DNA of 56,443 bases from Clostridia bacterium (GTDB taxonomy: Bacteria > Bacillota > Clostridia > Christensenellales > CAG-138): the NCBI GenBank assembly GCA_017541305.1, contig JAFXZJ010000062.1, positions 1 through 56,443 on the forward strand, in the 5' to 3' direction. Position 1 is the first letter of the stretch; every line of letters begins with the position of its first letter. Below, one piece after another: positions 1 to 56,443 of the stretch. Under the pieces are notes generated by a model. It saw only the letters and a list, made by a program, of their open reading frames with translations, did no database searches and was not told the origin of the DNA. Both the position numbers and the translations under genes were made by a program.

Positions 1-1098
1 TTTGACGGCAACCAGGGCGTTATAGTGATAGCCGCCACCAACAGGCCCGACGTGCTGGATCCCGCGCTGTTGAGGCCCGGCAGGTTCGACCGCCAGATAA
101 CCGTCGATTACCCCGACGTGAAGGGCCGCGAGGCGATCTTGAGGCTTTATGCCGAGACAAAGCCCATGGCCGACGACGTGGATCTTGAAAAGATTGCCAA
201 GCTGACCCCCGGCATGACCGGCGCGGATCTTGAGAACATACTGAACGAGGCGGCGATACTTGCCACCCGCCGCAAGCTGAAGGCGATCGATACCGATCTG
301 ATCTCGGAAGCGATGAAGCGCGTCACCTGGGGCCCCGAAAAGAAGAGCCGCGTGGTGACTCCCGAAAGCAAATTCAGCACCGCCACTCACGAGGTGGGCC
401 ACGCGATCGTTATGAAGATGCTGCCCAACTGCGACCCCATCGACGAGCTTTCCGTCATTCAGCGCGGCAGGGCGCTGGGCTACACCAGCTATATCCCCTC
501 CGACGACCGCACCTCGCTCACAAAGGGCAAGATGCTTGACGAGATAGCGGGGCTCATGGGCGGGCGCATGGCCGAGGCCGTGAGGCTTTCGGACATATCC
601 ACCGGCGCGCAGAACGATCTGAAGCGCGCGACCGAGCTTGCAAAGCGCATGGTGACCGAATTCGGCATGAGCGAAAAGATAGGCCCCGTGTTCCTTGCCG
701 GCGGCGAGGAGGTATTCATAGGCCGCGAATGGGGGCATCAGCCCAATTATTCCGAGGCCATGGCCGCCGATATCGACGCGGAGGTGCGCCGCATACTTGA
801 GGAGGCCGCCGACAGGGCGCGCCGCATAATCGAGGAGAACGCCGACGCGATGACGCGCGTGATCGACGCGCTGGTGGAGCACGAGCACATAACCGGCTCC
901 GAATTCGACCGGCTGCTGAAGGGCGTTGACGACTGGCAGGATAAGCCCGTGGCCGTCCCCGCCGAGGCGTCGTTCGAAGCGATCGAAAAAGCAATGACCG
1001 AGCTTCCCGCGGACGCGGATCATGCCGAGGCGCCCGAGGAAGACGGCGCAGACGCCGGGCTGAGCGGCCCGGAGGAAGAAAAAGGATCCGATGTTTGA
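1..1098 (+). CDS. ftsH: FtsH, ATP-dependent zinc metalloprotease (5' end outside window)
   Basis: This is the C-terminal part of FtsH, the membrane-anchored AAA+ protease that unfolds and degrades membrane and short-lived cytosolic proteins. The frame is open from base 1, so the membrane segments and Walker motifs lie upstream. Visible are the second region of homology (ATNRPDVLDPALLRPGRFDR), the AAA lid, the zinc site HEVGH at 388-402 (the family usual is HEAGH), and the protease-domain signature ISTGAQNDL with its third zinc ligand. The acidic C-terminal tail is typical. It ends in TGA and overlaps the next gene by 8 bp, so the two are probably co-translated. Confidence 0.97.
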   Translation, partial: FDGNQGVIVIAATNRPDVLDPALLRPGRFDRQITVDYPDVKGREAILRLYAETKPMADDVDLEKIAKLTPGMTGADLENILNEAAILATRRKLKAIDTDLISEAMKRVTWGPEKKSRVVTPESKFSTATHEVGHAIVMKMLPNCDPIDELSVIQRGRALGYTSYIPSDDRTSLTKGKMLDEIAGLMGGRMAEAVRLSDISTGAQNDLKRATELAKRMVTEFGMSEKIGPVFLAGGEEVFIGREWGHQPNYSEAMAADIDAEVRRILEEAADRARRIIEENADAMTRVIDALVEHEHITGSEFDRLLKGVDDWQDKPVAVPAEASFEAIEKAMTELPADADHAEAPEEDGADAGLSGPEEEKGSDV

Positions 1099-2347
1099 TC
1101 TGCATACGCATTCGAATTTCTCGGACGGCACCCTGCCGCCCGAGAAACTTATAGAGGAGGCCTCGGATTCGGGCCTTACCCTTATGTCGCTCACCGATCA
1201 CGATACCGCCCTGGGCGTGCCCCGTGCGCGCGCGGCGGCGAACCGGCTTGGGCTGCCCTTTCTTTGCGGGATCGAGCTTGAGGCCGAGTGCGAGGACGAG
1301 CTGCACATACTGGGCCTGGGCATCGACCCCTTTGCGCCCAAGCTGCGCGGCATAGTCGCCCTGCAGGACAGGCGGCGCGACGAGCGCAACGAGCGCGTAT
1401 TCGAGCTGCTTTTGAGGGACGGGATGGATATTCGCCCCTTCATGCCCGAAACGGGCGGCACCGTGACGCGGGCGAATATGGCCCGCGCGATGGCCGACGC
1501 GGGCTTTGCGCGCAGCGTGAACGACGCGTTCCGCTCATATCTCGGGCGGGGGCAGCGCTATTACGTGCCCCAGCTGCACCCCTCCATGCCCCAGGTGGTG
1601 GACGCGATTCGCGCGTCGGGCGGAGTGGCGGTGCTCGCGCACCCCATGAAGATGAAGGTGGATCACCGCAGGCTGATCGAGGCCATGAAGGCCGAGGGGC
1701 TGTGGGGAGTTGAAGCCTATTACGGCAATTTCGACGAGGAGACCACCGCTTATTTTTCGGCCCTTGCAAAGGAATTCGCGCTTCGTCCCACCTGCGGGAG
1801 CGATTTTCACGGATCGAACCGCCCCGGAGTCACCCTGGGCTGCTCGTGGCGCGATACCGAGGAGCTTCGCGTGACCGAAGGGCTTTTGCTTTCGCGCTTC
1901 TGCCGCAGAAGGGGCGGGCTGACGCTGAACGAATTCCAGCGCGCTGCCGATTCGATAACCTCGGAGCTGCCCGAGGAATTCTTCAAGGGCTTGAACGGCG
2001 GCGTGGTGATCGCCGAGCGCGCCAAGCTGCACAAAAAAAGCCTGCCCGAAAGGCCGCTTTACATACTGGGCGAATACCGTCACGGCGGGCCCGAGGGCTG
2101 CTATATCACGTTGTATTACGGCTCGTTCCTTAAAACGAAGGGGCATCTGCGCGGGAAGGAGCTTGAGGACGAGCTGCGCCGCGTGATACTGCACGAGTTC
2201 CGCCACCATCTGGAGATACGCGCGGGCGAGCACGATCTTGAGTATGAGGACGACCTGAGCATTGCGGAATACCTTGACGGCGAAAGCGCAGACGAAGCCC
2301 CCTCCTCCACCACCTATTCCTCTCCCTTCCGGTTCGAGGTCCGCTGA
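1091..2347 (+). CDS. PHP-domain phosphoesterase fused to a zincin-like metallopeptidase domain
   Basis: 418 residues. Residues 1 to about 265 form a PHP metal-dependent phosphoesterase: DLHTHSNFSDG at the start, LTDHDT, GIELE, a late VLAHP and GSDFHG supply the His/Asp metal ligands. The nearest named relatives are RNase AM/YciV-type enzymes that act on nucleotides or short RNA; the substrate here is unknown. Residues about 275-390 look like the Zincin_1 (DUF1025) family, with LNGGVVI, YILGEY, ITLYYGSF and the zinc motif HEFRHH. These are usually separate proteins, so the fusion is notable; the frame has no break. AAAGGA lies 5 nt before the ATG. The ATG of the next gene overlaps this TGA by one base. 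Confidence 0.85.
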   Translation: MFDLHTHSNFSDGTLPPEKLIEEASDSGLTLMSLTDHDTALGVPRARAAANRLGLPFLCGIELEAECEDELHILGLGIDPFAPKLRGIVALQDRRRDERNERVFELLLRDGMDIRPFMPETGGTVTRANMARAMADAGFARSVNDAFRSYLGRGQRYYVPQLHPSMPQVVDAIRASGGVAVLAHPMKMKVDHRRLIEAMKAEGLWGVEAYYGNFDEETTAYFSALAKEFALRPTCGSDFHGSNRPGVTLGCSWRDTEELRVTEGLLLSRFCRRRGGLTLNEFQRAADSITSELPEEFFKGLNGGVVIAERAKLHKKSLPERPLYILGEYRHGGPEGCYITLYYGSFLKTKGHLRGKELEDELRRVILHEFRHHLEIRAGEHDLEYEDDLSIAEYLDGESADEAPSSTTYSSPFRFEVR

Positions 2348-3216
2348 TGAGGCCGCTTGAATACACCGTGCCGGAGGGCGAAGGCTGTACCGTACGCCAC
2401 GTGCTGACGGAGGTCTTTTGCATGTCGTCATCGCACATCTCGCGCCTGAAGCGGCGTGAGAACGGCATAACCAGGAACGGCGCCCCCTGCTATACCACGG
2501 CGCGCTGCGCTCCCGGCGACGTGATACGCGCGCTGATAACCGACCCGCCCGATACCAAGCGGCTGGAGCCCATGCCCATGCCCCTTGATATCGCATATGA
2601 GGACGAGTGGCTGATCGTGATAAACAAGCCCGCCGGGCTGACCGTGCATCCCGAGCGCAGCGGCATGGGAGGCTCGGTTGAAAACGCGCTGACGGCGCAC
2701 CTTGCAAACGATGAATTCGTGCACACCGTTTCGCGCCTTGACCGCGGCACGAGCGGGCTTATGACCGTGGCCAAATGCGGCTATATGCACGAAAGGATGA
2801 TACGCCTGCTGCACACGCCCGATTTTAAGAAGGAATACCTGGGCCTTTGCTGGGGCGCTCCCGCAGAAAGGCACGGCTTTATACGCCTGCCCATCGCGCA
2901 TCCCGAGGGCGAGAATTACCGGATGCAGGTTGATAAGGACGGGCTTCCCTCCGTGACCGAATATGAATTTGTGAGCGCGCACGGGGAATTTTCGCTGATG
3001 CGCCTTATACCGCACACAGGGCGCATGCATCAGCTGAGGGTGCACATGGCGGCGATAGGGCATCCGCTCGTGGGCGACTGGCTTTATGGCGAGGAGGTGC
3101 CCTTCATAGATCACGCCGCGCTGCATTCGCATTACCTGCGCTTCGTGCATCCGATGACGGGCGGGGTCGTGGAGTCGGCTGCCCCCCTGCCCCCGGAGAT
3201 CGCGAAGCTTCTGTGA
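2347..3216 (+). CDS. RluA-family pseudouridine synthase
   Basis: 289 residues. It isomerises specific uridines in rRNA or tRNA to pseudouridine. The N-terminal 75 residues resemble an S4 RNA-binding domain (SSSHISRLKRRENGI). The catalytic motif is SRLDRGTSGL, with Asp as the nucleophile. Further family blocks are DEWLIVINKPAGLTVHP, EYLGLCWG and HTGRMHQLRVHMAAIGHPLVGD. An RluD-like role is likely, but target sites cannot be read from sequence. It is the third gene of a coupled ftsH-PHP-rluA-type run. Confidence 0.93.
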   Translation: MRPLEYTVPEGEGCTVRHVLTEVFCMSSSHISRLKRRENGITRNGAPCYTTARCAPGDVIRALITDPPDTKRLEPMPMPLDIAYEDEWLIVINKPAGLTVHPERSGMGGSVENALTAHLANDEFVHTVSRLDRGTSGLMTVAKCGYMHERMIRLLHTPDFKKEYLGLCWGAPAERHGFIRLPIAHPEGENYRMQVDKDGLPSVTEYEFVSAHGEFSLMRLIPHTGRMHQLRVHMAAIGHPLVGDWLYGEEVPFIDHAALHSHYLRFVHPMTGGVVESAAPLPPEIAKLL

Positions 3217-3357
3217 ATAAAATATACGGAACCTTTTTGCGCTTTCGCTCGTTTAATAGATGTAACGGGCGGGCAAGGGCATGATCCGCCTCCCGCCGAA
3301 TATGCTTTATAAGCTTTGAAAATGAAAGGAACGCCCCTTTGGGGCAAGGTGATCTTA

Positions 3358-4245
3358 ATGAAAAAGTTTACTGCAATATTACTTACCGCGATATTCACGA
3401 TATTCGCCTGCATACCCGCCTTTGCAATGGACGAGGGCGACCGCAGGCTTGTGCTTGGCGCCGACCTTACCGACGAGCAGAAGGCCGAGGCGATACAGTA
3501 CTTCGGCATAACCGAGGAGACCCCGCTGCTCACCGTCACCAACCGCGACGAGCGCCAGTATTTCGAGGGCAAGCTGCCCGACGGCAAGCTGGGCCACGTT
3601 GCGCTTTCAAGCATCTATATCGTTGCCAAGGCAAAGGGCTCCGGCCTTAACATAACCACCCACAACATCAACTACGTCACCCCCGATATGTATGAGAGCG
3701 CGCTGATCTCCGCCGGCATCACCGACGCGGATATCTCCATCTGGGCGCCCCGCCCCATCAGCGGCACCGCGGCGCTCACGGGCATATACAAGGCGTATGA
3801 GGACATGACGGGCCGCTTCCTCGATTCCCAGGCGAAGGATCTTGGCATTGAGGAGCTCATCGCCACCGGCAAGCTTGCCGAATACATAGGCTCGGAGGAG
3901 GCCCTTGCCATAATCCGCGACGTCAAGAAGATACTGGACGAGACCCGCAATATGCCCGACGACGACGTGATGGCAAAGATACACGGCATAGCCGGCGAAT
4001 ACAACGTCACCCTGACCGAGGATCAGGCGAACCAGATATTCCGCCTTGCCCGCATGTTCGAGGGCCTTTCCGCCGAGGAGATACAGCAGCGCCTTGTCAA
4101 CATGGCCAACGCCGCAAAGGACGCGCAGTCCTTCGGTCAGGTCGTGCAGGGCATAATCGATTCCATAGGCGAATTCTTCAAGGTGATCGGGGATTTCTTT
4201 GCCGATATCTGGAACAACTGGTTCGGCGGCGGAGAGAACAACTGA
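3358..4245 (+). CDS. Secreted DUF1002 family protein
   Basis: 295 residues. The start at 3358 is chosen because MKKFTAILLTAIFTIFACIPAFA is a clean signal peptide and AAGGTGAT lies just upstream; an upstream in-frame TTG at 3316 has no ribosome site. The mature protein shows DUF1002 character: a LGADLTDEQKAEAIQYFG opening, a VTNRDERQYFEGKLP block, then a helical region ending in a hydrophobic stretch (IGEFFKVIGDFFADIWNNWF). DUF1002 proteins are exported by many Bacillota and have no settled function. The 140-bp gap from the preceding gene carries a short GCCCC-TTT-GGGGC hairpin just before the ribosome site. Confidence 0.85.
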   Translation: MKKFTAILLTAIFTIFACIPAFAMDEGDRRLVLGADLTDEQKAEAIQYFGITEETPLLTVTNRDERQYFEGKLPDGKLGHVALSSIYIVAKAKGSGLNITTHNINYVTPDMYESALISAGITDADISIWAPRPISGTAALTGIYKAYEDMTGRFLDSQAKDLGIEELIATGKLAEYIGSEEALAIIRDVKKILDETRNMPDDDVMAKIHGIAGEYNVTLTEDQANQIFRLARMFEGLSAEEIQQRLVNMANAAKDAQSFGQVVQGIIDSIGEFFKVIGDFFADIWNNWFGGGENN

Positions 4246-4300
4246 TTCAGCCAACCTTTCAATATGCGGCGGAGCAAAACGCTCCCCGCGCTTCCCATAA

Positions 4301-4342
4301 AAACAAGGGCTGTTGCATTTATGATCAACAGCCTTGTTTCAT
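4301..4342 (+). terminator. Terminator after the DUF1002 gene
   Basis: A long stem (ACAAGGGCTGTTG pairing with CAACAGCCTTGT, one bulged G) with a T-rich 3' flank, 55 bp downstream of the DUF1002 stop codon. The A-rich left flank could also let it act on the opposite strand. Confidence 0.7.
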
Positions 4343-4372
4343 TATTCGGATGTTTCCGTGGTTATTATCATT

Positions 4373-4512
4373 CCCTCATCCACCGCGGATACGCTTCGCT
4401 GCCGCGGTCCCCCTTCCCCCAAGGGAAGGCAGGACGCTGCGCGGGAACTCACAATAAGCCTTCCCTTGGGGGAAGGGGGACCGCCGGCCCTAAGGACGGC
4501 GGTGGATGAGGG
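4373..4512. repeat. 140-bp palindromic REP/MITE-like element
   Basis: Two nested inverted repeats: outer arms CCCTCATCCACCGC (4373-4386) and its exact complement (4499-4512), and inner arms around GGTCCCCCTTCCCCCAAGG and its complement. There is no coding capacity. Related CCTTCCCC/GGGGAAGG and CCCTCATC palindromes occur at 56130-56280, so this is a dispersed non-autonomous repeat rather than a single terminator. Such elements are common in gut Clostridia. Confidence 0.75.
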
Positions 4513-4616
4513 ATCGGAAAACCGCTATACGTTTCCAATCAACAAAAACCTTAATTCAAATCCTAAATGCAGCAGCCCCGTTTTCGATGATAAGGTGACG
4601 ATGACAAGGGGACAGT

Positions 4617-6356
4617 TCAATTTATCCCCATCGCAAGCCTCAGTATCAGCAGCGCATCGGTCGTGTCGATGATCCCGTTACCGTCCATATCGCAGTTTGC
4701 AAGCAGCGCTTCGGGATCGCCCTCGATAGAAAGCGCGCAGCGAATCACAAGCAGCGCATCGGTCGTATCGACGGCCCCGCTGTTATCCGCGTCGCCGGGA
4801 AGCGCGGGCGTGCCTGACGGGGCAAACCTTGCAATATAGACCTTTTCCTCCACTGGAGCGGGGGTAGGATCCTCAAGATCGTAGTCCGTTACCGCGATCA
4901 CGTATTCCGCATCGGTCGAAAGCAGTTCATCGTTTTCGTTGAACCAGCCGACGAATTCGTAGCCCTCGTCGGGCTGAGCGACTACCGTTTCATCGTACTC
5001 ATCATACTCGTTGCCGTTCTTATACCCTATGGTCCCGCCCTCGCCGGCTGTTACAAGGTTGGGATTGAGCGCATCTATGCCGCTGAGATCGAGCGAGGAA
5101 AGCGCATTGCCGGAGCAGTTCAGGGTTGCGAGCTTGGTATTATTGGTCAGATCGAGCTCTGTCAGTCTGTTGCCGCTGCAATCAAAAAGCATCAGCTCGG
5201 GACAATTGCTTACGTCAAGCTCCGAAAGCCCGTTATTTCTGCAGCTGAACCATTCAAGTGCGGGATTGTATGCGACGTTGAGCTCCGTTAAATTATTGTC
5301 CGTACAGTAAAGATCCGTGAGTTTACGATTGTTCGTTACATTGAGCGATGAGATATTGTTCTCCGAGCAGTTTAACACCTGCAGTTCTGTGTTGGCAAAA
5401 ACATCTATCCTGCTGAGATCGTTGCCGATACAGTAAAGTCTTTGCAGACTCGGGTTTTGGGTCAGGCTAAGCTCAGAAATATTGTTGTAATTGCAGTTTA
5501 ACGTCTGAAGATTAGTATTGTGAGACAGGTTCAGTGAACTGAGCTCGTTTTGATAGCAGTAAAGATTAACAAGGGAGGTGCAGTCGGAAAGATTGAGTTC
5601 AGTCAATCGGTTGCTAATGCAGCCAAAATTATTTAACGAGTAATTTCCTAACAAGTCAATCGAGGCGAGCTCATTATAATTACAATCAAGTGTCATTAAC
5701 GCATAGTCGCTGGAGACGTTCAGCTCTGTAAGATGATTACTATTACAGACCAGTGTTTGGAGCTCACTCTTTGATGAAACATCCAACGCAGTCAAGCTGT
5801 TTCCGTCGCACAAAAGGGTCTCCAAATGCGGATTCCTTGAAACATCAAGATTAGTCAGCCTGCAGTTTTTACACGAAAGAAAATACAACTCAGGGTTATC
5901 GGACAAATCCAATTCTGAGATAGGATTGTTATCGCATGCAAGCACTTCAAGAGCAAAGGCCCCAGTCACATTCACGGAGCTGATGCTGCTGTTGGTAATA
6001 TCGATATTCTTCAGCAATCTGCAATCACTTAGATCAAGGTCGCCAACGCAGCCGGCATATCCGATGGACACTCTATCTATACTGAGCCCTTCTTCCGTTT
6101 CCACCCAGACAAAGAACCATTCGCCCCATGTGGAGGGATCGTTCACATCATACTCTGCGCCAACCAGTCCGCTGAGCTTTTCACCGTTTTTGACGCCGCT
6201 CTCATCGGCGATCTCGAGAAATGCGGCCAGCTTTTGATAGTCGTGGGGATTATAGTCCTCAAGATCGGGAGCAACTGTTTCCTCCGCGTGTGTCAGCGGG
6301 ACAAGCGAGAAAACAAGCAGCAGGGCAAGCAGCATGGAAAGCAGCTTCCTTTTCAT
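4617..6356 (-). CDS. Secreted leucine-rich-repeat protein with C-terminal dockerin
   Basis: 579 residues. It has a signal peptide (MKRKLLSMLLALLLVFSLVPLTHA), then from about 110 to 430 roughly 15 short repeats of 21 residues of the form LxxLxCxxNxLTxLDVSxN, each with a Cys. A beta-grasp-like segment follows (YEFVGWFNENDELL), then residues 515-579 form a type I dockerin with two Ca-binding loops, DADNSGAVDTTDAL and DMDGNGIIDTTDAL. Dockerins bind cohesins; no cohesin is visible in this window. GGAGG lies 7 nt before the ATG. The N-terminal two thirds of the gene is clearly more AT-rich than the dockerin end, which suggests an assembled or transferred origin. Confidence 0.9.
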   Translation of the reverse strand: MKRKLLSMLLALLLVFSLVPLTHAEETVAPDLEDYNPHDYQKLAAFLEIADESGVKNGEKLSGLVGAEYDVNDPSTWGEWFFVWVETEEGLSIDRVSIGYAGCVGDLDLSDCRLLKNIDITNSSISSVNVTGAFALEVLACDNNPISELDLSDNPELYFLSCKNCRLTNLDVSRNPHLETLLCDGNSLTALDVSSKSELQTLVCNSNHLTELNVSSDYALMTLDCNYNELASIDLLGNYSLNNFGCISNRLTELNLSDCTSLVNLYCYQNELSSLNLSHNTNLQTLNCNYNNISELSLTQNPSLQRLYCIGNDLSRIDVFANTELQVLNCSENNISSLNVTNNRKLTDLYCTDNNLTELNVAYNPALEWFSCRNNGLSELDVSNCPELMLFDCSGNRLTELDLTNNTKLATLNCSGNALSSLDLSGIDALNPNLVTAGEGGTIGYKNGNEYDEYDETVVAQPDEGYEFVGWFNENDELLSTDAEYVIAVTDYDLEDPTPAPVEEKVYIARFAPSGTPALPGDADNSGAVDTTDALLVIRCALSIEGDPEALLANCDMDGNGIIDTTDALLILRLAMGIN

Positions 6357-6477
6357 AATATGACCTCCGGTTTTATGACGTTCTTCCCGTCAGATTTAAG
6401 AAGCGTCACATGTTCGTCGTGCTTTGATGGTATTTTCTGCCATCGGCAATAAAACATGTCCGTTCCTCATTGAACAT

Positions 6478-6506
6478 ATAATAGCATGTCCAATTTGCAA
6501 TGTCAA
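6478..6506 (-). promoter_or_regulatory. Sigma-A promoter of the LRR-dockerin gene
   Basis: On the minus strand TTGACA (6501-6506), 17 nt, TATTAT (6478-6483). CATGTCC occurs at 6455-6461 and 6485-6491, 30 bp apart and flanking the -10 box; a related CATGTTC lies at 6409-6415. These are candidate operator half-sites for the divergently encoded regulator. Confidence 0.75.
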
Positions 6507-6516
6507 TACTTTTTTC

Positions 6517-6545
6517 TTGATTTCCGACGCTTTTTGATGTACAAT
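6517..6545 (+). promoter_or_regulatory. Sigma-A promoter of the ArsR-like regulator gene
   Basis: TTGATT (6517-6522), 17 nt, TACAAT (6540-6545), about 30 bp before the ATG at 6576. It is back to back with the LRR-dockerin promoter, with the two -35 boxes only 10 bp apart, so one bound protein could affect both. Confidence 0.75.
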
Positions 6546-6575
6546 ATGCATTGACACAGATTATGAGAGGAGCTT

Positions 6576-7709
6576 ATGCATTCCGTGCAGTACTTTCCCG
6601 AGGTAATTCCCCTGTTTGAGGCGTATACGTACCTCACCCAAAGGTTTGCCGTTGACAGAACGGCTGACCGAATCAGGTATTACGAATCCCGCAAAGACCA
6701 GATATCACATAAGAAATGGACGTATTTCGAGCGAATAGCGGAGCTTCAAAACGAGCTTGATGAGCTGATCGCAGCCGACGGGCTTCTTGAGCACTATTTC
6801 ACTCCGCTTAAAACCAAAGAGCACATGCCCGACAGGAGACCGATCACACTTGGCGGGATGCTTCTGTATCCCCCGCCCGGGTTCGAATACCCTTTCAGCT
6901 TCGAAGGGTTGATGAAATATTGCGAAGGCGCAGAACAGCAGGCGCTGCTCGATTGCTATTACGGAGCCACCCTCGCTCCATTTTACACGGACAACTGCGA
7001 GATGGATAAAGTCAGTATGTCTTTTATCATTTCTGCGGTCAACAGCATTCTTGTCGATACGGAGGATAAATGGGCGATCATCGACTGCATTTCAAATCCG
7101 CTTGAACATTTGGAAAAGCTTCGTCCGATCGTCACGCGCGTTATCGACTATATCAAGGAAAAGAGCGTTGAGTTCTCCGATATTATTGCGGAGGAAATGG
7201 GTGCGTTCTGCGCGCCGAATGCAGTATTCGGGAATCTTGGCAGCATCATGCACGCGGAGATTCGGCCCAAGGATTTTGCCTCCGCAAAAGCGTTCGTCAG
7301 TCTGCTGTCCTTTAACGGTGTTGAGCTTTCGTATAAGCTCGAGTCACTTGAATACAACAGGATCGTTCTCGGGATCTTTCTTAATACGATCATCGAGCTT
7401 AGAAGTGAGGAAAACAATGCCGACGTACACATCAAGCTCCTCAAGATGCTCTCCGACCGGAATCGTTTTAAGATCCTGCACGAGCTGTGCGGAAGGGAAT
7501 CCTACGGACAGGAGCTTGCGGACAAGTTCGGCGGGGCGAGGAGCGGGATCTACTATCACCTTGAAAAGCTGCTGGGGTATGGCCTCATTGACGTAAGGAT
7601 GACCGAATACCGCACCCTCTACAAGATGAACAGGCAGAACGTCTATGATAATCTAACCGCCCTGCGCGATTATCTCGTTGACGGTTGGAAGCCGGAGAAT
7701 GCAGAGTGA
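6576..7709 (+). CDS. Regulator with C-terminal ArsR-type winged helix
   Basis: 377 residues, no signal peptide. Residues about 285-370 form an ArsR/HTH winged helix: LLKMLSDRNRFKILHELC, then SYGQELADKFGGARSGIYYHLEKLLGYGLI. The N-terminal 280 residues are helical and not recognised; they could sense a ligand or mediate oligomerisation. GAGAGGAGC lies 6 nt before the ATG. The gene diverges from the LRR-dockerin gene and has similar intermediate base composition, so the two may form one transferred regulator-target unit. That link is inference from position and shared promoter DNA. Confidence 0.75.
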   Translation: MHSVQYFPEVIPLFEAYTYLTQRFAVDRTADRIRYYESRKDQISHKKWTYFERIAELQNELDELIAADGLLEHYFTPLKTKEHMPDRRPITLGGMLLYPPPGFEYPFSFEGLMKYCEGAEQQALLDCYYGATLAPFYTDNCEMDKVSMSFIISAVNSILVDTEDKWAIIDCISNPLEHLEKLRPIVTRVIDYIKEKSVEFSDIIAEEMGAFCAPNAVFGNLGSIMHAEIRPKDFASAKAFVSLLSFNGVELSYKLESLEYNRIVLGIFLNTIIELRSEENNADVHIKLLKMLSDRNRFKILHELCGRESYGQELADKFGGARSGIYYHLEKLLGYGLIDVRMTEYRTLYKMNRQNVYDNLTALRDYLVDGWKPENAE

Positions 7710-7733
7710 GTCGGATACGCGAAACTGACCGCG

Positions 7734-7811
7734 GGGGACGGTTCTGAACGGTTGATTATGCCGGTTTCATTCGGGCGGAAGTATAATCACTCACCACTTA
7801 GAACCGTCCCC
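7734..7811. repeat. Short inverted-repeat element (GGGGACGGTTCT arms)
   Basis: 12-bp perfect arms, GGGGACGGTTCT (7734-7745) and its complement (7800-7811), enclose about 54 bp without coding potential. Arms beginning GGGGACGGTTC recur between genes in many Clostridia, so a small non-autonomous element is more likely than a terminator. Confidence 0.6.
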
Positions 7812-7895
7812 ATTGGTTAGTTAGCTTCGGGGCTTTCTTTTTTGCGTGAAATGAGGTATAATGCTCTCGATAAAACCGATACAGGAGCGAACGAT

Positions 7896-8807
7896 ATGAA
7901 ACTCAACGAAAAGATACTCTACTCCCCCGAGGTGGCGGAGGCGATTTTAAACGACCGTCCGGTGATCGCGCTCGAGAGCACGATAATCTCCCACGGCATG
8001 CCCTATCCGCAGAACGTGGAGACGGCAAAGAACTGCGAGCGCATAGCGCGTGAGAACGGCGCTGTCCCCGCGACCTGCGCTATCTTGGGCGGGTCGCTTT
8101 GCGTGGGCCTGACCCCCGATCAGCTCGAATACCTGGGCAAGACCGGCCCCGCCGTGTTGAAGGCGAGCCGCCGCGACATCGCCGTGATCGCCTCAAGGGG
8201 CGGCGACGGGGCGCTGACCGTTGCGGGCACCATGATACTGGCGCACATGGCGGGGATTCGGGTGTTTGCCACGGGCGGCATAGGCGGCGTGCACAGGGGC
8301 GCGACGGAGACGATGGATATTTCCGCCGATCTTGAGGAGCTTGGGCGCACCTCCGTTGCGGTCGTCTGCGCGGGCGCCAAGAGCATACTGGATATCGGCC
8401 TGACGCTTGAATACCTTGAGACCAAGGGCGTGCCCGTGATCGGCTTCGGCACGAACGAGATGCCCGCCTTCTATACGCGCACGTCCGGCTTCGGCGTGGA
8501 TTACCGCATGGACGACCCCGCGGAGATCGCCGCGGCGCTGAAAGCGAAGCTGGAGCTTGGCATTGCGGGCGGCACGCTGATAGTCAACCCCGTGCCCGAG
8601 AAGTATTCCATGGACAAGGCGAAGATCGACGCCGTGATCGAGGCGGCGGTGGAAAAGGCGAAGACGCTGGGCGTAAAGGGCAAGAACATCACGCCCTTCC
8701 TGCTTGCCGAGATAAAGGACGTGACGGGCGGCGAAAGCCTTGACGCCAATATCGCCCTCGTCTACAACAACGTGAGGCTGGCAGCGAAGATCGCTTCGGC
8801 CATGTGA
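7896..8807 (+). CDS. psuG: Pseudouridine-5'-phosphate glycosidase
   Basis: 303 residues. PsuG reversibly splits pseudouridine 5'-phosphate into uracil and ribose 5-phosphate during pseudouridine salvage. Hallmarks are ALESTIISHGMPYPQN near the N-terminus, PATCAILGG, RRDIAVIASRGGDGALTVAGT, FATGGIGGVHRG, VVCAGAKSILDI, FGTNEMPAFYTR and ANIALVYNNVRLAAKIA at the end. The start is 7896, with AGGAG 8 nt upstream and a TATAAT at 7857-7862; an in-frame ATG at 7842 lies upstream of that -10 box. No pseudouridine kinase (psuK) or transporter sits beside it, so the partner must be elsewhere. Confidence 0.95.
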   Translation: MKLNEKILYSPEVAEAILNDRPVIALESTIISHGMPYPQNVETAKNCERIARENGAVPATCAILGGSLCVGLTPDQLEYLGKTGPAVLKASRRDIAVIASRGGDGALTVAGTMILAHMAGIRVFATGGIGGVHRGATETMDISADLEELGRTSVAVVCAGAKSILDIGLTLEYLETKGVPVIGFGTNEMPAFYTRTSGFGVDYRMDDPAEIAAALKAKLELGIAGGTLIVNPVPEKYSMDKAKIDAVIEAAVEKAKTLGVKGKNITPFLLAEIKDVTGGESLDANIALVYNNVRLAAKIASAM

Positions 8808-8811
8808 GCAT

Positions 8812-8837
8812 AAAAAAGGGGGAGCTCCCCCTTTTTT
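8812..8837 (+). terminator. Terminator of psuG
   Basis: A perfect palindrome: six A, GGGGGAGCTCCCCC, six T. It starts 4 bp after the psuG stop and is a strong intrinsic terminator. Confidence 0.9.
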
Positions 8838-8914
8838 CATTTTGCGTGTAAGAAAACCCGTTATTTTCCGTTATATAGTATGAAAGGTTTTTCACACGAA
8901 AGGAGGCACGGGCA

Positions 8915-10270
8915 ATGCGGAACTCTATTAAGGTCCTATCGTTTGCCCTCGCGCTCGTGTTCGCGGCGCTCGCCGTAGGCTGTGCGAACGAGGCGGGCTC
9001 CGAGCCCGTCAAGGGGCGGACCCTGTTCGAGCACGGGCGGGCGAAAGCGTATGACGAAAGCGGAAATATCCTGTTCATCGACAAAGAGGGCGAACCGATC
9101 GACATGGGCGGTTTCGACTATGCGGACGCCTTCTCCGAAAACGGCATACTTCGCGTGAGACGCGGCGAAAAGTGGGGCTTTATCAACGAGGACGGGAGCG
9201 TGCTCGTCGAGCCCGTATTCGATTACGCCTATCCGTATGACAAAAACGGCCTTGCGATCGTCGAGCTCGGCGAAAAATGGTTCTACCTGAACGAAAAGGG
9301 CGAACGCGCCTTCGATGCGGAATTCCAATACGCATTTGAGTTTGCCGACAACGGGCTCGCAAGAGCAGTCGCGGATGGCAACAACGGCTATATCGACATG
9401 AACGGCGAATTCGTGATCGAGCCGAGGTTCTTCCGCGCGCATGAATTCTGCCGCGGGCTTGCCGCCGTTGAGGAAAACGGCAAATGGGGCTATATAAACG
9501 GCTCCGGCGAATTCGTGATCGAGCCGATCTATTCCTCCGCGGAGGATTTTTCCGAGCAGGGGCTTGCGATAGTCGTCTCCGGAGGAAAGCACGCCGTTAT
9601 CGACATGAACGGCGAGGTCGTATTCGAGCCCGAATGCGAATTCATTGATCCCATGGACACGGCCGGGAATTATTATCGGATAAGCATCGACGGGCGAAGC
9701 GGGATCGTCGACAAGACCGGCCGCGTGATCGTCGAGCCTGAGTATGATGAGATACTCGGGAACATCTCCCCGAAGGGCAGCTTTGCCGTGCTCGAAGACG
9801 GGAAGATAGGCATTATCGGAAGCGACGGAAGCGTGCTGATGGAGCCCTCCCTCAATGCTGTGAGAAACGTTTTCTTCGACGTCTGCTGGTCCGGCTTTGC
9901 GCCGAACGGGCTCGCGGCGTTCCCCGCTAAGGGCGAATACCTTTCCTCAGGCAACGATTTCGGCTACGTCGATGAAAACGGCAGTATCGTGATCGAGCCC
10001 CGGTTCGATGACGCGCGCCCCTTCACGTGGGTAGGCCTCGCCGCGGTTCAGAAGGACGGCAAATGGGGCTTCATAAACGAGAAGGGCGAGTACGCGATCG
10101 AGCCGAAATACGACGATACCACGGGCTTCTATGCCGACGGTTACGCGGGCGTGAGCTTGGGCGGGCTGTGGACGGTCATCGACCTGAAGGGCGAAATGCT
10201 CTTTGAGCCCAAGTACGGCGAGATAGGCGAGCCGATAATTTGGGCGCCGCAGCCCGGGGATCGGAGGTAA
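8915..10270 (+). CDS. WG-repeat lipoprotein
   Basis: 451 residues. The N-terminus MRNSIKVLSFALALVFAALA runs into a lipobox (VGC, Cys at about 23), so the protein is probably lipid-anchored outside the membrane. The rest is about nine WG/KWG beta repeats such as KWGFINEDG, KWGYINGSG and KWGFINEKGEYAIEPKY, each followed by an IEP-type strand; this is the WG_beta_rep family, of unknown but probably protein-binding role. AAAGGAGG lies 8 nt before the ATG. It is monocistronic between two terminators. Confidence 0.88.
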   Translation: MRNSIKVLSFALALVFAALAVGCANEAGSEPVKGRTLFEHGRAKAYDESGNILFIDKEGEPIDMGGFDYADAFSENGILRVRRGEKWGFINEDGSVLVEPVFDYAYPYDKNGLAIVELGEKWFYLNEKGERAFDAEFQYAFEFADNGLARAVADGNNGYIDMNGEFVIEPRFFRAHEFCRGLAAVEENGKWGYINGSGEFVIEPIYSSAEDFSEQGLAIVVSGGKHAVIDMNGEVVFEPECEFIDPMDTAGNYYRISIDGRSGIVDKTGRVIVEPEYDEILGNISPKGSFAVLEDGKIGIIGSDGSVLMEPSLNAVRNVFFDVCWSGFAPNGLAAFPAKGEYLSSGNDFGYVDENGSIVIEPRFDDARPFTWVGLAAVQKDGKWGFINEKGEYAIEPKYDDTTGFYADGYAGVSLGGLWTVIDLKGEMLFEPKYGEIGEPIIWAPQPGDRR

Positions 10271-10277
10271 AACAAAA

Positions 10278-10335
10278 CCCGCAGGAGCTGCATCCGCATA
10301 AGGAAACGCACAAGCTGCCTGCGGGCGTTTTTTAT
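10278..10335 (+). terminator. Terminator between the WG-repeat and CPBP genes
   Basis: The CCCGCAGG/CCTGCGGG stem is extended by AGCT arms and followed by a run of T at 10328-10333. It separates two convergent genes and ends transcription of the upstream plus-strand gene. Confidence 0.8.
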
Positions 10336-10340
10336 TTTGC

Positions 10341-11348
10341 TTACAAGACCTCTGTCGGCTCCTCGAACCTGCCGTCGTTTGCGGGGGGCATTACGAACAG
10401 CTCTATCGCAAGGGCCGCGAGCATCACGATCGTTATGCACAGGCTGCCCTCAAGGCCGAAATCGCCGCCCGACCAGAGCGGGTTCGCCCCGCCGACGGAG
10501 GACTGGATGAGAGTTGAATTGGTGGCGGGATCGTTGCCGCTGACGGATATGCCGAAGATATTGCCCTGGAAGAAATTCCAGAAGCTGTGCATGGCGCACG
10601 CGCCCCAAAGATTGCCGCGCTTCAGCACATAGACGGCGAACACGACGCCCGTTAAGAATATGTTGATCGCGGGCATTATGCCAAAGCCCGGATTGGCAAA
10701 GTGAAGGAGCGAGAACGTGAGCGAGCTTAACACCACCGCCAGCCATATGGGGCCGCGCCTTGCGATGGACGGCATGAGATAGCCGCGGCAGAGCACCTCC
10801 TCGCTCATGCCCTGCACCATATAGCCCAAAAGATAGAGCACGAAGAGCAAGGCGTTGAAGCGGGTGAAGCGTATTTCGGTCACGCCGCCGGTGAGTATGG
10901 CGACGACCATGGTGAGCGTGATGAGGCATATGCCCATGAGCGCGCCGACAACGTATTCGCGCACGGCGTGCTTTCGCCTGAGGCCCAGCGAGGGCACGCG
11001 GCGCTTCTGCAGCCAGCGGCAGAAGAGTATGACGGTTATAGTCACAAGCACCGTGGCAAAGAGCATCACGATCCACAGCCACGCGGGCATGCTTTCGAGC
11101 AGATCGAACACGCGGTCAAGATAGCCGGAAATATCGCCCCGGCCCACGGTATCCGCGGCCAGGCCCATTATATCGCCCTCGCCGAAGAGCCATATCACCG
11201 TGCCTATCGATACGGGGATCGCCTCGATATTGGAGGCGACTATGAACACGAGCGCGAATATCAGCAGCTCCAATATCCACACCTTGCCGGGCTTGACCCG
11301 GGATTCCCTCAGCATGGGGATGTTTTTATTGATTCCGAAATGACCCAT
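10341..11348 (-). CDS. CPBP family intramembrane metalloprotease (Abi/CAAX type)
   Basis: 335 residues with about eight membrane segments. The family motifs are all present: EEVLCR (Glu183, Glu184, Arg188), FSLLH (His216) and a late HSFWNFFQG that supplies the last His. Family members include prenyl-protein proteases and bacteriocin self-protection proteins; the substrate here is unknown. AAGGT lies 9 nt before the ATG. It lies downstream of the M16 peptidase gene on the same strand, separated by a GGGGAGC/GCTCCCC hairpin at 11376-11394 that lacks a T-run on this strand, so partial read-through is plausible. Confidence 0.9.
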   Translation of the reverse strand: MGHFGINKNIPMLRESRVKPGKVWILELLIFALVFIVASNIEAIPVSIGTVIWLFGEGDIMGLAADTVGRGDISGYLDRVFDLLESMPAWLWIVMLFATVLVTITVILFCRWLQKRRVPSLGLRRKHAVREYVVGALMGICLITLTMVVAILTGGVTEIRFTRFNALLFVLYLLGYMVQGMSEEVLCRGYLMPSIARRGPIWLAVVLSSLTFSLLHFANPGFGIMPAINIFLTGVVFAVYVLKRGNLWGACAMHSFWNFFQGNIFGISVSGNDPATNSTLIQSSVGGANPLWSGGDFGLEGSLCITIVMLAALAIELFVMPPANDGRFEEPTEVL

Positions 11349-11410
11349 ATCAGATTACCTTTGATCATCTTTAACGGGGAGCGCGCGGCTCCCCTTTTAT
11401 CATTCAAGCT

Positions 11411-14266
11411 TTACGCGTCGAACACGGTCAGGCCATCGCATTCGGAAAGCCCCTTTTCGGAGCCGACCACGCACACGCAGCCATCGTTTGCGCAGGCTTC
11501 GAGCGCGGCGCAGAAGCCCCGGAGCGCTTCCTTATCGGCGGAGAGCATTTCGGAGCGCAGCCTCTTATCATACTCATAGCCGCGGCCGTTAAGCACGTCC
11601 ATATCCGCCTTTACGCCGGCGTCGGCAGGCGAAAGCAGGGGCTCGGTGCCGCCCACCGTGGAGATGACGTATTTATCGAGCGCTTCGCCGCCCGCGCAGA
11701 ATTCGAGTATGAACGCCGCCTCTTCGGAGAACACGTCAAGGCTCCTTGCGGGGCTGGGATCGCGATAGGTGTAATGGCAGATCGCGCCGTCGTCGAGCAC
11801 CCGGAGGCCCACTCCGTAAGCGCCGCCCTGCACGCGCACGCGGTTCCACAGGAAGTTAAGGCCGATTATGGTGGCCGCAACCTTCATCGCGCCGCTCACT
11901 TGGGGAACGATAACGCCCTTTTCGGCGAAATTCGCCTGAGCGGGGATCCTGACGCCCATCCTTTCGGGCAGGGGCGAATCATAATGCACCGCCTCGGCAA
12001 CGGGATCGCCCTGGGGAAGACCCTCGAGCAGATCGCAGATGCAGACGTTTTCGGTGTTGGTTATGCCCACCGTCAAGCGCGACTTTACAAACGAGTTATC
12101 GCGGATCCTCTCAAGGCAGGCGACGAGCGCGGGCGCGAGGGAATCGAAATCCGCGGCAAGGCTCTTGACGTAGTTCCTGAACGAATAGCCCGATACCGCG
12201 TCGGAAACGACGGCGGAGGAATTATAGTGCGAAAGCACCGCGGAGAAGCCCATCATGTGGCCCGCCATTATCGCGCGCTGCTTGGTGGCCTCGTCGATCT
12301 GGAGTATCAGCTCCTTAATGCGCTCGGGCTCGTCGAAGCAGGTGGTGGTGAGTATCTCGGGTATGAACTTCATCGCGGTCTTGAGGTTCTCCTCAAGCAC
12401 GTCGCAGGAGACCGCAAAGCAGGGCGTGCAGGTCTCGTGGCAGCGGGAGGACGCCTTGATCTCGAATTTCAGATGGCCTATATAGGTCTTGATTATCTTC
12501 TGCAGCTCGAATACCGAAAGATCCTCTGTGCGCACCTTGGTCATAAGCGCCGCCATGACGCCCGCCATGGGCAGCTCATCGGCCTTGAGGTCAGTGAGCC
12601 TGAAATACATATTCAGGTGCACGATGCCGTTGGAGGGCACCGCGTGGAACATCACGGGCACGCCCTTGCGGGTGCTCATCTCGGTGGGCACGCTTAAGGG
12701 CTCGGGGCTGACCTCGGAAAGCGGCAGCACGGGAAGCTTTGCCGTATCCTCGGGGGAATCGGGATTTTCCTGCCAGGCATGCAGGCGGTCGTTGAGCGCT
12801 TTGAGCTCCTCCCTTTCCTCTTCGGTCATGCCGTCGTAAATGGCCTGCGCGCGCTCGGCCTCCTCGCGCAGGAGCTGTTCGCCATAGGTCTTGGAGGGCA
12901 GCACCGTAAGGCAGGCCATGTTGTCGAAGTCGAGCAGCCCGGCCAGCAGCCTGTCGAAGCCGCCGTTTTCGATCTCGGCGCGCATAGCCTCGATATCGCG
13001 GTCGTTTTCGAGGAAGAGCATGGGATCGCCGCCGTAAAGCGAGCTCTGATAGCTCATTATGCAGCGGATGAGGCCCGCGGGCTCCTCCAGATCCTTTATG
13101 CGGAACGCGAAACGGTTGAGATAAGCGGTAAGAAGCGACTTGTCAAGGCCCTCGGAAAGCAGGCCTTTTACGACCTCCTCGGTCTTGGCGCGTATTGCGG
13201 GGGCCTTATCCGCCTCCGTATTACGCACGGTAAGCATGAGCCTTGCCTGCTCGTTATAGGTATCGCAGGAAAGCTCCACGTCCTCGCCCAGGGATGCGTC
13301 GAGTATCGCGCGCTTTAGGGGCGCGTCGTTATTATCGGTCAGCATGGAGCAGAGCACGTCGGCCATCATCGCCCTGCGCTTGTCGGCATAGGTGCCCATA
13401 AGCTTGCCGAACGAGATCATGGTGCGGTTTTCGGTGGGTTCTTCCCCGCCCACGGCATAATACACGCTTTTGCTGCCGTTCCTTACGCCCTCAAGGGGTA
13501 TGGGATGCGCGGCGTCAAGCCTTTCGCCGCCGTCGATGTATTCGCAGATGAGCCCGAGCGTCTTTTCAAGCGGCACGGCGCCGTCAAGGTATATGCGCGC
13601 GTTGGAGGGATTATAATATTTATGATACATCTCCTTGTATTTTTCGAACGTGAGCTCGGGAATGTGCACCGGATCGCCGCCGGAATTGAACCCATAGCAG
13701 TTGGTGTAAAGCAGGCTGTTCATGCCCTCCTCGAGTATATCGTCGATGCCGCTCGTTGCGCCCTTCATCTCGTTATACACGACGCCGTTTATAAAGGGCC
13801 TGCCCTCGTCGTCAAGCTCGAGATGCCAGCCCTCCTGACGGAAGGCGTTGGGATCGATCACGCAGCGGGGCGCGAAAACAGCGTCGAGATAGACCTCGGT
13901 GAGGTTCAGAAAATCGCGCTCGTTCCGGCTGGAAACGGGATAGATGGTCTTGTCCTGGAAAGTCATGGCGTTGAGGAAGGTGTTCATGGAGCTCTTCATA
14001 AGATCCACGAAGGGCTCCTTGACGGGGTATTTCTTTGAGCCGCAGAGCACGGAATGCTCGAGTATGTGGAATACGCCCGTGGAATCCTCGGGCAGGGTCT
14101 TGAAGCCCACGCAGAAGAGCTTGTTCGTATCGCCGTTGTCAAGCCAGCAAAGCGAAGCTCCCGTCTTTTCATGGCGCAGCTCATAGAAGGTTCCGGCAAG
14201 CTCTGCGCTTTCGCGCACGCGCTCGACCTTGAAGCCCTTTATCACCTGATTCAGTTCGAGTTTCAA
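11411..14266 (-). CDS. M16C zinc peptidase (presequence-protease/insulinase family)
   Basis: About 951 residues. It has the inverted zinc motif HILEH near residue 70, followed by SVLCGSKKYPVKEPFVDLMKSS and NAMTFQDKTIYP, the pattern of PreP/Cym1-like M16C enzymes that degrade peptides inside a closed chamber. The M16C-associated middle domain and the inactive C-terminal half are full length. The start is taken as TTG at 14266 because a perfect AAGGAGG (14275-14281) sits 8 nt upstream of it; an ATG at 14287 is in frame but has no ribosome site and would contain that motif. There is no signal peptide, so it is probably cytosolic. Confidence 0.92.
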   Translation of the reverse strand: MKLELNQVIKGFKVERVRESAELAGTFYELRHEKTGASLCWLDNGDTNKLFCVGFKTLPEDSTGVFHILEHSVLCGSKKYPVKEPFVDLMKSSMNTFLNAMTFQDKTIYPVSSRNERDFLNLTEVYLDAVFAPRCVIDPNAFRQEGWHLELDDEGRPFINGVVYNEMKGATSGIDDILEEGMNSLLYTNCYGFNSGGDPVHIPELTFEKYKEMYHKYYNPSNARIYLDGAVPLEKTLGLICEYIDGGERLDAAHPIPLEGVRNGSKSVYYAVGGEEPTENRTMISFGKLMGTYADKRRAMMADVLCSMLTDNNDAPLKRAILDASLGEDVELSCDTYNEQARLMLTVRNTEADKAPAIRAKTEEVVKGLLSEGLDKSLLTAYLNRFAFRIKDLEEPAGLIRCIMSYQSSLYGGDPMLFLENDRDIEAMRAEIENGGFDRLLAGLLDFDNMACLTVLPSKTYGEQLLREEAERAQAIYDGMTEEEREELKALNDRLHAWQENPDSPEDTAKLPVLPLSEVSPEPLSVPTEMSTRKGVPVMFHAVPSNGIVHLNMYFRLTDLKADELPMAGVMAALMTKVRTEDLSVFELQKIIKTYIGHLKFEIKASSRCHETCTPCFAVSCDVLEENLKTAMKFIPEILTTTCFDEPERIKELILQIDEATKQRAIMAGHMMGFSAVLSHYNSSAVVSDAVSGYSFRNYVKSLAADFDSLAPALVACLERIRDNSFVKSRLTVGITNTENVCICDLLEGLPQGDPVAEAVHYDSPLPERMGVRIPAQANFAEKGVIVPQVSGAMKVAATIIGLNFLWNRVRVQGGAYGVGLRVLDDGAICHYTYRDPSPARSLDVFSEEAAFILEFCAGGEALDKYVISTVGGTEPLLSPADAGVKADMDVLNGRGYEYDKRLRSEMLSADKEALRGFCAALEACANDGCVCVVGSEKGLSECDGLTVFDA

Positions 14267-14301
14267 ATCATTGTCCTCCTTAGACATAGTTTTACAATTA
14301 C

Positions 14302-14330
14302 ATCATACCCTCAAAACCCAATTTTGTCAA
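14302..14330 (-). promoter_or_regulatory. Promoter of the M16C peptidase gene
   Basis: Minus strand TTGACA (14325-14330), 17 nt, TATGAT (14302-14307). It diverges from the promoter of the redox-domain gene. Confidence 0.75.
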
Positions 14331-14364
14331 GGAGCGGCGGGCTGAAATATATCTCTGCGGGATA

Positions 14365-14392
14365 TTGATTTTTCTGCGCGCTCGGTTATAAT
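14365..14392 (+). promoter_or_regulatory. Promoter of the DUF1858 gene
   Basis: TTGATT (14365-14370), 16 nt, TATAAT (14387-14392), giving a 5' leader of about 55 nt before the ATG. Confidence 0.7.
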
Positions 14393-14454
14393 AAGAGCGA
14401 CAAAAATCACAAGAAAGGACGGCTTCTTTTCAAAGGAGCCCATGGAGCAAAAAA

Positions 14455-14661
14455 ATGGAGATCAACAAGAACATGACCATCAGCGAGATCATCGAGACCG
14501 ACCGCGGCATCGCCAACATACTCATGGCAAGCGGCATGCACTGCCTTGGCTGCGTTATGGCCAGCGGTGAAAACCTTGAGCAGGCCTGCGCCGTGCACGG
14601 TATCGACTGCGATCAGCTTGTCGGCACCATCAACGATTGGCTGGCAAGCAAGAACGCGTAA
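14455..14661 (+). CDS. DUF1858 hybrid-cluster-associated redox disulfide protein
   Basis: 68 residues. The fold signature is MTISEIIETDRGIANIL, GMHCLGC with a CxxC pair, then ENLEQACAVHGID. This small domain is found alone or fused to hybrid-cluster (prismane) proteins and is taken to be a redox-active disulfide carrier in anaerobes. GGAG lies 7 nt before the ATG. It stands alone between promoter and a CAGGCAG/CTGCCTG hairpin (14671-14698). Confidence 0.88.
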   Translation: MEINKNMTISEIIETDRGIANILMASGMHCLGCVMASGENLEQACAVHGIDCDQLVGTINDWLASKNA

Positions 14662-14758
14662 TGAAGCCCGCAGGCAGTGGTAATCGACCGCTGCCTGTGT
14701 TATAATAGCCTTGACGTATCCCTTTGGGAACGGAAAATCCGACAGGAGGAATATTATT

Positions 14759-15262
14759 ATGAAGAAACTGTTGACAGCGATCCTCGTGCTCGCAATGGTC
14801 ATCGCCTTTATTGGCTGCGGAAGCAAGCCCGCGGGCGATAACCCGGGCGGCAATCAGAACGATCCCGCCGGAGCCGCGGACGGCGGAAACGGCGCAAACA
14901 CCGAAACCCCCGCGGTGGGCTTCACCAAGGACGGCGAGTCCATCATATTCACCGTGGATCCCTCCATCAAGCTCGTTGAAAACTCCTGGCTCGGCATAGT
15001 TCCCGCTGGGGTCGAGTACAGGAACGAGGCCGACGCCGACGAAGCGGATATCTTCTGGGCATATCCCGAAAATATGGACAAAAAGCCCGGCGATAAGTAC
15101 ATATTCAGGGTCGGCACCGAGGACGTCGCCGGCATAGAGGACGGCAACTATTCCATGGTCCTCTGCGATAACGACGACGAGGGCAAGGTCATACTGCAGT
15201 TCCCCATCACCATCAAGGGCTCGGAGCTCACCGCCGATTTTTCCAAGATCAAGATCTACTGA
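14759..15262 (+). CDS. Small lipoprotein, unknown function
   Basis: 167 residues. MKKLLTAILVLAMVIAFIGC gives a clear lipobox with Cys at 20, followed by a low-complexity Gly/Asn/Pro/Ala linker and a compact beta-rich domain (IIFTVDPSIKLVENSWLGIVP, YSMVLCDNDDEGKVILQFPI). I do not recognise the family. AGGAGG lies 9 nt before the chosen ATG; an ATG at 14711 would place a hydrophilic stretch before the signal. TATAAT at 14701-14706 may be its -10 box. Confidence 0.75.
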   Translation: MKKLLTAILVLAMVIAFIGCGSKPAGDNPGGNQNDPAGAADGGNGANTETPAVGFTKDGESIIFTVDPSIKLVENSWLGIVPAGVEYRNEADADEADIFWAYPENMDKKPGDKYIFRVGTEDVAGIEDGNYSMVLCDNDDEGKVILQFPITIKGSELTADFSKIKIY

Positions 15263-15278
15263 TCGCAAACCGAAACGA

Positions 15279-15314
15279 AAACGGCAGCAGGCGTTCTCTT
15301 GTCTGCTGCCGTTT
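15279..15314. terminator. Bidirectional terminator
   Basis: AAACGGCAGCAG and its exact complement, with A on one side and T on the other, between two convergent lipoprotein genes. Confidence 0.85.
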
Positions 15315-15326
15315 ATTATTCTCAGA

Positions 15327-15773
15327 TCACTCCCCCGCCCAGAACGAGGCGTCCTCCTCATAGGGGGCTATGAACGAGGGGACGGGGATATCCTTCCCTA
15401 TCGTATCGAGCGCGCGGTAGAACACCGGCTGATCCATCATTCCGTTGACATACTTTTCCATTATGATATCATCGGTGGCCGTGAGCTTCACAAGGCGGAG
15501 ATTTAGGTCGTCGGGATATTCCTCCCTCACAACGTATCCTATCACCTCGCCGGTATCCTTCGCCCTCACCGTGCCATCAAGATTTCCATATAGGACGTAT
15601 TCGCGGCCGTTTATCGTGCGCATGGCGGTGCCCCTGCCGTCGGGGAAGGTGTAATACTCCTCCGCCGCCTTAACGGGGTCATCGGGGAGCGGATACTTTT
15701 CACCGAACACGCATCCAGCAGTCATTATCAGCGCAATGAGAAGCGCCGAAATAACAATGGTTTTCGATCTCAT
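15327..15773 (-). CDS. Small lipoprotein, unknown function
   Basis: 148 residues. The signal sequence ends in a TAGC lipobox (Cys at 21). The remainder is a small domain with an NGREYVLYGNLDGTVRAKDTGEVIGYVVRE pattern, written here only to mark its beta character; no family is recognised. AAGGAG lies 6 nt before the ATG. It is third in a minus-strand run after the DUF2975 and Xre genes, 29 bp behind the latter, so it may share their promoter. Confidence 0.7.
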   Translation of the reverse strand: MRSKTIVISALLIALIMTAGCVFGEKYPLPDDPVKAAEEYYTFPDGRGTAMRTINGREYVLYGNLDGTVRAKDTGEVIGYVVREEYPDDLNLRLVKLTATDDIIMEKYVNGMMDQPVFYRALDTIGKDIPVPSFIAPYEEDASFWAGE

Positions 15774-15802
15774 AATTACTCCTTTTCGGAAAAGCTGCCC
15801 GA

Positions 15803-16078
15803 TCAGTCCTGCTTAGGGCGGTATTCCAGAAGGTCGCCCGGCTGGCAGCCGAGCGCGTCGCAAAGCCTGATGAGCGTGGAGACCCTTATCGCCTTGGCCT
15901 TGCCGTTCTTCAATATGGAGAGGTTCGATATGGTTATTCCGACCTTATCCGCAAGGTCGCCCACGCGCATCTTGCGCTTTGCGAGCATCACGTCGATATT
16001 GAATATCATTTCGCCGGGGAGCGCGACCGATTCCTCCTGCATATCGTCTATCGCCTGCATGACTTCCTTTTTCTTCAT
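15803..16078 (-). CDS. Xre/YozG-type helix-turn-helix regulator
   Basis: 91 residues. The HTH lies at residues about 28-85: MLAKRKMRVGDLADKVGI, TISNLSILKNGKAKAIR, STLIRLCDALGCQPGDLLEY, as in the short YozG group. It has an unusual N-terminal extension of about 25 residues. It follows the DUF2975 gene by 9 bp, the standard pairing for these two families, and probably regulates the shared promoter at 16603-16631. GAGGTGATC precedes the ATG. Confidence 0.88.
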   Translation of the reverse strand: MKKKEVMQAIDDMQEESVALPGEMIFNIDVMLAKRKMRVGDLADKVGITISNLSILKNGKAKAIRVSTLIRLCDALGCQPGDLLEYRPKQD

Positions 16079-16087
16079 AAGATCACC

Positions 16088-16570
16088 TCAGATCGTCAAG
16101 TCGCTGTCGGTCTGCAGCTTTGCCGCCTTATAGACCAGGTGCGAGAGCCCCGCCGCCGCGATGCAGCAGGCCACCGCCGCGAAGCACGCGAGCAGGCAGA
16201 ATATGAGCATGCCGGGATGGGAATAGTTGAGCAGCATCATAACGACGTTTGCGATGAAGAAATACGCGCCGTCCGCCGCGGCGAGCACCGCGATGACCGC
16301 GAGCAGCTTGGCGTTCTGCCTGCAGAACGAGCGGTCGCGCCCGATGTTGCCCGCGATGATCCACGCCAGCACCAGCGCGGCGATTATGGGCAGCGCGGTG
16401 AGCTCGATTATAACGAGCCAGGGAACGTAAAGATGGGCGAATTCGCCGTCGCCCGCCTCGGCAAGGGGCGCGCCGACCTCGGGGATTATCCACGCGTACA
16501 CCGCGATCAGACAGAGCGCCACACCTATTATGACGGTCTTCAAAAGTATCGAAAGCGTTTTTTGACTCAT
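16088..16570 (-). CDS. DUF2975 membrane protein
   Basis: 160 residues with four membrane helices (about 10-30, 48-72, 88-112, 120-148) and the intracellular GRDRSFCRQNAKLL segment typical of DUF2975. These proteins are nearly always encoded with a YozG-type HTH protein, as here. The role is unknown; a membrane-linked signal to the HTH partner is one idea. Confidence 0.85.
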   Translation of the reverse strand: MSQKTLSILLKTVIIGVALCLIAVYAWIIPEVGAPLAEAGDGEFAHLYVPWLVIIELTALPIIAALVLAWIIAGNIGRDRSFCRQNAKLLAVIAVLAAADGAYFFIANVVMMLLNYSHPGMLIFCLLACFAAVACCIAAAGLSHLVYKAAKLQTDSDLTI

Positions 16571-16602
16571 TTGAAAAGGCTCCTTTTTGTTTTGTTGAGG
16601 GT

Positions 16603-16645
16603 ATTATACCACAGTAAAACGAGTCTGTCAACAACTATTTGTTGA
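16603..16645 (-). promoter_or_regulatory. Consensus promoter with candidate operator for the DUF2975-Xre operon
   Basis: Minus strand TTGACA (16626-16631), 17 nt, TATAAT (16603-16608), a perfect sigma-A consensus. A dyad TCAACAA-CTAT-TTGTTGA (16628-16645) overlaps the -35 box and is a good candidate binding site for the Xre protein, giving autoregulation. Confidence 0.75.
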
Positions 16646-17035
16646 TTTTCGATAAATTATTTATTAGCTAATGATGATTGTTTCATCAAGTACAGCACCT
16701 ACTAACGCCCCGACCGATTCAAGAACGAACAAGCATGGTACATTTTAATGCGCACCATGCTTGTTTTCCATTATTTTTTGTTTGCCGGAATTACCGGGTT
16801 ATGTCTCGCGGGAGCGGTACATCTTGCTTGGCTTATCGCGTTCCGCGCCTCTCGCGGCGCGGCGACGGCCTCCGAAAAATTTGCATGCATTTTTCGTCGG
16901 CCTTACGGCTCCCTTCGGTCGCTGGGTCGCCCCTAAACAAGTTGAGCGAGGGACTTACTGATGCACGGAAGCTGCCTTATTGAACTATTGGCAGCAGCCT
17001 CCGTTGATTCTTCGTATTACACGGTCAGCTTCGGA
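16646..17035. other. 390-bp stretch with hairpins, no gene seen
   Basis: It contains a strong stem ACAAGCATGGT/ACCATGCTTGT (16729-16767) with T-rich flank on the plus strand, although no plus-strand gene precedes it, and a CGAAAAAT...ATTTTTCG palindrome near 16877-16898. The GC-rich middle has short frames only. It may be a degenerate repeat or the 3' leader of glgP. Confidence 0.45.
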
Positions 17036-19414
17036 TCAGTATTTGAGCTCCTCGATAGGCTCGATATGCCAAATGCTCTCGGCGTACTGCGCGATGGTGC
17101 GGTCGCTGGAGAACTTGCCGGCGGATACCACGTTATTCAGGCACTTGCGCGCAAAGGCTTCGGCGTCGGCCGTGTCGTAAATGGCGCGGAGCTTGGTATC
17201 GATATAGCCGTGCAGATCGTAAAGGCTGAAATAGTAATCGGGCTTGCGCCAGTCGCCGGTGAGGAGGGAATCATAGATCTCCCTGAACACGCGGCGGGCG
17301 TCCTCGCTCCTTGCCACGTCGCCGTTAACGAGCGAATCCACAGCGCGGTGCACGACGGGGTCGCTGTCATAGATGGCGCGGGGATCGTAATTCGGGCGGA
17401 CGTTGTTGAGCTCGTCTACGCGCGCGCCGAAGATATAGTTGTTCTCCTCGCCCGCCTCCTGCACGATCTCGATATTCGCGCCGTCATAGGTGCCCAGGGT
17501 AACGGCGCCGTCGAGCATGAGCTTCATATTGCCGGTGCCGGAGGCCTCGGTGCCCGCGGGGGATATCTGCTCGGAGATATCGGCGGCGGGGATTATGTGC
17601 TCGGCATAGGAGCAGTTGTAATTGCGCACGAACACCACGCGCATGCGGTCGTTCACGTCGGGATCGTTATTGACCAGCGCGGCGATATCGTTGATGTATT
17701 TGATTATGTTCTTGGCCATTATATAGCCGGGAGCGGCCTTGGCGCCGAATATGAACGCCGTTTTGGGGAAATTCTGTATCTCGCCGCGCTTGACGCCGTA
17801 ATAGATGTGCATGATGGACAGCGCGTTCATAAGCTGGCGCTTGTATTCATGCATTCGCTTTACCTGCACGTCGAACACGAAATCGGCGGGAATGGCAACG
17901 CCCTCCTTTTCCTGGATGAGCCTTGACAGCTTGGATTTCATATGCTGCTTGACCTGGCGGAAGCGCGCGATCGAATCCTTATCGATATAGGGGCGGAACC
18001 TTGCGATCTGGGAAAGATCGGTTATGAAGCCGCCGCCGATCTTTTCAACGAGCATTTCGCAAAGATCGGGATTGCACAGGCCCAGCCAGCGGCGCTGAGT
18101 GATGCCGTTGGTCATATTGAGGAAGCGTTCGGGGAAAACGGCATACCAATCGGCAAGCACGCTGGTTTTGAGCAGCTCGGAATGGATCTGCGCAACGCCG
18201 TTTATATAGGAGGAAACGTAAGCCGCAAGCCGCGCCATGTGCACCGTGCCGCAGTCGACTATGTGCATGCGGTCGATGCGTTCCTGCGGGACGCCGCGCA
18301 TGTGCAGATCGTCCATCAGATGCGCGTCGATCATTTCGATTATGTGCAGCATATTGGGCACTACGGCGCGTATGAGATCGACGCTCCACTTTTCAAGCGC
18401 CTCGCTCATAAGGGTGTGGTTGGTGTAGCTGAAGGTCTGGCGGGCGGTCTCGAAGGCGGAATCGAAATCCATGCCCTCGTTCATCAGCAGCCTTATAAGC
18501 TCGGGTATCGAGATGGTGGGGTGCGTGTCGTTGAGCTGTATTGCCGCGTGCGCCGCAAAGCCCGTCATATCGTTCCCGCGGACGCGCTTATAGCGCCTGA
18601 CTATATCCTGCATGGACGCGGAGGAGAGGAAATACTGCTGCTTTAAGCGCAGCTTTTTGCCGGCCTCGGTGGAATCGTTGGGATAGAGCACCCTGGTGAT
18701 ATCCTCGACCTGGTTCTTTTCGCGCACGGCGGCGGCGTAATCCTGCGCGTTGAACAGCGCGAAATTCAGCTCCTCCATGGGCTCGGACTGCCAAAGCCTG
18801 AGCATGCCGATATTATCGGTGTTATAGCCGATTATGGGCATATCATAGGGCACGGCGGCAACGCGCCCGCCCGCGAATTCGACTATGACCGTCTTGTCGT
18901 CCCTGCGGCGGCTCCACGGATCGCCCTGCTTCTGCCAGTTATCCGCAAGCTCCACCTGGAAGCCGTCGTGGAAATCCTGCTTGAAAAGGCCGAATTTATA
19001 GCGCAGGCCATAGCCGTCAAGGGGCAGATCGTGCGTGGCGGCGCTGTCTAAGAAGCATGCGGCAAGGCGGCCGAGACCGCCGTTGCCCAGCGCGCAGTCC
19101 TCGATATCCTCCATGACGGCGATATCGACTCCGCGAAGCTTTAAAAGCCTTTTGACCTCGTCGAGTATGCCCAGCGCATAGAAATTGTTATAGATCATAC
19201 GCCCGGTCAGATATTCGGCGGAAAGGTAATAGGCCCTTCTCGTCTGCTCGTGCGCGCGGCGGCTCCTGCGCCAGTCGTCGGAAACGGCGTACATCACCGC
19301 GTTGGAAAGCGCGCGGTGAAGCTGGGGCACGGTCGCCTCGTTGAGCTCGACCAGGTATTCGGAGCGGAGCTCCTCCTCCGCCCTTCTGATGATCCCTCTT
19401 GCATCCATTAACAT
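17036..19414 (-). CDS. glgP: Glycogen/maltodextrin phosphorylase
   Basis: 792 residues, GT35 family, a normal length. It releases glucose 1-phosphate from alpha-1,4-glucans using pyridoxal phosphate. The PLP-site block EASGTGNMKLMLDGAVTLGT is present, with the Lys that binds the cofactor; other family blocks are GNGGLGRLAACFLDS, GYGLRYKFGLFKQ, LNDTHPTISIPEL and VKRMHEYKRQLMN. GAGGT lies 9 nt before the first ATG; a second ATG two codons later is possible. It is the last gene of the minus-strand run, 28 bp after malQ. Confidence 0.96.
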   Translation of the reverse strand: MLMDARGIIRRAEEELRSEYLVELNEATVPQLHRALSNAVMYAVSDDWRRSRRAHEQTRRAYYLSAEYLTGRMIYNNFYALGILDEVKRLLKLRGVDIAVMEDIEDCALGNGGLGRLAACFLDSAATHDLPLDGYGLRYKFGLFKQDFHDGFQVELADNWQKQGDPWSRRRDDKTVIVEFAGGRVAAVPYDMPIIGYNTDNIGMLRLWQSEPMEELNFALFNAQDYAAAVREKNQVEDITRVLYPNDSTEAGKKLRLKQQYFLSSASMQDIVRRYKRVRGNDMTGFAAHAAIQLNDTHPTISIPELIRLLMNEGMDFDSAFETARQTFSYTNHTLMSEALEKWSVDLIRAVVPNMLHIIEMIDAHLMDDLHMRGVPQERIDRMHIVDCGTVHMARLAAYVSSYINGVAQIHSELLKTSVLADWYAVFPERFLNMTNGITQRRWLGLCNPDLCEMLVEKIGGGFITDLSQIARFRPYIDKDSIARFRQVKQHMKSKLSRLIQEKEGVAIPADFVFDVQVKRMHEYKRQLMNALSIMHIYYGVKRGEIQNFPKTAFIFGAKAAPGYIMAKNIIKYINDIAALVNNDPDVNDRMRVVFVRNYNCSYAEHIIPAADISEQISPAGTEASGTGNMKLMLDGAVTLGTYDGANIEIVQEAGEENNYIFGARVDELNNVRPNYDPRAIYDSDPVVHRAVDSLVNGDVARSEDARRVFREIYDSLLTGDWRKPDYYFSLYDLHGYIDTKLRAIYDTADAEAFARKCLNNVVSAGKFSSDRTIAQYAESIWHIEPIEELKY

Positions 19415-19442
19415 AAGAATTATACCTCGATCCGGATTAAAA

Positions 19443-20927
19443 TCAATTGAACAGCTTTTTGAGCTTTTTACCGAACGCCGCGCACTGATCCTCCGTCAGG
19501 CGCCAGGTCCAGTTCCCGGAAGCTGTGCCGGGAGAGTTGATGCGCGCCTCGGCTCCCAGAAGGAGCACGTCGGCGGCGGGTATTATTATGATCCGTGCGT
19601 CGCATTCGGCGGTCGCCTTGACTATGCCATAGGGCATCTTTTCGGCGCCGGCGTATTTTTGTGCGTTCGCCCTTATGATCTCGTCCTGTTCCTGCCACCA
19701 CGCGGCAAGGGTGGGATTATCGTGCGTGCCCGTGTAGGCCACCTTGTTGCGAAGCTTTTCGGGATCGCCGTTCCAGCGCTTGTTGATATGCGGATTGGCC
19801 CTGTCGCCGTCGAAGGCGAATTCCATTATCTGCATGCCCGCAAAGCCGGTGGACTTAAGCAGATCCCTGACGGACTTGGTGATGAAGCCAAGATCCTCGG
19901 CCACGATCTCGAGCGGGAGCTTAGCCCGGGCGACGGCATCGAACAGCGCGGGGCCTTCGGTCCTGCGCCATTTGCCCACGCGCGCGTTCACGGCGCCGTA
20001 GGGCACGGCATAATAGGAGGCAAAGCCCCTGAAATGGTCGATGCGGAGTATGTCGTAAAGCTCGGCGGCGCGGCGCAGGCGGTCGAGCCAGAAGGCGAAG
20101 CCGTCCTGCTTCATAAACTTCCAGTCATAGAGCGGATTGCCCCAGAGCTGACCGTCCTCGCAGAAATAATCCGGCGGAACGCCCGCGATCTCCTTGGGCC
20201 TGCCATAGCGGTCGAATCGGAAATTCTTTCTTTGCGCCCAGCAGTCGGCCGAATCGTAAGCGCAGTAGATGGGTATGTCGCCCATGATGCTCACGCCCTT
20301 TTTGTTTGCGTAAGCTTTCAGCCTTGCCCACTGCCGCGAAAGCTTCATCTGGACGAATTTGTGAAAGCCCACCTCGCAGGCGATCTTGCCGCTGATGCGC
20401 TCCATGGCGGCGGGAACGCGGTTTTTCAGCCCGTCCTCCCACTCATACCAGGGCTTGCCGCCGGTCATATCCTTGATCGCCATGAACTGCGCATAGCTTT
20501 CAAGCCAGGGCGCCGTGCGCTCGTATCTGCGCAGGGCGTTTTCATACCCTTTGCGCGAGGAGGCCCTTGCATAGGCGGTCATAAGCAGGGGCATGCGGTT
20601 TTCATAAAGCCTGCCGTAATCCACCCTGCCCGGATCGGCGCCGAAATCGCACGCGGCGCATTCCTCCTCCGTCAAAAGCCCCTCGCCTATAAGCTCCTCG
20701 AGATCGAGGAAATATGGATTGAGCGCAAAGCTGGAAAAGCTTTGATAGGGCGAATCGCCATATCCCGTGACGCCCGTGGGCAGTATCGCCCAGATGGAGG
20801 CGCCGCTTTTTGAAAGCACGTCGATAAACCTGCGCGCGGTGCGGCCGAGCGTGCCTATGCCGTACCTTGACGGGAGTGAGAATATCGGCAGGAGTATCCC
20901 CCTCCTGCGGGTGTAGTCGGTTTCCAT
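19443..20927 (-). CDS. malQ: 4-alpha-glucanotransferase (amylomaltase)
   Basis: 494 residues, GH77. It transfers alpha-1,4-glucan segments, making longer chains that GlgP can use. Diagnostic segments are RRGILLPIFSLPSRYGIGTLG, GYGDSPYQSFSSFALNPYFLD, IPIYCAYDSADCWAQ, LRIDHFRGFASYYAVP (nucleophile region), EDLGFI and AYTGTHDNPTLAAWW. GGGGGG lies 6 nt before the ATG. It is 19 bp downstream of the membrane-protein gene, so transcription is probably continuous from the sortase end. Confidence 0.95.
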   Translation of the reverse strand: METDYTRRRGILLPIFSLPSRYGIGTLGRTARRFIDVLSKSGASIWAILPTGVTGYGDSPYQSFSSFALNPYFLDLEELIGEGLLTEEECAACDFGADPGRVDYGRLYENRMPLLMTAYARASSRKGYENALRRYERTAPWLESYAQFMAIKDMTGGKPWYEWEDGLKNRVPAAMERISGKIACEVGFHKFVQMKLSRQWARLKAYANKKGVSIMGDIPIYCAYDSADCWAQRKNFRFDRYGRPKEIAGVPPDYFCEDGQLWGNPLYDWKFMKQDGFAFWLDRLRRAAELYDILRIDHFRGFASYYAVPYGAVNARVGKWRRTEGPALFDAVARAKLPLEIVAEDLGFITKSVRDLLKSTGFAGMQIMEFAFDGDRANPHINKRWNGDPEKLRNKVAYTGTHDNPTLAAWWQEQDEIIRANAQKYAGAEKMPYGIVKATAECDARIIIIPAADVLLLGAEARINSPGTASGNWTWRLTEDQCAAFGKKLKKLFN

Positions 20928-20946
20928 GATTTGCCCCCCGATAATG

Positions 20947-23064
20947 TTATCTGACCTTGTAAATAGTTGTCTGTCCCGATTTGAAAACGGGCTCGAGCGC
21001 TCGGAAGAAGGGGAAGTCGATCGAATAATCGCCCGTTTCCCAACTGCTTATCAGCACGTAATCCACGCCGTAAAGCTCGGCGTATTTATAGAAATTCTCA
21101 GCGGGAGCCTCATACATCTTTCTCACGCTGTTGAAGCGGTCCCTGTAATCCAGGCCGTGATAATAGACGAAGGATTCGGAGCCGCAGATGATATTGCGCC
21201 CGGTGAGCATTGCGATGGCGTTGTTGTGGTTGGTGGCGGTGAGGAACGTGGCGTCGGGCTCGGTATTGGCCTTGACCCACTCGGCGGCTTCGCAGAGCTC
21301 GGCGGAAACGACCTCGTAGCCGTTCTCAGTATAGCCGAATTCGCCGTTGGGCATTTTGCCGAAATGGTCGCCCGAAACGTATTCCCTGTGGAGAGTCATA
21401 ACGCCGGAGAGCATCATGGAGCCTATCAGCACCGTGAATGCCAGCCCGCAGGCGATCCTTGTGGAAAGCGGCCTCTTTTGGGGCGCTTCGCCCGCTTTGG
21501 CGTTTTCGGGAAGCTCCTTCTTGGTCAGCCTGTCCCAAAGCTTTATGATGAGCTCGGCAACTATGCCGCAGGTGAAGGCGAACCACACGAAGAGCAGCTT
21601 GTTGTTATCATAAGTATTGGGCTGGAACACGATGAATTCGCATATCAGCCATATGAGCAGCGTGCCGCCGTAAAAGAGCTTGTGCTCCTTTTTTGTTGAA
21701 ATGAACGCCGGGAACATGAGCAGGAATATAAGGCCCATGTTTTTGATATAGAACCAGAGCCAGGAATCGGATTCGTTGCACCAGTTGAAATGATACTTTA
21801 TGAACCCGCCCGAGGACGACTGGCGGAACGTGAACCCGAAGAGCTGCGGAGCGGCCAGCGCGGCGGCGATCAGGCCGAAGAAGAAGAAATATTTGAAATT
21901 CTTCCAACGCGCCTTCTTTTCATCGGCGGAGCCCTTCTTGAATACGTTTATCAGCAGCATTGCGATGAACAGGAACACGCTTATTATGCCCAGCGCAAAG
22001 AACGAATGCGTGTGCACGAGCGGCATTGCGCCGGCAAGCACGCCAAGATAAATGAACAGCCTGTTTTCCCTGTCGAACACCGCGCGCCTTAAAAGCTGCA
22101 GCGCGGGGAACAGCAGCGCCCAGCCGAACAGGGTGGCCCTTTGGGGCAGCAGCATATCGGCGATCGAATTCACCCAGCGCAGGCCGTTGTCAACGAAATT
22201 GGTGGGGGTCTTGTACCAGCCGCCCAGCAGCACCTTGCTCATGTCAAGGGGCGATGCGGCCGCGTCGTTCACGCTGACCCTGATATTATGCGTTTTATAG
22301 ATCCAATCCTCCCACGCGGCGGAGCTTGTCAAGCCCTCGTAGGTCTTGGCGTTGTCGAAGAAATACCAGAAGCCGAAGCCGCCGCCTATGAAGAACAGCC
22401 ACGTGGCAAGCACCGCGATCGAGCTGCGGCGGAACCAATCCTCGAAGAAGAGGTAAACGCCAAGCACGACGACCACATATGCATACAGCGCGGGCAGCGT
22501 TGTGGCCCATCTGAGCGAGGCGCCGATGGAATAGAAGGTGGAGCTGACGCTGTCGCAAAGGAAGGGATAGCAGAGCTGCGTATCGGGCAGTATCGAATAC
22601 ATCGGCGGGAAGGTCTGCTGCGCGGATATGCTGGTTATGAAGCTCAAGTGCATGCACAGGTCGCCATAGGTGCACTGGCCCACGTGCAGCGAGCCGTTGG
22701 ACGCGTTGACGATGTAATGATTGTTCATAAGCACCGCGCCGACCAGTATGAGGGGCACGGCGGTGAGTATCAGCCCGCGGTCCTTTTTGAGATCGAGCCT
22801 GCCCGTTTTGGCGCGCTTGCGGCCAAGCACCAGGCAGAGGACGCCTATCGCCGCGGCTATGACGAGCGCGGCTATCTGAACGGCCGGGGTGAAATCGAAT
22901 ATGAAGGCGAGCAGCACGGGCAGCCACAGCAGCATAACGAGCCCCGCCGTGAGGCCGAACGCGATCTGCTTCATAAGGCGGTCCCCGGGGAACAGCAGCC
23001 TTGAAACGAGGAAGCCCGAGAAGGCGAATACCATTATATAGAGAAATGAAAGCACGTTCTGCAT
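20947..23064 (-). CDS. Polytopic membrane protein, GT-C-like
   Basis: 705 residues with about 13 membrane helices over the first 530 and a soluble C-terminal domain. The first large loop carries YGDLCMHLSFITSISAQQ, where an acidic residue at the membrane face recalls GT-C glycosyltransferases, and the extracytoplasmic tail (EWVKANTEPDATFLTATNHNN, YAELYGVDYVLIS) resembles the tail of large membrane glycosyltransferases and YfhO/DUF2298-like proteins. A lipid-linked sugar donor would be expected, but this is inference. It sits between signal-peptidase-like genes and malQ, which would suit transfer of sugars to exported proteins or polymers. Confidence 0.6.
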   Translation of the reverse strand: MQNVLSFLYIMVFAFSGFLVSRLLFPGDRLMKQIAFGLTAGLVMLLWLPVLLAFIFDFTPAVQIAALVIAAAIGVLCLVLGRKRAKTGRLDLKKDRGLILTAVPLILVGAVLMNNHYIVNASNGSLHVGQCTYGDLCMHLSFITSISAQQTFPPMYSILPDTQLCYPFLCDSVSSTFYSIGASLRWATTLPALYAYVVVVLGVYLFFEDWFRRSSIAVLATWLFFIGGGFGFWYFFDNAKTYEGLTSSAAWEDWIYKTHNIRVSVNDAAASPLDMSKVLLGGWYKTPTNFVDNGLRWVNSIADMLLPQRATLFGWALLFPALQLLRRAVFDRENRLFIYLGVLAGAMPLVHTHSFFALGIISVFLFIAMLLINVFKKGSADEKKARWKNFKYFFFFGLIAAALAAPQLFGFTFRQSSSGGFIKYHFNWCNESDSWLWFYIKNMGLIFLLMFPAFISTKKEHKLFYGGTLLIWLICEFIVFQPNTYDNNKLLFVWFAFTCGIVAELIIKLWDRLTKKELPENAKAGEAPQKRPLSTRIACGLAFTVLIGSMMLSGVMTLHREYVSGDHFGKMPNGEFGYTENGYEVVSAELCEAAEWVKANTEPDATFLTATNHNNAIAMLTGRNIICGSESFVYYHGLDYRDRFNSVRKMYEAPAENFYKYAELYGVDYVLISSWETGDYSIDFPFFRALEPVFKSGQTTIYKVR

Positions 23065-23088
23065 GGAATACTGTACTCCTTCGTTACG

Positions 23089-23628
23089 TCAATAGAAAAA
23101 TGCGAGCCTTTTTATGGGCGCGATGCGGAACCGCACCTCGCCTATCACGTTGTTTAAGGGCACCGCCCATCCGGTCAGATGCGTGATGCCCGTCCTGTCG
23201 TCCGGCAGGAGCAGTATCTCGTTCTGCGGCACGGTGAAGCGGATCTCGCTTATTCCGCTCCAGCCCGCGGAATAAGCGCTTTCGTCAAGCAGCGCGCCGT
23301 CAAGATAAGCGCTGCCGCCCCTGACGAGATAAGTGGAGCCGCTTAGCGCCGCGACGCGGAATATGGATTCCCCCGCCTCGGTCTGCGCCCGCACGATATC
23401 GCCCACGGCATAATCGACGAGGTATTTCGAGACCCGGTCGACGAGTATCACGTCGCCCGCGGAAAGCTCGGAAACGTTAGAGCCGGCGATCCTTGCGGGC
23501 ACCAGCGCCACGCCGAATATGAAAAGCAGCACGGCGGCGCAGATAAGGATTATCAAAAGCACGTCCACCACCCTGCGGGCTGCGGAATCGTTTCTCGTTC
23601 TTGTGCTCCTTACCGTGTATTCACGCAT
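23089..23628 (-). CDS. Signal peptidase I-like protein lacking the catalytic lysine
   Basis: 179 residues. One membrane segment (23-45) is followed by an S26-like fold: GSNVSELSAGDVILVDR aligns with the SMxPTL serine box (Ser50), IFRVAALSG with the KRVxxxxGD lysine box, and LPDDRTGI...GEVRFRI with the GDNR...IIGR box. At the lysine position the residue is Phe90, so classical Ser/Lys catalysis looks impossible. It lies 7 bp after an intact signal peptidase gene. It may be a partner or regulator of that enzyme, or a peptidase in decay. Confidence 0.75.
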   Translation of the reverse strand: MREYTVRSTRTRNDSAARRVVDVLLIILICAAVLLFIFGVALVPARIAGSNVSELSAGDVILVDRVSKYLVDYAVGDIVRAQTEAGESIFRVAALSGSTYLVRGGSAYLDGALLDESAYSAGWSGISEIRFTVPQNEILLLPDDRTGITHLTGWAVPLNNVIGEVRFRIAPIKRLAFFY

Positions 23629-23635
23629 AGGCGGC

Positions 23636-24319
23636 TTACCTTACAAACCTGATATCGTCAAAGGGATACAGCACGCCGTGCACGCGCCCGACGACGTCGG
23701 AAAGCGGGATGGGCCCGACGTAGCGGCTGTCATGCGAATTGGTCCTGTGATCGCCCATTACGAAAACGTATCCTTCGGGAACGGTCAGCTTGCCGTCCTC
23801 GCAGGCCTTCCATTCGGAATAGAAGGTGGGATCGAAGAGCATGGTGTCCTCATAGGCGGATTCGTCGAGCACCTCGCCGTCGATATAAATGCGGTATTTC
23901 ATTTCGGCGATATGCGTTTCGGGATCGACCTCCAGCTCTTCACGAAGCTCGATGGTCTGCCCGCCGGTGGCCACGACGCGCTTTACGAAGCTGTCGGCGC
24001 CCCTGCCGGGGTAATGCACTATCACGATATCGCCCGCCTTGGGCTTTGCCGCCCAATAGCTGACCTTTTCGACTATGCAGCGCTCGCCGTCCTGCAGGGT
24101 GTTCTGCATGGATCTTCCGTCCACCCTGACGGGCTCGAATATGAACGCGCGTATCGCAAGCAGCACCAGCGCAAGCCCCACGATGAACATCAGGAACTCG
24201 ATGTTCGAGGCCGATTTATAGCCGCTTTCCTTGGAATGCAGCTTTTCGCTTGCCGCTCTGGTGTATTTTTCGGTCTTCTTTTCCTTGAGCGTCTTTTTTG
24301 TCTTTTCAGTCGTTTCCAT
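23636..24319 (-). CDS. lepB: Signal peptidase I
   Basis: 227 residues. A charged cytosolic N-terminus rich in Lys and Thr (1-40), one membrane helix (41-61), then the S26 active site: VDGRSMQNTL with Ser70, FVKRVVATGG with Lys113, and box E MGDHRTNSHDSRYVGPI. It cleaves signal peptides on the outer face of the membrane. It lies 1 bp after the DUF951 gene and 7 bp before the degenerate copy. Such dedicated peptidases next to a sortase often serve surface-protein or pilus assembly. Confidence 0.93.
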   Translation of the reverse strand: METTEKTKKTLKEKKTEKYTRAASEKLHSKESGYKSASNIEFLMFIVGLALVLLAIRAFIFEPVRVDGRSMQNTLQDGERCIVEKVSYWAAKPKAGDIVIVHYPGRGADSFVKRVVATGGQTIELREELEVDPETHIAEMKYRIYIDGEVLDESAYEDTMLFDPTFYSEWKACEDGKLTVPEGYVFVMGDHRTNSHDSRYVGPIPLSDVVGRVHGVLYPFDDIRFVR

Positions 24320-24320
24320 T

Positions 24321-24539
24321 TTATCGTTCCGCTGCTTCGCCCGGCGAAGCCTCCTCTTTCAATAGTTTCTTTGCCGCCCTCATGAAATCGCCTCTGTCAA
24401 GCATCACGATCCTGCCGCAGCCGGAGCATTTTATCTTGACGTCGGCGCCCGTGCGGGTGATCTCCCATTCGGAGGACCCGCAGGCATGGGGCTTTCGCAT
24501 TATCACGCGGTCGCCCACGGTGAAATCGTTATCAATCAT
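24321..24539 (-). CDS. DUF951 small protein
   Basis: 72 residues. The opening TVGDRVIMRKPHACGSSEWE, then GADVKIKCSGCGRIVMLDR with CxxC, matches DUF951, a small probably zinc-binding and nucleic-acid-linked protein that is widespread in Bacillota. The start overlaps the end of the sortase gene by 8 bp, indicating coupling. The C-terminus is slightly longer than usual. Confidence 0.88.
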   Translation of the reverse strand: MIDNDFTVGDRVIMRKPHACGSSEWEITRTGADVKIKCSGCGRIVMLDRGDFMRAAKKLLKEEASPGEAAER

Positions 24540-26541
24540 TTCCCACCAGCCTGAGGAAGAAATACAGCCTTGCGCCCTTTGCCGCATCGGCATGCGAATC
24601 GCCGCAGGTGACGAGCGTGAGGAAGCGGTCCTTAGTGGTGACGTTGACCGTATAGCCCAGCTTGTTCCGCTTGAGCTGATAATCGATCCACGCCTGCTTC
24701 TCCTCCTCGGTCTTGCGGTTGAAGCCATAGGGCCAGCAGGTGTTGAACATCTGGGATGAATCGTCGGGATCCTTGAAGGCGCCCTCCTCATACATCGCCC
24801 ACACCTCCCAATAGCCGGTCTGCCCATAGGTGTTGATAGGCCAGAGCCGGTCGGAATAGGTCCTGAGCGTGCCCGCGTTATCCTGCACCTTGTGCAGCTG
24901 ATGGAACATCGTGCCGCTGGACCTTGCGTTATGGCCCGTTATCACTATGTTGCCCGAGGACCTTTCCCAATAGAAGTAGATGCTTCCGCGGACGGCGCTG
25001 TTCCCATCGGGATCGTGGTCGTTATAGAACCAGTTGTAGTCATACATGATGGGGTAATCGATATTCGTATTGCGGATCTTGATATAGCCCAGCGCGTCCT
25101 TGTTCCTGCGGCGCATATTGGCAAGGGGCGTGGTGTATTTATCCGTCTTGGCATAGCGGTCGACGCTCCTTATGCCCTCGGCCGCCTCGCTGAGCCTTGC
25201 AAGATCCACGCTGTCGACCGCTCCGGGCTTGGCGCTGTCGTCTATAACGTTTGCCGCGCGCAGGAAGGGGCCCGTGAGCCGCTTTTTGCCTGAGATATGA
25301 TCCTTAACGGCGTTCACGTCGGCGTCGTCGATCTGCCCGTCGCCGTTCGCGTCGCCCATCACGACCACCACGGCGGAGATGTTCTCTCGCGTGGCGGGCT
25401 CGACGTAGGTGAGCTCGTAGCCGGTGCGCAGCACCTCGGAGCCCATATAGGTGCCGGGGCCGTAGCCGATCAGATAACTCTCGTCGGTAAGGAAAGGCAT
25501 GAGGCGCCAATTGCCCACGCTGCACTGCATATCCTTGTTTTCACCGAAGCTTACGCATTTGCCGCTGCCCTTGAGTATAACGGCGTGCTTTTCGGAAGCT
25601 GCGACGCAATATGCGTCGGTGACCTCCTTGTCAACGAACGCGGCGTCGGTAAACAGCTTTGCGGAATCGTCTATCGCATAGACGGCGCCGGGCGAGACGA
25701 AAATCTTGGCGATCCTTTCGTAATCCAGATCGCGCACGGACGCGGCGCCGGTGACGTTTTCGATAAGCCTTACGCGCCCGTCCCTTAAAAGCAGCGCCAG
25801 CCTGTCGCCCGCGGCGGCGATATCGGCCGTTTCATCCTCGAAGGCCCCGGCGGGTATCTGCGCGGAAACGTAAACGCCCGTGTCGGTAAGGCCGGCGATA
25901 AAGCCGTCGCCCGCGGCGAGCTTTTTAAGGCTGTGCCAGTCCGAAACGCTCTGCGCAAGCTCGTCGGACGCGCCGCATATCACCGCGGTGCCGTCGGTCC
26001 TGAGCCCGGCAAGGAAATCCTTTCCCATGGCGAGATCGACTATGCCGGTCCATTCGAGCGCTTCGGCAAAGGCTTCGCTCTGCGCGCCCGTTATCTTCAA
26101 GGTGCCGTCCCTTCTTAAGCCGGCGGTGGTTTGATCGTTGAGCTCGAGATCGATTATGTTCGACCAGCCCCATATCAGATTCTGCCCGGAAACGCTTCGG
26201 CCTATGAAGCGGATCGAGCCGTCGGTCGCCACGCCGTAGGTGCCCGTGGAGCAGGCCTTGACAAAGCCGTCCGTCGAGCGCATCTTGACCGTGTAGGGCT
26301 CGGGCGTATCGGTGGGTGCGGGCACGTCGGTGGGCGCGGGGGTTTCGGCTGCCTCGGTCCCGGGGACCTCGGTCGCCGCCTCGGTCGGCGCGGGAGTGAG
26401 CGTGTCGATCACCTCGGGCTCACGGTCGCCTCCCGGACATTTTACAAGCAGCAGTACCGCCGCGATCACCACGGCCAACAGGCCTATGGATCCGCCTATG
26501 ATCAAAGGTTTTCTGTTCTTCATTGAGTCCATTACCCCCAT
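24532..26541 (-). CDS. Class B sortase fused to RCC1-like and dockerin-like regions
   Basis: 669 residues. A membrane anchor at about 12-34 is followed by a Pro/Thr/Glu linker (40-82), a beta-propeller-like region of RCC1 type at 90-360 (TAGLRRDGTLKITG, LAGLRTDGTAVICG), then a dockerin-like unit at 396-455 whose first loop is intact (GDANGDGQIDDADV) and second weak. The C-terminal 200 residues are a sortase of class B: GYIKIRNTNIDYPIMYDYN, ITGHNARSSGTMF (His537), LTLVTC (Cys646) and GARLYF (Arg658). Sortases join proteins to the wall or to each other through an LPxTG-like signal. No substrate with such a motif is evident nearby. The start is uncertain: ATG at 26541, 26532 or 26523. Confidence 0.87.
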   Translation of the reverse strand: MGVMDSMKNRKPLIIGGSIGLLAVVIAAVLLLVKCPGGDREPEVIDTLTPAPTEAATEVPGTEAAETPAPTDVPAPTDTPEPYTVKMRSTDGFVKACSTGTYGVATDGSIRFIGRSVSGQNLIWGWSNIIDLELNDQTTAGLRRDGTLKITGAQSEAFAEALEWTGIVDLAMGKDFLAGLRTDGTAVICGASDELAQSVSDWHSLKKLAAGDGFIAGLTDTGVYVSAQIPAGAFEDETADIAAAGDRLALLLRDGRVRLIENVTGAASVRDLDYERIAKIFVSPGAVYAIDDSAKLFTDAAFVDKEVTDAYCVAASEKHAVILKGSGKCVSFGENKDMQCSVGNWRLMPFLTDESYLIGYGPGTYMGSEVLRTGYELTYVEPATRENISAVVVVMGDANGDGQIDDADVNAVKDHISGKKRLTGPFLRAANVIDDSAKPGAVDSVDLARLSEAAEGIRSVDRYAKTDKYTTPLANMRRRNKDALGYIKIRNTNIDYPIMYDYNWFYNDHDPDGNSAVRGSIYFYWERSSGNIVITGHNARSSGTMFHQLHKVQDNAGTLRTYSDRLWPINTYGQTGYWEVWAMYEEGAFKDPDDSSQMFNTCWPYGFNRKTEEEKQAWIDYQLKRNKLGYTVNVTTKDRFLTLVTCGDSHADAAKGARLYFFLRLVGND

Positions 26542-26650
26542 TATCAGACATAACCGATGATATCATATCACATTTCAGCCAAAAAGGGAACACCAAGTTA
26601 GAGTTTCGGACAAAATATACACGGAACGCCGCGATCACGGGCATAATAAA

Positions 26651-26670
26651 GGAGCTCTTGGGAGAGCTCC
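26651..26670 (-). terminator. Terminator of the Xre repeat-protein gene
   Basis: Stem GGAGCTCT/AGAGCTCC with loop TGGG, followed on the minus strand by TTTATTATG. It lies 40 bp past the stop and separates that gene from the sortase operon. Confidence 0.7.
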
Positions 26671-26710
26671 GCGATGACAAAAGGAGTTTGATTTTTGTTA
26701 TGCGAGTCGG

Positions 26711-27394
26711 TTATTCCTCTTCGCCTTCGGGCATTTCGCGCTTGCCGAGCACGCCGCCCAGGAGCGAGCCCAGAATGTTCGTGCCCGCATTGCCCGAGGA
26801 CTGGCTGCTGTTCCCTCCGCCAAGCAGCGCGCCGAGCAGGGATGCGCCCGCGCTGCCGGAGGACTGGTTATTGCCGCCGCCCAGGAGCGAGCCCAGAAGC
26901 GAGCCCGCGCCGGAGGACTGATTGTTATTGTTGTTATTGCCGTTTCCGCCGCCGAGGAGGCTTGTAAGCAGATTGCCCGTTTCCTCCGCGCCCTTTTCAA
27001 GGAGCTGCACGGCGGCCTTTTTGGTGTCCTCATCCGCCTTGCGGTAAAGGGTCAAAAGGTTCTTTTCGGCCGCGGTGAGCCTGACGCCCGAGGACGAGGC
27101 CGTTTTGCCCGAGGAGGCGGGCTTGCTTGATGCGGGCTTGCTTGATGCGGGCTTCTTTGCCGAAGCGGGCTTTGATGACGTTCCCTTTGCCGCGTCGAGC
27201 AGGGATTTCTGCGTGACGCCCAGCGCCCCGGCTATCGCCTTGAGCTGCTCCTGCGTGAGCTCCTTTTCGCCGCGCTCGGCCTTGCCTATATCCGCCGCGG
27301 TCAGCCCCGGCACCTTGTTTGCAAGCTGCGCCTGAGTGAAGCCTTCCTTCGTTCTTGCTTCTTTTATGAGAGTTCCGACTTTCTTTGCTGCCAT
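26711..27394 (-). CDS. Xre-family protein with Ser/Ala/Lys linker and Gly/Leu-rich repeats
   Basis: 227 residues. Residues 8-62 are a Xre HTH (FTQAQLANKVPGLTAADIGKAERGEKELT). A repetitive KPASSKPASSKPASS linker spans 70-100, a short helical unit follows (TAAEKNLLTLYRKADEDTKKAA), then three units built as NNQSSGxAGxxLLGSLLGGG. Such a tail could self-associate; no family is recognised for it. The start is the ATG at 27394, with GAGGTG 6 nt upstream; an upstream GTG lies inside that ribosome site. Confidence 0.8.
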   Translation of the reverse strand: MAAKKVGTLIKEARTKEGFTQAQLANKVPGLTAADIGKAERGEKELTQEQLKAIAGALGVTQKSLLDAAKGTSSKPASAKKPASSKPASSKPASSGKTASSSGVRLTAAEKNLLTLYRKADEDTKKAAVQLLEKGAEETGNLLTSLLGGGNGNNNNNNQSSGAGSLLGSLLGGGNNQSSGSAGASLLGALLGGGNSSQSSGNAGTNILGSLLGGVLGKREMPEGEEE

Positions 27395-27421
27395 TTTATT
27401 CACCTCGATTCATATGACAAT

Positions 27422-27449
27422 ATTATATCATATCCGAAACGGATTTCAA
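27422..27449 (-). promoter_or_regulatory. Promoter of the Xre repeat-protein gene
   Basis: Minus strand TTGAAA (27444-27449), 16 nt, TATAAT (27422-27427), 28 bp before the ATG. Confidence 0.7.
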
Positions 27450-27565
27450 TCCATGCGCGTGATTTTTTCTTTGTTTTCACGAATATTATATTTGCCCGCG
27501 CCCCTGTTATTTTTCGCGGGCGGTGATATAATGTGGAAAAAAGCAGAACGGATGAACGATTTTAA

Positions 27566-28930
27566 ATGGCACACGAAAGAACGATGCGCAAAACCGTGAT
27601 GGATATGACAAGCGGCACCCCGTGGAAGCTGATACTGAGCTTTGCGGTGCCCGTATTTTTGAGTCAGCTTTTGCAGCAGCTTTACAACACGGCCGATTCG
27701 ATCATAGTCGGCAATTTTCTGGGGACGGACGCGCTTGCGGCGGTATCGTCTTCGGGCAACCTCATATTCCTGATAACAAGCTTTTTCATAGGCGCCACGA
27801 TGGGCGCGGGCATAGTGATCTCCAAATACTTCGGCGCGAAGGATCTGGACAAGGTTTCAAAGGCGGTGCACACCAATATCGCCCTGGGCCTGGCAAGCGG
27901 CGTGATACTGACCGCCGTGGGCGTGATATTCACCCCCACCTTTCTGAAATGGATGGATACCGACCCGGAGATAATGGACGAGGCGGTATCGTATTTCCGC
28001 TGGTATTTCGCGGGCGCGCTTGCGATAGTGCTTTACAACACCTTCAAATCCGTTATGAACGCGCTGGGCGACAGCCGCAGGCCGCTTTATTACCTGCTCT
28101 TCTCTTCGGTGCTGAATATCGCGCTCGACCTGCTTTTCGTGGGCGCACTGCGCTGGGGCGTGTGGTCGGCCGCGCTGGCTACAACCATCTCGCAGGCTGC
28201 CAGCGTGCTTTTGTGCCTTGTGCAGTTCACTCGCAAGGGCACCGTGTATCAGCTGCATTTGAAGAAGATACGCTTTGACGGGCCCATATTCCGCGAGATA
28301 GTGCGCTATGGCCTGCCCGCGGGCATACAGAATTCGGTGATAGGCCTTGCCAACGTGATCGTGCAGAAGAACATCAACTCGTTCCTTAAGATCGCCACCG
28401 CCGCCTACGGCTCCTATTCCAAGATAGAGGGCTTTGCGTTCCTGCCCATAAACTCGTTCACGATGGCGATCACCACCTTCGTCGGGCAGAACCTGGGCGC
28501 GGGCGAATACGAGCGCACGAAGAAGGGCTCGCGATTCGGCATAATCGCCGCCGTGATAATGGCCGAGCTGATAGGCCTTGCCATTTGGCTTGCGGCCCCC
28601 GCGCTGATAAGCCTTTTCGACAGCAATCCCGAGGTCGTCGCCCTGGGCGCTCAGCAGGCGCGCATAGAGGCTTTCTTCTATTGCCTGCTTGCCTTTTCTC
28701 ACGCAGTTGCCGCCGTGTGCCGCGGCGCGGGCAAGGCGGTCGTGCCGATGGGCGTCATGCTTGCCGTGTGGTGCGTGTTCCGCATAACCTATATCGAGAT
28801 CATGATGCATTTCGTGCACGAGATACGCTTTATCTATTGGGCTTACCCCATCACCTGGGGCATAAGCTCGGTGATATTCTTCCTTTACTACCGTTTCTCG
28901 GACTGGGTGCACGGGTTCGTGAAAAAATAG
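27566..28930 (+). CDS. MATE family multidrug/cation antiporter
   Basis: 454 residues with 12 membrane helices in two homologous halves. MATE marks are GTPWKLILSFAVPVFLSQLLQQLYNTADSIIVG at the start (shown for position), ISKYFGA in the first half and NSFTMAITTFVGQNLGAGEYER in the second. It exports drugs or metabolites using an ion gradient. A TATAAT at 27527-27532 is the likely -10. The ribosome site is weak for ATG 27566; the in-frame ATG at 27584 (MRKTV) with GAAAG upstream is an alternative. Confidence 0.93.
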   Translation: MAHERTMRKTVMDMTSGTPWKLILSFAVPVFLSQLLQQLYNTADSIIVGNFLGTDALAAVSSSGNLIFLITSFFIGATMGAGIVISKYFGAKDLDKVSKAVHTNIALGLASGVILTAVGVIFTPTFLKWMDTDPEIMDEAVSYFRWYFAGALAIVLYNTFKSVMNALGDSRRPLYYLLFSSVLNIALDLLFVGALRWGVWSAALATTISQAASVLLCLVQFTRKGTVYQLHLKKIRFDGPIFREIVRYGLPAGIQNSVIGLANVIVQKNINSFLKIATAAYGSYSKIEGFAFLPINSFTMAITTFVGQNLGAGEYERTKKGSRFGIIAAVIMAELIGLAIWLAAPALISLFDSNPEVVALGAQQARIEAFFYCLLAFSHAVAAVCRGAGKAVVPMGVMLAVWCVFRITYIEIMMHFVHEIRFIYWAYPITWGISSVIFFLYYRFSDWVHGFVKK

Positions 28931-28939
28931 TTTTGGGGC

Positions 28940-28968
28940 TTGAATCCCGCGTTTTGCGGGTGTATAAT
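28940..28968 (+). promoter_or_regulatory. Promoter of the ABC-F gene
   Basis: TTGAAT (28940-28945), 17 nt, TATAAT (28963-28968). The spacer contains a CCCGC-GTTTT-GCGGG dyad (28946-28960), possibly an operator or the weak terminator of the MATE gene. Confidence 0.75.
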
Positions 28969-28984
28969 TGTATTAACATTTCGG

Positions 28985-29086
28985 AAGGAGGTACCCCGGC
29001 TTGAAAATTGCCTGAACACATCCCTGTTTTCCCCTATGCCGCAGCTTTCACTGCGGATGATTTGATGTGTTTTAAGCGAGGTACCT
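28985..29086 (+). promoter_or_regulatory. Candidate attenuator leader of the ABC-F gene
   Basis: A strong ribosome site AAGGAGG (28985-28991) is followed 9 nt later by a tiny frame TTG AAA ATT GCC TGA (29001-29015). Next comes a two-tier hairpin: outer arms AACACATC (29015-29022) with GATGTGTT (29064-29071), inner CCGCAG (29039-29044) with CTGCGG (29051-29056), then a T-run. GGTACC occurs in both the leader ribosome site and the ABC-F ribosome site and is self-complementary, so the two could pair. Antibiotic-responsive leaders of this style precede many ABC-F genes. Confidence 0.6.
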
Positions 29087-29087
29087 T

Positions 29088-30602
29088 ATGATCCAATTAA
29101 ACAACGTTTCCATATACGTTACCGAAAGCGGGCGAGCGCTCGTCGACGGTATTTCATTTACCCTTAATCCCCGCGACCGCACCGTGATAATAGGCGAGGA
29201 GGGCAACGGAAAGTCCACGCTGCTTAAGCTTATCGCCGATCCCGCACTGATAGAGGATCACGCCGAATACACGGGCACGATATCACGCGGGCGCCACCGC
29301 ATAGGCTATCTTGCGCAGGAGACGACCGCGGCGGAGCTTTCCATGCGCATACCCGAATACGTCGGCGCGGAAGCCGAGCCCTGGCTTTGCGAATCGATCT
29401 GCGCGCAGGTTGGGCTGGACCCGATGATAATACGCGAGGACCGCCCCCTTTCAACGCTTTCCGGCGGCGAGCGGGTGAAGCTGCGCATGGTGAAGCTGCT
29501 GATGGGCGAGCCCGATATGCTGCTGCTTGACGAGCCCACCAACGATATTGACCTTGAGACGCTGGAATGGCTTGAGGGCTTTATCGCCTCGTTCGACGGC
29601 GGGGTGCTTTTCGTTTCGCACGACGAGACGCTGATAGAGCGCACGGCCGATTCGGTGATACACATTGAGCATATCCATCACAAGAAGGTTGCCCGCCACA
29701 CCGTTGCCCACGTTCCCTACCGCGAATACATGGAGCGGCGGGAGCGGGCTTTTGCGCATCAGGCGCAGGTGAGCGCCTTCGAGCACGGAGAGTTCCGCAA
29801 AAAGGAGGAGCGCTGGCGCGAGATCTATGAGAAGGTGGATTCCGCCCAAAGGAACCTCTCGCGGCAGGATCCCTCCACGGGAAGGCTGCTGAAAAAGAAG
29901 ATGCACTCCGTGATGAGCCAGGGCCGAAGGCTGGACCGTGAGCGCGAGAGCCTTACCGAAGCGCCCATGAGCGAGTGGCAGATAGACATCGGTCTGCCGC
30001 CGGTGGAGCTGCCGCGGCGCAAGGAGATACTGCGCCTTTCGTGCGGGGGGCTTTTTTCGCCCGACGGGAACCGGCTGACGGCGGCCTTTGAGCTTTCCGT
30101 CGACGCGGCGGAGCATATCGCGATAATCGGCCGCAACGGAGCCGGCAAGACGACGCTTTTGCGCATGATAGAGGCCCGGCTTGCGGGGCGGCGCGACATA
30201 CGCACGTTCTATATGCCGCAGAACTATTTCGACCTGCTGGAAGGATTCGATACGCCGATAGATTTCCTTGCCCCCACCGGCGAAAAGGATGCCGTGACCA
30301 GGGCGCGCACCTATCTTGGCAGCGTGCGCTTTACCAAGGACGAGGCCGAAAGCCGCATCACCGACCTTTCGGGCGGGCAGAAGGCCAAGCTGATGTTCGT
30401 GAAGATGGCGCTGGAGGGCTATAACGTGCTTCTTTTGGACGAGCCCACGCGCAATTTCTCGCCCGTTTCCAATCCCGTGATACGCGGCATACTCAAGGGA
30501 TTCGGCGGCTGCATAATTGCCGTCACCCACGACCGCAAGTTCATAGCCGAGGCTGCGGACAGGGTGCTGAGGCTGACGGAAGAAGGACTTTTTGAAGTGT
30601 AA
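29088..30602 (+). CDS. ABC-F family ATPase, probable ribosome-protection protein
   Basis: 504 residues with two ATPase domains and no membrane segment. Domain 1: GEEGNGKSTLLKLI, LSGGERVKLRMVKLL, LLLDEPTNDID. Domain 2: GRNGAGKTTLLRMI, LSGGQKAKLMFVKMAL, LLLDEPTRNFSP. The linker (about 185-310) is charged and helical, as in the interdomain arm that reaches the peptidyl-transferase centre. ABC-F proteins either tune translation or displace ribosome antibiotics. The replacement of the usual DEPTNHLD by DEPTRNFSP is seen in a subgroup of gut Bacillota proteins. The candidate attenuator upstream favours a drug-response role. Confidence 0.88.
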   Translation: MIQLNNVSIYVTESGRALVDGISFTLNPRDRTVIIGEEGNGKSTLLKLIADPALIEDHAEYTGTISRGRHRIGYLAQETTAAELSMRIPEYVGAEAEPWLCESICAQVGLDPMIIREDRPLSTLSGGERVKLRMVKLLMGEPDMLLLDEPTNDIDLETLEWLEGFIASFDGGVLFVSHDETLIERTADSVIHIEHIHHKKVARHTVAHVPYREYMERRERAFAHQAQVSAFEHGEFRKKEERWREIYEKVDSAQRNLSRQDPSTGRLLKKKMHSVMSQGRRLDRERESLTEAPMSEWQIDIGLPPVELPRRKEILRLSCGGLFSPDGNRLTAAFELSVDAAEHIAIIGRNGAGKTTLLRMIEARLAGRRDIRTFYMPQNYFDLLEGFDTPIDFLAPTGEKDAVTRARTYLGSVRFTKDEAESRITDLSGGQKAKLMFVKMALEGYNVLLLDEPTRNFSPVSNPVIRGILKGFGGCIIAVTHDRKFIAEAADRVLRLTEEGLFEV

Positions 30603-30627
30603 AAACTAAGTTTTTTTACGGGAGGGC

Positions 30628-30656
30628 TTGTTTATCGGGCCCTCTTGGTATATAAT
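30628..30656 (+). promoter_or_regulatory. Promoter of the large dockerin-protein gene
   Basis: TTGTTT (30628-30633), 17 nt, TATAAT (30651-30656), 40 bp before the ATG. A GAGGGC/GCCCTC hairpin (about 30623-30644) after the ABC-F stop overlaps it. Confidence 0.7.
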
Positions 30657-30696
30657 TTAACTGTGAGAGAATAACTTTGAAAGTGAGGATAAAGCC

Positions 30697-33600
30697 ATGA
30701 AACGAACCCGTTCCGTTATGGGGCTGCTGCTGGCGCTTATGATGCTGCTTGGCTGCATGCCCGTCATCCACGCGGAGCCCGTGCGCGACGCTTCGCTTGA
30801 CGCCGCCATGAACGCCAGCACCTCGACTTACACCTATACTGCGAGCATCTGCCGCGGGGGCTCGGCGGAGGCCGTTACCGAGGGGGGCTTCACCTATGCC
30901 GTGCTCTCCGCCGCCGATGATGAGCAGGGCGACAACACCACCTACGTACAAACCACCATAATTGCCGAAGCGGGCGACCAGCTTTCATTCCGGCACGCCT
31001 CCAATATCGATTACATGAACGAAGGCGGCGAGGTCAGCTTCGGCATATTCAACAGCTCCGGGACCTATACCGAGCTCTACTGCAACGAGGAAGAGGCCGG
31101 CGACGGCAGTTATGACGGCGAACACGTCTCCTCATGGGAAACGTTCCGGTACACCTTCACCGCAAGCGGAGCCTATACCGCCCGCTGGTCGATCGAGGCC
31201 TATGGCACCTCTTCGAGATTTGCCGTACAATACGTGCTGCTGACCCCGGATATGACTCTGGAACGCGCGGTCAACGCGCCCGGCTTCAGCATAGGCTGGA
31301 ACAATGACGCCCAGCATCCATGGGAGCCTGCCTTCTACGGCGGCAGCGTCTGCATAAGGAGCGGAGCGATCTCTCACAGCCAATCCACTTCGCTCTCGAC
31401 CAATCCCATAGTGCTTTTCGAGGGAGATACGTTCAGCACGATGATCTCCTCCAGCTGTGAAAACGGCTATGATATGCTCGACGTTTACGTTACCGAAATC
31501 ACCGCGAGCGATCCGGAAGAGGAACACCAGGGCAATTTCTCCGGCGTCACTTCACCGGTCTGGAACAACAGCTTCGGATGGAGCGCCCCGCACGACGGCC
31601 TTTACAGCTTCCGCTTCGAGTACCACAAGGACAGCAGCGTATCGAGCGGGGACGACTGCGTTTACATCAAAAGCGCTCAGTTCGACAGGCCGGATCCCAT
31701 CCATGCCCTTGCTCCCGGTTACGAATCCTATTTCGCTTTGGGTACCTCCGCCGAGGATTACACTTTCGTTCCCGCCTACTACAGCGATGAATTCATACTC
31801 GAATCCAACAACAAGGGCGTTCCCGTCAACGCCGAGATAACCATAAATTCCTACCTCACAACCGGCGACGGCGTAGCGCTTTGGTATTACGTCAGCTGTG
31901 AGAACGTTTATGATTATTTCGAGATCAAGGTCGACGGCAGCACGATGCTTGAAGAGACCGGCAGCTCCGGATGGAAGGATTTCAGCTATACCGCCGATAC
32001 AACGGGCTTACACGAGTTCAAATTCATTTATCATAAGGATGAATCCGTTAACGGCGGCGAGGATTGCGTAAGGCTGATGCAGATGCGCTTCGTGCCCGAT
32101 CAGCTCGACATCGCCCTGCGCGAGGAGGGGACCTACTACCGCTTCACGCGCGAGGCCGGCGCGGATAATCTCGAGCTGATCGAGGGCGAGGACCGCTACT
32201 ACGCAAGGCTTTCCAAGCCGAGCTCCACCGCGCTCGTATCCCACACCACCTACATCAACGGGTTCGAGTACATCAAGTTCGATTACCGCGTCACGGGCGA
32301 CGGCGCCAAGCTCACCTTCATTGCCTGGGACGGCATCGAGAACGAGTTCACCGACGATTATTCCGACGGGTGGCACACCTATTACTACCGCGTGCCCGAA
32401 AGCGGTACGGGCTACTTTGCGTGGTATTTCCAGATGGGTTCTTCCGGCGGCACTATCTGCCTTGACAACATCCACTTCGGCGGGCTGAACGTCCCCTTCG
32501 AGGAGGCGCTGAACGATCCCGAGACGGACGCGTATCCTTCGGAGTACTCGTATCAGAACTTCATCGGAAGGTACGATCCCAAGGAGCCCCGCGGGATCAC
32601 GAAATACGTCTACGCCTGCCCCGAGGCCGGCCATACCGTGGCGCTCTCATGGACGGTGACCGCCCATGCCGGCGACAACTACAGGATGCTGTTCAAATTC
32701 TTCGATGAGGACGACCAGCCCAACGGCTCGCGCTTCGAGCTGTATCAGAACGGCGAGGAGATCCAAGAGTACGCCGATACCTGGATGTATGACGTCACCG
32801 GCGCGCTTCAGAAATGGATGGTGATAAACACCGTCTTCTACGAGGACGAGGAGGTCACCTTCAGCGTGGTCTTCTATTCGTATGCCGAGAGCGGCGGCGA
32901 CGGCTTTGCCGTATCCATGCTGAAGCACACCCTGATCGGCGCGACGCTTGACGAGGCGCTGAACGTCGAGGGCGGCAATATCCATTTCAGCGGCCCCTGT
33001 GAGGGCGGCTTCGTGCCCGCCAGGGAGGAGGGCTCCGACCGCTTCTACGGCCGTCCCGAATTCCTTTTTTCCGACGAGTCGTTCGAAGCCTATTACAGCT
33101 TTGAAGCCGACGAGGATCTTTACGGCTGGCGGTTCCTTGATGAGGACGGCGATTCCTGCGGCTTTGCGTTCTCCGCAATACCCGAGGCAAGCGGCGTTTC
33201 CGCCCCCGACGGCTCAAGGGTGCTGCTCTCCGGATCCGCCTTCTCGGGCTCCGCGGCCGATCCCTTTGACACCGACAACTGGGCGATCTCGCCCACATTC
33301 AGCGTGCCCAATGGCAGTTCCACCAGCTATGTAAGCTTCCTTTACGCGGCGATAGGCGGCACGCAGCATCCCGAGGTGTTCGACGTGTGTGCGCTGCCCG
33401 ACGGCGATATCGAAAAGGCCGAGACCCTCTTCACGTTCGAGACCACCCGGGACGGATGGGACAACGTGGCCCTTTCCCTTTACGAATACGAGGGAAAGAC
33501 CATATCGATAGCGTTCCGCCACTACACCTCCACGGGCGCTTACGGCATATTGTTCGACAATTTCCGCATCATGTGCAAGGCTCCCGTTTATGCCGAGCTC

Positions 33601-34083
33601 AGCTTTACGCAGAACATACTTGTGGGCGACACGCTGGATTTCGACACGCGGGTGATCAGAACGGATTCGAACGAAATTTCCAACCCGATCCTTATGGTCA
33701 TATATGAGGATGACAGCATCATCTACAACAGCGACAGCGCGAGCATGTATTCCTACTACGGCGAGGATTGGAAGTCCGAAACCATATGGGGCGTCACCCC
33801 CGGCGAGCACACCTATCGCGTCATGATGAGTGTGAGCAATCCCGATCTGGTTTTCAACTCGACCATACAGCTCGATGAGATCAAGATCGGCTGCCGCCTG
33901 CTTCTGGGCGACGTGGACGGCGACGGCACCGTGGTCTTCTCGGACGTGAGCCTGCTCGTTTCGTATCTGCTGAACGAGTGCGAGCTGAGCGAGGATTCGC
34001 TTGCCAGAGCCGACGTCAACCGCGACGGACTGGTGGATATCCTGGATGTTGCGGCAATATGCGATCGGATGACGAACGTTTGA
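30697..34083 (+). CDS. Large secreted protein with repeated jelly-roll modules and C-terminal dockerin
   Basis: 1,128 residues. The signal peptide ends near VIHAEP. About five tandem beta-sandwich modules follow, each closing with a short LDEALN/LERAVN-like phrase and holding elements such as SGWKDFSYTADTTGLHEFKF and YHKDSSVSSGDDCVYI. Residues about 815-980 look like a cleaved-adhesin/MAM-type domain (YYSFEADEDLYGWRF, ILFDNFRIM). The C-terminal 60 residues are a type I dockerin with DVDGDGTVVFSDV and DVNRDGLVDILDV loops. Probably it binds glycans or host surfaces and docks to a cohesin. It has its own promoter and terminator. Confidence 0.9.
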   Translation: MKRTRSVMGLLLALMMLLGCMPVIHAEPVRDASLDAAMNASTSTYTYTASICRGGSAEAVTEGGFTYAVLSAADDEQGDNTTYVQTTIIAEAGDQLSFRHASNIDYMNEGGEVSFGIFNSSGTYTELYCNEEEAGDGSYDGEHVSSWETFRYTFTASGAYTARWSIEAYGTSSRFAVQYVLLTPDMTLERAVNAPGFSIGWNNDAQHPWEPAFYGGSVCIRSGAISHSQSTSLSTNPIVLFEGDTFSTMISSSCENGYDMLDVYVTEITASDPEEEHQGNFSGVTSPVWNNSFGWSAPHDGLYSFRFEYHKDSSVSSGDDCVYIKSAQFDRPDPIHALAPGYESYFALGTSAEDYTFVPAYYSDEFILESNNKGVPVNAEITINSYLTTGDGVALWYYVSCENVYDYFEIKVDGSTMLEETGSSGWKDFSYTADTTGLHEFKFIYHKDESVNGGEDCVRLMQMRFVPDQLDIALREEGTYYRFTREAGADNLELIEGEDRYYARLSKPSSTALVSHTTYINGFEYIKFDYRVTGDGAKLTFIAWDGIENEFTDDYSDGWHTYYYRVPESGTGYFAWYFQMGSSGGTICLDNIHFGGLNVPFEEALNDPETDAYPSEYSYQNFIGRYDPKEPRGITKYVYACPEAGHTVALSWTVTAHAGDNYRMLFKFFDEDDQPNGSRFELYQNGEEIQEYADTWMYDVTGALQKWMVINTVFYEDEEVTFSVVFYSYAESGGDGFAVSMLKHTLIGATLDEALNVEGGNIHFSGPCEGGFVPAREEGSDRFYGRPEFLFSDESFEAYYSFEADEDLYGWRFLDEDGDSCGFAFSAIPEASGVSAPDGSRVLLSGSAFSGSAADPFDTDNWAISPTFSVPNGSSTSYVSFLYAAIGGTQHPEVFDVCALPDGDIEKAETLFTFETTRDGWDNVALSLYEYEGKTISIAFRHYTSTGAYGILFDNFRIMCKAPVYAELSFTQNILVGDTLDFDTRVIRTDSNEISNPILMVIYEDDSIIYNSDSASMYSYYGEDWKSETIWGVTPGEHTYRVMMSVSNPDLVFNSTIQLDEIKIGCRLLLGDVDGDGTVVFSDVSLLVSYLLNECELSEDSLARADVNRDGLVDILDVAAICDRMTNV

Positions 34084-34092
34084 CGAATATCG

Positions 34093-34140
34093 AAAAGGGG
34101 CGCGGGTTTCGGCCTGCGCCCCTTTCATATTTTTCATATT
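34093..34140. terminator. Bidirectional terminator
   Basis: Stem AAAGGGGCGC with GCGCCCCTTT and T-rich flank, between the convergent dockerin-protein and dehydrogenase genes. Confidence 0.8.
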
Positions 34141-34145
34141 TTTAT

Positions 34146-34934
34146 TTATCCGTAAAGCTTGCCGAGTATCCGATTCACAAGGCGGTTTGGCAGCACCGCC
34201 GCCAGCACGCAGAAGAGGCGGTAGGAGAATCCACAGGAGCAAAGGGGCTTGGGGCTCCTTTTTTTCGATATGGAATAAGCCTTTTTCGCAAGCGTTGACG
34301 GCGCCATGCCGTTCTGCTCGTCATGCTCCATGCGGCCGACGGAGCGCTCGAGCGCGGGATAGACCTGCGCCCCCTCGAGCGATTTCTTTCTTGCCGCGGT
34401 GAAGCCCGTCTTCACGTCGCCGGGCATGAGCGCGCAGACCTTTATGCCGAAGGCGCGCACCTCGTTCTGAAGCGCCATAGTATAGCAGTTGATCGCCGCC
34501 TTGGACGCGGAATAATATGTCTGATACGGTATTGGCGTGACGGCCGCGACGGAGCTGATATTGATTATCATGCCGCCGCCCTGCGCGCGCATGACGGGCA
34601 GCACGGCCTTTGTCATATTGACCATGCCGAAGAAATTGACGTTGAACTGGCTTTTCGCGTCCTCAAGCTGAGTGAACTCGACGGCGCCCGATATGCCGAA
34701 GCCCGCGTTGTTTATAAGCACGTCTATGCGCCCCTCGCGGGAGACGACCTCGTCCACGGCATTCTTTGCGGCCTCGGGATCGGTCACGTCCACCGGGATG
34801 AAGCGCGCGCCCTCGGGCAGGGGCTTTTCGCGCCGGGCCGCGGCCCAGACCTTGTCGCCCTCGGCCGTGAATTTTTCGGCCATGGCCAGGCCGATGCCGC
34901 CGGTGGCCCCTGTGATCAAAACGATACGATCCAT
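34146..34934 (-). CDS. Short-chain dehydrogenase/reductase
   Basis: 262 residues. Classical SDR: TGATGGIG nucleotide motif at 8-15, NNAG at 75-78, catalytic Ser127/128, Tyr141 and Lys145 (YSASK). The PGDVKTGF segment after the active site fixes the cofactor pocket. The start is the ATG at 34934 after GAGGTG; an upstream TTG lies within the ribosome site. It follows the oxoamine-synthase gene, so it may reduce that enzyme's 3-keto product, as a 3-ketosphinganine reductase would. A terminator-like hairpin lies between the two. Confidence 0.85.
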   Translation of the reverse strand: MDRIVLITGATGGIGLAMAEKFTAEGDKVWAAARREKPLPEGARFIPVDVTDPEAAKNAVDEVVSREGRIDVLINNAGFGISGAVEFTQLEDAKSQFNVNFFGMVNMTKAVLPVMRAQGGGMIINISSVAAVTPIPYQTYYSASKAAINCYTMALQNEVRAFGIKVCALMPGDVKTGFTAARKKSLEGAQVYPALERSVGRMEHDEQNGMAPSTLAKKAYSISKKRSPKPLCSCGFSYRLFCVLAAVLPNRLVNRILGKLYG

Positions 34935-34944
34935 ATTGCACCTC

Positions 34945-34972
34945 AAAACAAGGGCCGTCCTGCGGACGACCC
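34945..34972 (-). terminator. Hairpin with T-run between the oxoamine synthase and SDR genes
   Basis: On the minus strand GGGTCGTCC-GCA-GGACGGCCC (one G-U pair) followed by TTGTTTT, directly before the SDR ribosome site. It should lower SDR expression relative to the upstream gene, or act as an attenuator. Confidence 0.7.
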
Positions 34973-34979
34973 GTGATCT

Positions 34980-36146
34980 TTATTCCTTGATTGTCTTTTC
35001 GATGATATCCAGCGCCTCGTCAAGCAGCGCCTCGGTGTGGGTGGCCATATAGCTTGTGCGCAGCAGGCACTCGTCCGCGGGGGTGGCGGGAGGAAGCACG
35101 GGATTGACGTAAACGCCGTTGTCGTAAAGCTCCTTCGCCTTTCTGAGGGTGTTTTCGGGGCTGTAGGTATAGATGGGGATGATGGGCGTGATGCTGTCGC
35201 GTATGGCGATGCCGCGGGCGCGCAGGCCTTCGCGCATGTGCTGTGCGAGCGCCATGAGACGCTTGGGCAGCTCGGGCTGCTCCTTCATGATATGGAGCGC
35301 TTCGATCGCCGTGGCGCAGGACGCGGGAGGTATGGACGCGCAGAATATGAAGGGCCTGGAGCAGTGACGCACCCAGTCGATCACGCGGTAATCGCCCGCA
35401 ACGTAGCCGCCGATGGAGGCAAGGCTTTTTGAGAAGGTGCCCATTATAAGATCCACCTGATCGGTCAGCCCGAAATAATCGGCGGTGCCGCGGCCGTTTT
35501 CGCCCAGCACGCCCAGGCCGTGAGCATCGTCCACCATTACCCTTGCGCCGTATTTATGCGCAAGATCGACTATCTCGGGCAGCTTTGCGATATCGCCGCT
35601 CATGGAGAAAACGCCGTCGGTGATGATGAGCTTGCCCGCGTTTTCGGGCACGCGCATAAGCTGTGCTTCGAGATCCTCCATATCGGAATGGCGGTATCTT
35701 AACATCTTGCCGTAGGAAAGCTTGCAGCCGTCATAGATGGAGGCATGATTTTCCTTATCGCAGATCATGTAATCGTTCCTGCCGACTATGGCGGAGATTA
35801 TGCCCAGATTGGATTGGAAGCCCGTGGAGAGGGTCATTACCGATTCCTTGTGAACGAATTCCGCAAGCTCCTCCTCGAGCTGAACGTGGAGCTCGAGAGT
35901 GCCGTTCAAAAAGCGGGAGCCGGAGCAGCCGCTGCCGTATTTTTCGAGAGCGGCAACGCCCGCCGCGATCACCCTGGGATTGGTGGTGAGGCCCAGGTAA
36001 TTGTTGGAGCCGAGCATTATGCGGCGCTTGCCCTCCATTATGACCTCGACGTCCTGCTTGGATTCGAGCTCGTGGAAATAGGGATAGATGCCCGCCGCGC
36101 GGCTTGTGGCGACCAGTTCGTTATAACACTTGTCAAATAAGTCCAT
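34980..36146 (-). CDS. Alpha-oxoamine synthase, serine-palmitoyltransferase-like
   Basis: 388 residues, PLP fold type I. It condenses an amino acid with an acyl-CoA and loses CO2. PLP contacts are DDAHGLG (Asp207, His209) and the Schiff-base Lys240 in GTFSKSLASIGG. From memory of the family, AGIYPYFHELES, GSNNYLGLT, GSGCSGSRFLNGTL and FVNPV-like NPVLPPATP fit bacterial serine palmitoyltransferase better than E. coli Kbl (FCANNYLGL, GTLGKALGG) or BioF. 2-amino-3-ketobutyrate ligase remains possible. The adjacent SDR would suit a sphingoid-base route, which is known mainly from Bacteroidota. A phylogeny would settle this. Confidence 0.82.
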   Translation of the reverse strand: MDLFDKCYNELVATSRAAGIYPYFHELESKQDVEVIMEGKRRIMLGSNNYLGLTTNPRVIAAGVAALEKYGSGCSGSRFLNGTLELHVQLEEELAEFVHKESVMTLSTGFQSNLGIISAIVGRNDYMICDKENHASIYDGCKLSYGKMLRYRHSDMEDLEAQLMRVPENAGKLIITDGVFSMSGDIAKLPEIVDLAHKYGARVMVDDAHGLGVLGENGRGTADYFGLTDQVDLIMGTFSKSLASIGGYVAGDYRVIDWVRHCSRPFIFCASIPPASCATAIEALHIMKEQPELPKRLMALAQHMREGLRARGIAIRDSITPIIPIYTYSPENTLRKAKELYDNGVYVNPVLPPATPADECLLRTSYMATHTEALLDEALDIIEKTIKE

Positions 36147-36184
36147 ATGATGCCCTTTCAGGTGTATAAATCATTAACCATATT

Positions 36185-36213
36185 ATTTTATCAGAAAGAT
36201 ATATCTCCGTCAA
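36185..36213 (-). promoter_or_regulatory. Promoter of the oxoamine synthase-SDR unit
   Basis: Minus strand TTGACG (36208-36213), 17 nt, TAAAAT (36185-36190), about 39 bp before the ATG. Confidence 0.7.
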
Positions 36214-36252
36214 TATTTTTATCGGAATTCGTGAAAAAAAGTTAAGCGGCGC

Positions 36253-36281
36253 TTGTAACCGCCCTCAAGGGATGGTAAAAT
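36253..36281 (+). promoter_or_regulatory. Promoter of nrdG
   Basis: TTGTAA (36253-36258), 17 nt, TAAAAT (36276-36281), about 47 bp before the ATG. Confidence 0.65.
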
Positions 36282-36327
36282 CATACGGGGGCGAACCCCT
36301 AATAATCCGAAAGGTCACTTTTGAAAT

Positions 36328-37017
36328 ATGATGATCTCCGGCCTGCAAAAGCTCACCCTGCTCGACTTTCCCGGCAGGATGGCGTGCACCGTTTTTCTGC
36401 CCGGCTGCGACCTGCGCTGCCCGTTCTGCCACAACAGCGAGCTGTGGGGCGGCGGCGCGCCCCTGATGGACGACGGCGGGCTGCTGCGCTTTCTTGAAAC
36501 GCGCCGCGGCATGCTTGACGGCGTTGCCTTTACCGGCGGCGAAGCGCTCCTCTCCCCCGGCCTGCCCGAGCTTATGCGCCGCGTGCGCGCGCTGGGCTAC
36601 GCGATAAAGCTGGATACCAACGGCACCCACCCGGAGCTGCTTGAAAGCCTTATCGGCGAGGGCCTTTTAGACTATGCCGCGATGGATATAAAGAACGACC
36701 GCGAGCGCTATCCCCTGACCTGCGGCATGGAAGGCATGGATATGGGCGGCATTGAAAAAAGCATCGCCCTGCTTATGGAGGGGCGCATACCGTATGAATT
36801 CCGCACGACCGTGGTGAAGCCCTTTCACGACGAGACTTCCTTTGTGCACATTGCCGAAATGATCGACGGAGCGGAGAATTATTACCTGCAGCCCTTCGTC
36901 GACCGCGATACCGTGCTGTATAAGGGCTTTGAAGCGCCGACGGCGGAGGAGATGAAAAGATTCCTCGATATAGTGAAGCCGCACGTGAAGCACGCGGAGA
37001 TAAGAGGCATGGAATAA
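36328..37017 (+). CDS. nrdG: Anaerobic ribonucleotide reductase activating protein (radical SAM)
   Basis: 229 residues. It uses a 4Fe-4S cluster and S-adenosylmethionine to form the glycyl radical on NrdD. The cluster motif is CDLRCPFC (Cys27, 31, 34), preceded by LTLLDFPGRMACTVFLPG; a GGEALL block binds SAM. The length and KLTLLDFPG opening match the NrdG group that pairs with longer NrdD proteins. Two ATG codons at 36328 and 36331 are possible, with AAGGT some distance upstream. Its target nrdD lies 1.7 kb downstream on the same strand. Confidence 0.93.
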   Translation: MMISGLQKLTLLDFPGRMACTVFLPGCDLRCPFCHNSELWGGGAPLMDDGGLLRFLETRRGMLDGVAFTGGEALLSPGLPELMRRVRALGYAIKLDTNGTHPELLESLIGEGLLDYAAMDIKNDRERYPLTCGMEGMDMGGIEKSIALLMEGRIPYEFRTTVVKPFHDETSFVHIAEMIDGAENYYLQPFVDRDTVLYKGFEAPTAEEMKRFLDIVKPHVKHAEIRGME

Positions 37018-37067
37018 GATGACAAGCGACAAAGGGGATCCTTCCCTTTGTCATCAGGGAGCGACCG

Positions 37068-38276
37068 ATGAACACCGAAAAACTATTGAGTCTTATACTT
37101 GACACCGGGGCGGCGATGATAAGGAGCGGGGCGGAAACGCACCGCACCGAGGACAGCCTTTACCGCCTGTGCGCGGCATACGGCCTGACCGACTGCAACA
37201 TATGGGTGGTGCCGAGCAACATACAGGCGACCGTGACCGATCCCGCCGGCAGCATAATCACGCAGGTGCGCCACGTGCGCGGGACGGACACCGATTTCGA
37301 CCGCCTGCACAGGCTAAACTCGCTCTGCCGAAAGGCGTGCGCCGAAAAGCCCCGTGAGGATGAGTTCGGGCGGCTTTTGGCCGAGGCGCAGAATACAAAG
37401 CGTTCGCCCATCATACCCTATCTTGCGGGGCTGCTTGCGGGCGTGGGCTTTGGCGTGTTCTTCAACTGCGGTATAGCGGACGCGGCCGTTGCCGCGCTGA
37501 CCTCCATACTGATCACGCTGATGTGGCGCGCGCTGAGCCGCAGGGAATCGAATCCGCTGATAGTCAATTTCCTCATATCCTTTGTGGCGGAGCTGTTCAT
37601 ACTCCTTTGCGTGCACCTGGGCTTCGGACAGCACACGGGCTATATCAGCGTGGGCGTGGCGATGCTTTTGATAAGCGCGCTGAGCACCACTAACGGCGTG
37701 CGCGACCTTGTGCATCTTGACACCATTTCGGGCGTGACGAACATCACCCTTTCGCTCACCGGCGCGGTGGGCATTGCGCTGGGCATCGCGCTCCCCCTGC
37801 TCATACTCCCCGGCTGGGGCACCGGCGAAGGCCCCGCCCTGTGCGGCAGCGTTGCGATCGGCCTTGCCTCGGCAACGGTCGGCTGCATCGGCTTTGCGCT
37901 GTGGTTCGGAGTGGCGGGTATACGCCATATCGCCATCTGCGCGGTCGGCGCGCTGATCACCTGGGGCGTTTATCTGATCGCCGCGCGCTTTATCGAGGGC
38001 GCGTTCTTCCCCACCCTGATAGGCGCGCTCGTATGCTCGGCATATGCCGAGATCGCCGCAAGGCTGATCAAGGCTCCGGCGACCATATTCCGCACGATAT
38101 CCGTGTTCCCGCTGATACCCGGCTCCACGCTTTACCACACCATGTACGGCGTCGTCACGAGCGACAGTGCGCTTGCCTCGCAGAAGGGGCTGGAGCTGGT
38201 GCTGGTATGCTTCGGCATAGTGCTGGGCTTTATGGCGGTGGAGGCGGCGGTCAAATTCTTCAGAAAAAGAGCTTGA
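37068..38276 (+). CDS. ThrE-type threonine/serine exporter, both domains fused
   Basis: 402 residues. The N-terminal 240 residues are a DUF1212/ThrE domain: LILDTGAAMIRSGAETHRTEDSLYRL, a conserved HRLNSLCRKA segment and five membrane helices. From about 255 a second ThrE_2 (DUF3815-like) domain with five helices follows, ending in PLIPGSTLYHTMYGVVTSD. Many Bacillota encode the halves as two genes; here they are one. It exports Thr/Ser or related small molecules. GGGAG lies upstream of the ATG. The nrdG-thrE gap (50 bp) contains an ACAAAGGG/TCCCTTTGT hairpin. Confidence 0.9.
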   Translation: MNTEKLLSLILDTGAAMIRSGAETHRTEDSLYRLCAAYGLTDCNIWVVPSNIQATVTDPAGSIITQVRHVRGTDTDFDRLHRLNSLCRKACAEKPREDEFGRLLAEAQNTKRSPIIPYLAGLLAGVGFGVFFNCGIADAAVAALTSILITLMWRALSRRESNPLIVNFLISFVAELFILLCVHLGFGQHTGYISVGVAMLLISALSTTNGVRDLVHLDTISGVTNITLSLTGAVGIALGIALPLLILPGWGTGEGPALCGSVAIGLASATVGCIGFALWFGVAGIRHIAICAVGALITWGVYLIAARFIEGAFFPTLIGALVCSAYAEIAARLIKAPATIFRTISVFPLIPGSTLYHTMYGVVTSDSALASQKGLELVLVCFGIVLGFMAVEAAVKFFRKRA

Positions 38277-38290
38277 TCGAGCAAATAAAA

Positions 38291-38320
38291 GGGGCCGATC
38301 CGCACCGGGTCGGCCCTGTT
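38291..38320 (+). terminator. Terminator after the ThrE gene
   Basis: GGGCCGATCC-GCACC-GGGTCGGCCC stem followed by TGTTT, 14 bp past the stop. Confidence 0.8.
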
Positions 38321-38431
38321 TCGTTATGATCCGTTATTCCGGCATGCTTGCGGGATCGGCGCGCTCGATCACGATCTTGCTGCTCGTGTCAGCATCTTTT
38401 CAAAACATTTTCATTGCGCCGCTCTTGTATG

Positions 38432-38579
38432 AAACAATTTGTTTGACCACAACATATTGTGTTTGCTAATTATATATACTCCCGTATTTGTGCTTGTTTT
38501 TTCAGCCGGCGCGGGAATTTGTTTGCAATGTTAACACAACATCTTGTGGTTAAGGTCAATATATAGCACACTATATTGA
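38432..38579 (+). promoter_or_regulatory. Cluster of NrdR-box-like dyads upstream of nrdD
   Basis: Two near-identical dyads, CACAA-CATA-TTGTG (38448-38461) and CACAA-CATC-TTGTG (38535-38548), lie 87 bp apart. A third dyad, TCAATATA-N8-TATATTGA (38556-38579), abuts the -35 box, and AAACAA-T-TTGTTT lies at 38432-38444. The NrdR repressor binds paired boxes of about 16 bp close to ACACWATATATWGTGT upstream of ribonucleotide reductase genes, which these resemble. No nrdR gene is in the window. Confidence 0.7.
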
Positions 38580-38588
38580 AAAAAGCTG

Positions 38589-38617
38589 TTGACACGCCCG
38601 ATCGGCTTTGATATAAT
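38589..38617 (+). promoter_or_regulatory. Consensus promoter of nrdD
   Basis: TTGACA (38589-38594), 17 nt, TATAAT (38612-38617), a perfect sigma-A consensus, consistent with a strong promoter kept in check by a repressor. Confidence 0.9.
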
Positions 38618-38673
38618 GGAAAGGAAGGCTGAATTTCCATGCCGAAATCAAATCACTTGGGGGTTTTTATCAT

Positions 38674-41046
38674 ATGTACCGTGTTGTAAAGCGCGACGGC
38701 AAGATCGCCGAATTCGATATAAGGAAGATCAGCGCCGCACTGACCAAGGCGTTCGAGGCCTGCAAAAAGCAGTATCATCCCAGCATAATCGACATGCTGG
38801 CGCTGAGGGTCTGCGCCGATTTCGAGGACAAGATCAAGAACGATCAGATCGCCGTTGAGGACATTCAGGACAGCGCCGAAAAGGTGCTTTCCGAGGCCGG
38901 CTATGCGGACGTGGCGAAGAGCTACATACTTTACCGCAAGCAGCGCGAGAAGATCCGCAACGTGGGCTCCACCCTGCTCGACTATAAGGATCTTGTGGAC
39001 AATTACCTCAAGATCAACGACTGGCGCGTGAAGGAAAATTCCACCGTCACCTATTCCGTGGGCGGACTCATCCTTTCCAATTCCGGCGCCATCACCGCCA
39101 ACTACTGGCTGAGCGAGGTCTATGATAAGGAAGTCGCCGAAGCGCACCGCTCCTGCGATCTGCATCTGCACGATCTTTCAATGCTCACCGGCTACTGCGC
39201 GGGCTGGAGCTTAAAGCAGCTCATCCGCGAGGGCCTTGGCGGCGTGCCCGGCAAGATCACCTCCTCTCCCGCTTCGCATCTTTCCACGCTTTGCAACCAG
39301 ATGGTCAATTTCCTGGGCATCATGCAGAACGAATGGGCCGGCGCGCAGGCGTTCTCCTCGTTCGACACCTATCTCGCTCCCTTCGTAAAGGTCGACAACC
39401 TTTCTCAGAAGGAAGTGAAGCAGTGCATACAGAGCTTCGTTTACGGCGTGAACACCCCCAGCCGCTGGGGCACGCAGGCGCCCTTCTCCAATATCACCCT
39501 TGACTGGGTTTGCCCCAAGGATATGGAGAATCTGCCCGCTATCGTCGGCGGTAAGGACATGGACTTCACCTATGGCGAATGCAAAAAGGAGATGGACATG
39601 GTCAACAAGGCGTTCATCGAGATCATGATCGAGGGCGACGCCAACGGCCGCGGCTTCCAGTATCCCATACCCACCTATTCCATCACCCGCGATTTCGACT
39701 GGTCGGAGACCGAGAACAACAAGCTGCTCTTTGAGATGAGCGCCAAATACGGCACCCCCTATTTCTCCAACTATATCAATTCCGATATGGAGCCTTCCGA
39801 CGTGCGCTCGATGTGCTGCAGGCTGCGTCTTGACCTGCGCGAGCTGCGCAAGAAATCCGGCGGCTTCTTCGGCTCCGGCGAATCCACCGGCTCCGTGGGC
39901 GTCGTCACCATCAATATGCCCCGCATCGCCTATCTTGCCAAGGACGAGAAGGATTTCTATGCCCGTCTCGATCACCTGATGGACGTTGCCGCCCGCAGCT
40001 TGAAGACCAAGCGCACCGTCATCACCAAGCTGCTCGACGCAGGCCTCTATCCCTACACCAAGCGTTACCTGGGCACCTTTGCCAACCACTTCTCCACCAT
40101 AGGCCTTATCGGCATGAACGAAGTGGGCCTTAACGCCAACTGGCTGCGCAAGGATCTCACCCATCCCGAAACTCAGCAGTTCGTGCAGGAAGTGCTCAAC
40201 CACATGCGCGAGCGCCTTTCGGATTATCAGGAGGAATACGGCGATCTTTACAACCTGGAGGCCACCCCGGCGGAGAGCACCACTTATCGCTTTGCCAAGC
40301 ACGATAAGGAGCAGTTCCCCGATATCATCACCGCGAACGAGAACGGCACCCCCTATTACACCAACTCCTCGCATCTGCCCGTGGGCTACACCGAGGACAT
40401 CTTCTCGGCGCTCGATATCCAGGATAATCTGCAGACCCTTTACACCTCGGGCACGGTGTTCCACGCGTTCCTCGGCGAAAAGCTGCCCGACTGGAAGGCC
40501 TGCGCAAACCTTGTGCGCAAGATCGCCGAGAACTATCGCCTGCCCTATTACACCATGAGCCCCACCTATTCCGTGTGCGCGGATCACGGCTATATCAAGG
40601 GCGAGCACTTCATCTGCCCCGAGTGCGGCCGCAAGACCGAGGTCTATTCCCGCATCACCGGCTATTACCGCCCCGTGCAGAATTGGAACGACGGCAAGAC
40701 GCAGGAATTCAAGGATCGTCAGACCTATGTGATAGATCGCTCCGTGCTGAAGCACAACGGCCCCATGCAGGATGAATGCGCCTGCACATATAAGGTCGTT
40801 TCCGCCCCCGAGCAGCTTGACGCGCGCCCCATGCTCTTTGTATCCGAGACCTGCCCCAACTGCGCAATGGCCGAATCCGTGCTGAACAAGGCCGGCGTGG
40901 AATATGACGAGCTTATGGCTTCGCAGCATCTGGATATGATCAATAAATACGGCGTCAATCAGGCGCCCACGCTGGTGATCGACCGCGGCGGCGCCGTCGA
41001 GACCTATAAGGGTGTGTCCGAGATAATCGGCTGGTGCCGCAAATAA
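38674..41046 (+). CDS. nrdD: Anaerobic ribonucleoside-triphosphate reductase with C-terminal glutaredoxin-like domain
   Basis: 790 residues. It reduces NTPs to dNTPs without oxygen. Residues 1-90 are an ATP-cone (MYRVVKRDGKIAEFDIRKI) for allosteric control. The catalytic barrel follows, with SMCCRLRLDLREL and GGFFGSGESTGSVGVVTINM. Near the end are zinc ligands in CADHG and CPECGR (Cys648, Cys651) and the glycyl-radical site Gly663 in RITGYYRPVQNW. Residues about 710-790 add a glutaredoxin/NrdH-like domain with CPNC (Cys727, Cys730), PTLVIDRGG and a YKG end, which probably supplies reducing power in cis. Confidence 0.95.
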   Translation: MYRVVKRDGKIAEFDIRKISAALTKAFEACKKQYHPSIIDMLALRVCADFEDKIKNDQIAVEDIQDSAEKVLSEAGYADVAKSYILYRKQREKIRNVGSTLLDYKDLVDNYLKINDWRVKENSTVTYSVGGLILSNSGAITANYWLSEVYDKEVAEAHRSCDLHLHDLSMLTGYCAGWSLKQLIREGLGGVPGKITSSPASHLSTLCNQMVNFLGIMQNEWAGAQAFSSFDTYLAPFVKVDNLSQKEVKQCIQSFVYGVNTPSRWGTQAPFSNITLDWVCPKDMENLPAIVGGKDMDFTYGECKKEMDMVNKAFIEIMIEGDANGRGFQYPIPTYSITRDFDWSETENNKLLFEMSAKYGTPYFSNYINSDMEPSDVRSMCCRLRLDLRELRKKSGGFFGSGESTGSVGVVTINMPRIAYLAKDEKDFYARLDHLMDVAARSLKTKRTVITKLLDAGLYPYTKRYLGTFANHFSTIGLIGMNEVGLNANWLRKDLTHPETQQFVQEVLNHMRERLSDYQEEYGDLYNLEATPAESTTYRFAKHDKEQFPDIITANENGTPYYTNSSHLPVGYTEDIFSALDIQDNLQTLYTSGTVFHAFLGEKLPDWKACANLVRKIAENYRLPYYTMSPTYSVCADHGYIKGEHFICPECGRKTEVYSRITGYYRPVQNWNDGKTQEFKDRQTYVIDRSVLKHNGPMQDECACTYKVVSAPEQLDARPMLFVSETCPNCAMAESVLNKAGVEYDELMASQHLDMINKYGVNQAPTLVIDRGGAVETYKGVSEIIGWCRK

Positions 41047-41058
41047 AATGATAAAGCG

Positions 41059-41086
41059 AAAGAGCCGGGCGACCGGCTCTTTTTTT
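41059..41086 (+). terminator. Terminator of nrdD
   Basis: AAAGAGCCGG-GCGA-CCGGCTCTTT followed by T residues, 12 bp past the stop. Confidence 0.9.
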
Positions 41087-41177
41087 AGACCCCCCGCCGG
41101 GCGGGAGCGCGACTCGGGCCCTGCGGGGAAAGGATATGAATTGGCTTTGTGATATTCCGTATCCTAAAGCACCGGCT

Positions 41178-42599
41178 TCAGTGTCTCGGCAGCTGTCCGT
41201 TGGGCAGCGGCGTGGTGCTATACAGTTCGTTTGACAATACCGCCCTTGGCTCCATGGGGCTACCGTCTATCGCGGAGAAATACACCTGTTGTTCCTTGAG
41301 CTCATTCATATCATCACTCTGCGTGAACTCTATCTCCCACATCGGCATATAGATCCCCGAATCCGGCCTGTCCTTGTAACAGGTCAAGCCATAAACGAGC
41401 TGAATTGCCGAAACGCTTATTACGCGGTCGCTGCCTCCTTTCTCCGTTCCCTTATAACCGAATCTGTGACCCAAGTGAGCTGTCATCCTCTCGATAAGGC
41501 TGTCGAAATCAATGAACGGCACATCGTTTTCCATCTCGTCAACGATTTCTGTGAGCCCCTTACACACAACTGATACTACCCCTTCCCTGCCGACAATTAT
41601 CCTTATCGTTTCTATTCCTTCCCATGGCGCGCCTACAGAAGAGTCCATGCTTTTATCCTCCGTAAAGCCATGAAACATTGCCTTTCTTTCATCGATAGTC
41701 ATAGTATTTCCAAATGCCCTGCCGTAATCAAGCATCCAATAACTGCCTGCCCATTCATTGGTATTGATCATGATACCCGCCATTTCATCTGCTGCAATAA
41801 TAGAATAGCCGGTAAATCCCATAGCCGTTAAGAGATCATCGGCCTGCTGTTTGGCTTCTTGTTGAGATATTTTGATTTCTTCGACAAGATCGAGTTCCCT
41901 TTGGGTTATGTTCCATTTATAATATGTCCATAAATACGGACTGCTGTTGTATGCAATCGCGTTTATACCGTTGATAAGCAGATAACCGATCGTTCCGTCC
42001 GGTCTTTCCAGATAATAAGAATCATTGACACTCATCGGTGCATCCGGATTTGCAGGTTTCTTATCCGGTTTATCCGGAGCTTTCTTGAATGCATCCTGAA
42101 AATATCTGATTATATTATCATCGATCTCTACCACAGAATCAGCTTGTCCATGATAGTTCACAGCCGCGTCCAATTGCACCTTTATATCGTCCTTAGTAGG
42201 TTCCCACTCATAGTAAGCTGTGGACCCTGGGCAAAGCAGAGTAATAAAGCGTTTCATCAAGTCGGTATCACTCAACAGATCCCTCTTTTGCACCTCATAG
42301 ACCGGAAAAACACCATCCTTGTCAAACAGGACTTCCGCATCGATCTCCACGGATACCTGAGAAGAATACGCCTGCCTGTCGAGCTTGTAATGCTCGGGAA
42401 TACTCGCACGCGTCTCATAGTAATAAACCACGGGAGCCTCGGTCGAACCGGGTTCCGCGGGCTTTGGCGTGTTCCTTTTGCCCATACCCGCCTGATCGGC
42501 CTCGCCCTGATTGATTATTATGTCGTGATCCGGCGTGGGTTGGCAGGCGCAGAGAAAGAGCGTCAATATGCAAAGCGACAAAGCAAGTATCCGTTTCAT
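41178..42599 (-). CDS. Lipoprotein, unknown function
   Basis: 473 residues. The signal MKRILALSLCILTLFLCAC gives a lipobox with Cys at about 19, then a disordered Gly/Pro/Thr linker and a large mixed alpha/beta ectodomain. It contains NGINAIAYNSS, GSYWMLDYGRAFG and PMWEIEFTQSDD, with a C-terminal region that recalls domains seen in anti-sigma ectodomains, though I cannot name the family. GGAGC lies upstream of the ATG. The gene is distinctly AT-rich against the neighbouring nrdD and marks the left edge of the accessory region. Confidence 0.72.
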   Translation of the reverse strand: MKRILALSLCILTLFLCACQPTPDHDIIINQGEADQAGMGKRNTPKPAEPGSTEAPVVYYYETRASIPEHYKLDRQAYSSQVSVEIDAEVLFDKDGVFPVYEVQKRDLLSDTDLMKRFITLLCPGSTAYYEWEPTKDDIKVQLDAAVNYHGQADSVVEIDDNIIRYFQDAFKKAPDKPDKKPANPDAPMSVNDSYYLERPDGTIGYLLINGINAIAYNSSPYLWTYYKWNITQRELDLVEEIKISQQEAKQQADDLLTAMGFTGYSIIAADEMAGIMINTNEWAGSYWMLDYGRAFGNTMTIDERKAMFHGFTEDKSMDSSVGAPWEGIETIRIIVGREGVVSVVCKGLTEIVDEMENDVPFIDFDSLIERMTAHLGHRFGYKGTEKGGSDRVISVSAIQLVYGLTCYKDRPDSGIYMPMWEIEFTQSDDMNELKEQQVYFSAIDGSPMEPRAVLSNELYSTTPLPNGQLPRH

Positions 42600-42697
42600 T
42601 TGTTCAAGCTCCTTTTATAGATTTTTTATCATCATAATCATTTATTATTTATTGATAAGCAACTAGTTATTTACTCTTGTCAAGTTTGTACAAAACC

Positions 42698-42726
42698 GGT
42701 GACACAGGAATCATTTCTGTGTCACC
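42698..42726 (-). terminator. Terminator of the small secreted-protein gene
   Basis: Stem GGTGACACAG/CTGTGTCACC with GGTTTTGT after it on the minus strand, 49 bp past the stop of the gene ending at 42775. Confidence 0.75.
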
Positions 42727-42774
42727 TGCATTAATTCGATAAATGGTATTCTCAATTTGCTTGTAATTACTTAC

Positions 42775-43182
42775 TTAAAAATAGATTGTACCTGAAAAAT
42801 AGGATTCAACTGCTGTATTTGAGCTAGGAATACTTGCCTTCATTACGATAGTACGTCCAACTTTTACGTAATCAGTATTGTGATCATAAAAGATGTTATA
42901 CAAAGCGCCACAGTTTACTGTCTGCGGATAGACAAGTAATTTGTGTCCATTCCAGTATGGCCGGAAAGAAATGTGGCTCTGATTACCAAGCCAAACCGCG
43001 GTTATATCTGCAACGCACTTTTGCACATATGTGCAGCTCTTTTGGCAGATTTCCTGTGAGTTTCCTCCGTGAACAGCAGCATAATTAAATACCGCAGGAT
43101 TCGTCGGTCCGTCTGCAAACGCGGTCGAGACCGAAACAAGCATGATCATTACGGCCAAGACAGTACAAAGCAACTTTTTCAT
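42775..43182 (-). CDS. Small secreted protein, probable ECF-regulon member
   Basis: 135 residues. The signal peptide MKKLLCTVLAVMIMLVSVSTAFA is followed by a Cys-containing ectodomain (QEICQKSCTYVQKCVADI, then GALYNIFYDHNTDYVKVGRTIVMKA), probably one small beta domain. No family is recognised. The start is the ATG at 43182, with AGGAGG 7 nt upstream. Its promoter at 43396-43439 has the same architecture as those of both ECF sigma genes, so it is probably a target of one of them, transcribed with a leader of about 205 nt. Confidence 0.72.
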   Translation of the reverse strand: MKKLLCTVLAVMIMLVSVSTAFADGPTNPAVFNYAAVHGGNSQEICQKSCTYVQKCVADITAVWLGNQSHISFRPYWNGHKLLVYPQTVNCGALYNIFYDHNTDYVKVGRTIVMKASIPSSNTAVESYFSGTIYF

Positions 43183-43395
43183 AGTTAATCCTCCTGATAG
43201 CACTATATTTGTTCGATTTGGGTTTTGGACTTGTCCTTTGGTTTCATCCCCCGAAGGTTTCCCCTTCGCGAAAGTTCAGTCGAGTGAGTTCTGATAACGG
43301 CTTGGATCGTCTTGTCGGTCCGCCTCCTTCCAAACCCGTATCATCCCGCCCGATCGGCCGTCCTGTGGGAGATTATTTTCCCCTCTACTTATATA
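43183..43395 (-). other. Long 5' leader without a recognised riboswitch
   Basis: About 205 nt between the ECF-type promoter and the small secreted-protein gene. It holds a CGAAGG-N5-CCTTCG hairpin (43252-43268), an isolated GGAAGGAGG with no start codon in range, and several purine-rich loops. The two sigma genes with the same promoter have leaders of only about 25 nt. I looked for known riboswitch cores and saw none that fit. Confidence 0.4.
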
Positions 43396-43439
43396 GACAA
43401 CTTTTTTGGCAGAATATTACAGGTTTTTAAAAATATATT
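43396..43439 (-). promoter_or_regulatory. ECF-type promoter, copy 3
   Basis: Read on the minus strand: AATATATT (43432-43439), exactly 32 nt, TGTC (43396-43399) followed by TATATAAGT. Inside the 32 nt, TGTAAT sits 16 nt before TGTC and is the presumed -35. The same arrangement precedes both sigma genes. Confidence 0.75.
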
Positions 43440-43482
43440 TTTCAAAACGGGTCTTAAACCCGATTTTGAGCGTTTTTTAGCC

Positions 43483-43956
43483 TCAATGGCAGTTGATCAC
43501 GCTCGACGTGACCGTCATGCTCTGCGTCTCGCCTATTGCCCGCTTTGCGAATAACGTCACCTTTACGCGGTACAGCGCGCCGCTGTAAAGTCCGGTGAAA
43601 GTGTGAGAATAACCAAATGTTTGCGTTGTATAGGAATACTGATTTGTAATCTCGGCGTCCGTTACCCATACATTCCCATCCCATCTTTGGACCTTCAAGC
43701 TTGAAAAACCGAGTTTCTCCATAGTTTCGTATGTATCCACGTCAAGCTCGACCTTTATCTTTTCGTTCCCTGTACTTCTCACTCTTAAATCTACAGATTC
43801 TATGAAGTCATAGTTGATTCGAGTGCCGATATGATTTTCAATTGAATACTCATCGGTATCGTAAACCATCGAAGACGTGTCGCCTTCCGCATATGCCATA
43901 CCAATCGACAATAAGCTCAGGGAAAGAGCAATAATCAAACATAAACACTTTTTCAT
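43483..43956 (-). CDS. Small secreted protein in the ECF1 operon
   Basis: 157 residues. A signal peptide (MKKCLCLIIALSLSLLSIGMAYA) is followed by a beta-rich domain: INYDFIESVDLRVRSTGN, KVELDVDTYETME, then YSGALYRVKVTLFAKRAIGETQ. This reads like a small immunoglobulin- or lectin-like fold; the family is not recognised. It starts 16 bp after the anti-sigma gene, with AAGGTGAG before the ATG, so it belongs to the sigma/anti-sigma operon and could be a ligand, effector or sensor of the same envelope response. Confidence 0.72.
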   Translation of the reverse strand: MKKCLCLIIALSLSLLSIGMAYAEGDTSSMVYDTDEYSIENHIGTRINYDFIESVDLRVRSTGNEKIKVELDVDTYETMEKLGFSSLKVQRWDGNVWVTDAEITNQYSYTTQTFGYSHTFTGLYSGALYRVKVTLFAKRAIGETQSMTVTSSVINCH

Positions 43957-43972
43957 ATTAACTCACCTTCTT

Positions 43973-44725
43973 TTATTGATTATTTCCCGAAAGCAAAGAT
44001 GCGACAATTGATTCAAGTTCATTCATTTCCACTTCTCCGAAAACCAGATAGCTCTCATTCTCGATTTCCGCGGTTATATAGTTCCAAGGCTTGGCATATA
44101 TAAGCGAACATTCGATTCCGAGTATTACCTTGCTGTCATATCTTGATGCGCCTTTGATGATCAGTGTGCGAGAACTGTATTCCGGGTCTATAGCGTCTGA
44201 GTAATAATGCGATTTGATTCGTATTTCTTTTCCGTTTATGCGATAAACAGCCGCGATCAACATTCCGTCAATATCGATATTACCTGACGCTTCCACGAAT
44301 TCCAACCCCAATTCTTCACCGGGCAAGCGTATCATATTTCCCACGCGGGCTTTGAATTCTTCTTCGGAAGTAAATCTGACGCGCTCGGAAGGGATGCTTG
44401 AAACGACCGGCTTATTAGAGGGATCCGCCGTGATCTCCGGCGCGTCCTCGTGCTGATCGAGCCCGGCGGAATAATCGAGGCGGAGGGTGGAGCCCGTCCA
44501 ACTGACGAAGGGCATGACCACCCGCACGCCGGCGGCCTCGGCGGTCGCGGTAGATATGAACAGCGCGAGCACCGCCGCGGCGGCGACGGAGGCGGCGCGG
44601 GAAAGGAAGCGCGGCAAAGTGCGGCGCGGCTTTTTCGGCGCCCTGTCGGTAAGGTTGGGCCGGCACTCCCATATCAACTCCTCGTCGATCTCTCCGAGAA
44701 GCTTTGCGAATTCGATGTCTGTCAT
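43973..44725 (-). CDS. Anti-sigma factor with DUF4367-like ectodomain, copy 1
   Basis: 250 residues. An N-terminal cytosolic segment (1-40) would hold the sigma factor; one membrane helix follows (about 44-66, ASVAAAAVLALFISTATAEA), then a linker and an ectodomain. Its C-terminal part (GIECSLIYAKPWNYITAEIE, YLVFGEVEMNELESIVASLL) resembles DUF4367 sensor domains. The ATG overlaps the sigma stop by 4 bp, showing coupling. The central part is nearly identical to the second copy at the DNA level, while the C-terminal third is AT-rich and diverged. Confidence 0.82.
   Translation of the reverse strand: MTDIEFAKLLGEIDEELIWECRPNLTDRAPKKPRRTLPRFLSRAASVAAAAVLALFISTATAEAAGVRVVMPFVSWTGSTLRLDYSAGLDQHEDAPEITADPSNKPVVSSIPSERVRFTSEEEFKARVGNMIRLPGEELGLEFVEASGNIDIDGMLIAAVYRINGKEIRIKSHYYSDAIDPEYSSRTLIIKGASRYDSKVILGIECSLIYAKPWNYITAEIENESYLVFGEVEMNELESIVASLLSGNNQ
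44301..44615 (-). repeat. 315-bp block shared with the second anti-sigma gene (inverted copy)
   Basis: It matches 55146-55460 in opposite orientation, colinear and without gaps. By eye I count about 17 differences, near 95% identity, including at silent sites. On both sides the genes diverge to protein-level similarity only. The block covers the membrane helix, the linker and the start of the sensor domain. Confidence 0.85.
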
Positions 44726-45282
44726 ATTGAATAACCCTCACTTTCCAAATAATTTCTCAGTTGTCTGCGCAGCTTCATCAGCACGTTCCTCACCGAGCCG
44801 ACGCTTCTGCCCTCATCCTCGGCAAGCTCGCCGTCGCTCATGAAATAGAAGTATTTCTTGATAAAAACGCGGCGCTTCCAATCGGGCAGGCCCATAAGGA
44901 ACCGATCGATCAGCTCCATCAGCTCCTTATTGAGCAGCTCCTTTTCGGGCAGGCCCTTGTCGGAGGCGACGTCGCCCAGCTGCGAAAGGGCGACCTCAAC
45001 ACACCCTCCCCCCCGCTTCATTGCGCGAAGCTCATGATAGCGGTTGAGAGCGATATTGCGGGTGAGCCTTAACGCATACCCGGCCATATTCAAAGGTTCG
45101 TTGGGCGGTATGGTTTCCCACATGCGGAGCAGGGCGTCGTTCACGCATTCCTGCGCGAAGTGCTTGTCCCCGAGTATGTTCTCCGCCAGCTTCAGGCAGA
45201 ACTCGCCGTACAGCCGTTCGGCCTCGGCGACGGCGGATTCTTCCCTTCGCAGGAACATGCCGAAAAGTTCCTTGTCGTCCAT
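44722..45282 (-). CDS. ECF RNA polymerase sigma factor, copy 1
   Basis: 186 residues. Region 2: MDDKELFGMFLRREESAVAEAERLYGEF, ECVNDALLRMWETIPPNEP, LTRNIALNRYHE. Region 4 HTH: LPDWKRRVFIKKYFYFMSDGELAEDEGRSVGSVRNVLMKLRRQL (positions about 130-175). The start at 45282 is set by GAGGTG and by the promoter, whose -10 lies at 45316-45319; a longer frame begins upstream of that -10. It directs RNA polymerase to a small regulon and is held by the anti-sigma protein encoded next to it. Confidence 0.92.
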   Translation of the reverse strand: MDDKELFGMFLRREESAVAEAERLYGEFCLKLAENILGDKHFAQECVNDALLRMWETIPPNEPLNMAGYALRLTRNIALNRYHELRAMKRGGGCVEVALSQLGDVASDKGLPEKELLNKELMELIDRFLMGLPDWKRRVFIKKYFYFMSDGELAEDEGRSVGSVRNVLMKLRRQLRNYLESEGYSI

Positions 45283-45315
45283 ATTCACCTCGTTGAAGGT
45301 CCCTTCACTTATAAT

Positions 45316-45359
45316 GACAGATTTTGGAGGCAAAAATCACCGCTTTTTTAAAATATATT
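45316..45359 (-). promoter_or_regulatory. ECF-type autoregulated promoter, copy 1
   Basis: Minus strand: AATATATT (45352-45359), 32 nt, TGTC (45316-45319), continuing CATTATAAGTGAA. The flank AAAATCTGTCATTATA is identical at the second sigma gene. The presumed -35 (GGTGAT here) is the weakest of the four copies. Confidence 0.78.
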
Positions 45360-45448
45360 TTTTCAGACGCGTTTTTTCGCCCTTTTTGGGTATAGAATAG
45401 GCGGGTAAGGCAGTGTGCGGGGCCCCGGCCCCGGGAAAGGAAGCAAGC

Positions 45449-45631
45449 ATGGCGGAATGGATAAGCGCGAATTGGGCGACGATCGCCGCGCTGGTATTCG
45501 TTGCGGCGCTGATCGGGATCGCGGTTTTCAGCATTATACGCAATAAAAGGAAGGGGCGCACCTCGTGCGGCTGCGGCTGCTCGGCCTGCCCCATGGCGGG
45601 GGAATGCAGCGGCAAAAAGAAGAAGGCCTGA
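45449..45631 (+). CDS. FeoB-associated Cys-rich membrane protein
   Basis: 60 residues. One membrane helix (about 8-29) is followed by a basic stretch and a Cys-rich tail SCGCGCSACPMAGEC, the pattern of the FeoB-associated Cys-rich family that usually accompanies ferrous-iron transport. No feoA/feoB gene is in this window. AAAGGAA lies upstream of the ATG at 45449, and TATAGA at 45391-45396 is a possible -10 box. Confidence 0.82.
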   Translation: MAEWISANWATIAALVFVAALIGIAVFSIIRNKRKGRTSCGCGCSACPMAGECSGKKKKA

Positions 45632-45657
45632 CCGCCCAAATATACTTTATTTTGGGG

Positions 45658-45686
45658 TTGACAAAACCCGCCCCCTGCACTATAAT
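45658..45686 (+). promoter_or_regulatory. Consensus promoter of tRNA-Arg
   Basis: TTGACA (45658-45663), 17 nt, TATAAT (45681-45686), 15 bp before the tRNA. Confidence 0.9.
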
Positions 45687-45701
45687 ACTTAAGCATTAAG
45701 T

Positions 45702-45778
45702 GCGCCCTTGGCTCAGCTGGATAGAGCGTTTGGCTACGGACCAGAAGGTCGGGGGTTCGAATCCCTCAGGGCGCGCCA
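45702..45778 (+). tRNA. tRNA-Arg(ACG), CCA encoded
   Basis: 77 nt. Acceptor GCGCCCT pairs with AGGGCGC, D-arm GCTC/GAGC, anticodon stem TTTGG/CCAGA with loop CTACGGA (anticodon ACG, reading CGU and, after A-to-I editing, CGC/CGA), T-arm with GTTCGAATC, discriminator G and CCA. It is followed by its own terminator. Fragments of its 3' end are scattered over the next 3.4 kb. Confidence 0.96.
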
Positions 45779-45780
45779 AG

Positions 45781-45812
45781 CAAAAACGGACCGCATCGCG
45801 GTCCGTTTTTGT
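45781..45812 (+). terminator. Terminator of tRNA-Arg
   Basis: CAAAAACGGACCGC-ATC-GCGGTCCGTTTTTG, a long perfect stem ending in T residues. Confidence 0.9.
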
Positions 45813-45824
45813 TTGGCATATTTT

Positions 45825-46190
45825 CGCCCTGAGGGATCGAACCCCGAAAGGGCGAAAAGCGTTAAGAAAAAGACCCGGTGGGTCTTTTTCAGCTTTTCGC
45901 CGCGGCGGACAGCGGATGCGCCGCCGCGGAAGGGAGTAATTGATACACGCAGCACCGAGGGGAAGTCAAGCCGTGCCCTGAGGGATCGAACCCCGAAAGG
46001 GCGGACGCCGTTAAGAAAAAGCCAACTGCTTGGCTTTTTCAGGCGGACGCCGCGGAGGAAAGCGCATGCGCCTCCGCGGAGAATCCCTCAGGGCGCCTCC
46101 TATCGATTCGAACCCCGAAAGGGCGAAAAGCGTTAAGAAAAAGACCCGGTGGGTCTTTTTCAGCTTTTCGCCGCGGCAGGCGCGGACGCG
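45825..46190. repeat. Array of three hairpin units joined to antisense tRNA-Arg 3' fragments
   Basis: Units A (45825-45930), B (45975-46079) and C (about 46106-46190). A and B start with a complement of the tRNA 3' end (CGCCCTGAGGGATCGAACCC, one T short), then each unit has nested stems: outer GGCGAAAAGC/GCTTTTCGCC and inner AAAAAGACCC/GGGTCTTTTT in A and C. B has GGCGGACGCC arms and inner AAAAAGCCAA/TTGGCTTTTT, so the inner stem changes on both sides together. A GC-rich hairpin closes A and B. A forward copy of the tRNA end (16 nt) lies at 46081-46096. A further AAAAAGCCAA stem is at 56056-56079. Confidence 0.78.
45920..45994. repeat. Direct repeat, left copy (tRNA-fragment unit)
   Basis: It matches 49087-49165 in the same orientation: GGAAGGGAG, then GAT-ACx-GC, CGAGGGGAAG and the antisense tRNA end. 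The two copies bracket 3.1 kb that holds the relaxase remnant, toxin-antitoxin pair and broken adhesin gene. Confidence 0.65.
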
Positions 46191-46426
46191 GCTGCCGAAG
46201 AGCTGCTTGAAGGTATCGACCGTGAAGACCTTCTCCGTGAGCAAACGGAGGTGTACGATCATATCGCCGAGGTCAACCGTGAGCTGAGGAGCCTGCGCTC
46301 CGAGCTTACCATTATCAGGAACCTTCGCAGGGATATTCCTCATATCGCAAATGAGCTCAATGTGGGTTTAGCAAGGAATAACGCCAAGGAACCCCGTGAG
46401 CGGAACAACACAGAGCAACAAAGATG
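46190..46426 (+). pseudogene. C-terminal remnant of a conjugative relaxase
   Basis: About 75 codons with no start of their own, read in frame from the repeat array to a TGA at 46424-46426. The heptad-rich segment (VYDHIAEVNRELRSLRSELT, then IRNLRRDIPHI) and the polar KEPRERNNTEQQR end resemble the coiled tail of relaxases from integrative conjugative elements of gut Clostridia. The catalytic N-terminal domain is absent. Recognition rests on a short low-complexity stretch and is tentative. Confidence 0.55.
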
Positions 46427-46460
46427 AACCTTATATTTGAAAACTCGTCTAAATCTGCTG

Positions 46461-46489
46461 TTGTATTTTACGAAAGATTATGGTACAAT
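46461..46489 (+). promoter_or_regulatory. Promoter of the toxin-antitoxin operon
   Basis: TTGTAT (46461-46466), 17 nt, TACAAT (46484-46489), 30 bp before the antitoxin ATG. Confidence 0.75.
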
Positions 46490-46519
46490 AATTACAGCGT
46501 AATGAAAGGAGCTATGACC

Positions 46520-46774
46520 ATGCCCAATATTAAGCCTGTATCCGATCTCAGGAACTATAACGAAGTCTTGAAAGATATCTCTGTCGGCGAACCAGTCTTT
46601 CTTACAAAAAACGGCAGAGGAAGATATGCTATTGTCGATATGGCCGAGTATGAAAAGACCAGAGCAGTTATAAAGCTGATGAGTGAGCTTGCCAAGGGTG
46701 AACGAAGCGGCAACGAAAACGGATGGATAGACATTGAGGACGTCGAAAAGGAGCTTGGGATCTCCAATGGCTGA
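46520..46774 (+). CDS. Phd/YefM-family antitoxin
   Basis: 84 residues. The N-terminus MPNIKPVSDLRNYNEVLKDI and GEPVFLTKNGRGRYAIVDMAEYE form the Phd/YefM DNA-binding fold; the acidic C-terminal helix would wrap the toxin. The start is 46520, with AAAGGAGC 8 nt upstream; an ATG at 46514 is too close to it. It overlaps the toxin gene by 8 bp. Confidence 0.92.
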   Translation: MPNIKPVSDLRNYNEVLKDISVGEPVFLTKNGRGRYAIVDMAEYEKTRAVIKLMSELAKGERSGNENGWIDIEDVEKELGISNG

Positions 46775-47081
46775 AATCAAGTTTTCTCCGGAGGCGCTCT
46801 CCGATCTCAAGCACATCAAAAGCTATATTGCAGAAGAACTCCTGAATGAGCAGGCTGCCGATAATACCGTGGCCGATATTATCAAGCGCATCAGAACGCT
46901 TTCGGATTTCCCGCAGTCGGGTGCGCCGCTCTCGTCCGTAATATCCATTGAAACCAACTACAGGTTCATCGTATGTAACAATTATACCGCTTTCTATCGG
47001 TATGAGAACGGGTCCGTCTATATAGCCCGTGTTCTGTACGGACGCAGAGACTTCATGCGGATACTGTTTGAAGAGAAATAA
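46767..47081 (+). CDS. RelE/ParE-family toxin
   Basis: 104 residues. EIKFSPEALSDLKHIKSYIAEEL at the N-terminus, then NYRFIVCNNYTAFYRYENGSVYIARVLYGRRDFM at the end (parts of one motif) are typical of RelE/ParE toxins, which cut mRNA on the ribosome or poison gyrase. The ATG lies within the end of the antitoxin gene. The pair is AT-rich and probably came with the mobile element whose remnants surround it. Confidence 0.92.
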   Translation: MAEIKFSPEALSDLKHIKSYIAEELLNEQAADNTVADIIKRIRTLSDFPQSGAPLSSVISIETNYRFIVCNNYTAFYRYENGSVYIARVLYGRRDFMRILFEEK

Positions 47082-47095
47082 CATCATTATTCATG

Positions 47096-47140
47096 AGCAC
47101 GCCTTAAAGCAACGGCTTTGGGGCGTGCTTTCATGATTTT
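47096..47140 (+). terminator. Terminator of the toxin-antitoxin operon
   Basis: AGCACGCC/GGCGTGCT stem with an internal AAAGC..GCTTT stem and T-rich tail, 15 bp past the toxin stop. Confidence 0.8.
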
Positions 47141-47146
47141 AATGTC

Positions 47147-47211
47147 CTCCTGATGTGTTTTCGGCGTAACTGGCAGGTCACGCTTGTACTATAACACATC
47201 AGGAGTTTTTT
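47147..47211 (+). terminator. Long hairpin with T-run
   Basis: CTCCTGATGTGTT (47147-47159) pairs exactly with 47193-47205 and is followed by six T. The 33-nt loop holds a further small stem. It may be a second terminator or the end of a lost small RNA gene. A CCCCGCC/GGCGGGG hairpin with TTTT follows at 47241-47264. Confidence 0.6.
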
Positions 47212-47273
47212 GTAACTGCCTCAACGGTAAACCTTTACGGAACCCCGCCGCTATGGCGGGGTTTTCGAGATAC

Positions 47274-47301
47274 AAGAAAAGAGCCGCTGAAAAACGGCTC
47301 T
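47274..47301 (-). terminator. Terminator of the beta-helix lipoprotein gene
   Basis: AGAGCCG/CGGCTCT stem followed on the minus strand by TTTTCTTG, 20 bp past the stop at 47322. Confidence 0.75.
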
Positions 47302-47321
47302 ATCCGGAGTTATGGTTATTG

Positions 47322-48791
47322 TCAGTTGGTTCCGGTCAGCGCGACACCGTTGACGTACAGCGTATAACCGTTTGAGATCACGCTCGAGGCGTCGCCGTTG
47401 AACTCAGTCACGTAGCTGTCGCCGGTCAGCGTCCACGTGCTGGTGGCGTCGAGGGTAACGGAGACGGTGCCGGCCTCGGCGGAAACCGTCGTTCCCGCGG
47501 CATTGGTGATGCTGCCGTCTATGCTGCCTTCAAAAGCGGAGCCGTTCGTCAGGCTCAGCGTCAGCTTTGAATTGCTGCCGACCTTTATCGCGCCATGAAG
47601 CTGCTGTGCAATGGCGTTCAGCGTCGCCTCATTGCTGCCGCCGCTCCATCCGTCGTCGCAAACGGAAAGGAGGATGTTATCAGCGTCCTCGCTGGTGATC
47701 GTGACGCCGGTAAGCGTGATGACCGCATTGGTGTTGGTCACGTGGAAGACGTGCCCGTTCCTGCTCGTAAGGCTGCCGTCCGTCATGGTGAAAAAGCTGG
47801 TGCCGCTGTCGGCGTCGCCGGACATGGACTGGTAGATCATGATGGCGTCCAGGAATGTGGCGTTGCCGTTGCACTTGGTATTGTTGGCGGTCAGGTCGCA
47901 GTTCGTCAGCTCGATGGAGTTCAGGCCTTCAATACAGACGCCCTCGGAAAGGTTTGAGATCAGCGTTGCATTGGCCGCATGTATCTCCGCAGTTGAGTAG
48001 ATCGCGGGCGAACCAAGACCGTTGGAGGTATAGGTGCCGCCGTCCGCATAAACCGTTCCGCCGCCTCTGTCGGTGCGGATCGGCGCGGAGGACTGTCCGC
48101 TCGTGGTAACTATCAGATTGTATGCCTTCGTAACGCCTCCGCCGGTCGTCATTATACCGCCGGAGCCGGAGCCGGAAGTGGTGATGGTCACGCCCGTGAT
48201 CACGACCGTAGTGCCGTCCCCCGACGCACCGTTCTGCCCGCCGTTGCCGCCGTAGCAGAATACGCCGTTAGCTCCGGCGGCGTCGGAAGTGACCGTGCCG
48301 CCCGTGATGGTCGTTGTCGAGCCTCCCATGACGAGAAGCGAGGCATTCTGACCGTAGAAATTGCAGTTGTCGCCGCCATCAGAGTCTCCTGATTTAGTGA
48401 CCGTAACGTTGTTAAAAGATACCGCCTCAGAAGTGTTTATCAGCAGAGCGCTCTCGTCCGCGGTCGAGGAGGAATACGTCTTCCCGTCCTCGGAGGCCGC
48501 TGAGGTTATCTCGATCGCTCCGGCATACACCACAGATGAGGCGTTGCCTCCGGGAGGATTGCCGCCGGGGCCTCCGGGTCCGTCAGGAGGAGCTCCGGGA
48601 GGATTGCCGCCGGGACCTCCGGGTCCGTCAGGAGGAGCTCCGGGAGGCGTGCCGTCGGGGGGATTGCCGCCGGGGCCGCCCTATGCAGACTGTGTGCTTT
48701 GGGCGTCGCTGTCCGAGCTGCCTGTGCTCCCGCAAGCCACAAGAGAAAGGATCAATAAGAGTGAAAGCATGATCGCTATGATCTTTTTCAA
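47322..48791 (-). pseudogene. Beta-helix adhesin-like lipoprotein interrupted by an in-frame amber codon
   Basis: The frame begins with a TTG at 48791 after AAGGAG: LKKIIAIMLSLLLILSLVACGS, a lipoprotein signal. After SDAQSTQSA a TAG (48681-48683) interrupts it, but the same frame continues at once with a Pro/Gly linker (GGPGGNPPDGTPPGAPPDGP, repeated) and a long beta-helix of threonine/glycine-rich repeats (SALLINTSEAVSFNNVTVTKSGDSDGG, GGIMTTGGG) to 47322, ending VNGVALTGTN. Similar proteins in Clostridia have signal, Pro/Gly linker and helix in one chain. Either the gene was lost by a nonsense mutation or TAG is read through. Downstream of TAG the nearest start is at 48533. Confidence 0.85.
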
Positions 48792-48907
48792 TGGATGTTT
48801 ACTCTCCTTTTCATAGTTTTTTATAGTATAACATTCATGGAAAAGCGCATCAACGCAGTTATGTGGCAATAGAATGTCTTTTTCAGCATAAAGTGCTCTT
48901 ACTTAAG

Positions 48908-49069
48908 TCAGATCCCCTCCGGTATCACCTCGTCGATGAAATGATCCCTTTTTGGCTTCGATATCCAGTTGTACTGCTTATCGCACTCCCACAGATCGAG
49001 CAGCGGCCCGAACGGCATCGCCCGGACCTCATCCTGTGAAAGATGAAGCCGGGCAAGACCGTAATACAA
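48908..49069 (-). pseudogene. Coding-like fragment, unknown
   Basis: About 53 codons from a possible TTG to TGA: LYYGLARLHLSQDEVRAMPF, then GPLLDLWECDKQYNWISKPK and a DEVIPEGI end. The look is of a small phage- or element-encoded protein, without a ribosome site. The frame stays open upstream through a GGCAGGCGC/GCGCCTGCC hairpin (49071-49094). The rest of 48792-49210 holds no gene. Confidence 0.35.
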
Positions 49070-49086
49070 AGGCAGGCGCTTTATAT

Positions 49087-49165
49087 GCGCCTGCCGAGGA
49101 AGGGAGCAGATACTAAGCTCAACAGCGAGGGGAAGCCAACTATGCGCCCTGAGGGATCGAACCCC
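49087..49165. repeat. Direct repeat, right copy (tRNA-fragment unit)
   Basis: Partner of 45920-45994. Its last 21 nt (49145-49165) are an exact copy of the antisense tRNA-Arg fragment at 45825-45845. Confidence 0.65.
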
Positions 49166-49210
49166 TCCGGCCGTGCGGCCAAGTCCTTCCCTTCACGGGC
49201 TCCGGCAGGA

Positions 49211-50935
49211 TCATCTCTGAGAAACGGTGAACAGCGAATAGAAGTAGCCCTTTCGATCCATGAGTTCTTTGAAGGTGCCCTGTTCCGAGACCGCGCCGTT
49301 TTTCAGCGCGAACAGGCGGTCGGCGCGGCGGAGTATGTTTTCGTCCAGGTCGTGGGTGACTATGACGCGGGTGTAGCCGTCCAGCTTGAGTATCGCGTCG
49401 AGCACCTCGAACGAGGTCTCCGCGTCCAGGGACGCCGTGGCCTCGTCCACGAAGAGCACGGGGGTCTTGCGCAGAAGCGCACGGGCGATGGAGATGCGCT
49501 GACGTTCGCCGCCGGACAGGCCGGAACCGTTTTCGCCGCAGAGATAATCGGCGCCCTTTTCGTCGATGAGCTTTTTAAGGCCCGAAAGCCGCACGGCGCG
49601 GTCGATTTCCTCCTCGGGGAATTCCGAGAACATGGTGATGTTATTACGGATGGTGCTGTTGAACACGAACACGTTCTGCTGAATTATGGACACGAGATCG
49701 TAGAGCGAGTCGGCGGAAACGGTTTTGAGCTCGTTTCCGTCATAGAGTATCTCGCCCCGATAATCCTTTGAGGAAGCCATCAAAAGATTCAGTATGGTCG
49801 ATTTGCCGCTGCCCGAGCCGCCCACGAGCGCATAGCAGCCGCCGGAACGCATTTCCATATCCACGCCGCGCAGCACGGGCTTTCCTTCTTCATACTCGAA
49901 CGCAAGATCCCTGATCGAGATCCCCTCGTCGAGTCTGGGCGGGATACGCCCGCCCTCGTCGGAAACGTTTTTGTTAAGCGCCTGCGCCAGCTTGTCGATA
50001 AGGCTGTGAGAGGATTTCATGCCGGCGAAGAACGCGGGGAACGCCTGGATGGGCCCAAGCACGTAATTCAGAAGCTGAACGAACACGATGGCGGTGCCCG
50101 CCGTGATCCCTCTGCCGGAGAGCGCCAGCGCGGCGGCCACAAAGAACACGCCGAACTGCAGTATCGCTCCCGCAATGCCCGAGGAATAGTTTACCATTAC
50201 GTTCACCTTGGCGCGCTTTTTCGAGGCGTCCGCCACGGCGTCGTTGCTGTCATCGTGCAGTTTGGCAATGTTTTTCTCCGCCTTGAAGCTCTTGATCACG
50301 GAGAAGCCCGTGAGCGCGTCCTTAAGCATGCCGGTATAGCTTTCCTTTTTATCGGAGACGTTCTTTTCCGCCGCCGCCGCCTTGTTTCCCAGAACGATGG
50401 AGACGATTATGGGCAGCAGGGAGAAGCCGATCGCGATAAGCGTCAAAAGCGGGCTGCACCATATCATCATACCCAGCGCGCCAACAAAGGTGACGCCGAC
50501 CTGTATAGTGCTCTGCAGCTTCCCGATAAAGTCGGTTTCGATGGTGTTCACGTCGTTGGACAGCGCGGAGATATAGAGCGAGCTGTTCTCGCCGGAGAAG
50601 GCCTGAATGCCCTTATCCATGAGCCGATCGAAAACGTATTCCCGATACTGCTTCATCGCCTTTGCGCGGAACTCGGAAAGGAACGTCCTGTCCAATAACC
50701 ATCCCAGAATGAACAGCGCAAACGCGCCTCCCGTGACGATGAGGAGCGTGCCGAAGCCGTAGGGGCATTCCCCGGAGATCAGGTCGGCGACCTCCTTGAT
50801 CAGCCATGAAATTACCAGCTCGGCCGCTGCGCCCAGCAGGGCTGCAATGATGGTCATTGCAAGGTTGAATTTGTTGCTGCGAAACAGCTCCCTGATGAAC
50901 GGGCGGCGCAGCGCGCTGATTTCTTTTTTAGTCAT
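49211..50935 (-). CDS. ABC transporter, fused permease and ATPase (exporter type)
   Basis: 574 residues. Six membrane helices (about 20-310) are followed by an ATPase domain: Walker A GGSGSGKSTI, signature LSGGERQRISIARALL, Walker B VLFVDEATASLD. It probably works as a homodimer or with a partner to export a peptide or lipid-like compound. The start is ATG 50935 (MTKKEIS), after GAGGGG. It begins 22 bp after the regulator gene, and no biosynthetic gene is adjacent, so the cargo is unknown. Confidence 0.92.
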   Translation of the reverse strand: MTKKEISALRRPFIRELFRSNKFNLAMTIIAALLGAAAELVISWLIKEVADLISGECPYGFGTLLIVTGGAFALFILGWLLDRTFLSEFRAKAMKQYREYVFDRLMDKGIQAFSGENSSLYISALSNDVNTIETDFIGKLQSTIQVGVTFVGALGMMIWCSPLLTLIAIGFSLLPIIVSIVLGNKAAAAEKNVSDKKESYTGMLKDALTGFSVIKSFKAEKNIAKLHDDSNDAVADASKKRAKVNVMVNYSSGIAGAILQFGVFFVAAALALSGRGITAGTAIVFVQLLNYVLGPIQAFPAFFAGMKSSHSLIDKLAQALNKNVSDEGGRIPPRLDEGISIRDLAFEYEEGKPVLRGVDMEMRSGGCYALVGGSGSGKSTILNLLMASSKDYRGEILYDGNELKTVSADSLYDLVSIIQQNVFVFNSTIRNNITMFSEFPEEEIDRAVRLSGLKKLIDEKGADYLCGENGSGLSGGERQRISIARALLRKTPVLFVDEATASLDAETSFEVLDAILKLDGYTRVIVTHDLDENILRRADRLFALKNGAVSEQGTFKELMDRKGYFYSLFTVSQR

Positions 50936-50957
50936 GATGGTTTCCCCTCTTTTCCTT

Positions 50958-52028
50958 TTATTGTTCTTCGGTAACCGCGCTCCAAAGAGCGGTGAACTCG
51001 TCGTTCTCAAATTGGCTTACCGCGTTGCGGACGCCGTCCATTGCGGTCGCCCCCATGTCATCGTGGGCGCTGGCGCCTTCGATGCGGTCGATAAAGCGGA
51101 CGTCGCTTTCGTTATAGCTGGGTGAGGCGTCGAAGAATGCGGCAAGCTCTTTGGCTTTGATAAGGGTATCGCGCGCCTCGTCACGCTGCCCGGACAGCAG
51201 CTGCGACCCGGCAAGCGCGGCGAGAAAAACGGCGCCGATCCTGTCGAAGTAGTTGGGCTTGTTAGCTTCCCGCAGCCCTTGAAGGAGCCCGATCGCCCAG
51301 CTTAGGATCGCCTGACAGGAAGTGTGATCGCCGCGTTTTAAGTATGCGTTCATATAGCCGATGACCGTGCTGATAAGATCGGCGAGTATCTTCGCCATGG
51401 CCTCCGAAAGAAACGGCATCGCTTCCTCAATGCGATCGCTTTGGGCCAGGCTGTTACCTATCAGGGGGCTGAACACTCCGTCCCCGTTATTGGCCTTCCA
51501 AAGCTCTACGGCCTTGTCCGTTTCGCCAAGCCCCAGATACGTTCGCGCGATCCTTCCGCAGATCGTCTGCTCGCTGACCTGCGGGTCGTCGTTCTGCGGC
51601 AGCAGCAGACGGGATTGCTCCAGGAGCTCCAGCGCGCGGTGAAGCAGGGCCTTGTCCCCGCTCTCATACCCGAACGCGCTGTAAAGCGCCGCGCTTTCGG
51701 TGACTATCCGGAATGAGTGCGGATACTTCTTGAGCGCCTTATTCGCCTCCGCAAGCCCTTCCCGATCCTTGCTGCGGCGATAATCCTGTAAACGCTTAAC
51801 CGTCGCATCAAGGCGGTTGTCCTTTATTTGATAGCCGAGCAGCACGTCCACGGAGGTATCGAAAAAGTCGGCCATTTGGATTATCAGCTCCAGCTCCGGG
51901 ATAGACAGCTTTGCCTCCCACTTGTAAACCGCGCCCGCGGTCACCCCCAGCGCCTCGGAAAGCTGCTCCTGGGTAAGCGACCTTTCCCTGCGGAAGGCGC
52001 GTATGTTCTCTGCCAGCATCATCTTCAT
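50958..52028 (-). CDS. Xre-family regulator with TPR-like C-terminal domain
   Basis: 356 residues. The HTH is at residues 5-60 (MLAENIRAFRRERSLTQEQLSEALGVTAGAVYKWE, shown in part by position). From about 75 onward paired helices form TPR-like repeats (KALKKYPHSFRIVTESAALY, ARTYLGLGETDKAVELW), the layout of peptide-responsive regulators and of DUF-type Xre proteins. GGAGG lies 7 nt before the ATG at 52028. It leads the operon with the ABC exporter and probably controls it. Confidence 0.88.
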   Translation of the reverse strand: MKMMLAENIRAFRRERSLTQEQLSEALGVTAGAVYKWEAKLSIPELELIIQMADFFDTSVDVLLGYQIKDNRLDATVKRLQDYRRSKDREGLAEANKALKKYPHSFRIVTESAALYSAFGYESGDKALLHRALELLEQSRLLLPQNDDPQVSEQTICGRIARTYLGLGETDKAVELWKANNGDGVFSPLIGNSLAQSDRIEEAMPFLSEAMAKILADLISTVIGYMNAYLKRGDHTSCQAILSWAIGLLQGLREANKPNYFDRIGAVFLAALAGSQLLSGQRDEARDTLIKAKELAAFFDASPSYNESDVRFIDRIEGASAHDDMGATAMDGVRNAVSQFENDEFTALWSAVTEEQ

Positions 52029-52059
52029 ATGCCCGCCTCCTTTTTTGTTTACGATGATG

Positions 52060-52098
52060 ATTATACAGCATCGGGATCGAAAAGTGAACCGACCGTTC
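52060..52098 (-). promoter_or_regulatory. Promoter and candidate operator of the Xre-ABC operon
   Basis: Minus strand TTCACT (52083-52088), 17 nt, TATAAT (52060-52065). A GAAC-N5-GTTC dyad (52086-52098) overlaps the -35 box and would suit the Xre protein. Confidence 0.68.
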
Positions 52099-52138
52099 AT
52101 ATCGTTCGGATTTTATTTTTCCTACCGACAGTATGAAA

Positions 52139-52170
52139 ACGGCTCCCTCGCCGAGGGAGCCGCTTTTTTT
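52139..52170. terminator. Terminator between the BspA-like gene and the Xre-ABC promoter
   Basis: CGGCTCCCTCG/CGAGGGAGCCG with T on both sides; it ends the BspA-like transcript, which stops at 52181. Confidence 0.8.
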
Positions 52171-52180
52171 CGTTTGCTTG

Positions 52181-54250
52181 TCAATCGCTGTTTTCAAGCA
52201 GGTTGACGTTGGTGGTTATGGTTTCGGTTTCGGCCGTGCCGGAATTGGGGCCTTCATACTCGATGTGCATCGTGACGGAGATATCGACGTCGCGGTATTC
52301 GGGACGTATGCCTGTGACGACAAGCGTGAATATGACGGTCTCATCGGGGTTATGGCGATAATCCTTTTTGCACTCGATATTGAGCTGCGCGCCGTTATCG
52401 TGCCTTACGACCTCGGCATAGCGGCGGGTGACCTCGGTGCCGTTATATGCGGGAGAGAGCTTTGCGATGAAGCGGATATCGCGCCAGCTGTCGTTAGCGG
52501 CGCGAGCGCGGATCTCGGCGCCGACCAGCTCGATCTCGGGGGTGATCCTGAGGGGGATGTAGATATAGTTCTTCATGTTGCACGCGTCAAAGGGCCTCAC
52601 CTCGCCCCATTCGGGATAATCCTCGGGATAGAACACCTTGACGACGGTCGCGGCATTGTTGAACGCGCCCTTTGCAAGCTTCTTTGTGTCGGGGCAGGGG
52701 CAGTTGAAGGTGATCTTTTTGAGCGCGGTGCAGGCGCCGAAGGCGTTGTTCTCTATGGACAGATTTGTAGCCTGAGTGATGTCGCCGAGCACGGTGACTT
52801 CCTCAAGCGAGGTGCAGAACTGGCACATGAAACCGGGGATCGAGGTGATCCCTGCGGGAACGGTCAGCTCGGTGATGGAGGAACAGCGCTGGAAGGCGTA
52901 CATGCCGATGGAGGTCACTCCTTCGGGGATCACGATCTCCTCCAAAGCGCCGCACTCGGCAAACGCGCTGTTGCCGATGTAGGTCACGGAATCGGGAATG
53001 TCGAAATGCGCAAGGGAGGAGCACATATAGAAGCAGTATTCGGGGATCGAGGCGGCGCCCGCGATGGAGGTGACGCCGGTCAGCGAGGAGCAGCCCTGGA
53101 AGCAGCTTGCGCCGTAGCCCCCTACGCCTTCGCCTATGGTGACGGTCTCGAGTTTGGAGCATCCGCTGAACAGCATCGAAGGCAGCGCGTCGACGGAAGC
53201 GTTGACGGTCGCGTTCACAAGTTCTCCGCAGGAGGCAAATGCGCCGGAGGAGATATCGGTGACGCTTTCGGGGATGGTTATGGACGTGATGGAGGTGCCC
53301 TCAAAGCAATCGCCGCCTATCGAAACGAGGTTCTGCGAAAGCACGACGGAATCCACGCCGGGGCAGTTATAGAAGGCGCGGTCGACGATGGCGGTGCAGG
53401 CGGGATCCATGACCACTTCGCCCTGATAGCCTTCGGGGCAGCGTATTAGCTGATCCTTATCCTTGGTGTAAAGCACGCCGCCGACCGAGCAGTAGGCGGT
53501 GTTGGCCTCGTCCACGTTGATCGCGGCGATGTTGTTTCCGCCGAAGGATGTGGAGTCAAGGGATATCACGGAGGCGGGGACGTTCACCTCGGTGAGCTTG
53601 GTGGAGGCGAACGCGTTGGCGCCGATGGTCTCAACGCCGTTTTCGATAACGAGGGTCTCAAGATTCGTCCAGCCGCTGAAAGCGCTTGCGTTTATCGTGC
53701 GAACGGAAGCGGGTATGGTGAGCGACGCGGGCTTCCATGAACCGAACGCGCCCGTGCCTATGGTTACGAGCGTTTCGGGCAGCGTGAGCTCGGTTGCAGT
53801 GGTCCAACCGGAAAAGGCTCTTTCGCCGATCGTTGCGATCGAGGAGCCCTGCGGGAAGGCGCTCATAAGGGGCATGCTGGCAAAGGAGAGCGTGCCGACG
53901 CTTTCAAGCGTGGAGGGCCAGGTGATCGATTCGACCTTGGTGAGGGTGTTGAAGGTGTAATCGCCTATGCGGGTGATCCCCTCGCCTATCACGATCGTTT
54001 TGCAGTTGTTCTTGATCGTGGTGTTGGTCACAAAGGGGCTCCTGCCGCTGCCGTAGGAAGAGAAATTCTTGGTCGCGCCGGACCCGGTCAGGGTCAGCAC
54101 GTAGGTATCGGGATCGTAGGAATAGGTTATGTTGGCGCCCTGGTCGCCGCATTCGCCGGTGATCTCGGCCGCAAAGGCCGCGGTCGGCAGCAGACAGAGC
54201 AGCAGCGCCGCAAGCGCGGCGATGCAGAAAAGGTTCAAAAGTCTTTTCAT
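52181..54250 (-). CDS. Secreted BspA-type leucine-rich-repeat protein
   Basis: 689 residues. The signal peptide (LFCIAALAALLLCLLPTAAFA) is followed by a short N-terminal domain, then about 17 repeats of the LRR_5/BspA kind at about 100-560, for example SITIPESVTDISSGAFASCGEL and ALEEIVIPEGVTSIGMYAF. The C-terminal 120 residues are a separate beta domain (ITPEIELVGAEIRARAANDS, YNGTEVTRRYAEVVRHDNGA). It is expected at the cell surface, binding host or other bacterial proteins. There is no sortase signal or dockerin. The start is ATG 54250, with AGGAG 7 nt upstream. Confidence 0.9.
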   Translation of the reverse strand: MKRLLNLFCIAALAALLLCLLPTAAFAAEITGECGDQGANITYSYDPDTYVLTLTGSGATKNFSSYGSGRSPFVTNTTIKNNCKTIVIGEGITRIGDYTFNTLTKVESITWPSTLESVGTLSFASMPLMSAFPQGSSIATIGERAFSGWTTATELTLPETLVTIGTGAFGSWKPASLTIPASVRTINASAFSGWTNLETLVIENGVETIGANAFASTKLTEVNVPASVISLDSTSFGGNNIAAINVDEANTAYCSVGGVLYTKDKDQLIRCPEGYQGEVVMDPACTAIVDRAFYNCPGVDSVVLSQNLVSIGGDCFEGTSITSITIPESVTDISSGAFASCGELVNATVNASVDALPSMLFSGCSKLETVTIGEGVGGYGASCFQGCSSLTGVTSIAGAASIPEYCFYMCSSLAHFDIPDSVTYIGNSAFAECGALEEIVIPEGVTSIGMYAFQRCSSITELTVPAGITSIPGFMCQFCTSLEEVTVLGDITQATNLSIENNAFGACTALKKITFNCPCPDTKKLAKGAFNNAATVVKVFYPEDYPEWGEVRPFDACNMKNYIYIPLRITPEIELVGAEIRARAANDSWRDIRFIAKLSPAYNGTEVTRRYAEVVRHDNGAQLNIECKKDYRHNPDETVIFTLVVTGIRPEYRDVDISVTMHIEYEGPNSGTAETETITTNVNLLENSD

Positions 54251-54295
54251 TGTGTTTCTCCTAACTTGGCTCTCGGGAGCCGATTTGCGTCTTTT

Positions 54296-54324
54296 AATAT
54301 ACCTCTTTTTGCAAATAATGTCAA
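54296..54324 (-). promoter_or_regulatory. Sigma-A promoter of the BspA-like gene
   Basis: Minus strand TTGACA (54319-54324), 17 nt, TATATT (54296-54301). It lies back to back with the ECF-type promoter of the second sigma gene, about 45 bp away. Confidence 0.75.
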
Positions 54325-54368
54325 GGAGCCGGTGGGGAGACAGCACTGCCTTCGGGGAGCCCCGCAAA

Positions 54369-54412
54369 AATATATTATTTTGAAACTGCAACGTTTTGTT
54401 ATAAAATCTGTC
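54369..54412 (+). promoter_or_regulatory. ECF-type autoregulated promoter, copy 2
   Basis: AATATATT (54369-54376), 32 nt, TGTC (54409-54412), continuing CATTATAGGTGAA. TGCAAC, 16 nt before TGTC, is the presumed -35 with the AAC core common in ECF promoters. Confidence 0.8.
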
Positions 54413-54445
54413 ATTATAGGTGAAAACTCAATGCATGGGGTTTTT

Positions 54446-55006
54446 ATGGACGACAAGGAACTTATCGGCATGTTTCTTCGCCGTGAAGAGGCCGCCGTCG
54501 CCGAAGCCGAACGGACGTACGGCGAGTTATGCCACTGGGTTGCCATGAACGTTTTGAGGGACGAAGAATACGCGCGCGAATGCGTAAACGACGCCCTTCT
54601 TAAGGCATGGGAAGCCATACCTCGGGAAAAGCCCGAAAATCTGGGCGGATATCTGGTCGTGCTCACCCGCAACACTGCGCTGAATCGCTATGAGGAGATC
54701 CACGCGCTGAAAAGAAGCGGGGCGTATTCGGATCGCCCTGTTCACGAGATACACAACCTTGCATCACGCGTGGGGCTTCCGGAGGACGAGCTGATGTATA
54801 AGGAGCTCAAGCGCAGCGTAAACGAGTTTTTACGCGCTCTTCCGCCGGACAAGCGCCGTATATTCGTAAGCAGGGTGTTTCTGCTCATGCGCGAGTCGGA
54901 GATCTCCGAAGCATACGGCATAAAGACCTCAACGGTGAGGAGCACTCTGCTGCGTATAAGGAAAAAGCTCAGGATCTATCTCAGAAACGAAGGCTATGAC
55001 GTTTGA
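54446..55006 (+). CDS. ECF RNA polymerase sigma factor, copy 2
   Basis: 186 residues, the same length as copy 1 when started at ATG 54446 (MDDKELIGMFLRREEAAVAEAE). Region 2 (ECVNDALLKAWEAIP, LTRNTALNRYEE) and region 4 (LPPDKRRIFVSRVFLLMRESEISEAYGIKTSTVRSTL, in part) are intact. An ATG at 54431 is in frame, but its AGGTGA would sit at the very start of the transcript predicted from the TGTC box. The two sigma proteins are clear paralogues and are much more different from each other than the shared anti-sigma block is. Confidence 0.92.
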   Translation: MDDKELIGMFLRREEAAVAEAERTYGELCHWVAMNVLRDEEYARECVNDALLKAWEAIPREKPENLGGYLVVLTRNTALNRYEEIHALKRSGAYSDRPVHEIHNLASRVGLPEDELMYKELKRSVNEFLRALPPDKRRIFVSRVFLLMRESEISEAYGIKTSTVRSTLLRIRKKLRIYLRNEGYDV

Positions 55007-55035
55007 AATTTAACACTGCGAAAGGACGAAAAACC

Positions 55036-55782
55036 ATGAAGGATCTCGAATTTTTAAAGCTCTTCGGCGATATCGACTGCGATATGGTATGCGAATGCCT
55101 GCCTGCCCGTGCCGGCAAAAAGCCGCAAAAGACCGTCCGCACCGTGCCGCGCTTCCTTTCCCGCGCCGCCTCGGTCGCCGCCGCGGCGGTGCTCGCGCTG
55201 TTCATATCTACCGCGACCGCCGAGGCCGCCGGCGTGCGGGTAGTCACGCCCTTCGTCAGTTGGACGGGGTCAGCCCTCCGCCTCGATTATTCCGCCGGGC
55301 TCGATAAACATGAGGATGCGCCGGAGATCACAGCGGATCCCTCCCATAAGCCGGTCGTTTCAAGCATCCCTTCCGAGCGTATCAGATTTACTTCCGAAGA
55401 AGAATTCAAGGCCCGCGTGGGAAATATGATACGCTTGCCCGGTGAAGAATTGGGGTTGGAGTTTGTTTCAGCAAAAGGCGCTTTCAGAGAAGATGCGGCT
55501 GTTATCACTTCAAACTATACGATTGATGGAAAAAAAATAATGATAGACTCATCGCTCCACGCCGGGATCATAGGAACAGAATACAGTGCAAAATCCTTGA
55601 TCCTCAGCGACGTTTCAAGATATGAACAGAAGGAGATAGCGGGGATCGAATGTACCTTGGCGTATGGAGCACCGTGGAATTATGTATCCATAGTTATTGA
55701 AAACCAAAGTTACCTTGTTTTCGGCGAGGCTGAAATGAGCGTACTTGAAACGATTGCAGCATCTATGCTTGCTTCGAAATAA
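55036..55782 (+). CDS. Anti-sigma factor with DUF4367-like ectodomain, copy 2
   Basis: 248 residues. The layout is as in copy 1: cytosolic sigma-binding segment (1-40, FLKLFGDIDCDMVCECLPAR), one membrane helix (about 45-66), linker and ectodomain ending YLVFGEAEMSVLETIAASML. AAAGGA precedes the ATG at 55036; an earlier in-frame ATG at 55003 overlaps the sigma gene end. The C-terminal 100 codons are AT-rich and differ from copy 1, so the two sensors may answer different signals while sharing the membrane core. Confidence 0.82.
   Translation: MKDLEFLKLFGDIDCDMVCECLPARAGKKPQKTVRTVPRFLSRAASVAAAAVLALFISTATAEAAGVRVVTPFVSWTGSALRLDYSAGLDKHEDAPEITADPSHKPVVSSIPSERIRFTSEEEFKARVGNMIRLPGEELGLEFVSAKGAFREDAAVITSNYTIDGKKIMIDSSLHAGIIGTEYSAKSLILSDVSRYEQKEIAGIECTLAYGAPWNYVSIVIENQSYLVFGEAEMSVLETIAASMLASK
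55146..55460 (+). repeat. 315-bp block shared with the first anti-sigma gene (inverted copy)
   Basis: The counterpart of 44301-44615. The two blocks are inverted relative to each other and 10.5 kb apart, long and similar enough to recombine. Confidence 0.85.
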
Positions 55783-56405
55783 AACAACGATGTGACCTCA
55801 TGGGACCCGGAACTCTTCGTGCCCAACAGTCGATCCCTCAGTCGGCTTCCGCCGACAGCTCCCTTTGCGCAAGGGAGCCTTGCGCATCCGACCATGCCTC
55901 CCTTGTGTAAAGGGAGGCGGCATTTCGACCGCAGGGAGAAAAGCCGGAGGGATTGTCTCAAGGTTGGTTTCCCCGCGCGGGAAACCATCGATAATGTCCC
56001 CTCATCAGTCGTCTGATATGACCCTGATGCGGCAAGCGCATCAGGCACTCGGCTGAAAAAGCCAAGCATTTGGCTTTTTCCGGGCGCCTCCTGCCCCGCC
56101 AAGGGGAAGCCTTTTGGTTGACGCCATCCCGAGCCTTCCCCCGCCGCGGGGAAGGTGCCACGAGCGGTGAAGCCGTGAGTGACGGATGAGGGGGATCCGA
56201 AGCCACGATGGTTATTTTCTTTGAAATATCCCCTCATCACCGCTCCGCTTAAGCTTTCCCGCCAAGGGGGAAGCCCAACGCTTTGCATCCTCAAAAGCTT
56301 TCTCCCGGGCGTGGAGGGCAGCCCGACAGCCGCCCCAAACCCCCGATTTTCTCGTACGACCGTACGAAAACGGGCATTTGAGTACCAAAAATGGTACTCA
56401 GCCAA
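55783..56405. other. 620-bp mosaic of palindromic repeats, no gene seen
   Basis: Successive stems: GTCGGC/GCCGAC (55841-55856), GCTCCCTT/AAGGGAGC (55858-55878), GCCTCCCTT/AAGGGAGGC (55896-55918), AAAAAGCCAA/TTGGCTTTTT (56056-56079) and CCTTCCCC/GGGGAAGG (56134-56155), with CCCTCATC near 56231 and GGATGAGG near 56183. Long frames crossing this on both strands are compositional artefacts. It separates the anti-sigma gene from the fourth ECF-type promoter. Confidence 0.65.
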
Positions 56406-56443
56406 AATATATTTTAAAAAGGGTGTAATTTTCGCCCAAAAAA
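56406..56443 (+). promoter_or_regulatory. ECF-type promoter, copy 4, cut by the window end
   Basis: AATATATT (56406-56413) is followed by 30 nt up to the window edge. The stretch has TGTAAT at 56424-56429, the same offset as in copies 2 and 3, and a poly-A end as in copy 3. TGTC is predicted at 56446-56449. Confidence 0.6.

Follow-up and report, generated by a model that had tools for sequence, protein, structure and literature searches.

The promoter architecture repeated in the window, as we call the whole stretch of 56,443 nt analysed here, is probably that of ECF-type promoters with a sigma-independent UP element in front, the octamer AATATATT, which this lineage prefers. This reading of the DNA starts from the octamer sequence, its spacing and helical phasing, its occurrence at predicted sigma-A promoters and an intact alpha-CTD contact motif. 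What looks unusual is the sharpness of the octamer; otherwise it resembles a general RNA-polymerase docking box that serves housekeeping and stress promoters alike.

Promoter sites and genes of the window

The gene for sigma factor 1 (44722–45282, minus strand) encodes an ECF sigma factor of 186 aa, with a Pfam Sigma70_r2 match above the cut-off (8.5e-06), a Sigma70_r4_2 match under it (3.6e-04) and an NCBIfam sigma70-ECF match (1.6e-14). It is followed by putative anti-sigma 1 (43973–44725, minus strand), which has no Pfam match and whose assignment comes from its inferred organization: an apparent single membrane helix between a short N-terminal segment and an extracytoplasmic part. A small, apparently secreted protein comes next (43483–43956, minus strand; signal-peptide-like start, judged by eye). 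Sigma factor 2 (54446–55006, plus strand; Pfam r4_2 2.3e-09 and r2 7.5e-08) aligns with sigma factor 1 at 51% identity, and putative anti-sigma 2 (55036–55782, plus strand) is a paralogue of anti-sigma 1 (68% amino-acid identity, with the DNA 88% identical over 421 nt). Neither sigma factor has an NCBIfam equivalog above cut-off among the families listed (25 of 39 and of 61), and both match the SigW/SigM models below those models' cut-offs.

All four AATATATT octamers of the window lie at the sites under study. Three of these are full copies with exactly 32 nt between the octamer and TGTC, as the earlier note had stated, without a single mismatch: 43396–43439 and 45316–45359 on the minus strand and 54369–54412 on the plus strand. 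A count within the window allowing up to two mismatches (four found, 2.21 expected) is unremarkable and uninformative. A foldable hairpin precedes three of the four sites (43439, 54369 and 56406).

At the first site, the octamer at the distal UP subsite (43432–43439) is followed by an ECF-like −35, TGTAAT (43416–43421), in the position common to alignment A2, by the −10 core TGTC (43396–43399) and by the conserved discriminator/start region TATATAAGTAGAGGG (43381–43395), all on the minus strand. Behind it on the same strand lie the two genes of its operon, for a small protein, secreted as judged by eye and without a Pfam match (42775–43182), and for a DUF6034 lipoprotein (41178–42599; Pfam PF19499, 5.5e-23). 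The site of sigma gene 1, also on the minus strand, comprises the octamer (45352–45359), GGTGAT as a poor match in the −35 place (45336–45341), TGTC (45316–45319) and the conserved discriminator/start region ATTATAAGTGAAGGG (45301–45315). That of sigma gene 2, on the plus strand, comprises the octamer (54369–54376), TGCAAC as the −35 (54387–54392) and TGTC (54409–54412). The note's further observation, a TGYAAY motif 16 nt ahead of TGTC in three copies, is also right: the 16 nt separate the two motifs in the 43396 and 54369 copies, the truncated copy has TGYAAY at the equivalent place, and the 45316 copy has GGTGAT instead.

The truncated fourth copy (56406–56443, plus strand) runs through the octamer and TGTAAT to the contig end. 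The last 141 nt of the window are identical to the end of contig C6 and to the start of contig C7. The former continues with TCTGTC (spacing 32) and a DUF6034 lipoprotein gene, the latter with CTGTC (spacing 31) and a gene with a similar start. The TGTC predicted beyond the contig end is therefore present, either exactly where it was expected or one nucleotide earlier, the assembly being ambiguous on this point.

The promoter set across the genome

ECF sigma promoters have a −35 with an AAC-like core and a −10 of CGTC or TGTC, 16–17 nt apart. The sites found here have this form, with a −35 close to TGTAAY, 16 nt, TGTC and then TATANGTRRARGG, and the genes behind them are ECF sigma/anti-sigma operons, secreted proteins and DUF6034 lipoproteins, that is, sigma and anti-sigma genes as well as targets. 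The pair TGTAAY or TGCAAC-N16-TGTC is present in two of the three full copies of the window and in several others elsewhere, which supports the ECF −35/−10 pair that had been called plausible.

The exact pattern AATATATT-N32-YGTC occurs 13 times in the organism's own genome (eight with TGTC, five with CGTC), whereas the reversed pattern does not occur. The counts are ten versus one in a second genome of the genus (G008), and 66 versus 59 summed over the remaining 59 searched genomes, which include the other 11 genus members with 17 versus five. The candidate regulon proposed earlier is thus supported as a set of promoters that can be searched for, but not the octamer as its mark, since sigma-A-type promoters carry the octamer too; what distinguishes the ECF set lies downstream, in TGTAAY-N16-TGTC and the TATANGTRRARGG behind it.

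By a rough count there are about 30 ECF-like genes in 2.4 Mb. Among 32 sigma-family loci scanned by script, nine have an exact octamer before the −10 core, at 32 nt in five and at 42–43 nt in four, with −10s deviating from YGTC (TGTG, CATC twice and TGAG) included. The script misplaced its anchor at some loci (for example L077 and L082), and spacings there were taken by eye. Read in this way, two loci beyond the nine have spacings of 33 and 44, and a tandem pair near C45:44862 has about 45 nt; sigma gene 1 itself has a spacing of 32. The constant 32 nt therefore stands for the full copies of the window and fails at the four loci of the same genome with 42–43 nt. Five ECF loci (L075, L076, L079, L084 and L088) have a GTGAARG start region without AATATATT, at up to one mismatch, within 75 nt.

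We may wonder whether the sites are alike merely because sigma/anti-sigma/lipoprotein cassettes were recently duplicated, their spacing being inherited rather than selected. The near-identity of the two anti-sigma genes at the DNA level, the 141 nt common to C6, C7 and the window end, and the DUF6034 paralogues among the targets would all suit such a history. Yet octamer and spacing are also kept where the ECF genes have diverged and where other putative lipoprotein genes follow a different −35, and the octamer at sigma-A-type promoters goes most of the way to refuting it. We consider this explanation highly improbable, and in its pure form, as a duplication artefact, it was rejected on account of the sigma-A-type promoters and the ECF loci.

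The octamer at sigma-A-type promoters

In the own genome, AATATATT-N{18,48}-TATAAT is found 28 times versus twice for the reversed pattern, two pairs of matches using one octamer each (with two TATAAT apiece). Spacings of 33–35 account for 12 of the 28 and spacings of 42–46 for ten. The form with N33–35, which corresponds to sigma-A geometry, is present in all 13 searched genus genomes (131 versus one reversed); outside the genus it gives 37 versus 13 in 18 genomes, nine versus one of these in G016. A palindrome of the same composition, AAATATTT, reaches 19 at the same spacing compared with 131 for AATATATT. Five genomes (G003, G004, G006, G009 and G012) have the octamer at sigma-A geometry without an ECF-model match at E ≤ 0.01 among the 150 candidates scored per genome, a first look in which the E-values of the promoter model (R1) are rough. 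Within the window, a one-mismatch box, AATATACT (45639–45646, plus strand), lies 11 nt ahead of the TTGACA of the predicted sigma-A-type promoter of tRNA-Arg (−35 at 45658–45663, TATAAT at 45681–45686, tRNA at 45702–45778) and is predicted to be the same element at a housekeeping promoter. Another such box precedes the nrdD promoter of the window.

These promoters bear directly on the suggestion that a second regulator, dedicated to the sigma 1/sigma 2 regulon, binds at AATATATT. That the exact octamers of the window are all at ECF-type sites, and that the ECF spacing gives 13 versus 0 genome-wide, speaks in its favour. On the other hand, such an operator should be confined to regulon promoters, and the octamer is found before sigma-A-type promoters throughout the genus, including the five genomes without an ECF-model match, and in one-mismatch form before tRNA-Arg and nrdD. 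A regulon-specific operator was thus rejected, and a second regulator defining this regulon appears very unlikely.

The position of the octamer was examined at 223 sigma-A promoters, which are consensus predictions rather than mapped starts, picked regardless of the octamer from the own genome (G000), G008 and G012 (0.86 Mb including the window, 0.40 and 0.40 Mb, respectively). AATATATT lies about 11, 21, 32 and 42 nt from the −35, with a phase of 10.5 bp. With up to one mismatch and 5–60 nt before the −35 there are 77 occurrences, 64 of them in phase (nR2 of 28.5 at 10.5 bp, whereas 300 random draws of noncoding DNA average 1.2 and do not exceed 4.8), after removal of two shifted duplicates (225 to 223 promoters) and of eight of 85 occurrences beyond this range. 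These results cover three genus genomes and a small control set (33 promoters and five octamers in range, from 0.36 Mb of G013). A terminator remnant as the source of the octamer was rejected because it leaves the phasing at sigma-A promoters unexplained.

AATATATT ranks first by nR2 of 232 A/T octamers at up to one mismatch; when only exact matches are counted, three overlapping octamers of the same tract outrank it. Other A/T octamers are also phased, as UP elements would lead one to expect, and where a promoter lacks the octamer, the A+T content still peaks at the two UP subsites, about 7 and 16 nt ahead of the −35. AATATATT is moreover the most over-represented noncoding octamer in a sampled third of the own genome, and it is likewise the top one in the G008 sample but not in that of G013. 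A-tracts are classic UP sequence, yet the poly-A octamer occurs less often than expected in the noncoding DNA of G000 and G012 and is unphased.

The probable UP element and known systems

A gap of 11 nt to the −35 places the octamer at −54 to −47, and gaps of 10–12 nt at about −55 to −46, compared with −58 to −45 for the distal UP element in an excerpt of PMC2613000. AAATATATTTT, found in nine of ten aligned ECF sites, fits the UP consensus AAAWWTWTTTTNNNAAA given in an excerpt of PMC2412878, and the box is A/T-rich and within the UP region of about −58 to −37. It is shared by two promoter classes, ECF and sigma-A, both predicted from sequence, and when displaced it stays on the same face of the helix (gaps of about 11, 21, 32 and 42 nt; ECF spacings of 32 and 42–43). 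In E. coli numbering, the alpha-CTD contacts DNA through R265, N268, C269, G296, K298, S299 and E302. Among solved structures, the own alpha-CTD matches RNA polymerase alpha chains best, and it retains these contact residues in RSYNCLK and NLGRKSLEE. The guess of a UP element is thus supported by position, consensus fit and phasing.

An ECF-type promoter of this kind would consist of a −35 close to TGTAAY, 16 nt, the −10 TGTC and then TATANGTRRARGG, with the UP element ahead. The 32 nt spacing would be fixed because the octamer must face polymerase, and copies at 42–43 nt would be the same site one helical turn further upstream. The −35/−10 and start region contacted by sigma would choose the regulon, whereas the UP element would supply strength. 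We infer from this arrangement binding by the alpha-CTD, the start sites, control by sigma 1, by sigma 2 or by paralogues of these, and autoregulation of the sigma operons.

Several points count against the UP-element reading. The octamer is much sharper than a generic UP element, as the low count of AAATATTT and the behaviour of the poly-A octamer show, and by exact matches it does not rank first. Its excess is restricted to the genus, although the alpha-CTD contact motif is unchanged in G013 and G017, members of the family that lack the excess. The phase reaches about 42 nt before the −35, while the alpha-CTD usually acts less far upstream. Five ECF loci that have the conserved start region lack the octamer, and the tandem pair near C45:44862 has it, judged by eye, at about 45 nt. 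A genus-specific global DNA-binding protein, a general activator or nucleoid protein, could instead bind the palindrome AATATATT where the helix faces RNA polymerase and assist the enzyme at many promoters, whichever sigma is used. The sharp palindrome, top octamer in the G000 and G008 samples and not in G013, its restriction to the genus despite the unchanged contact motif in relatives, and a phasing to about four turns, as in class I activators, would agree with such a protein; the main position at the distal UP subsite, the fit to the UP consensus and the phasing of other A/T words argue against it. We regard the protein as unlikely. Equally doubtful, in our estimate, is the wider proposal that in this genus the palindrome acts as an additional promoter element independent of sigma, placed on one helical face one to four turns upstream of housekeeping and ECF promoters and recognized by a dedicated global protein or a retuned alpha-CTD arrangement; if true, one factor could determine how strongly a large proportion of transcription units is transcribed.

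As a rule, UP elements are too degenerate to be spotted in raw sequence. This octamer keeps its place and phase so strictly that it can be recognized across the genome, at two sigma classes and in 13 of 13 searched genus genomes. It could serve in practice for finding promoters in this group, and as a natural test case of how the alpha-CTD, or another factor, works with ECF sigma factors, in which the selection of an ECF regulon can be distinguished from mere strengthening.

The element resembles known bacterial UP elements in being A/T-rich, in its place upstream of the −35 (−54 to −47), in its fit to AAAWWTWTTTT, in its helical phasing and sigma independence, and in the presence of the alpha-CTD contact motif. 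It differs in being one sharp palindromic octamer rather than a loose A/T-rich stretch, in being found as far as about 42 nt from the −35 and in its restriction to the genus. A limited literature search found no account of such a box. The earlier statement that usual ECF promoters have no such box was too strong: in an excerpt of PMC12153292, replacement of an upstream A/T run in the Acinetobacter ECF promoter PsigAb, maybe a UP element, lowers activity 10-fold, while four consecutive T in the spacer have a 2.5-fold effect. PsigAb belongs to another sigma factor and another phylum, and the excerpt describes no octamer common to sigma classes. Finally, operons of an ECF sigma factor and a membrane anti-sigma of the Bacillus SigW/SigM type have autoregulated promoters. 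The window shares with them the order of sigma and then putative membrane anti-sigma, and the use of one promoter type for the sigma gene as well as for envelope or secreted targets, but it differs in the number of ECF-like genes, about 30 in 2.4 Mb, and in the conserved start region TATANGTRRARGG.

ECF-type promoters in the window and beyond

The three complete sites of the window are exactly as the earlier note had described them: each consists, in its own orientation, of the upstream octamer AATATATT, 10 nt, a -35-like hexamer (TGTAAT, GGTGAT or TGCAAC), 16 nt and TGTC. The fourth copy (56406-56443) is truncated where the window and, with it, contig C28 stop. The last 141 nt (56303-56443) recur without a mismatch at the end of contig C6 and again at the start of C7, so that an assembly branch point lies at the window end. 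The TGTC of the fourth copy follows after 32 nt via C6 and after 31 nt via C7; the box predicted at 56446-56449 is thus in place on the C6 branch and 1 nt early on the other. Beyond the branch point, a DUF6034 lipoprotein gene follows on C6, and on C7 a gene whose start is similar.

The whole genome (2.42 Mb, 66 contigs) was searched with the pattern read backwards as control. Exact AATATATT-N32-YGTC occurs 13 times (8 TGTC and 5 CGTC; 0 backwards), and ten times in G008, of the same genus (1 backwards). The remaining 59 searched genomes give 66 versus 59 when pooled, and the 11 genus members among them 17 versus 5. A sequence-only promoter profile built from ten sites finds, at E<=0.01, 18 places in the own genome (the ten training sites included), 17 in G008, 8 in G007, 4 in G011, 3 in G002, 2 in G005 and 1 each in G001 and G010, and no match in G003, G004, G006, G009 and G012.

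These sites stand before sigma genes 1 and 2 (44722..45282, minus strand, and 54446..55006, plus strand), a sigma gene on contig C53 and a third one on contig C29, DUF6034 lipoprotein operons (in the window, on C1 and on C6), further putative secreted proteins or lipoproteins, and one putative membrane protein without a Pfam match. The C29 gene is split, its region-2 and region-4 matches lying in two different short frames; its site (L007) leads into a sigma/anti-sigma operon of the same kind as the two in the window. The genome holds 34 region-2 and 38 region-4_2 matches, and probably about 30 ECF-like genes with housekeeping and sporulation types set aside, a rough count rather than a classification. 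The anti-sigma genes of the window (43973-44725 and 55036-55782) share 88% DNA identity over 421 nt near their start and diverge far more beyond; they appear to have the membrane/linker part in common and different outer parts. Four loci (L018, L020, L024 and L029), some of which precede other putative lipoproteins, keep AATATATT and the spacing but carry TTCCGCTTTT-like -35 regions and CGTC; they form a second promoter class, perhaps with another ECF specificity.

Directly 3' of the ECF -10 core, the window and own-genome promoters carry a conserved stretch, TATANGTRRARGG (43381-43395, 45301-45315 and 54413-54427 in the window), which runs on into the region where transcription is expected to start and persists even where the -35 and -10 have diverged. 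Its compact motif YGTCWNTATANGTRRARGG, with at most two mismatches, has 20 matches versus 5 in the reversed control. By eye, TATANGTRRARGG was not seen after 12 sigma-A TATAAT boxes of this genome.

The octamer at sigma-A-type promoters

The proposed regulon is half right: the sites do precede sigma, secreted-protein and lipoprotein genes, but the octamer also stands before sigma-A-type promoters. AATATATT-N33-35-TATAAT is present in all 13 searched genomes of the genus (131 versus 1), which rules out AATATATT as an ECF-specific box; judged by its sequence context, it is a general promoter element. Outside the genus, 18 searched genomes together have 37 matches versus 13, and G016, of the same family, accounts for nine of the 37. 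G016 shows the largest excess among the 18 (9 versus 1), and its alpha-CTD is slightly different (SFNCLK). Across the whole own genome, AATATATT-N{18,48}-TATAAT has 28 matches, against 2 for the control; 12 of the 28 are spaced 33-35, ten 42-46 and six otherwise.

In the samples of the own genome (44 on both strands, where 5.0 are expected) and of G008 (30 versus 1.6), no other noncoding octamer is as over-represented as AATATATT; in that of G012 it shares first place among A/T octamers (16 versus 2.5), and in G013, from another genus of the family, it ranks about 1160th (4 versus 1.0). The palindrome AAATATTT, of the same composition, occurs 19 times versus 2 in the 13 genus genomes. Recurring promoters retain AATATATT throughout the genus, and one that we take to be CIRCE-like is listed for ten of the 13 genomes. 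In the window, three housekeeping-type promoters (sigma-A -10 boxes at 38612, 45681 and 14387), with a one-mismatch AATATATT 11 nt before the -35, precede nrdD, tRNA-Arg (45702-45778) and the unit at 14387. After the tRNA, at 45780-46180, stretches resemble, by eye, repeats of its 3' part, accompanied by short hairpins.

Helical phasing

Sigma-A-like promoters were chosen by -35/-10 alone in G000 (the own genome), G008 and G012 (225; 223 without shifted duplicates). Allowing one mismatch, AATATATT occurs 77 times at 5-60 nt before the -35 of these 223 predicted promoters, 64 times within 2 nt of 11, 21.5, 32, 42.5 or 53, and an in-phase copy stands before 57 of the promoters. At 10.5 bp the Rayleigh nR2 reaches 28.5; 300 random noncoding anchor sets average 1.2 and do not exceed 4.8, and none of the other A/T octamers, out of 232 tested at up to one mismatch, scores as high. 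When matches must be exact (18 points, R 0.62), AATATATT is outscored by AAAATATA, ATATATTT and AAATATAT, overlapping octamers of the same tract. The control genome, with only 33 promoters, gave five points in range and no phase.

The ECF operons follow the same phase. A script scan places exact AATATATT before the -10 core at nine of 32 sigma-family loci, at 32 nt in five and at 42-43 nt in four, one of which has a second copy at 62; by eye, two further ECF loci have it at 33 and 44 nt. Against a shared phase count five ECF loci that have the start motif and lack the octamer, and a tandem pair near C45:44862, at about 45 nt by eye with uncertain -10s.

A probable distal UP subsite

In octamer-free promoters, A+T content still peaks about 7 and 16 nt upstream of the -35, at the proximal and distal UP subsites. 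The gap of 11 places AATATATT at -54..-47, inside the -58 to -45 range of the distal UP element (PMC2613000), and AAATATATTTT matches the UP consensus AAAWWTWTTTTNNNAAA (PMC2412878). In the own alpha subunit the CTD is of the ordinary kind and retains the DNA-contact motif. Because of these features and of UP precedents, we take the box for a distal UP subsite that this lineage prefers. Recognition by a separate global factor seems unlikely next to this fit, yet such a factor remains a candidate, since the octamer is sharper than the UP reading would suggest, is restricted to the genus although relatives share the alpha-CTD contact motif, and is phased further upstream than usual. As a UP subsite, the box would be an element of a known kind in unusually readable form. 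A 1998 study cited in PMC4495994 reportedly described, by its title, a UP element stimulating both SigD- and SigA-dependent promoters. A probable UP element is recorded at the ECF promoter of SigAb (PMC12153292), and alpha-CTD-dependent promoters of B. subtilis have A/T-rich sequences centred at -43 and -53 (PMC4495994).
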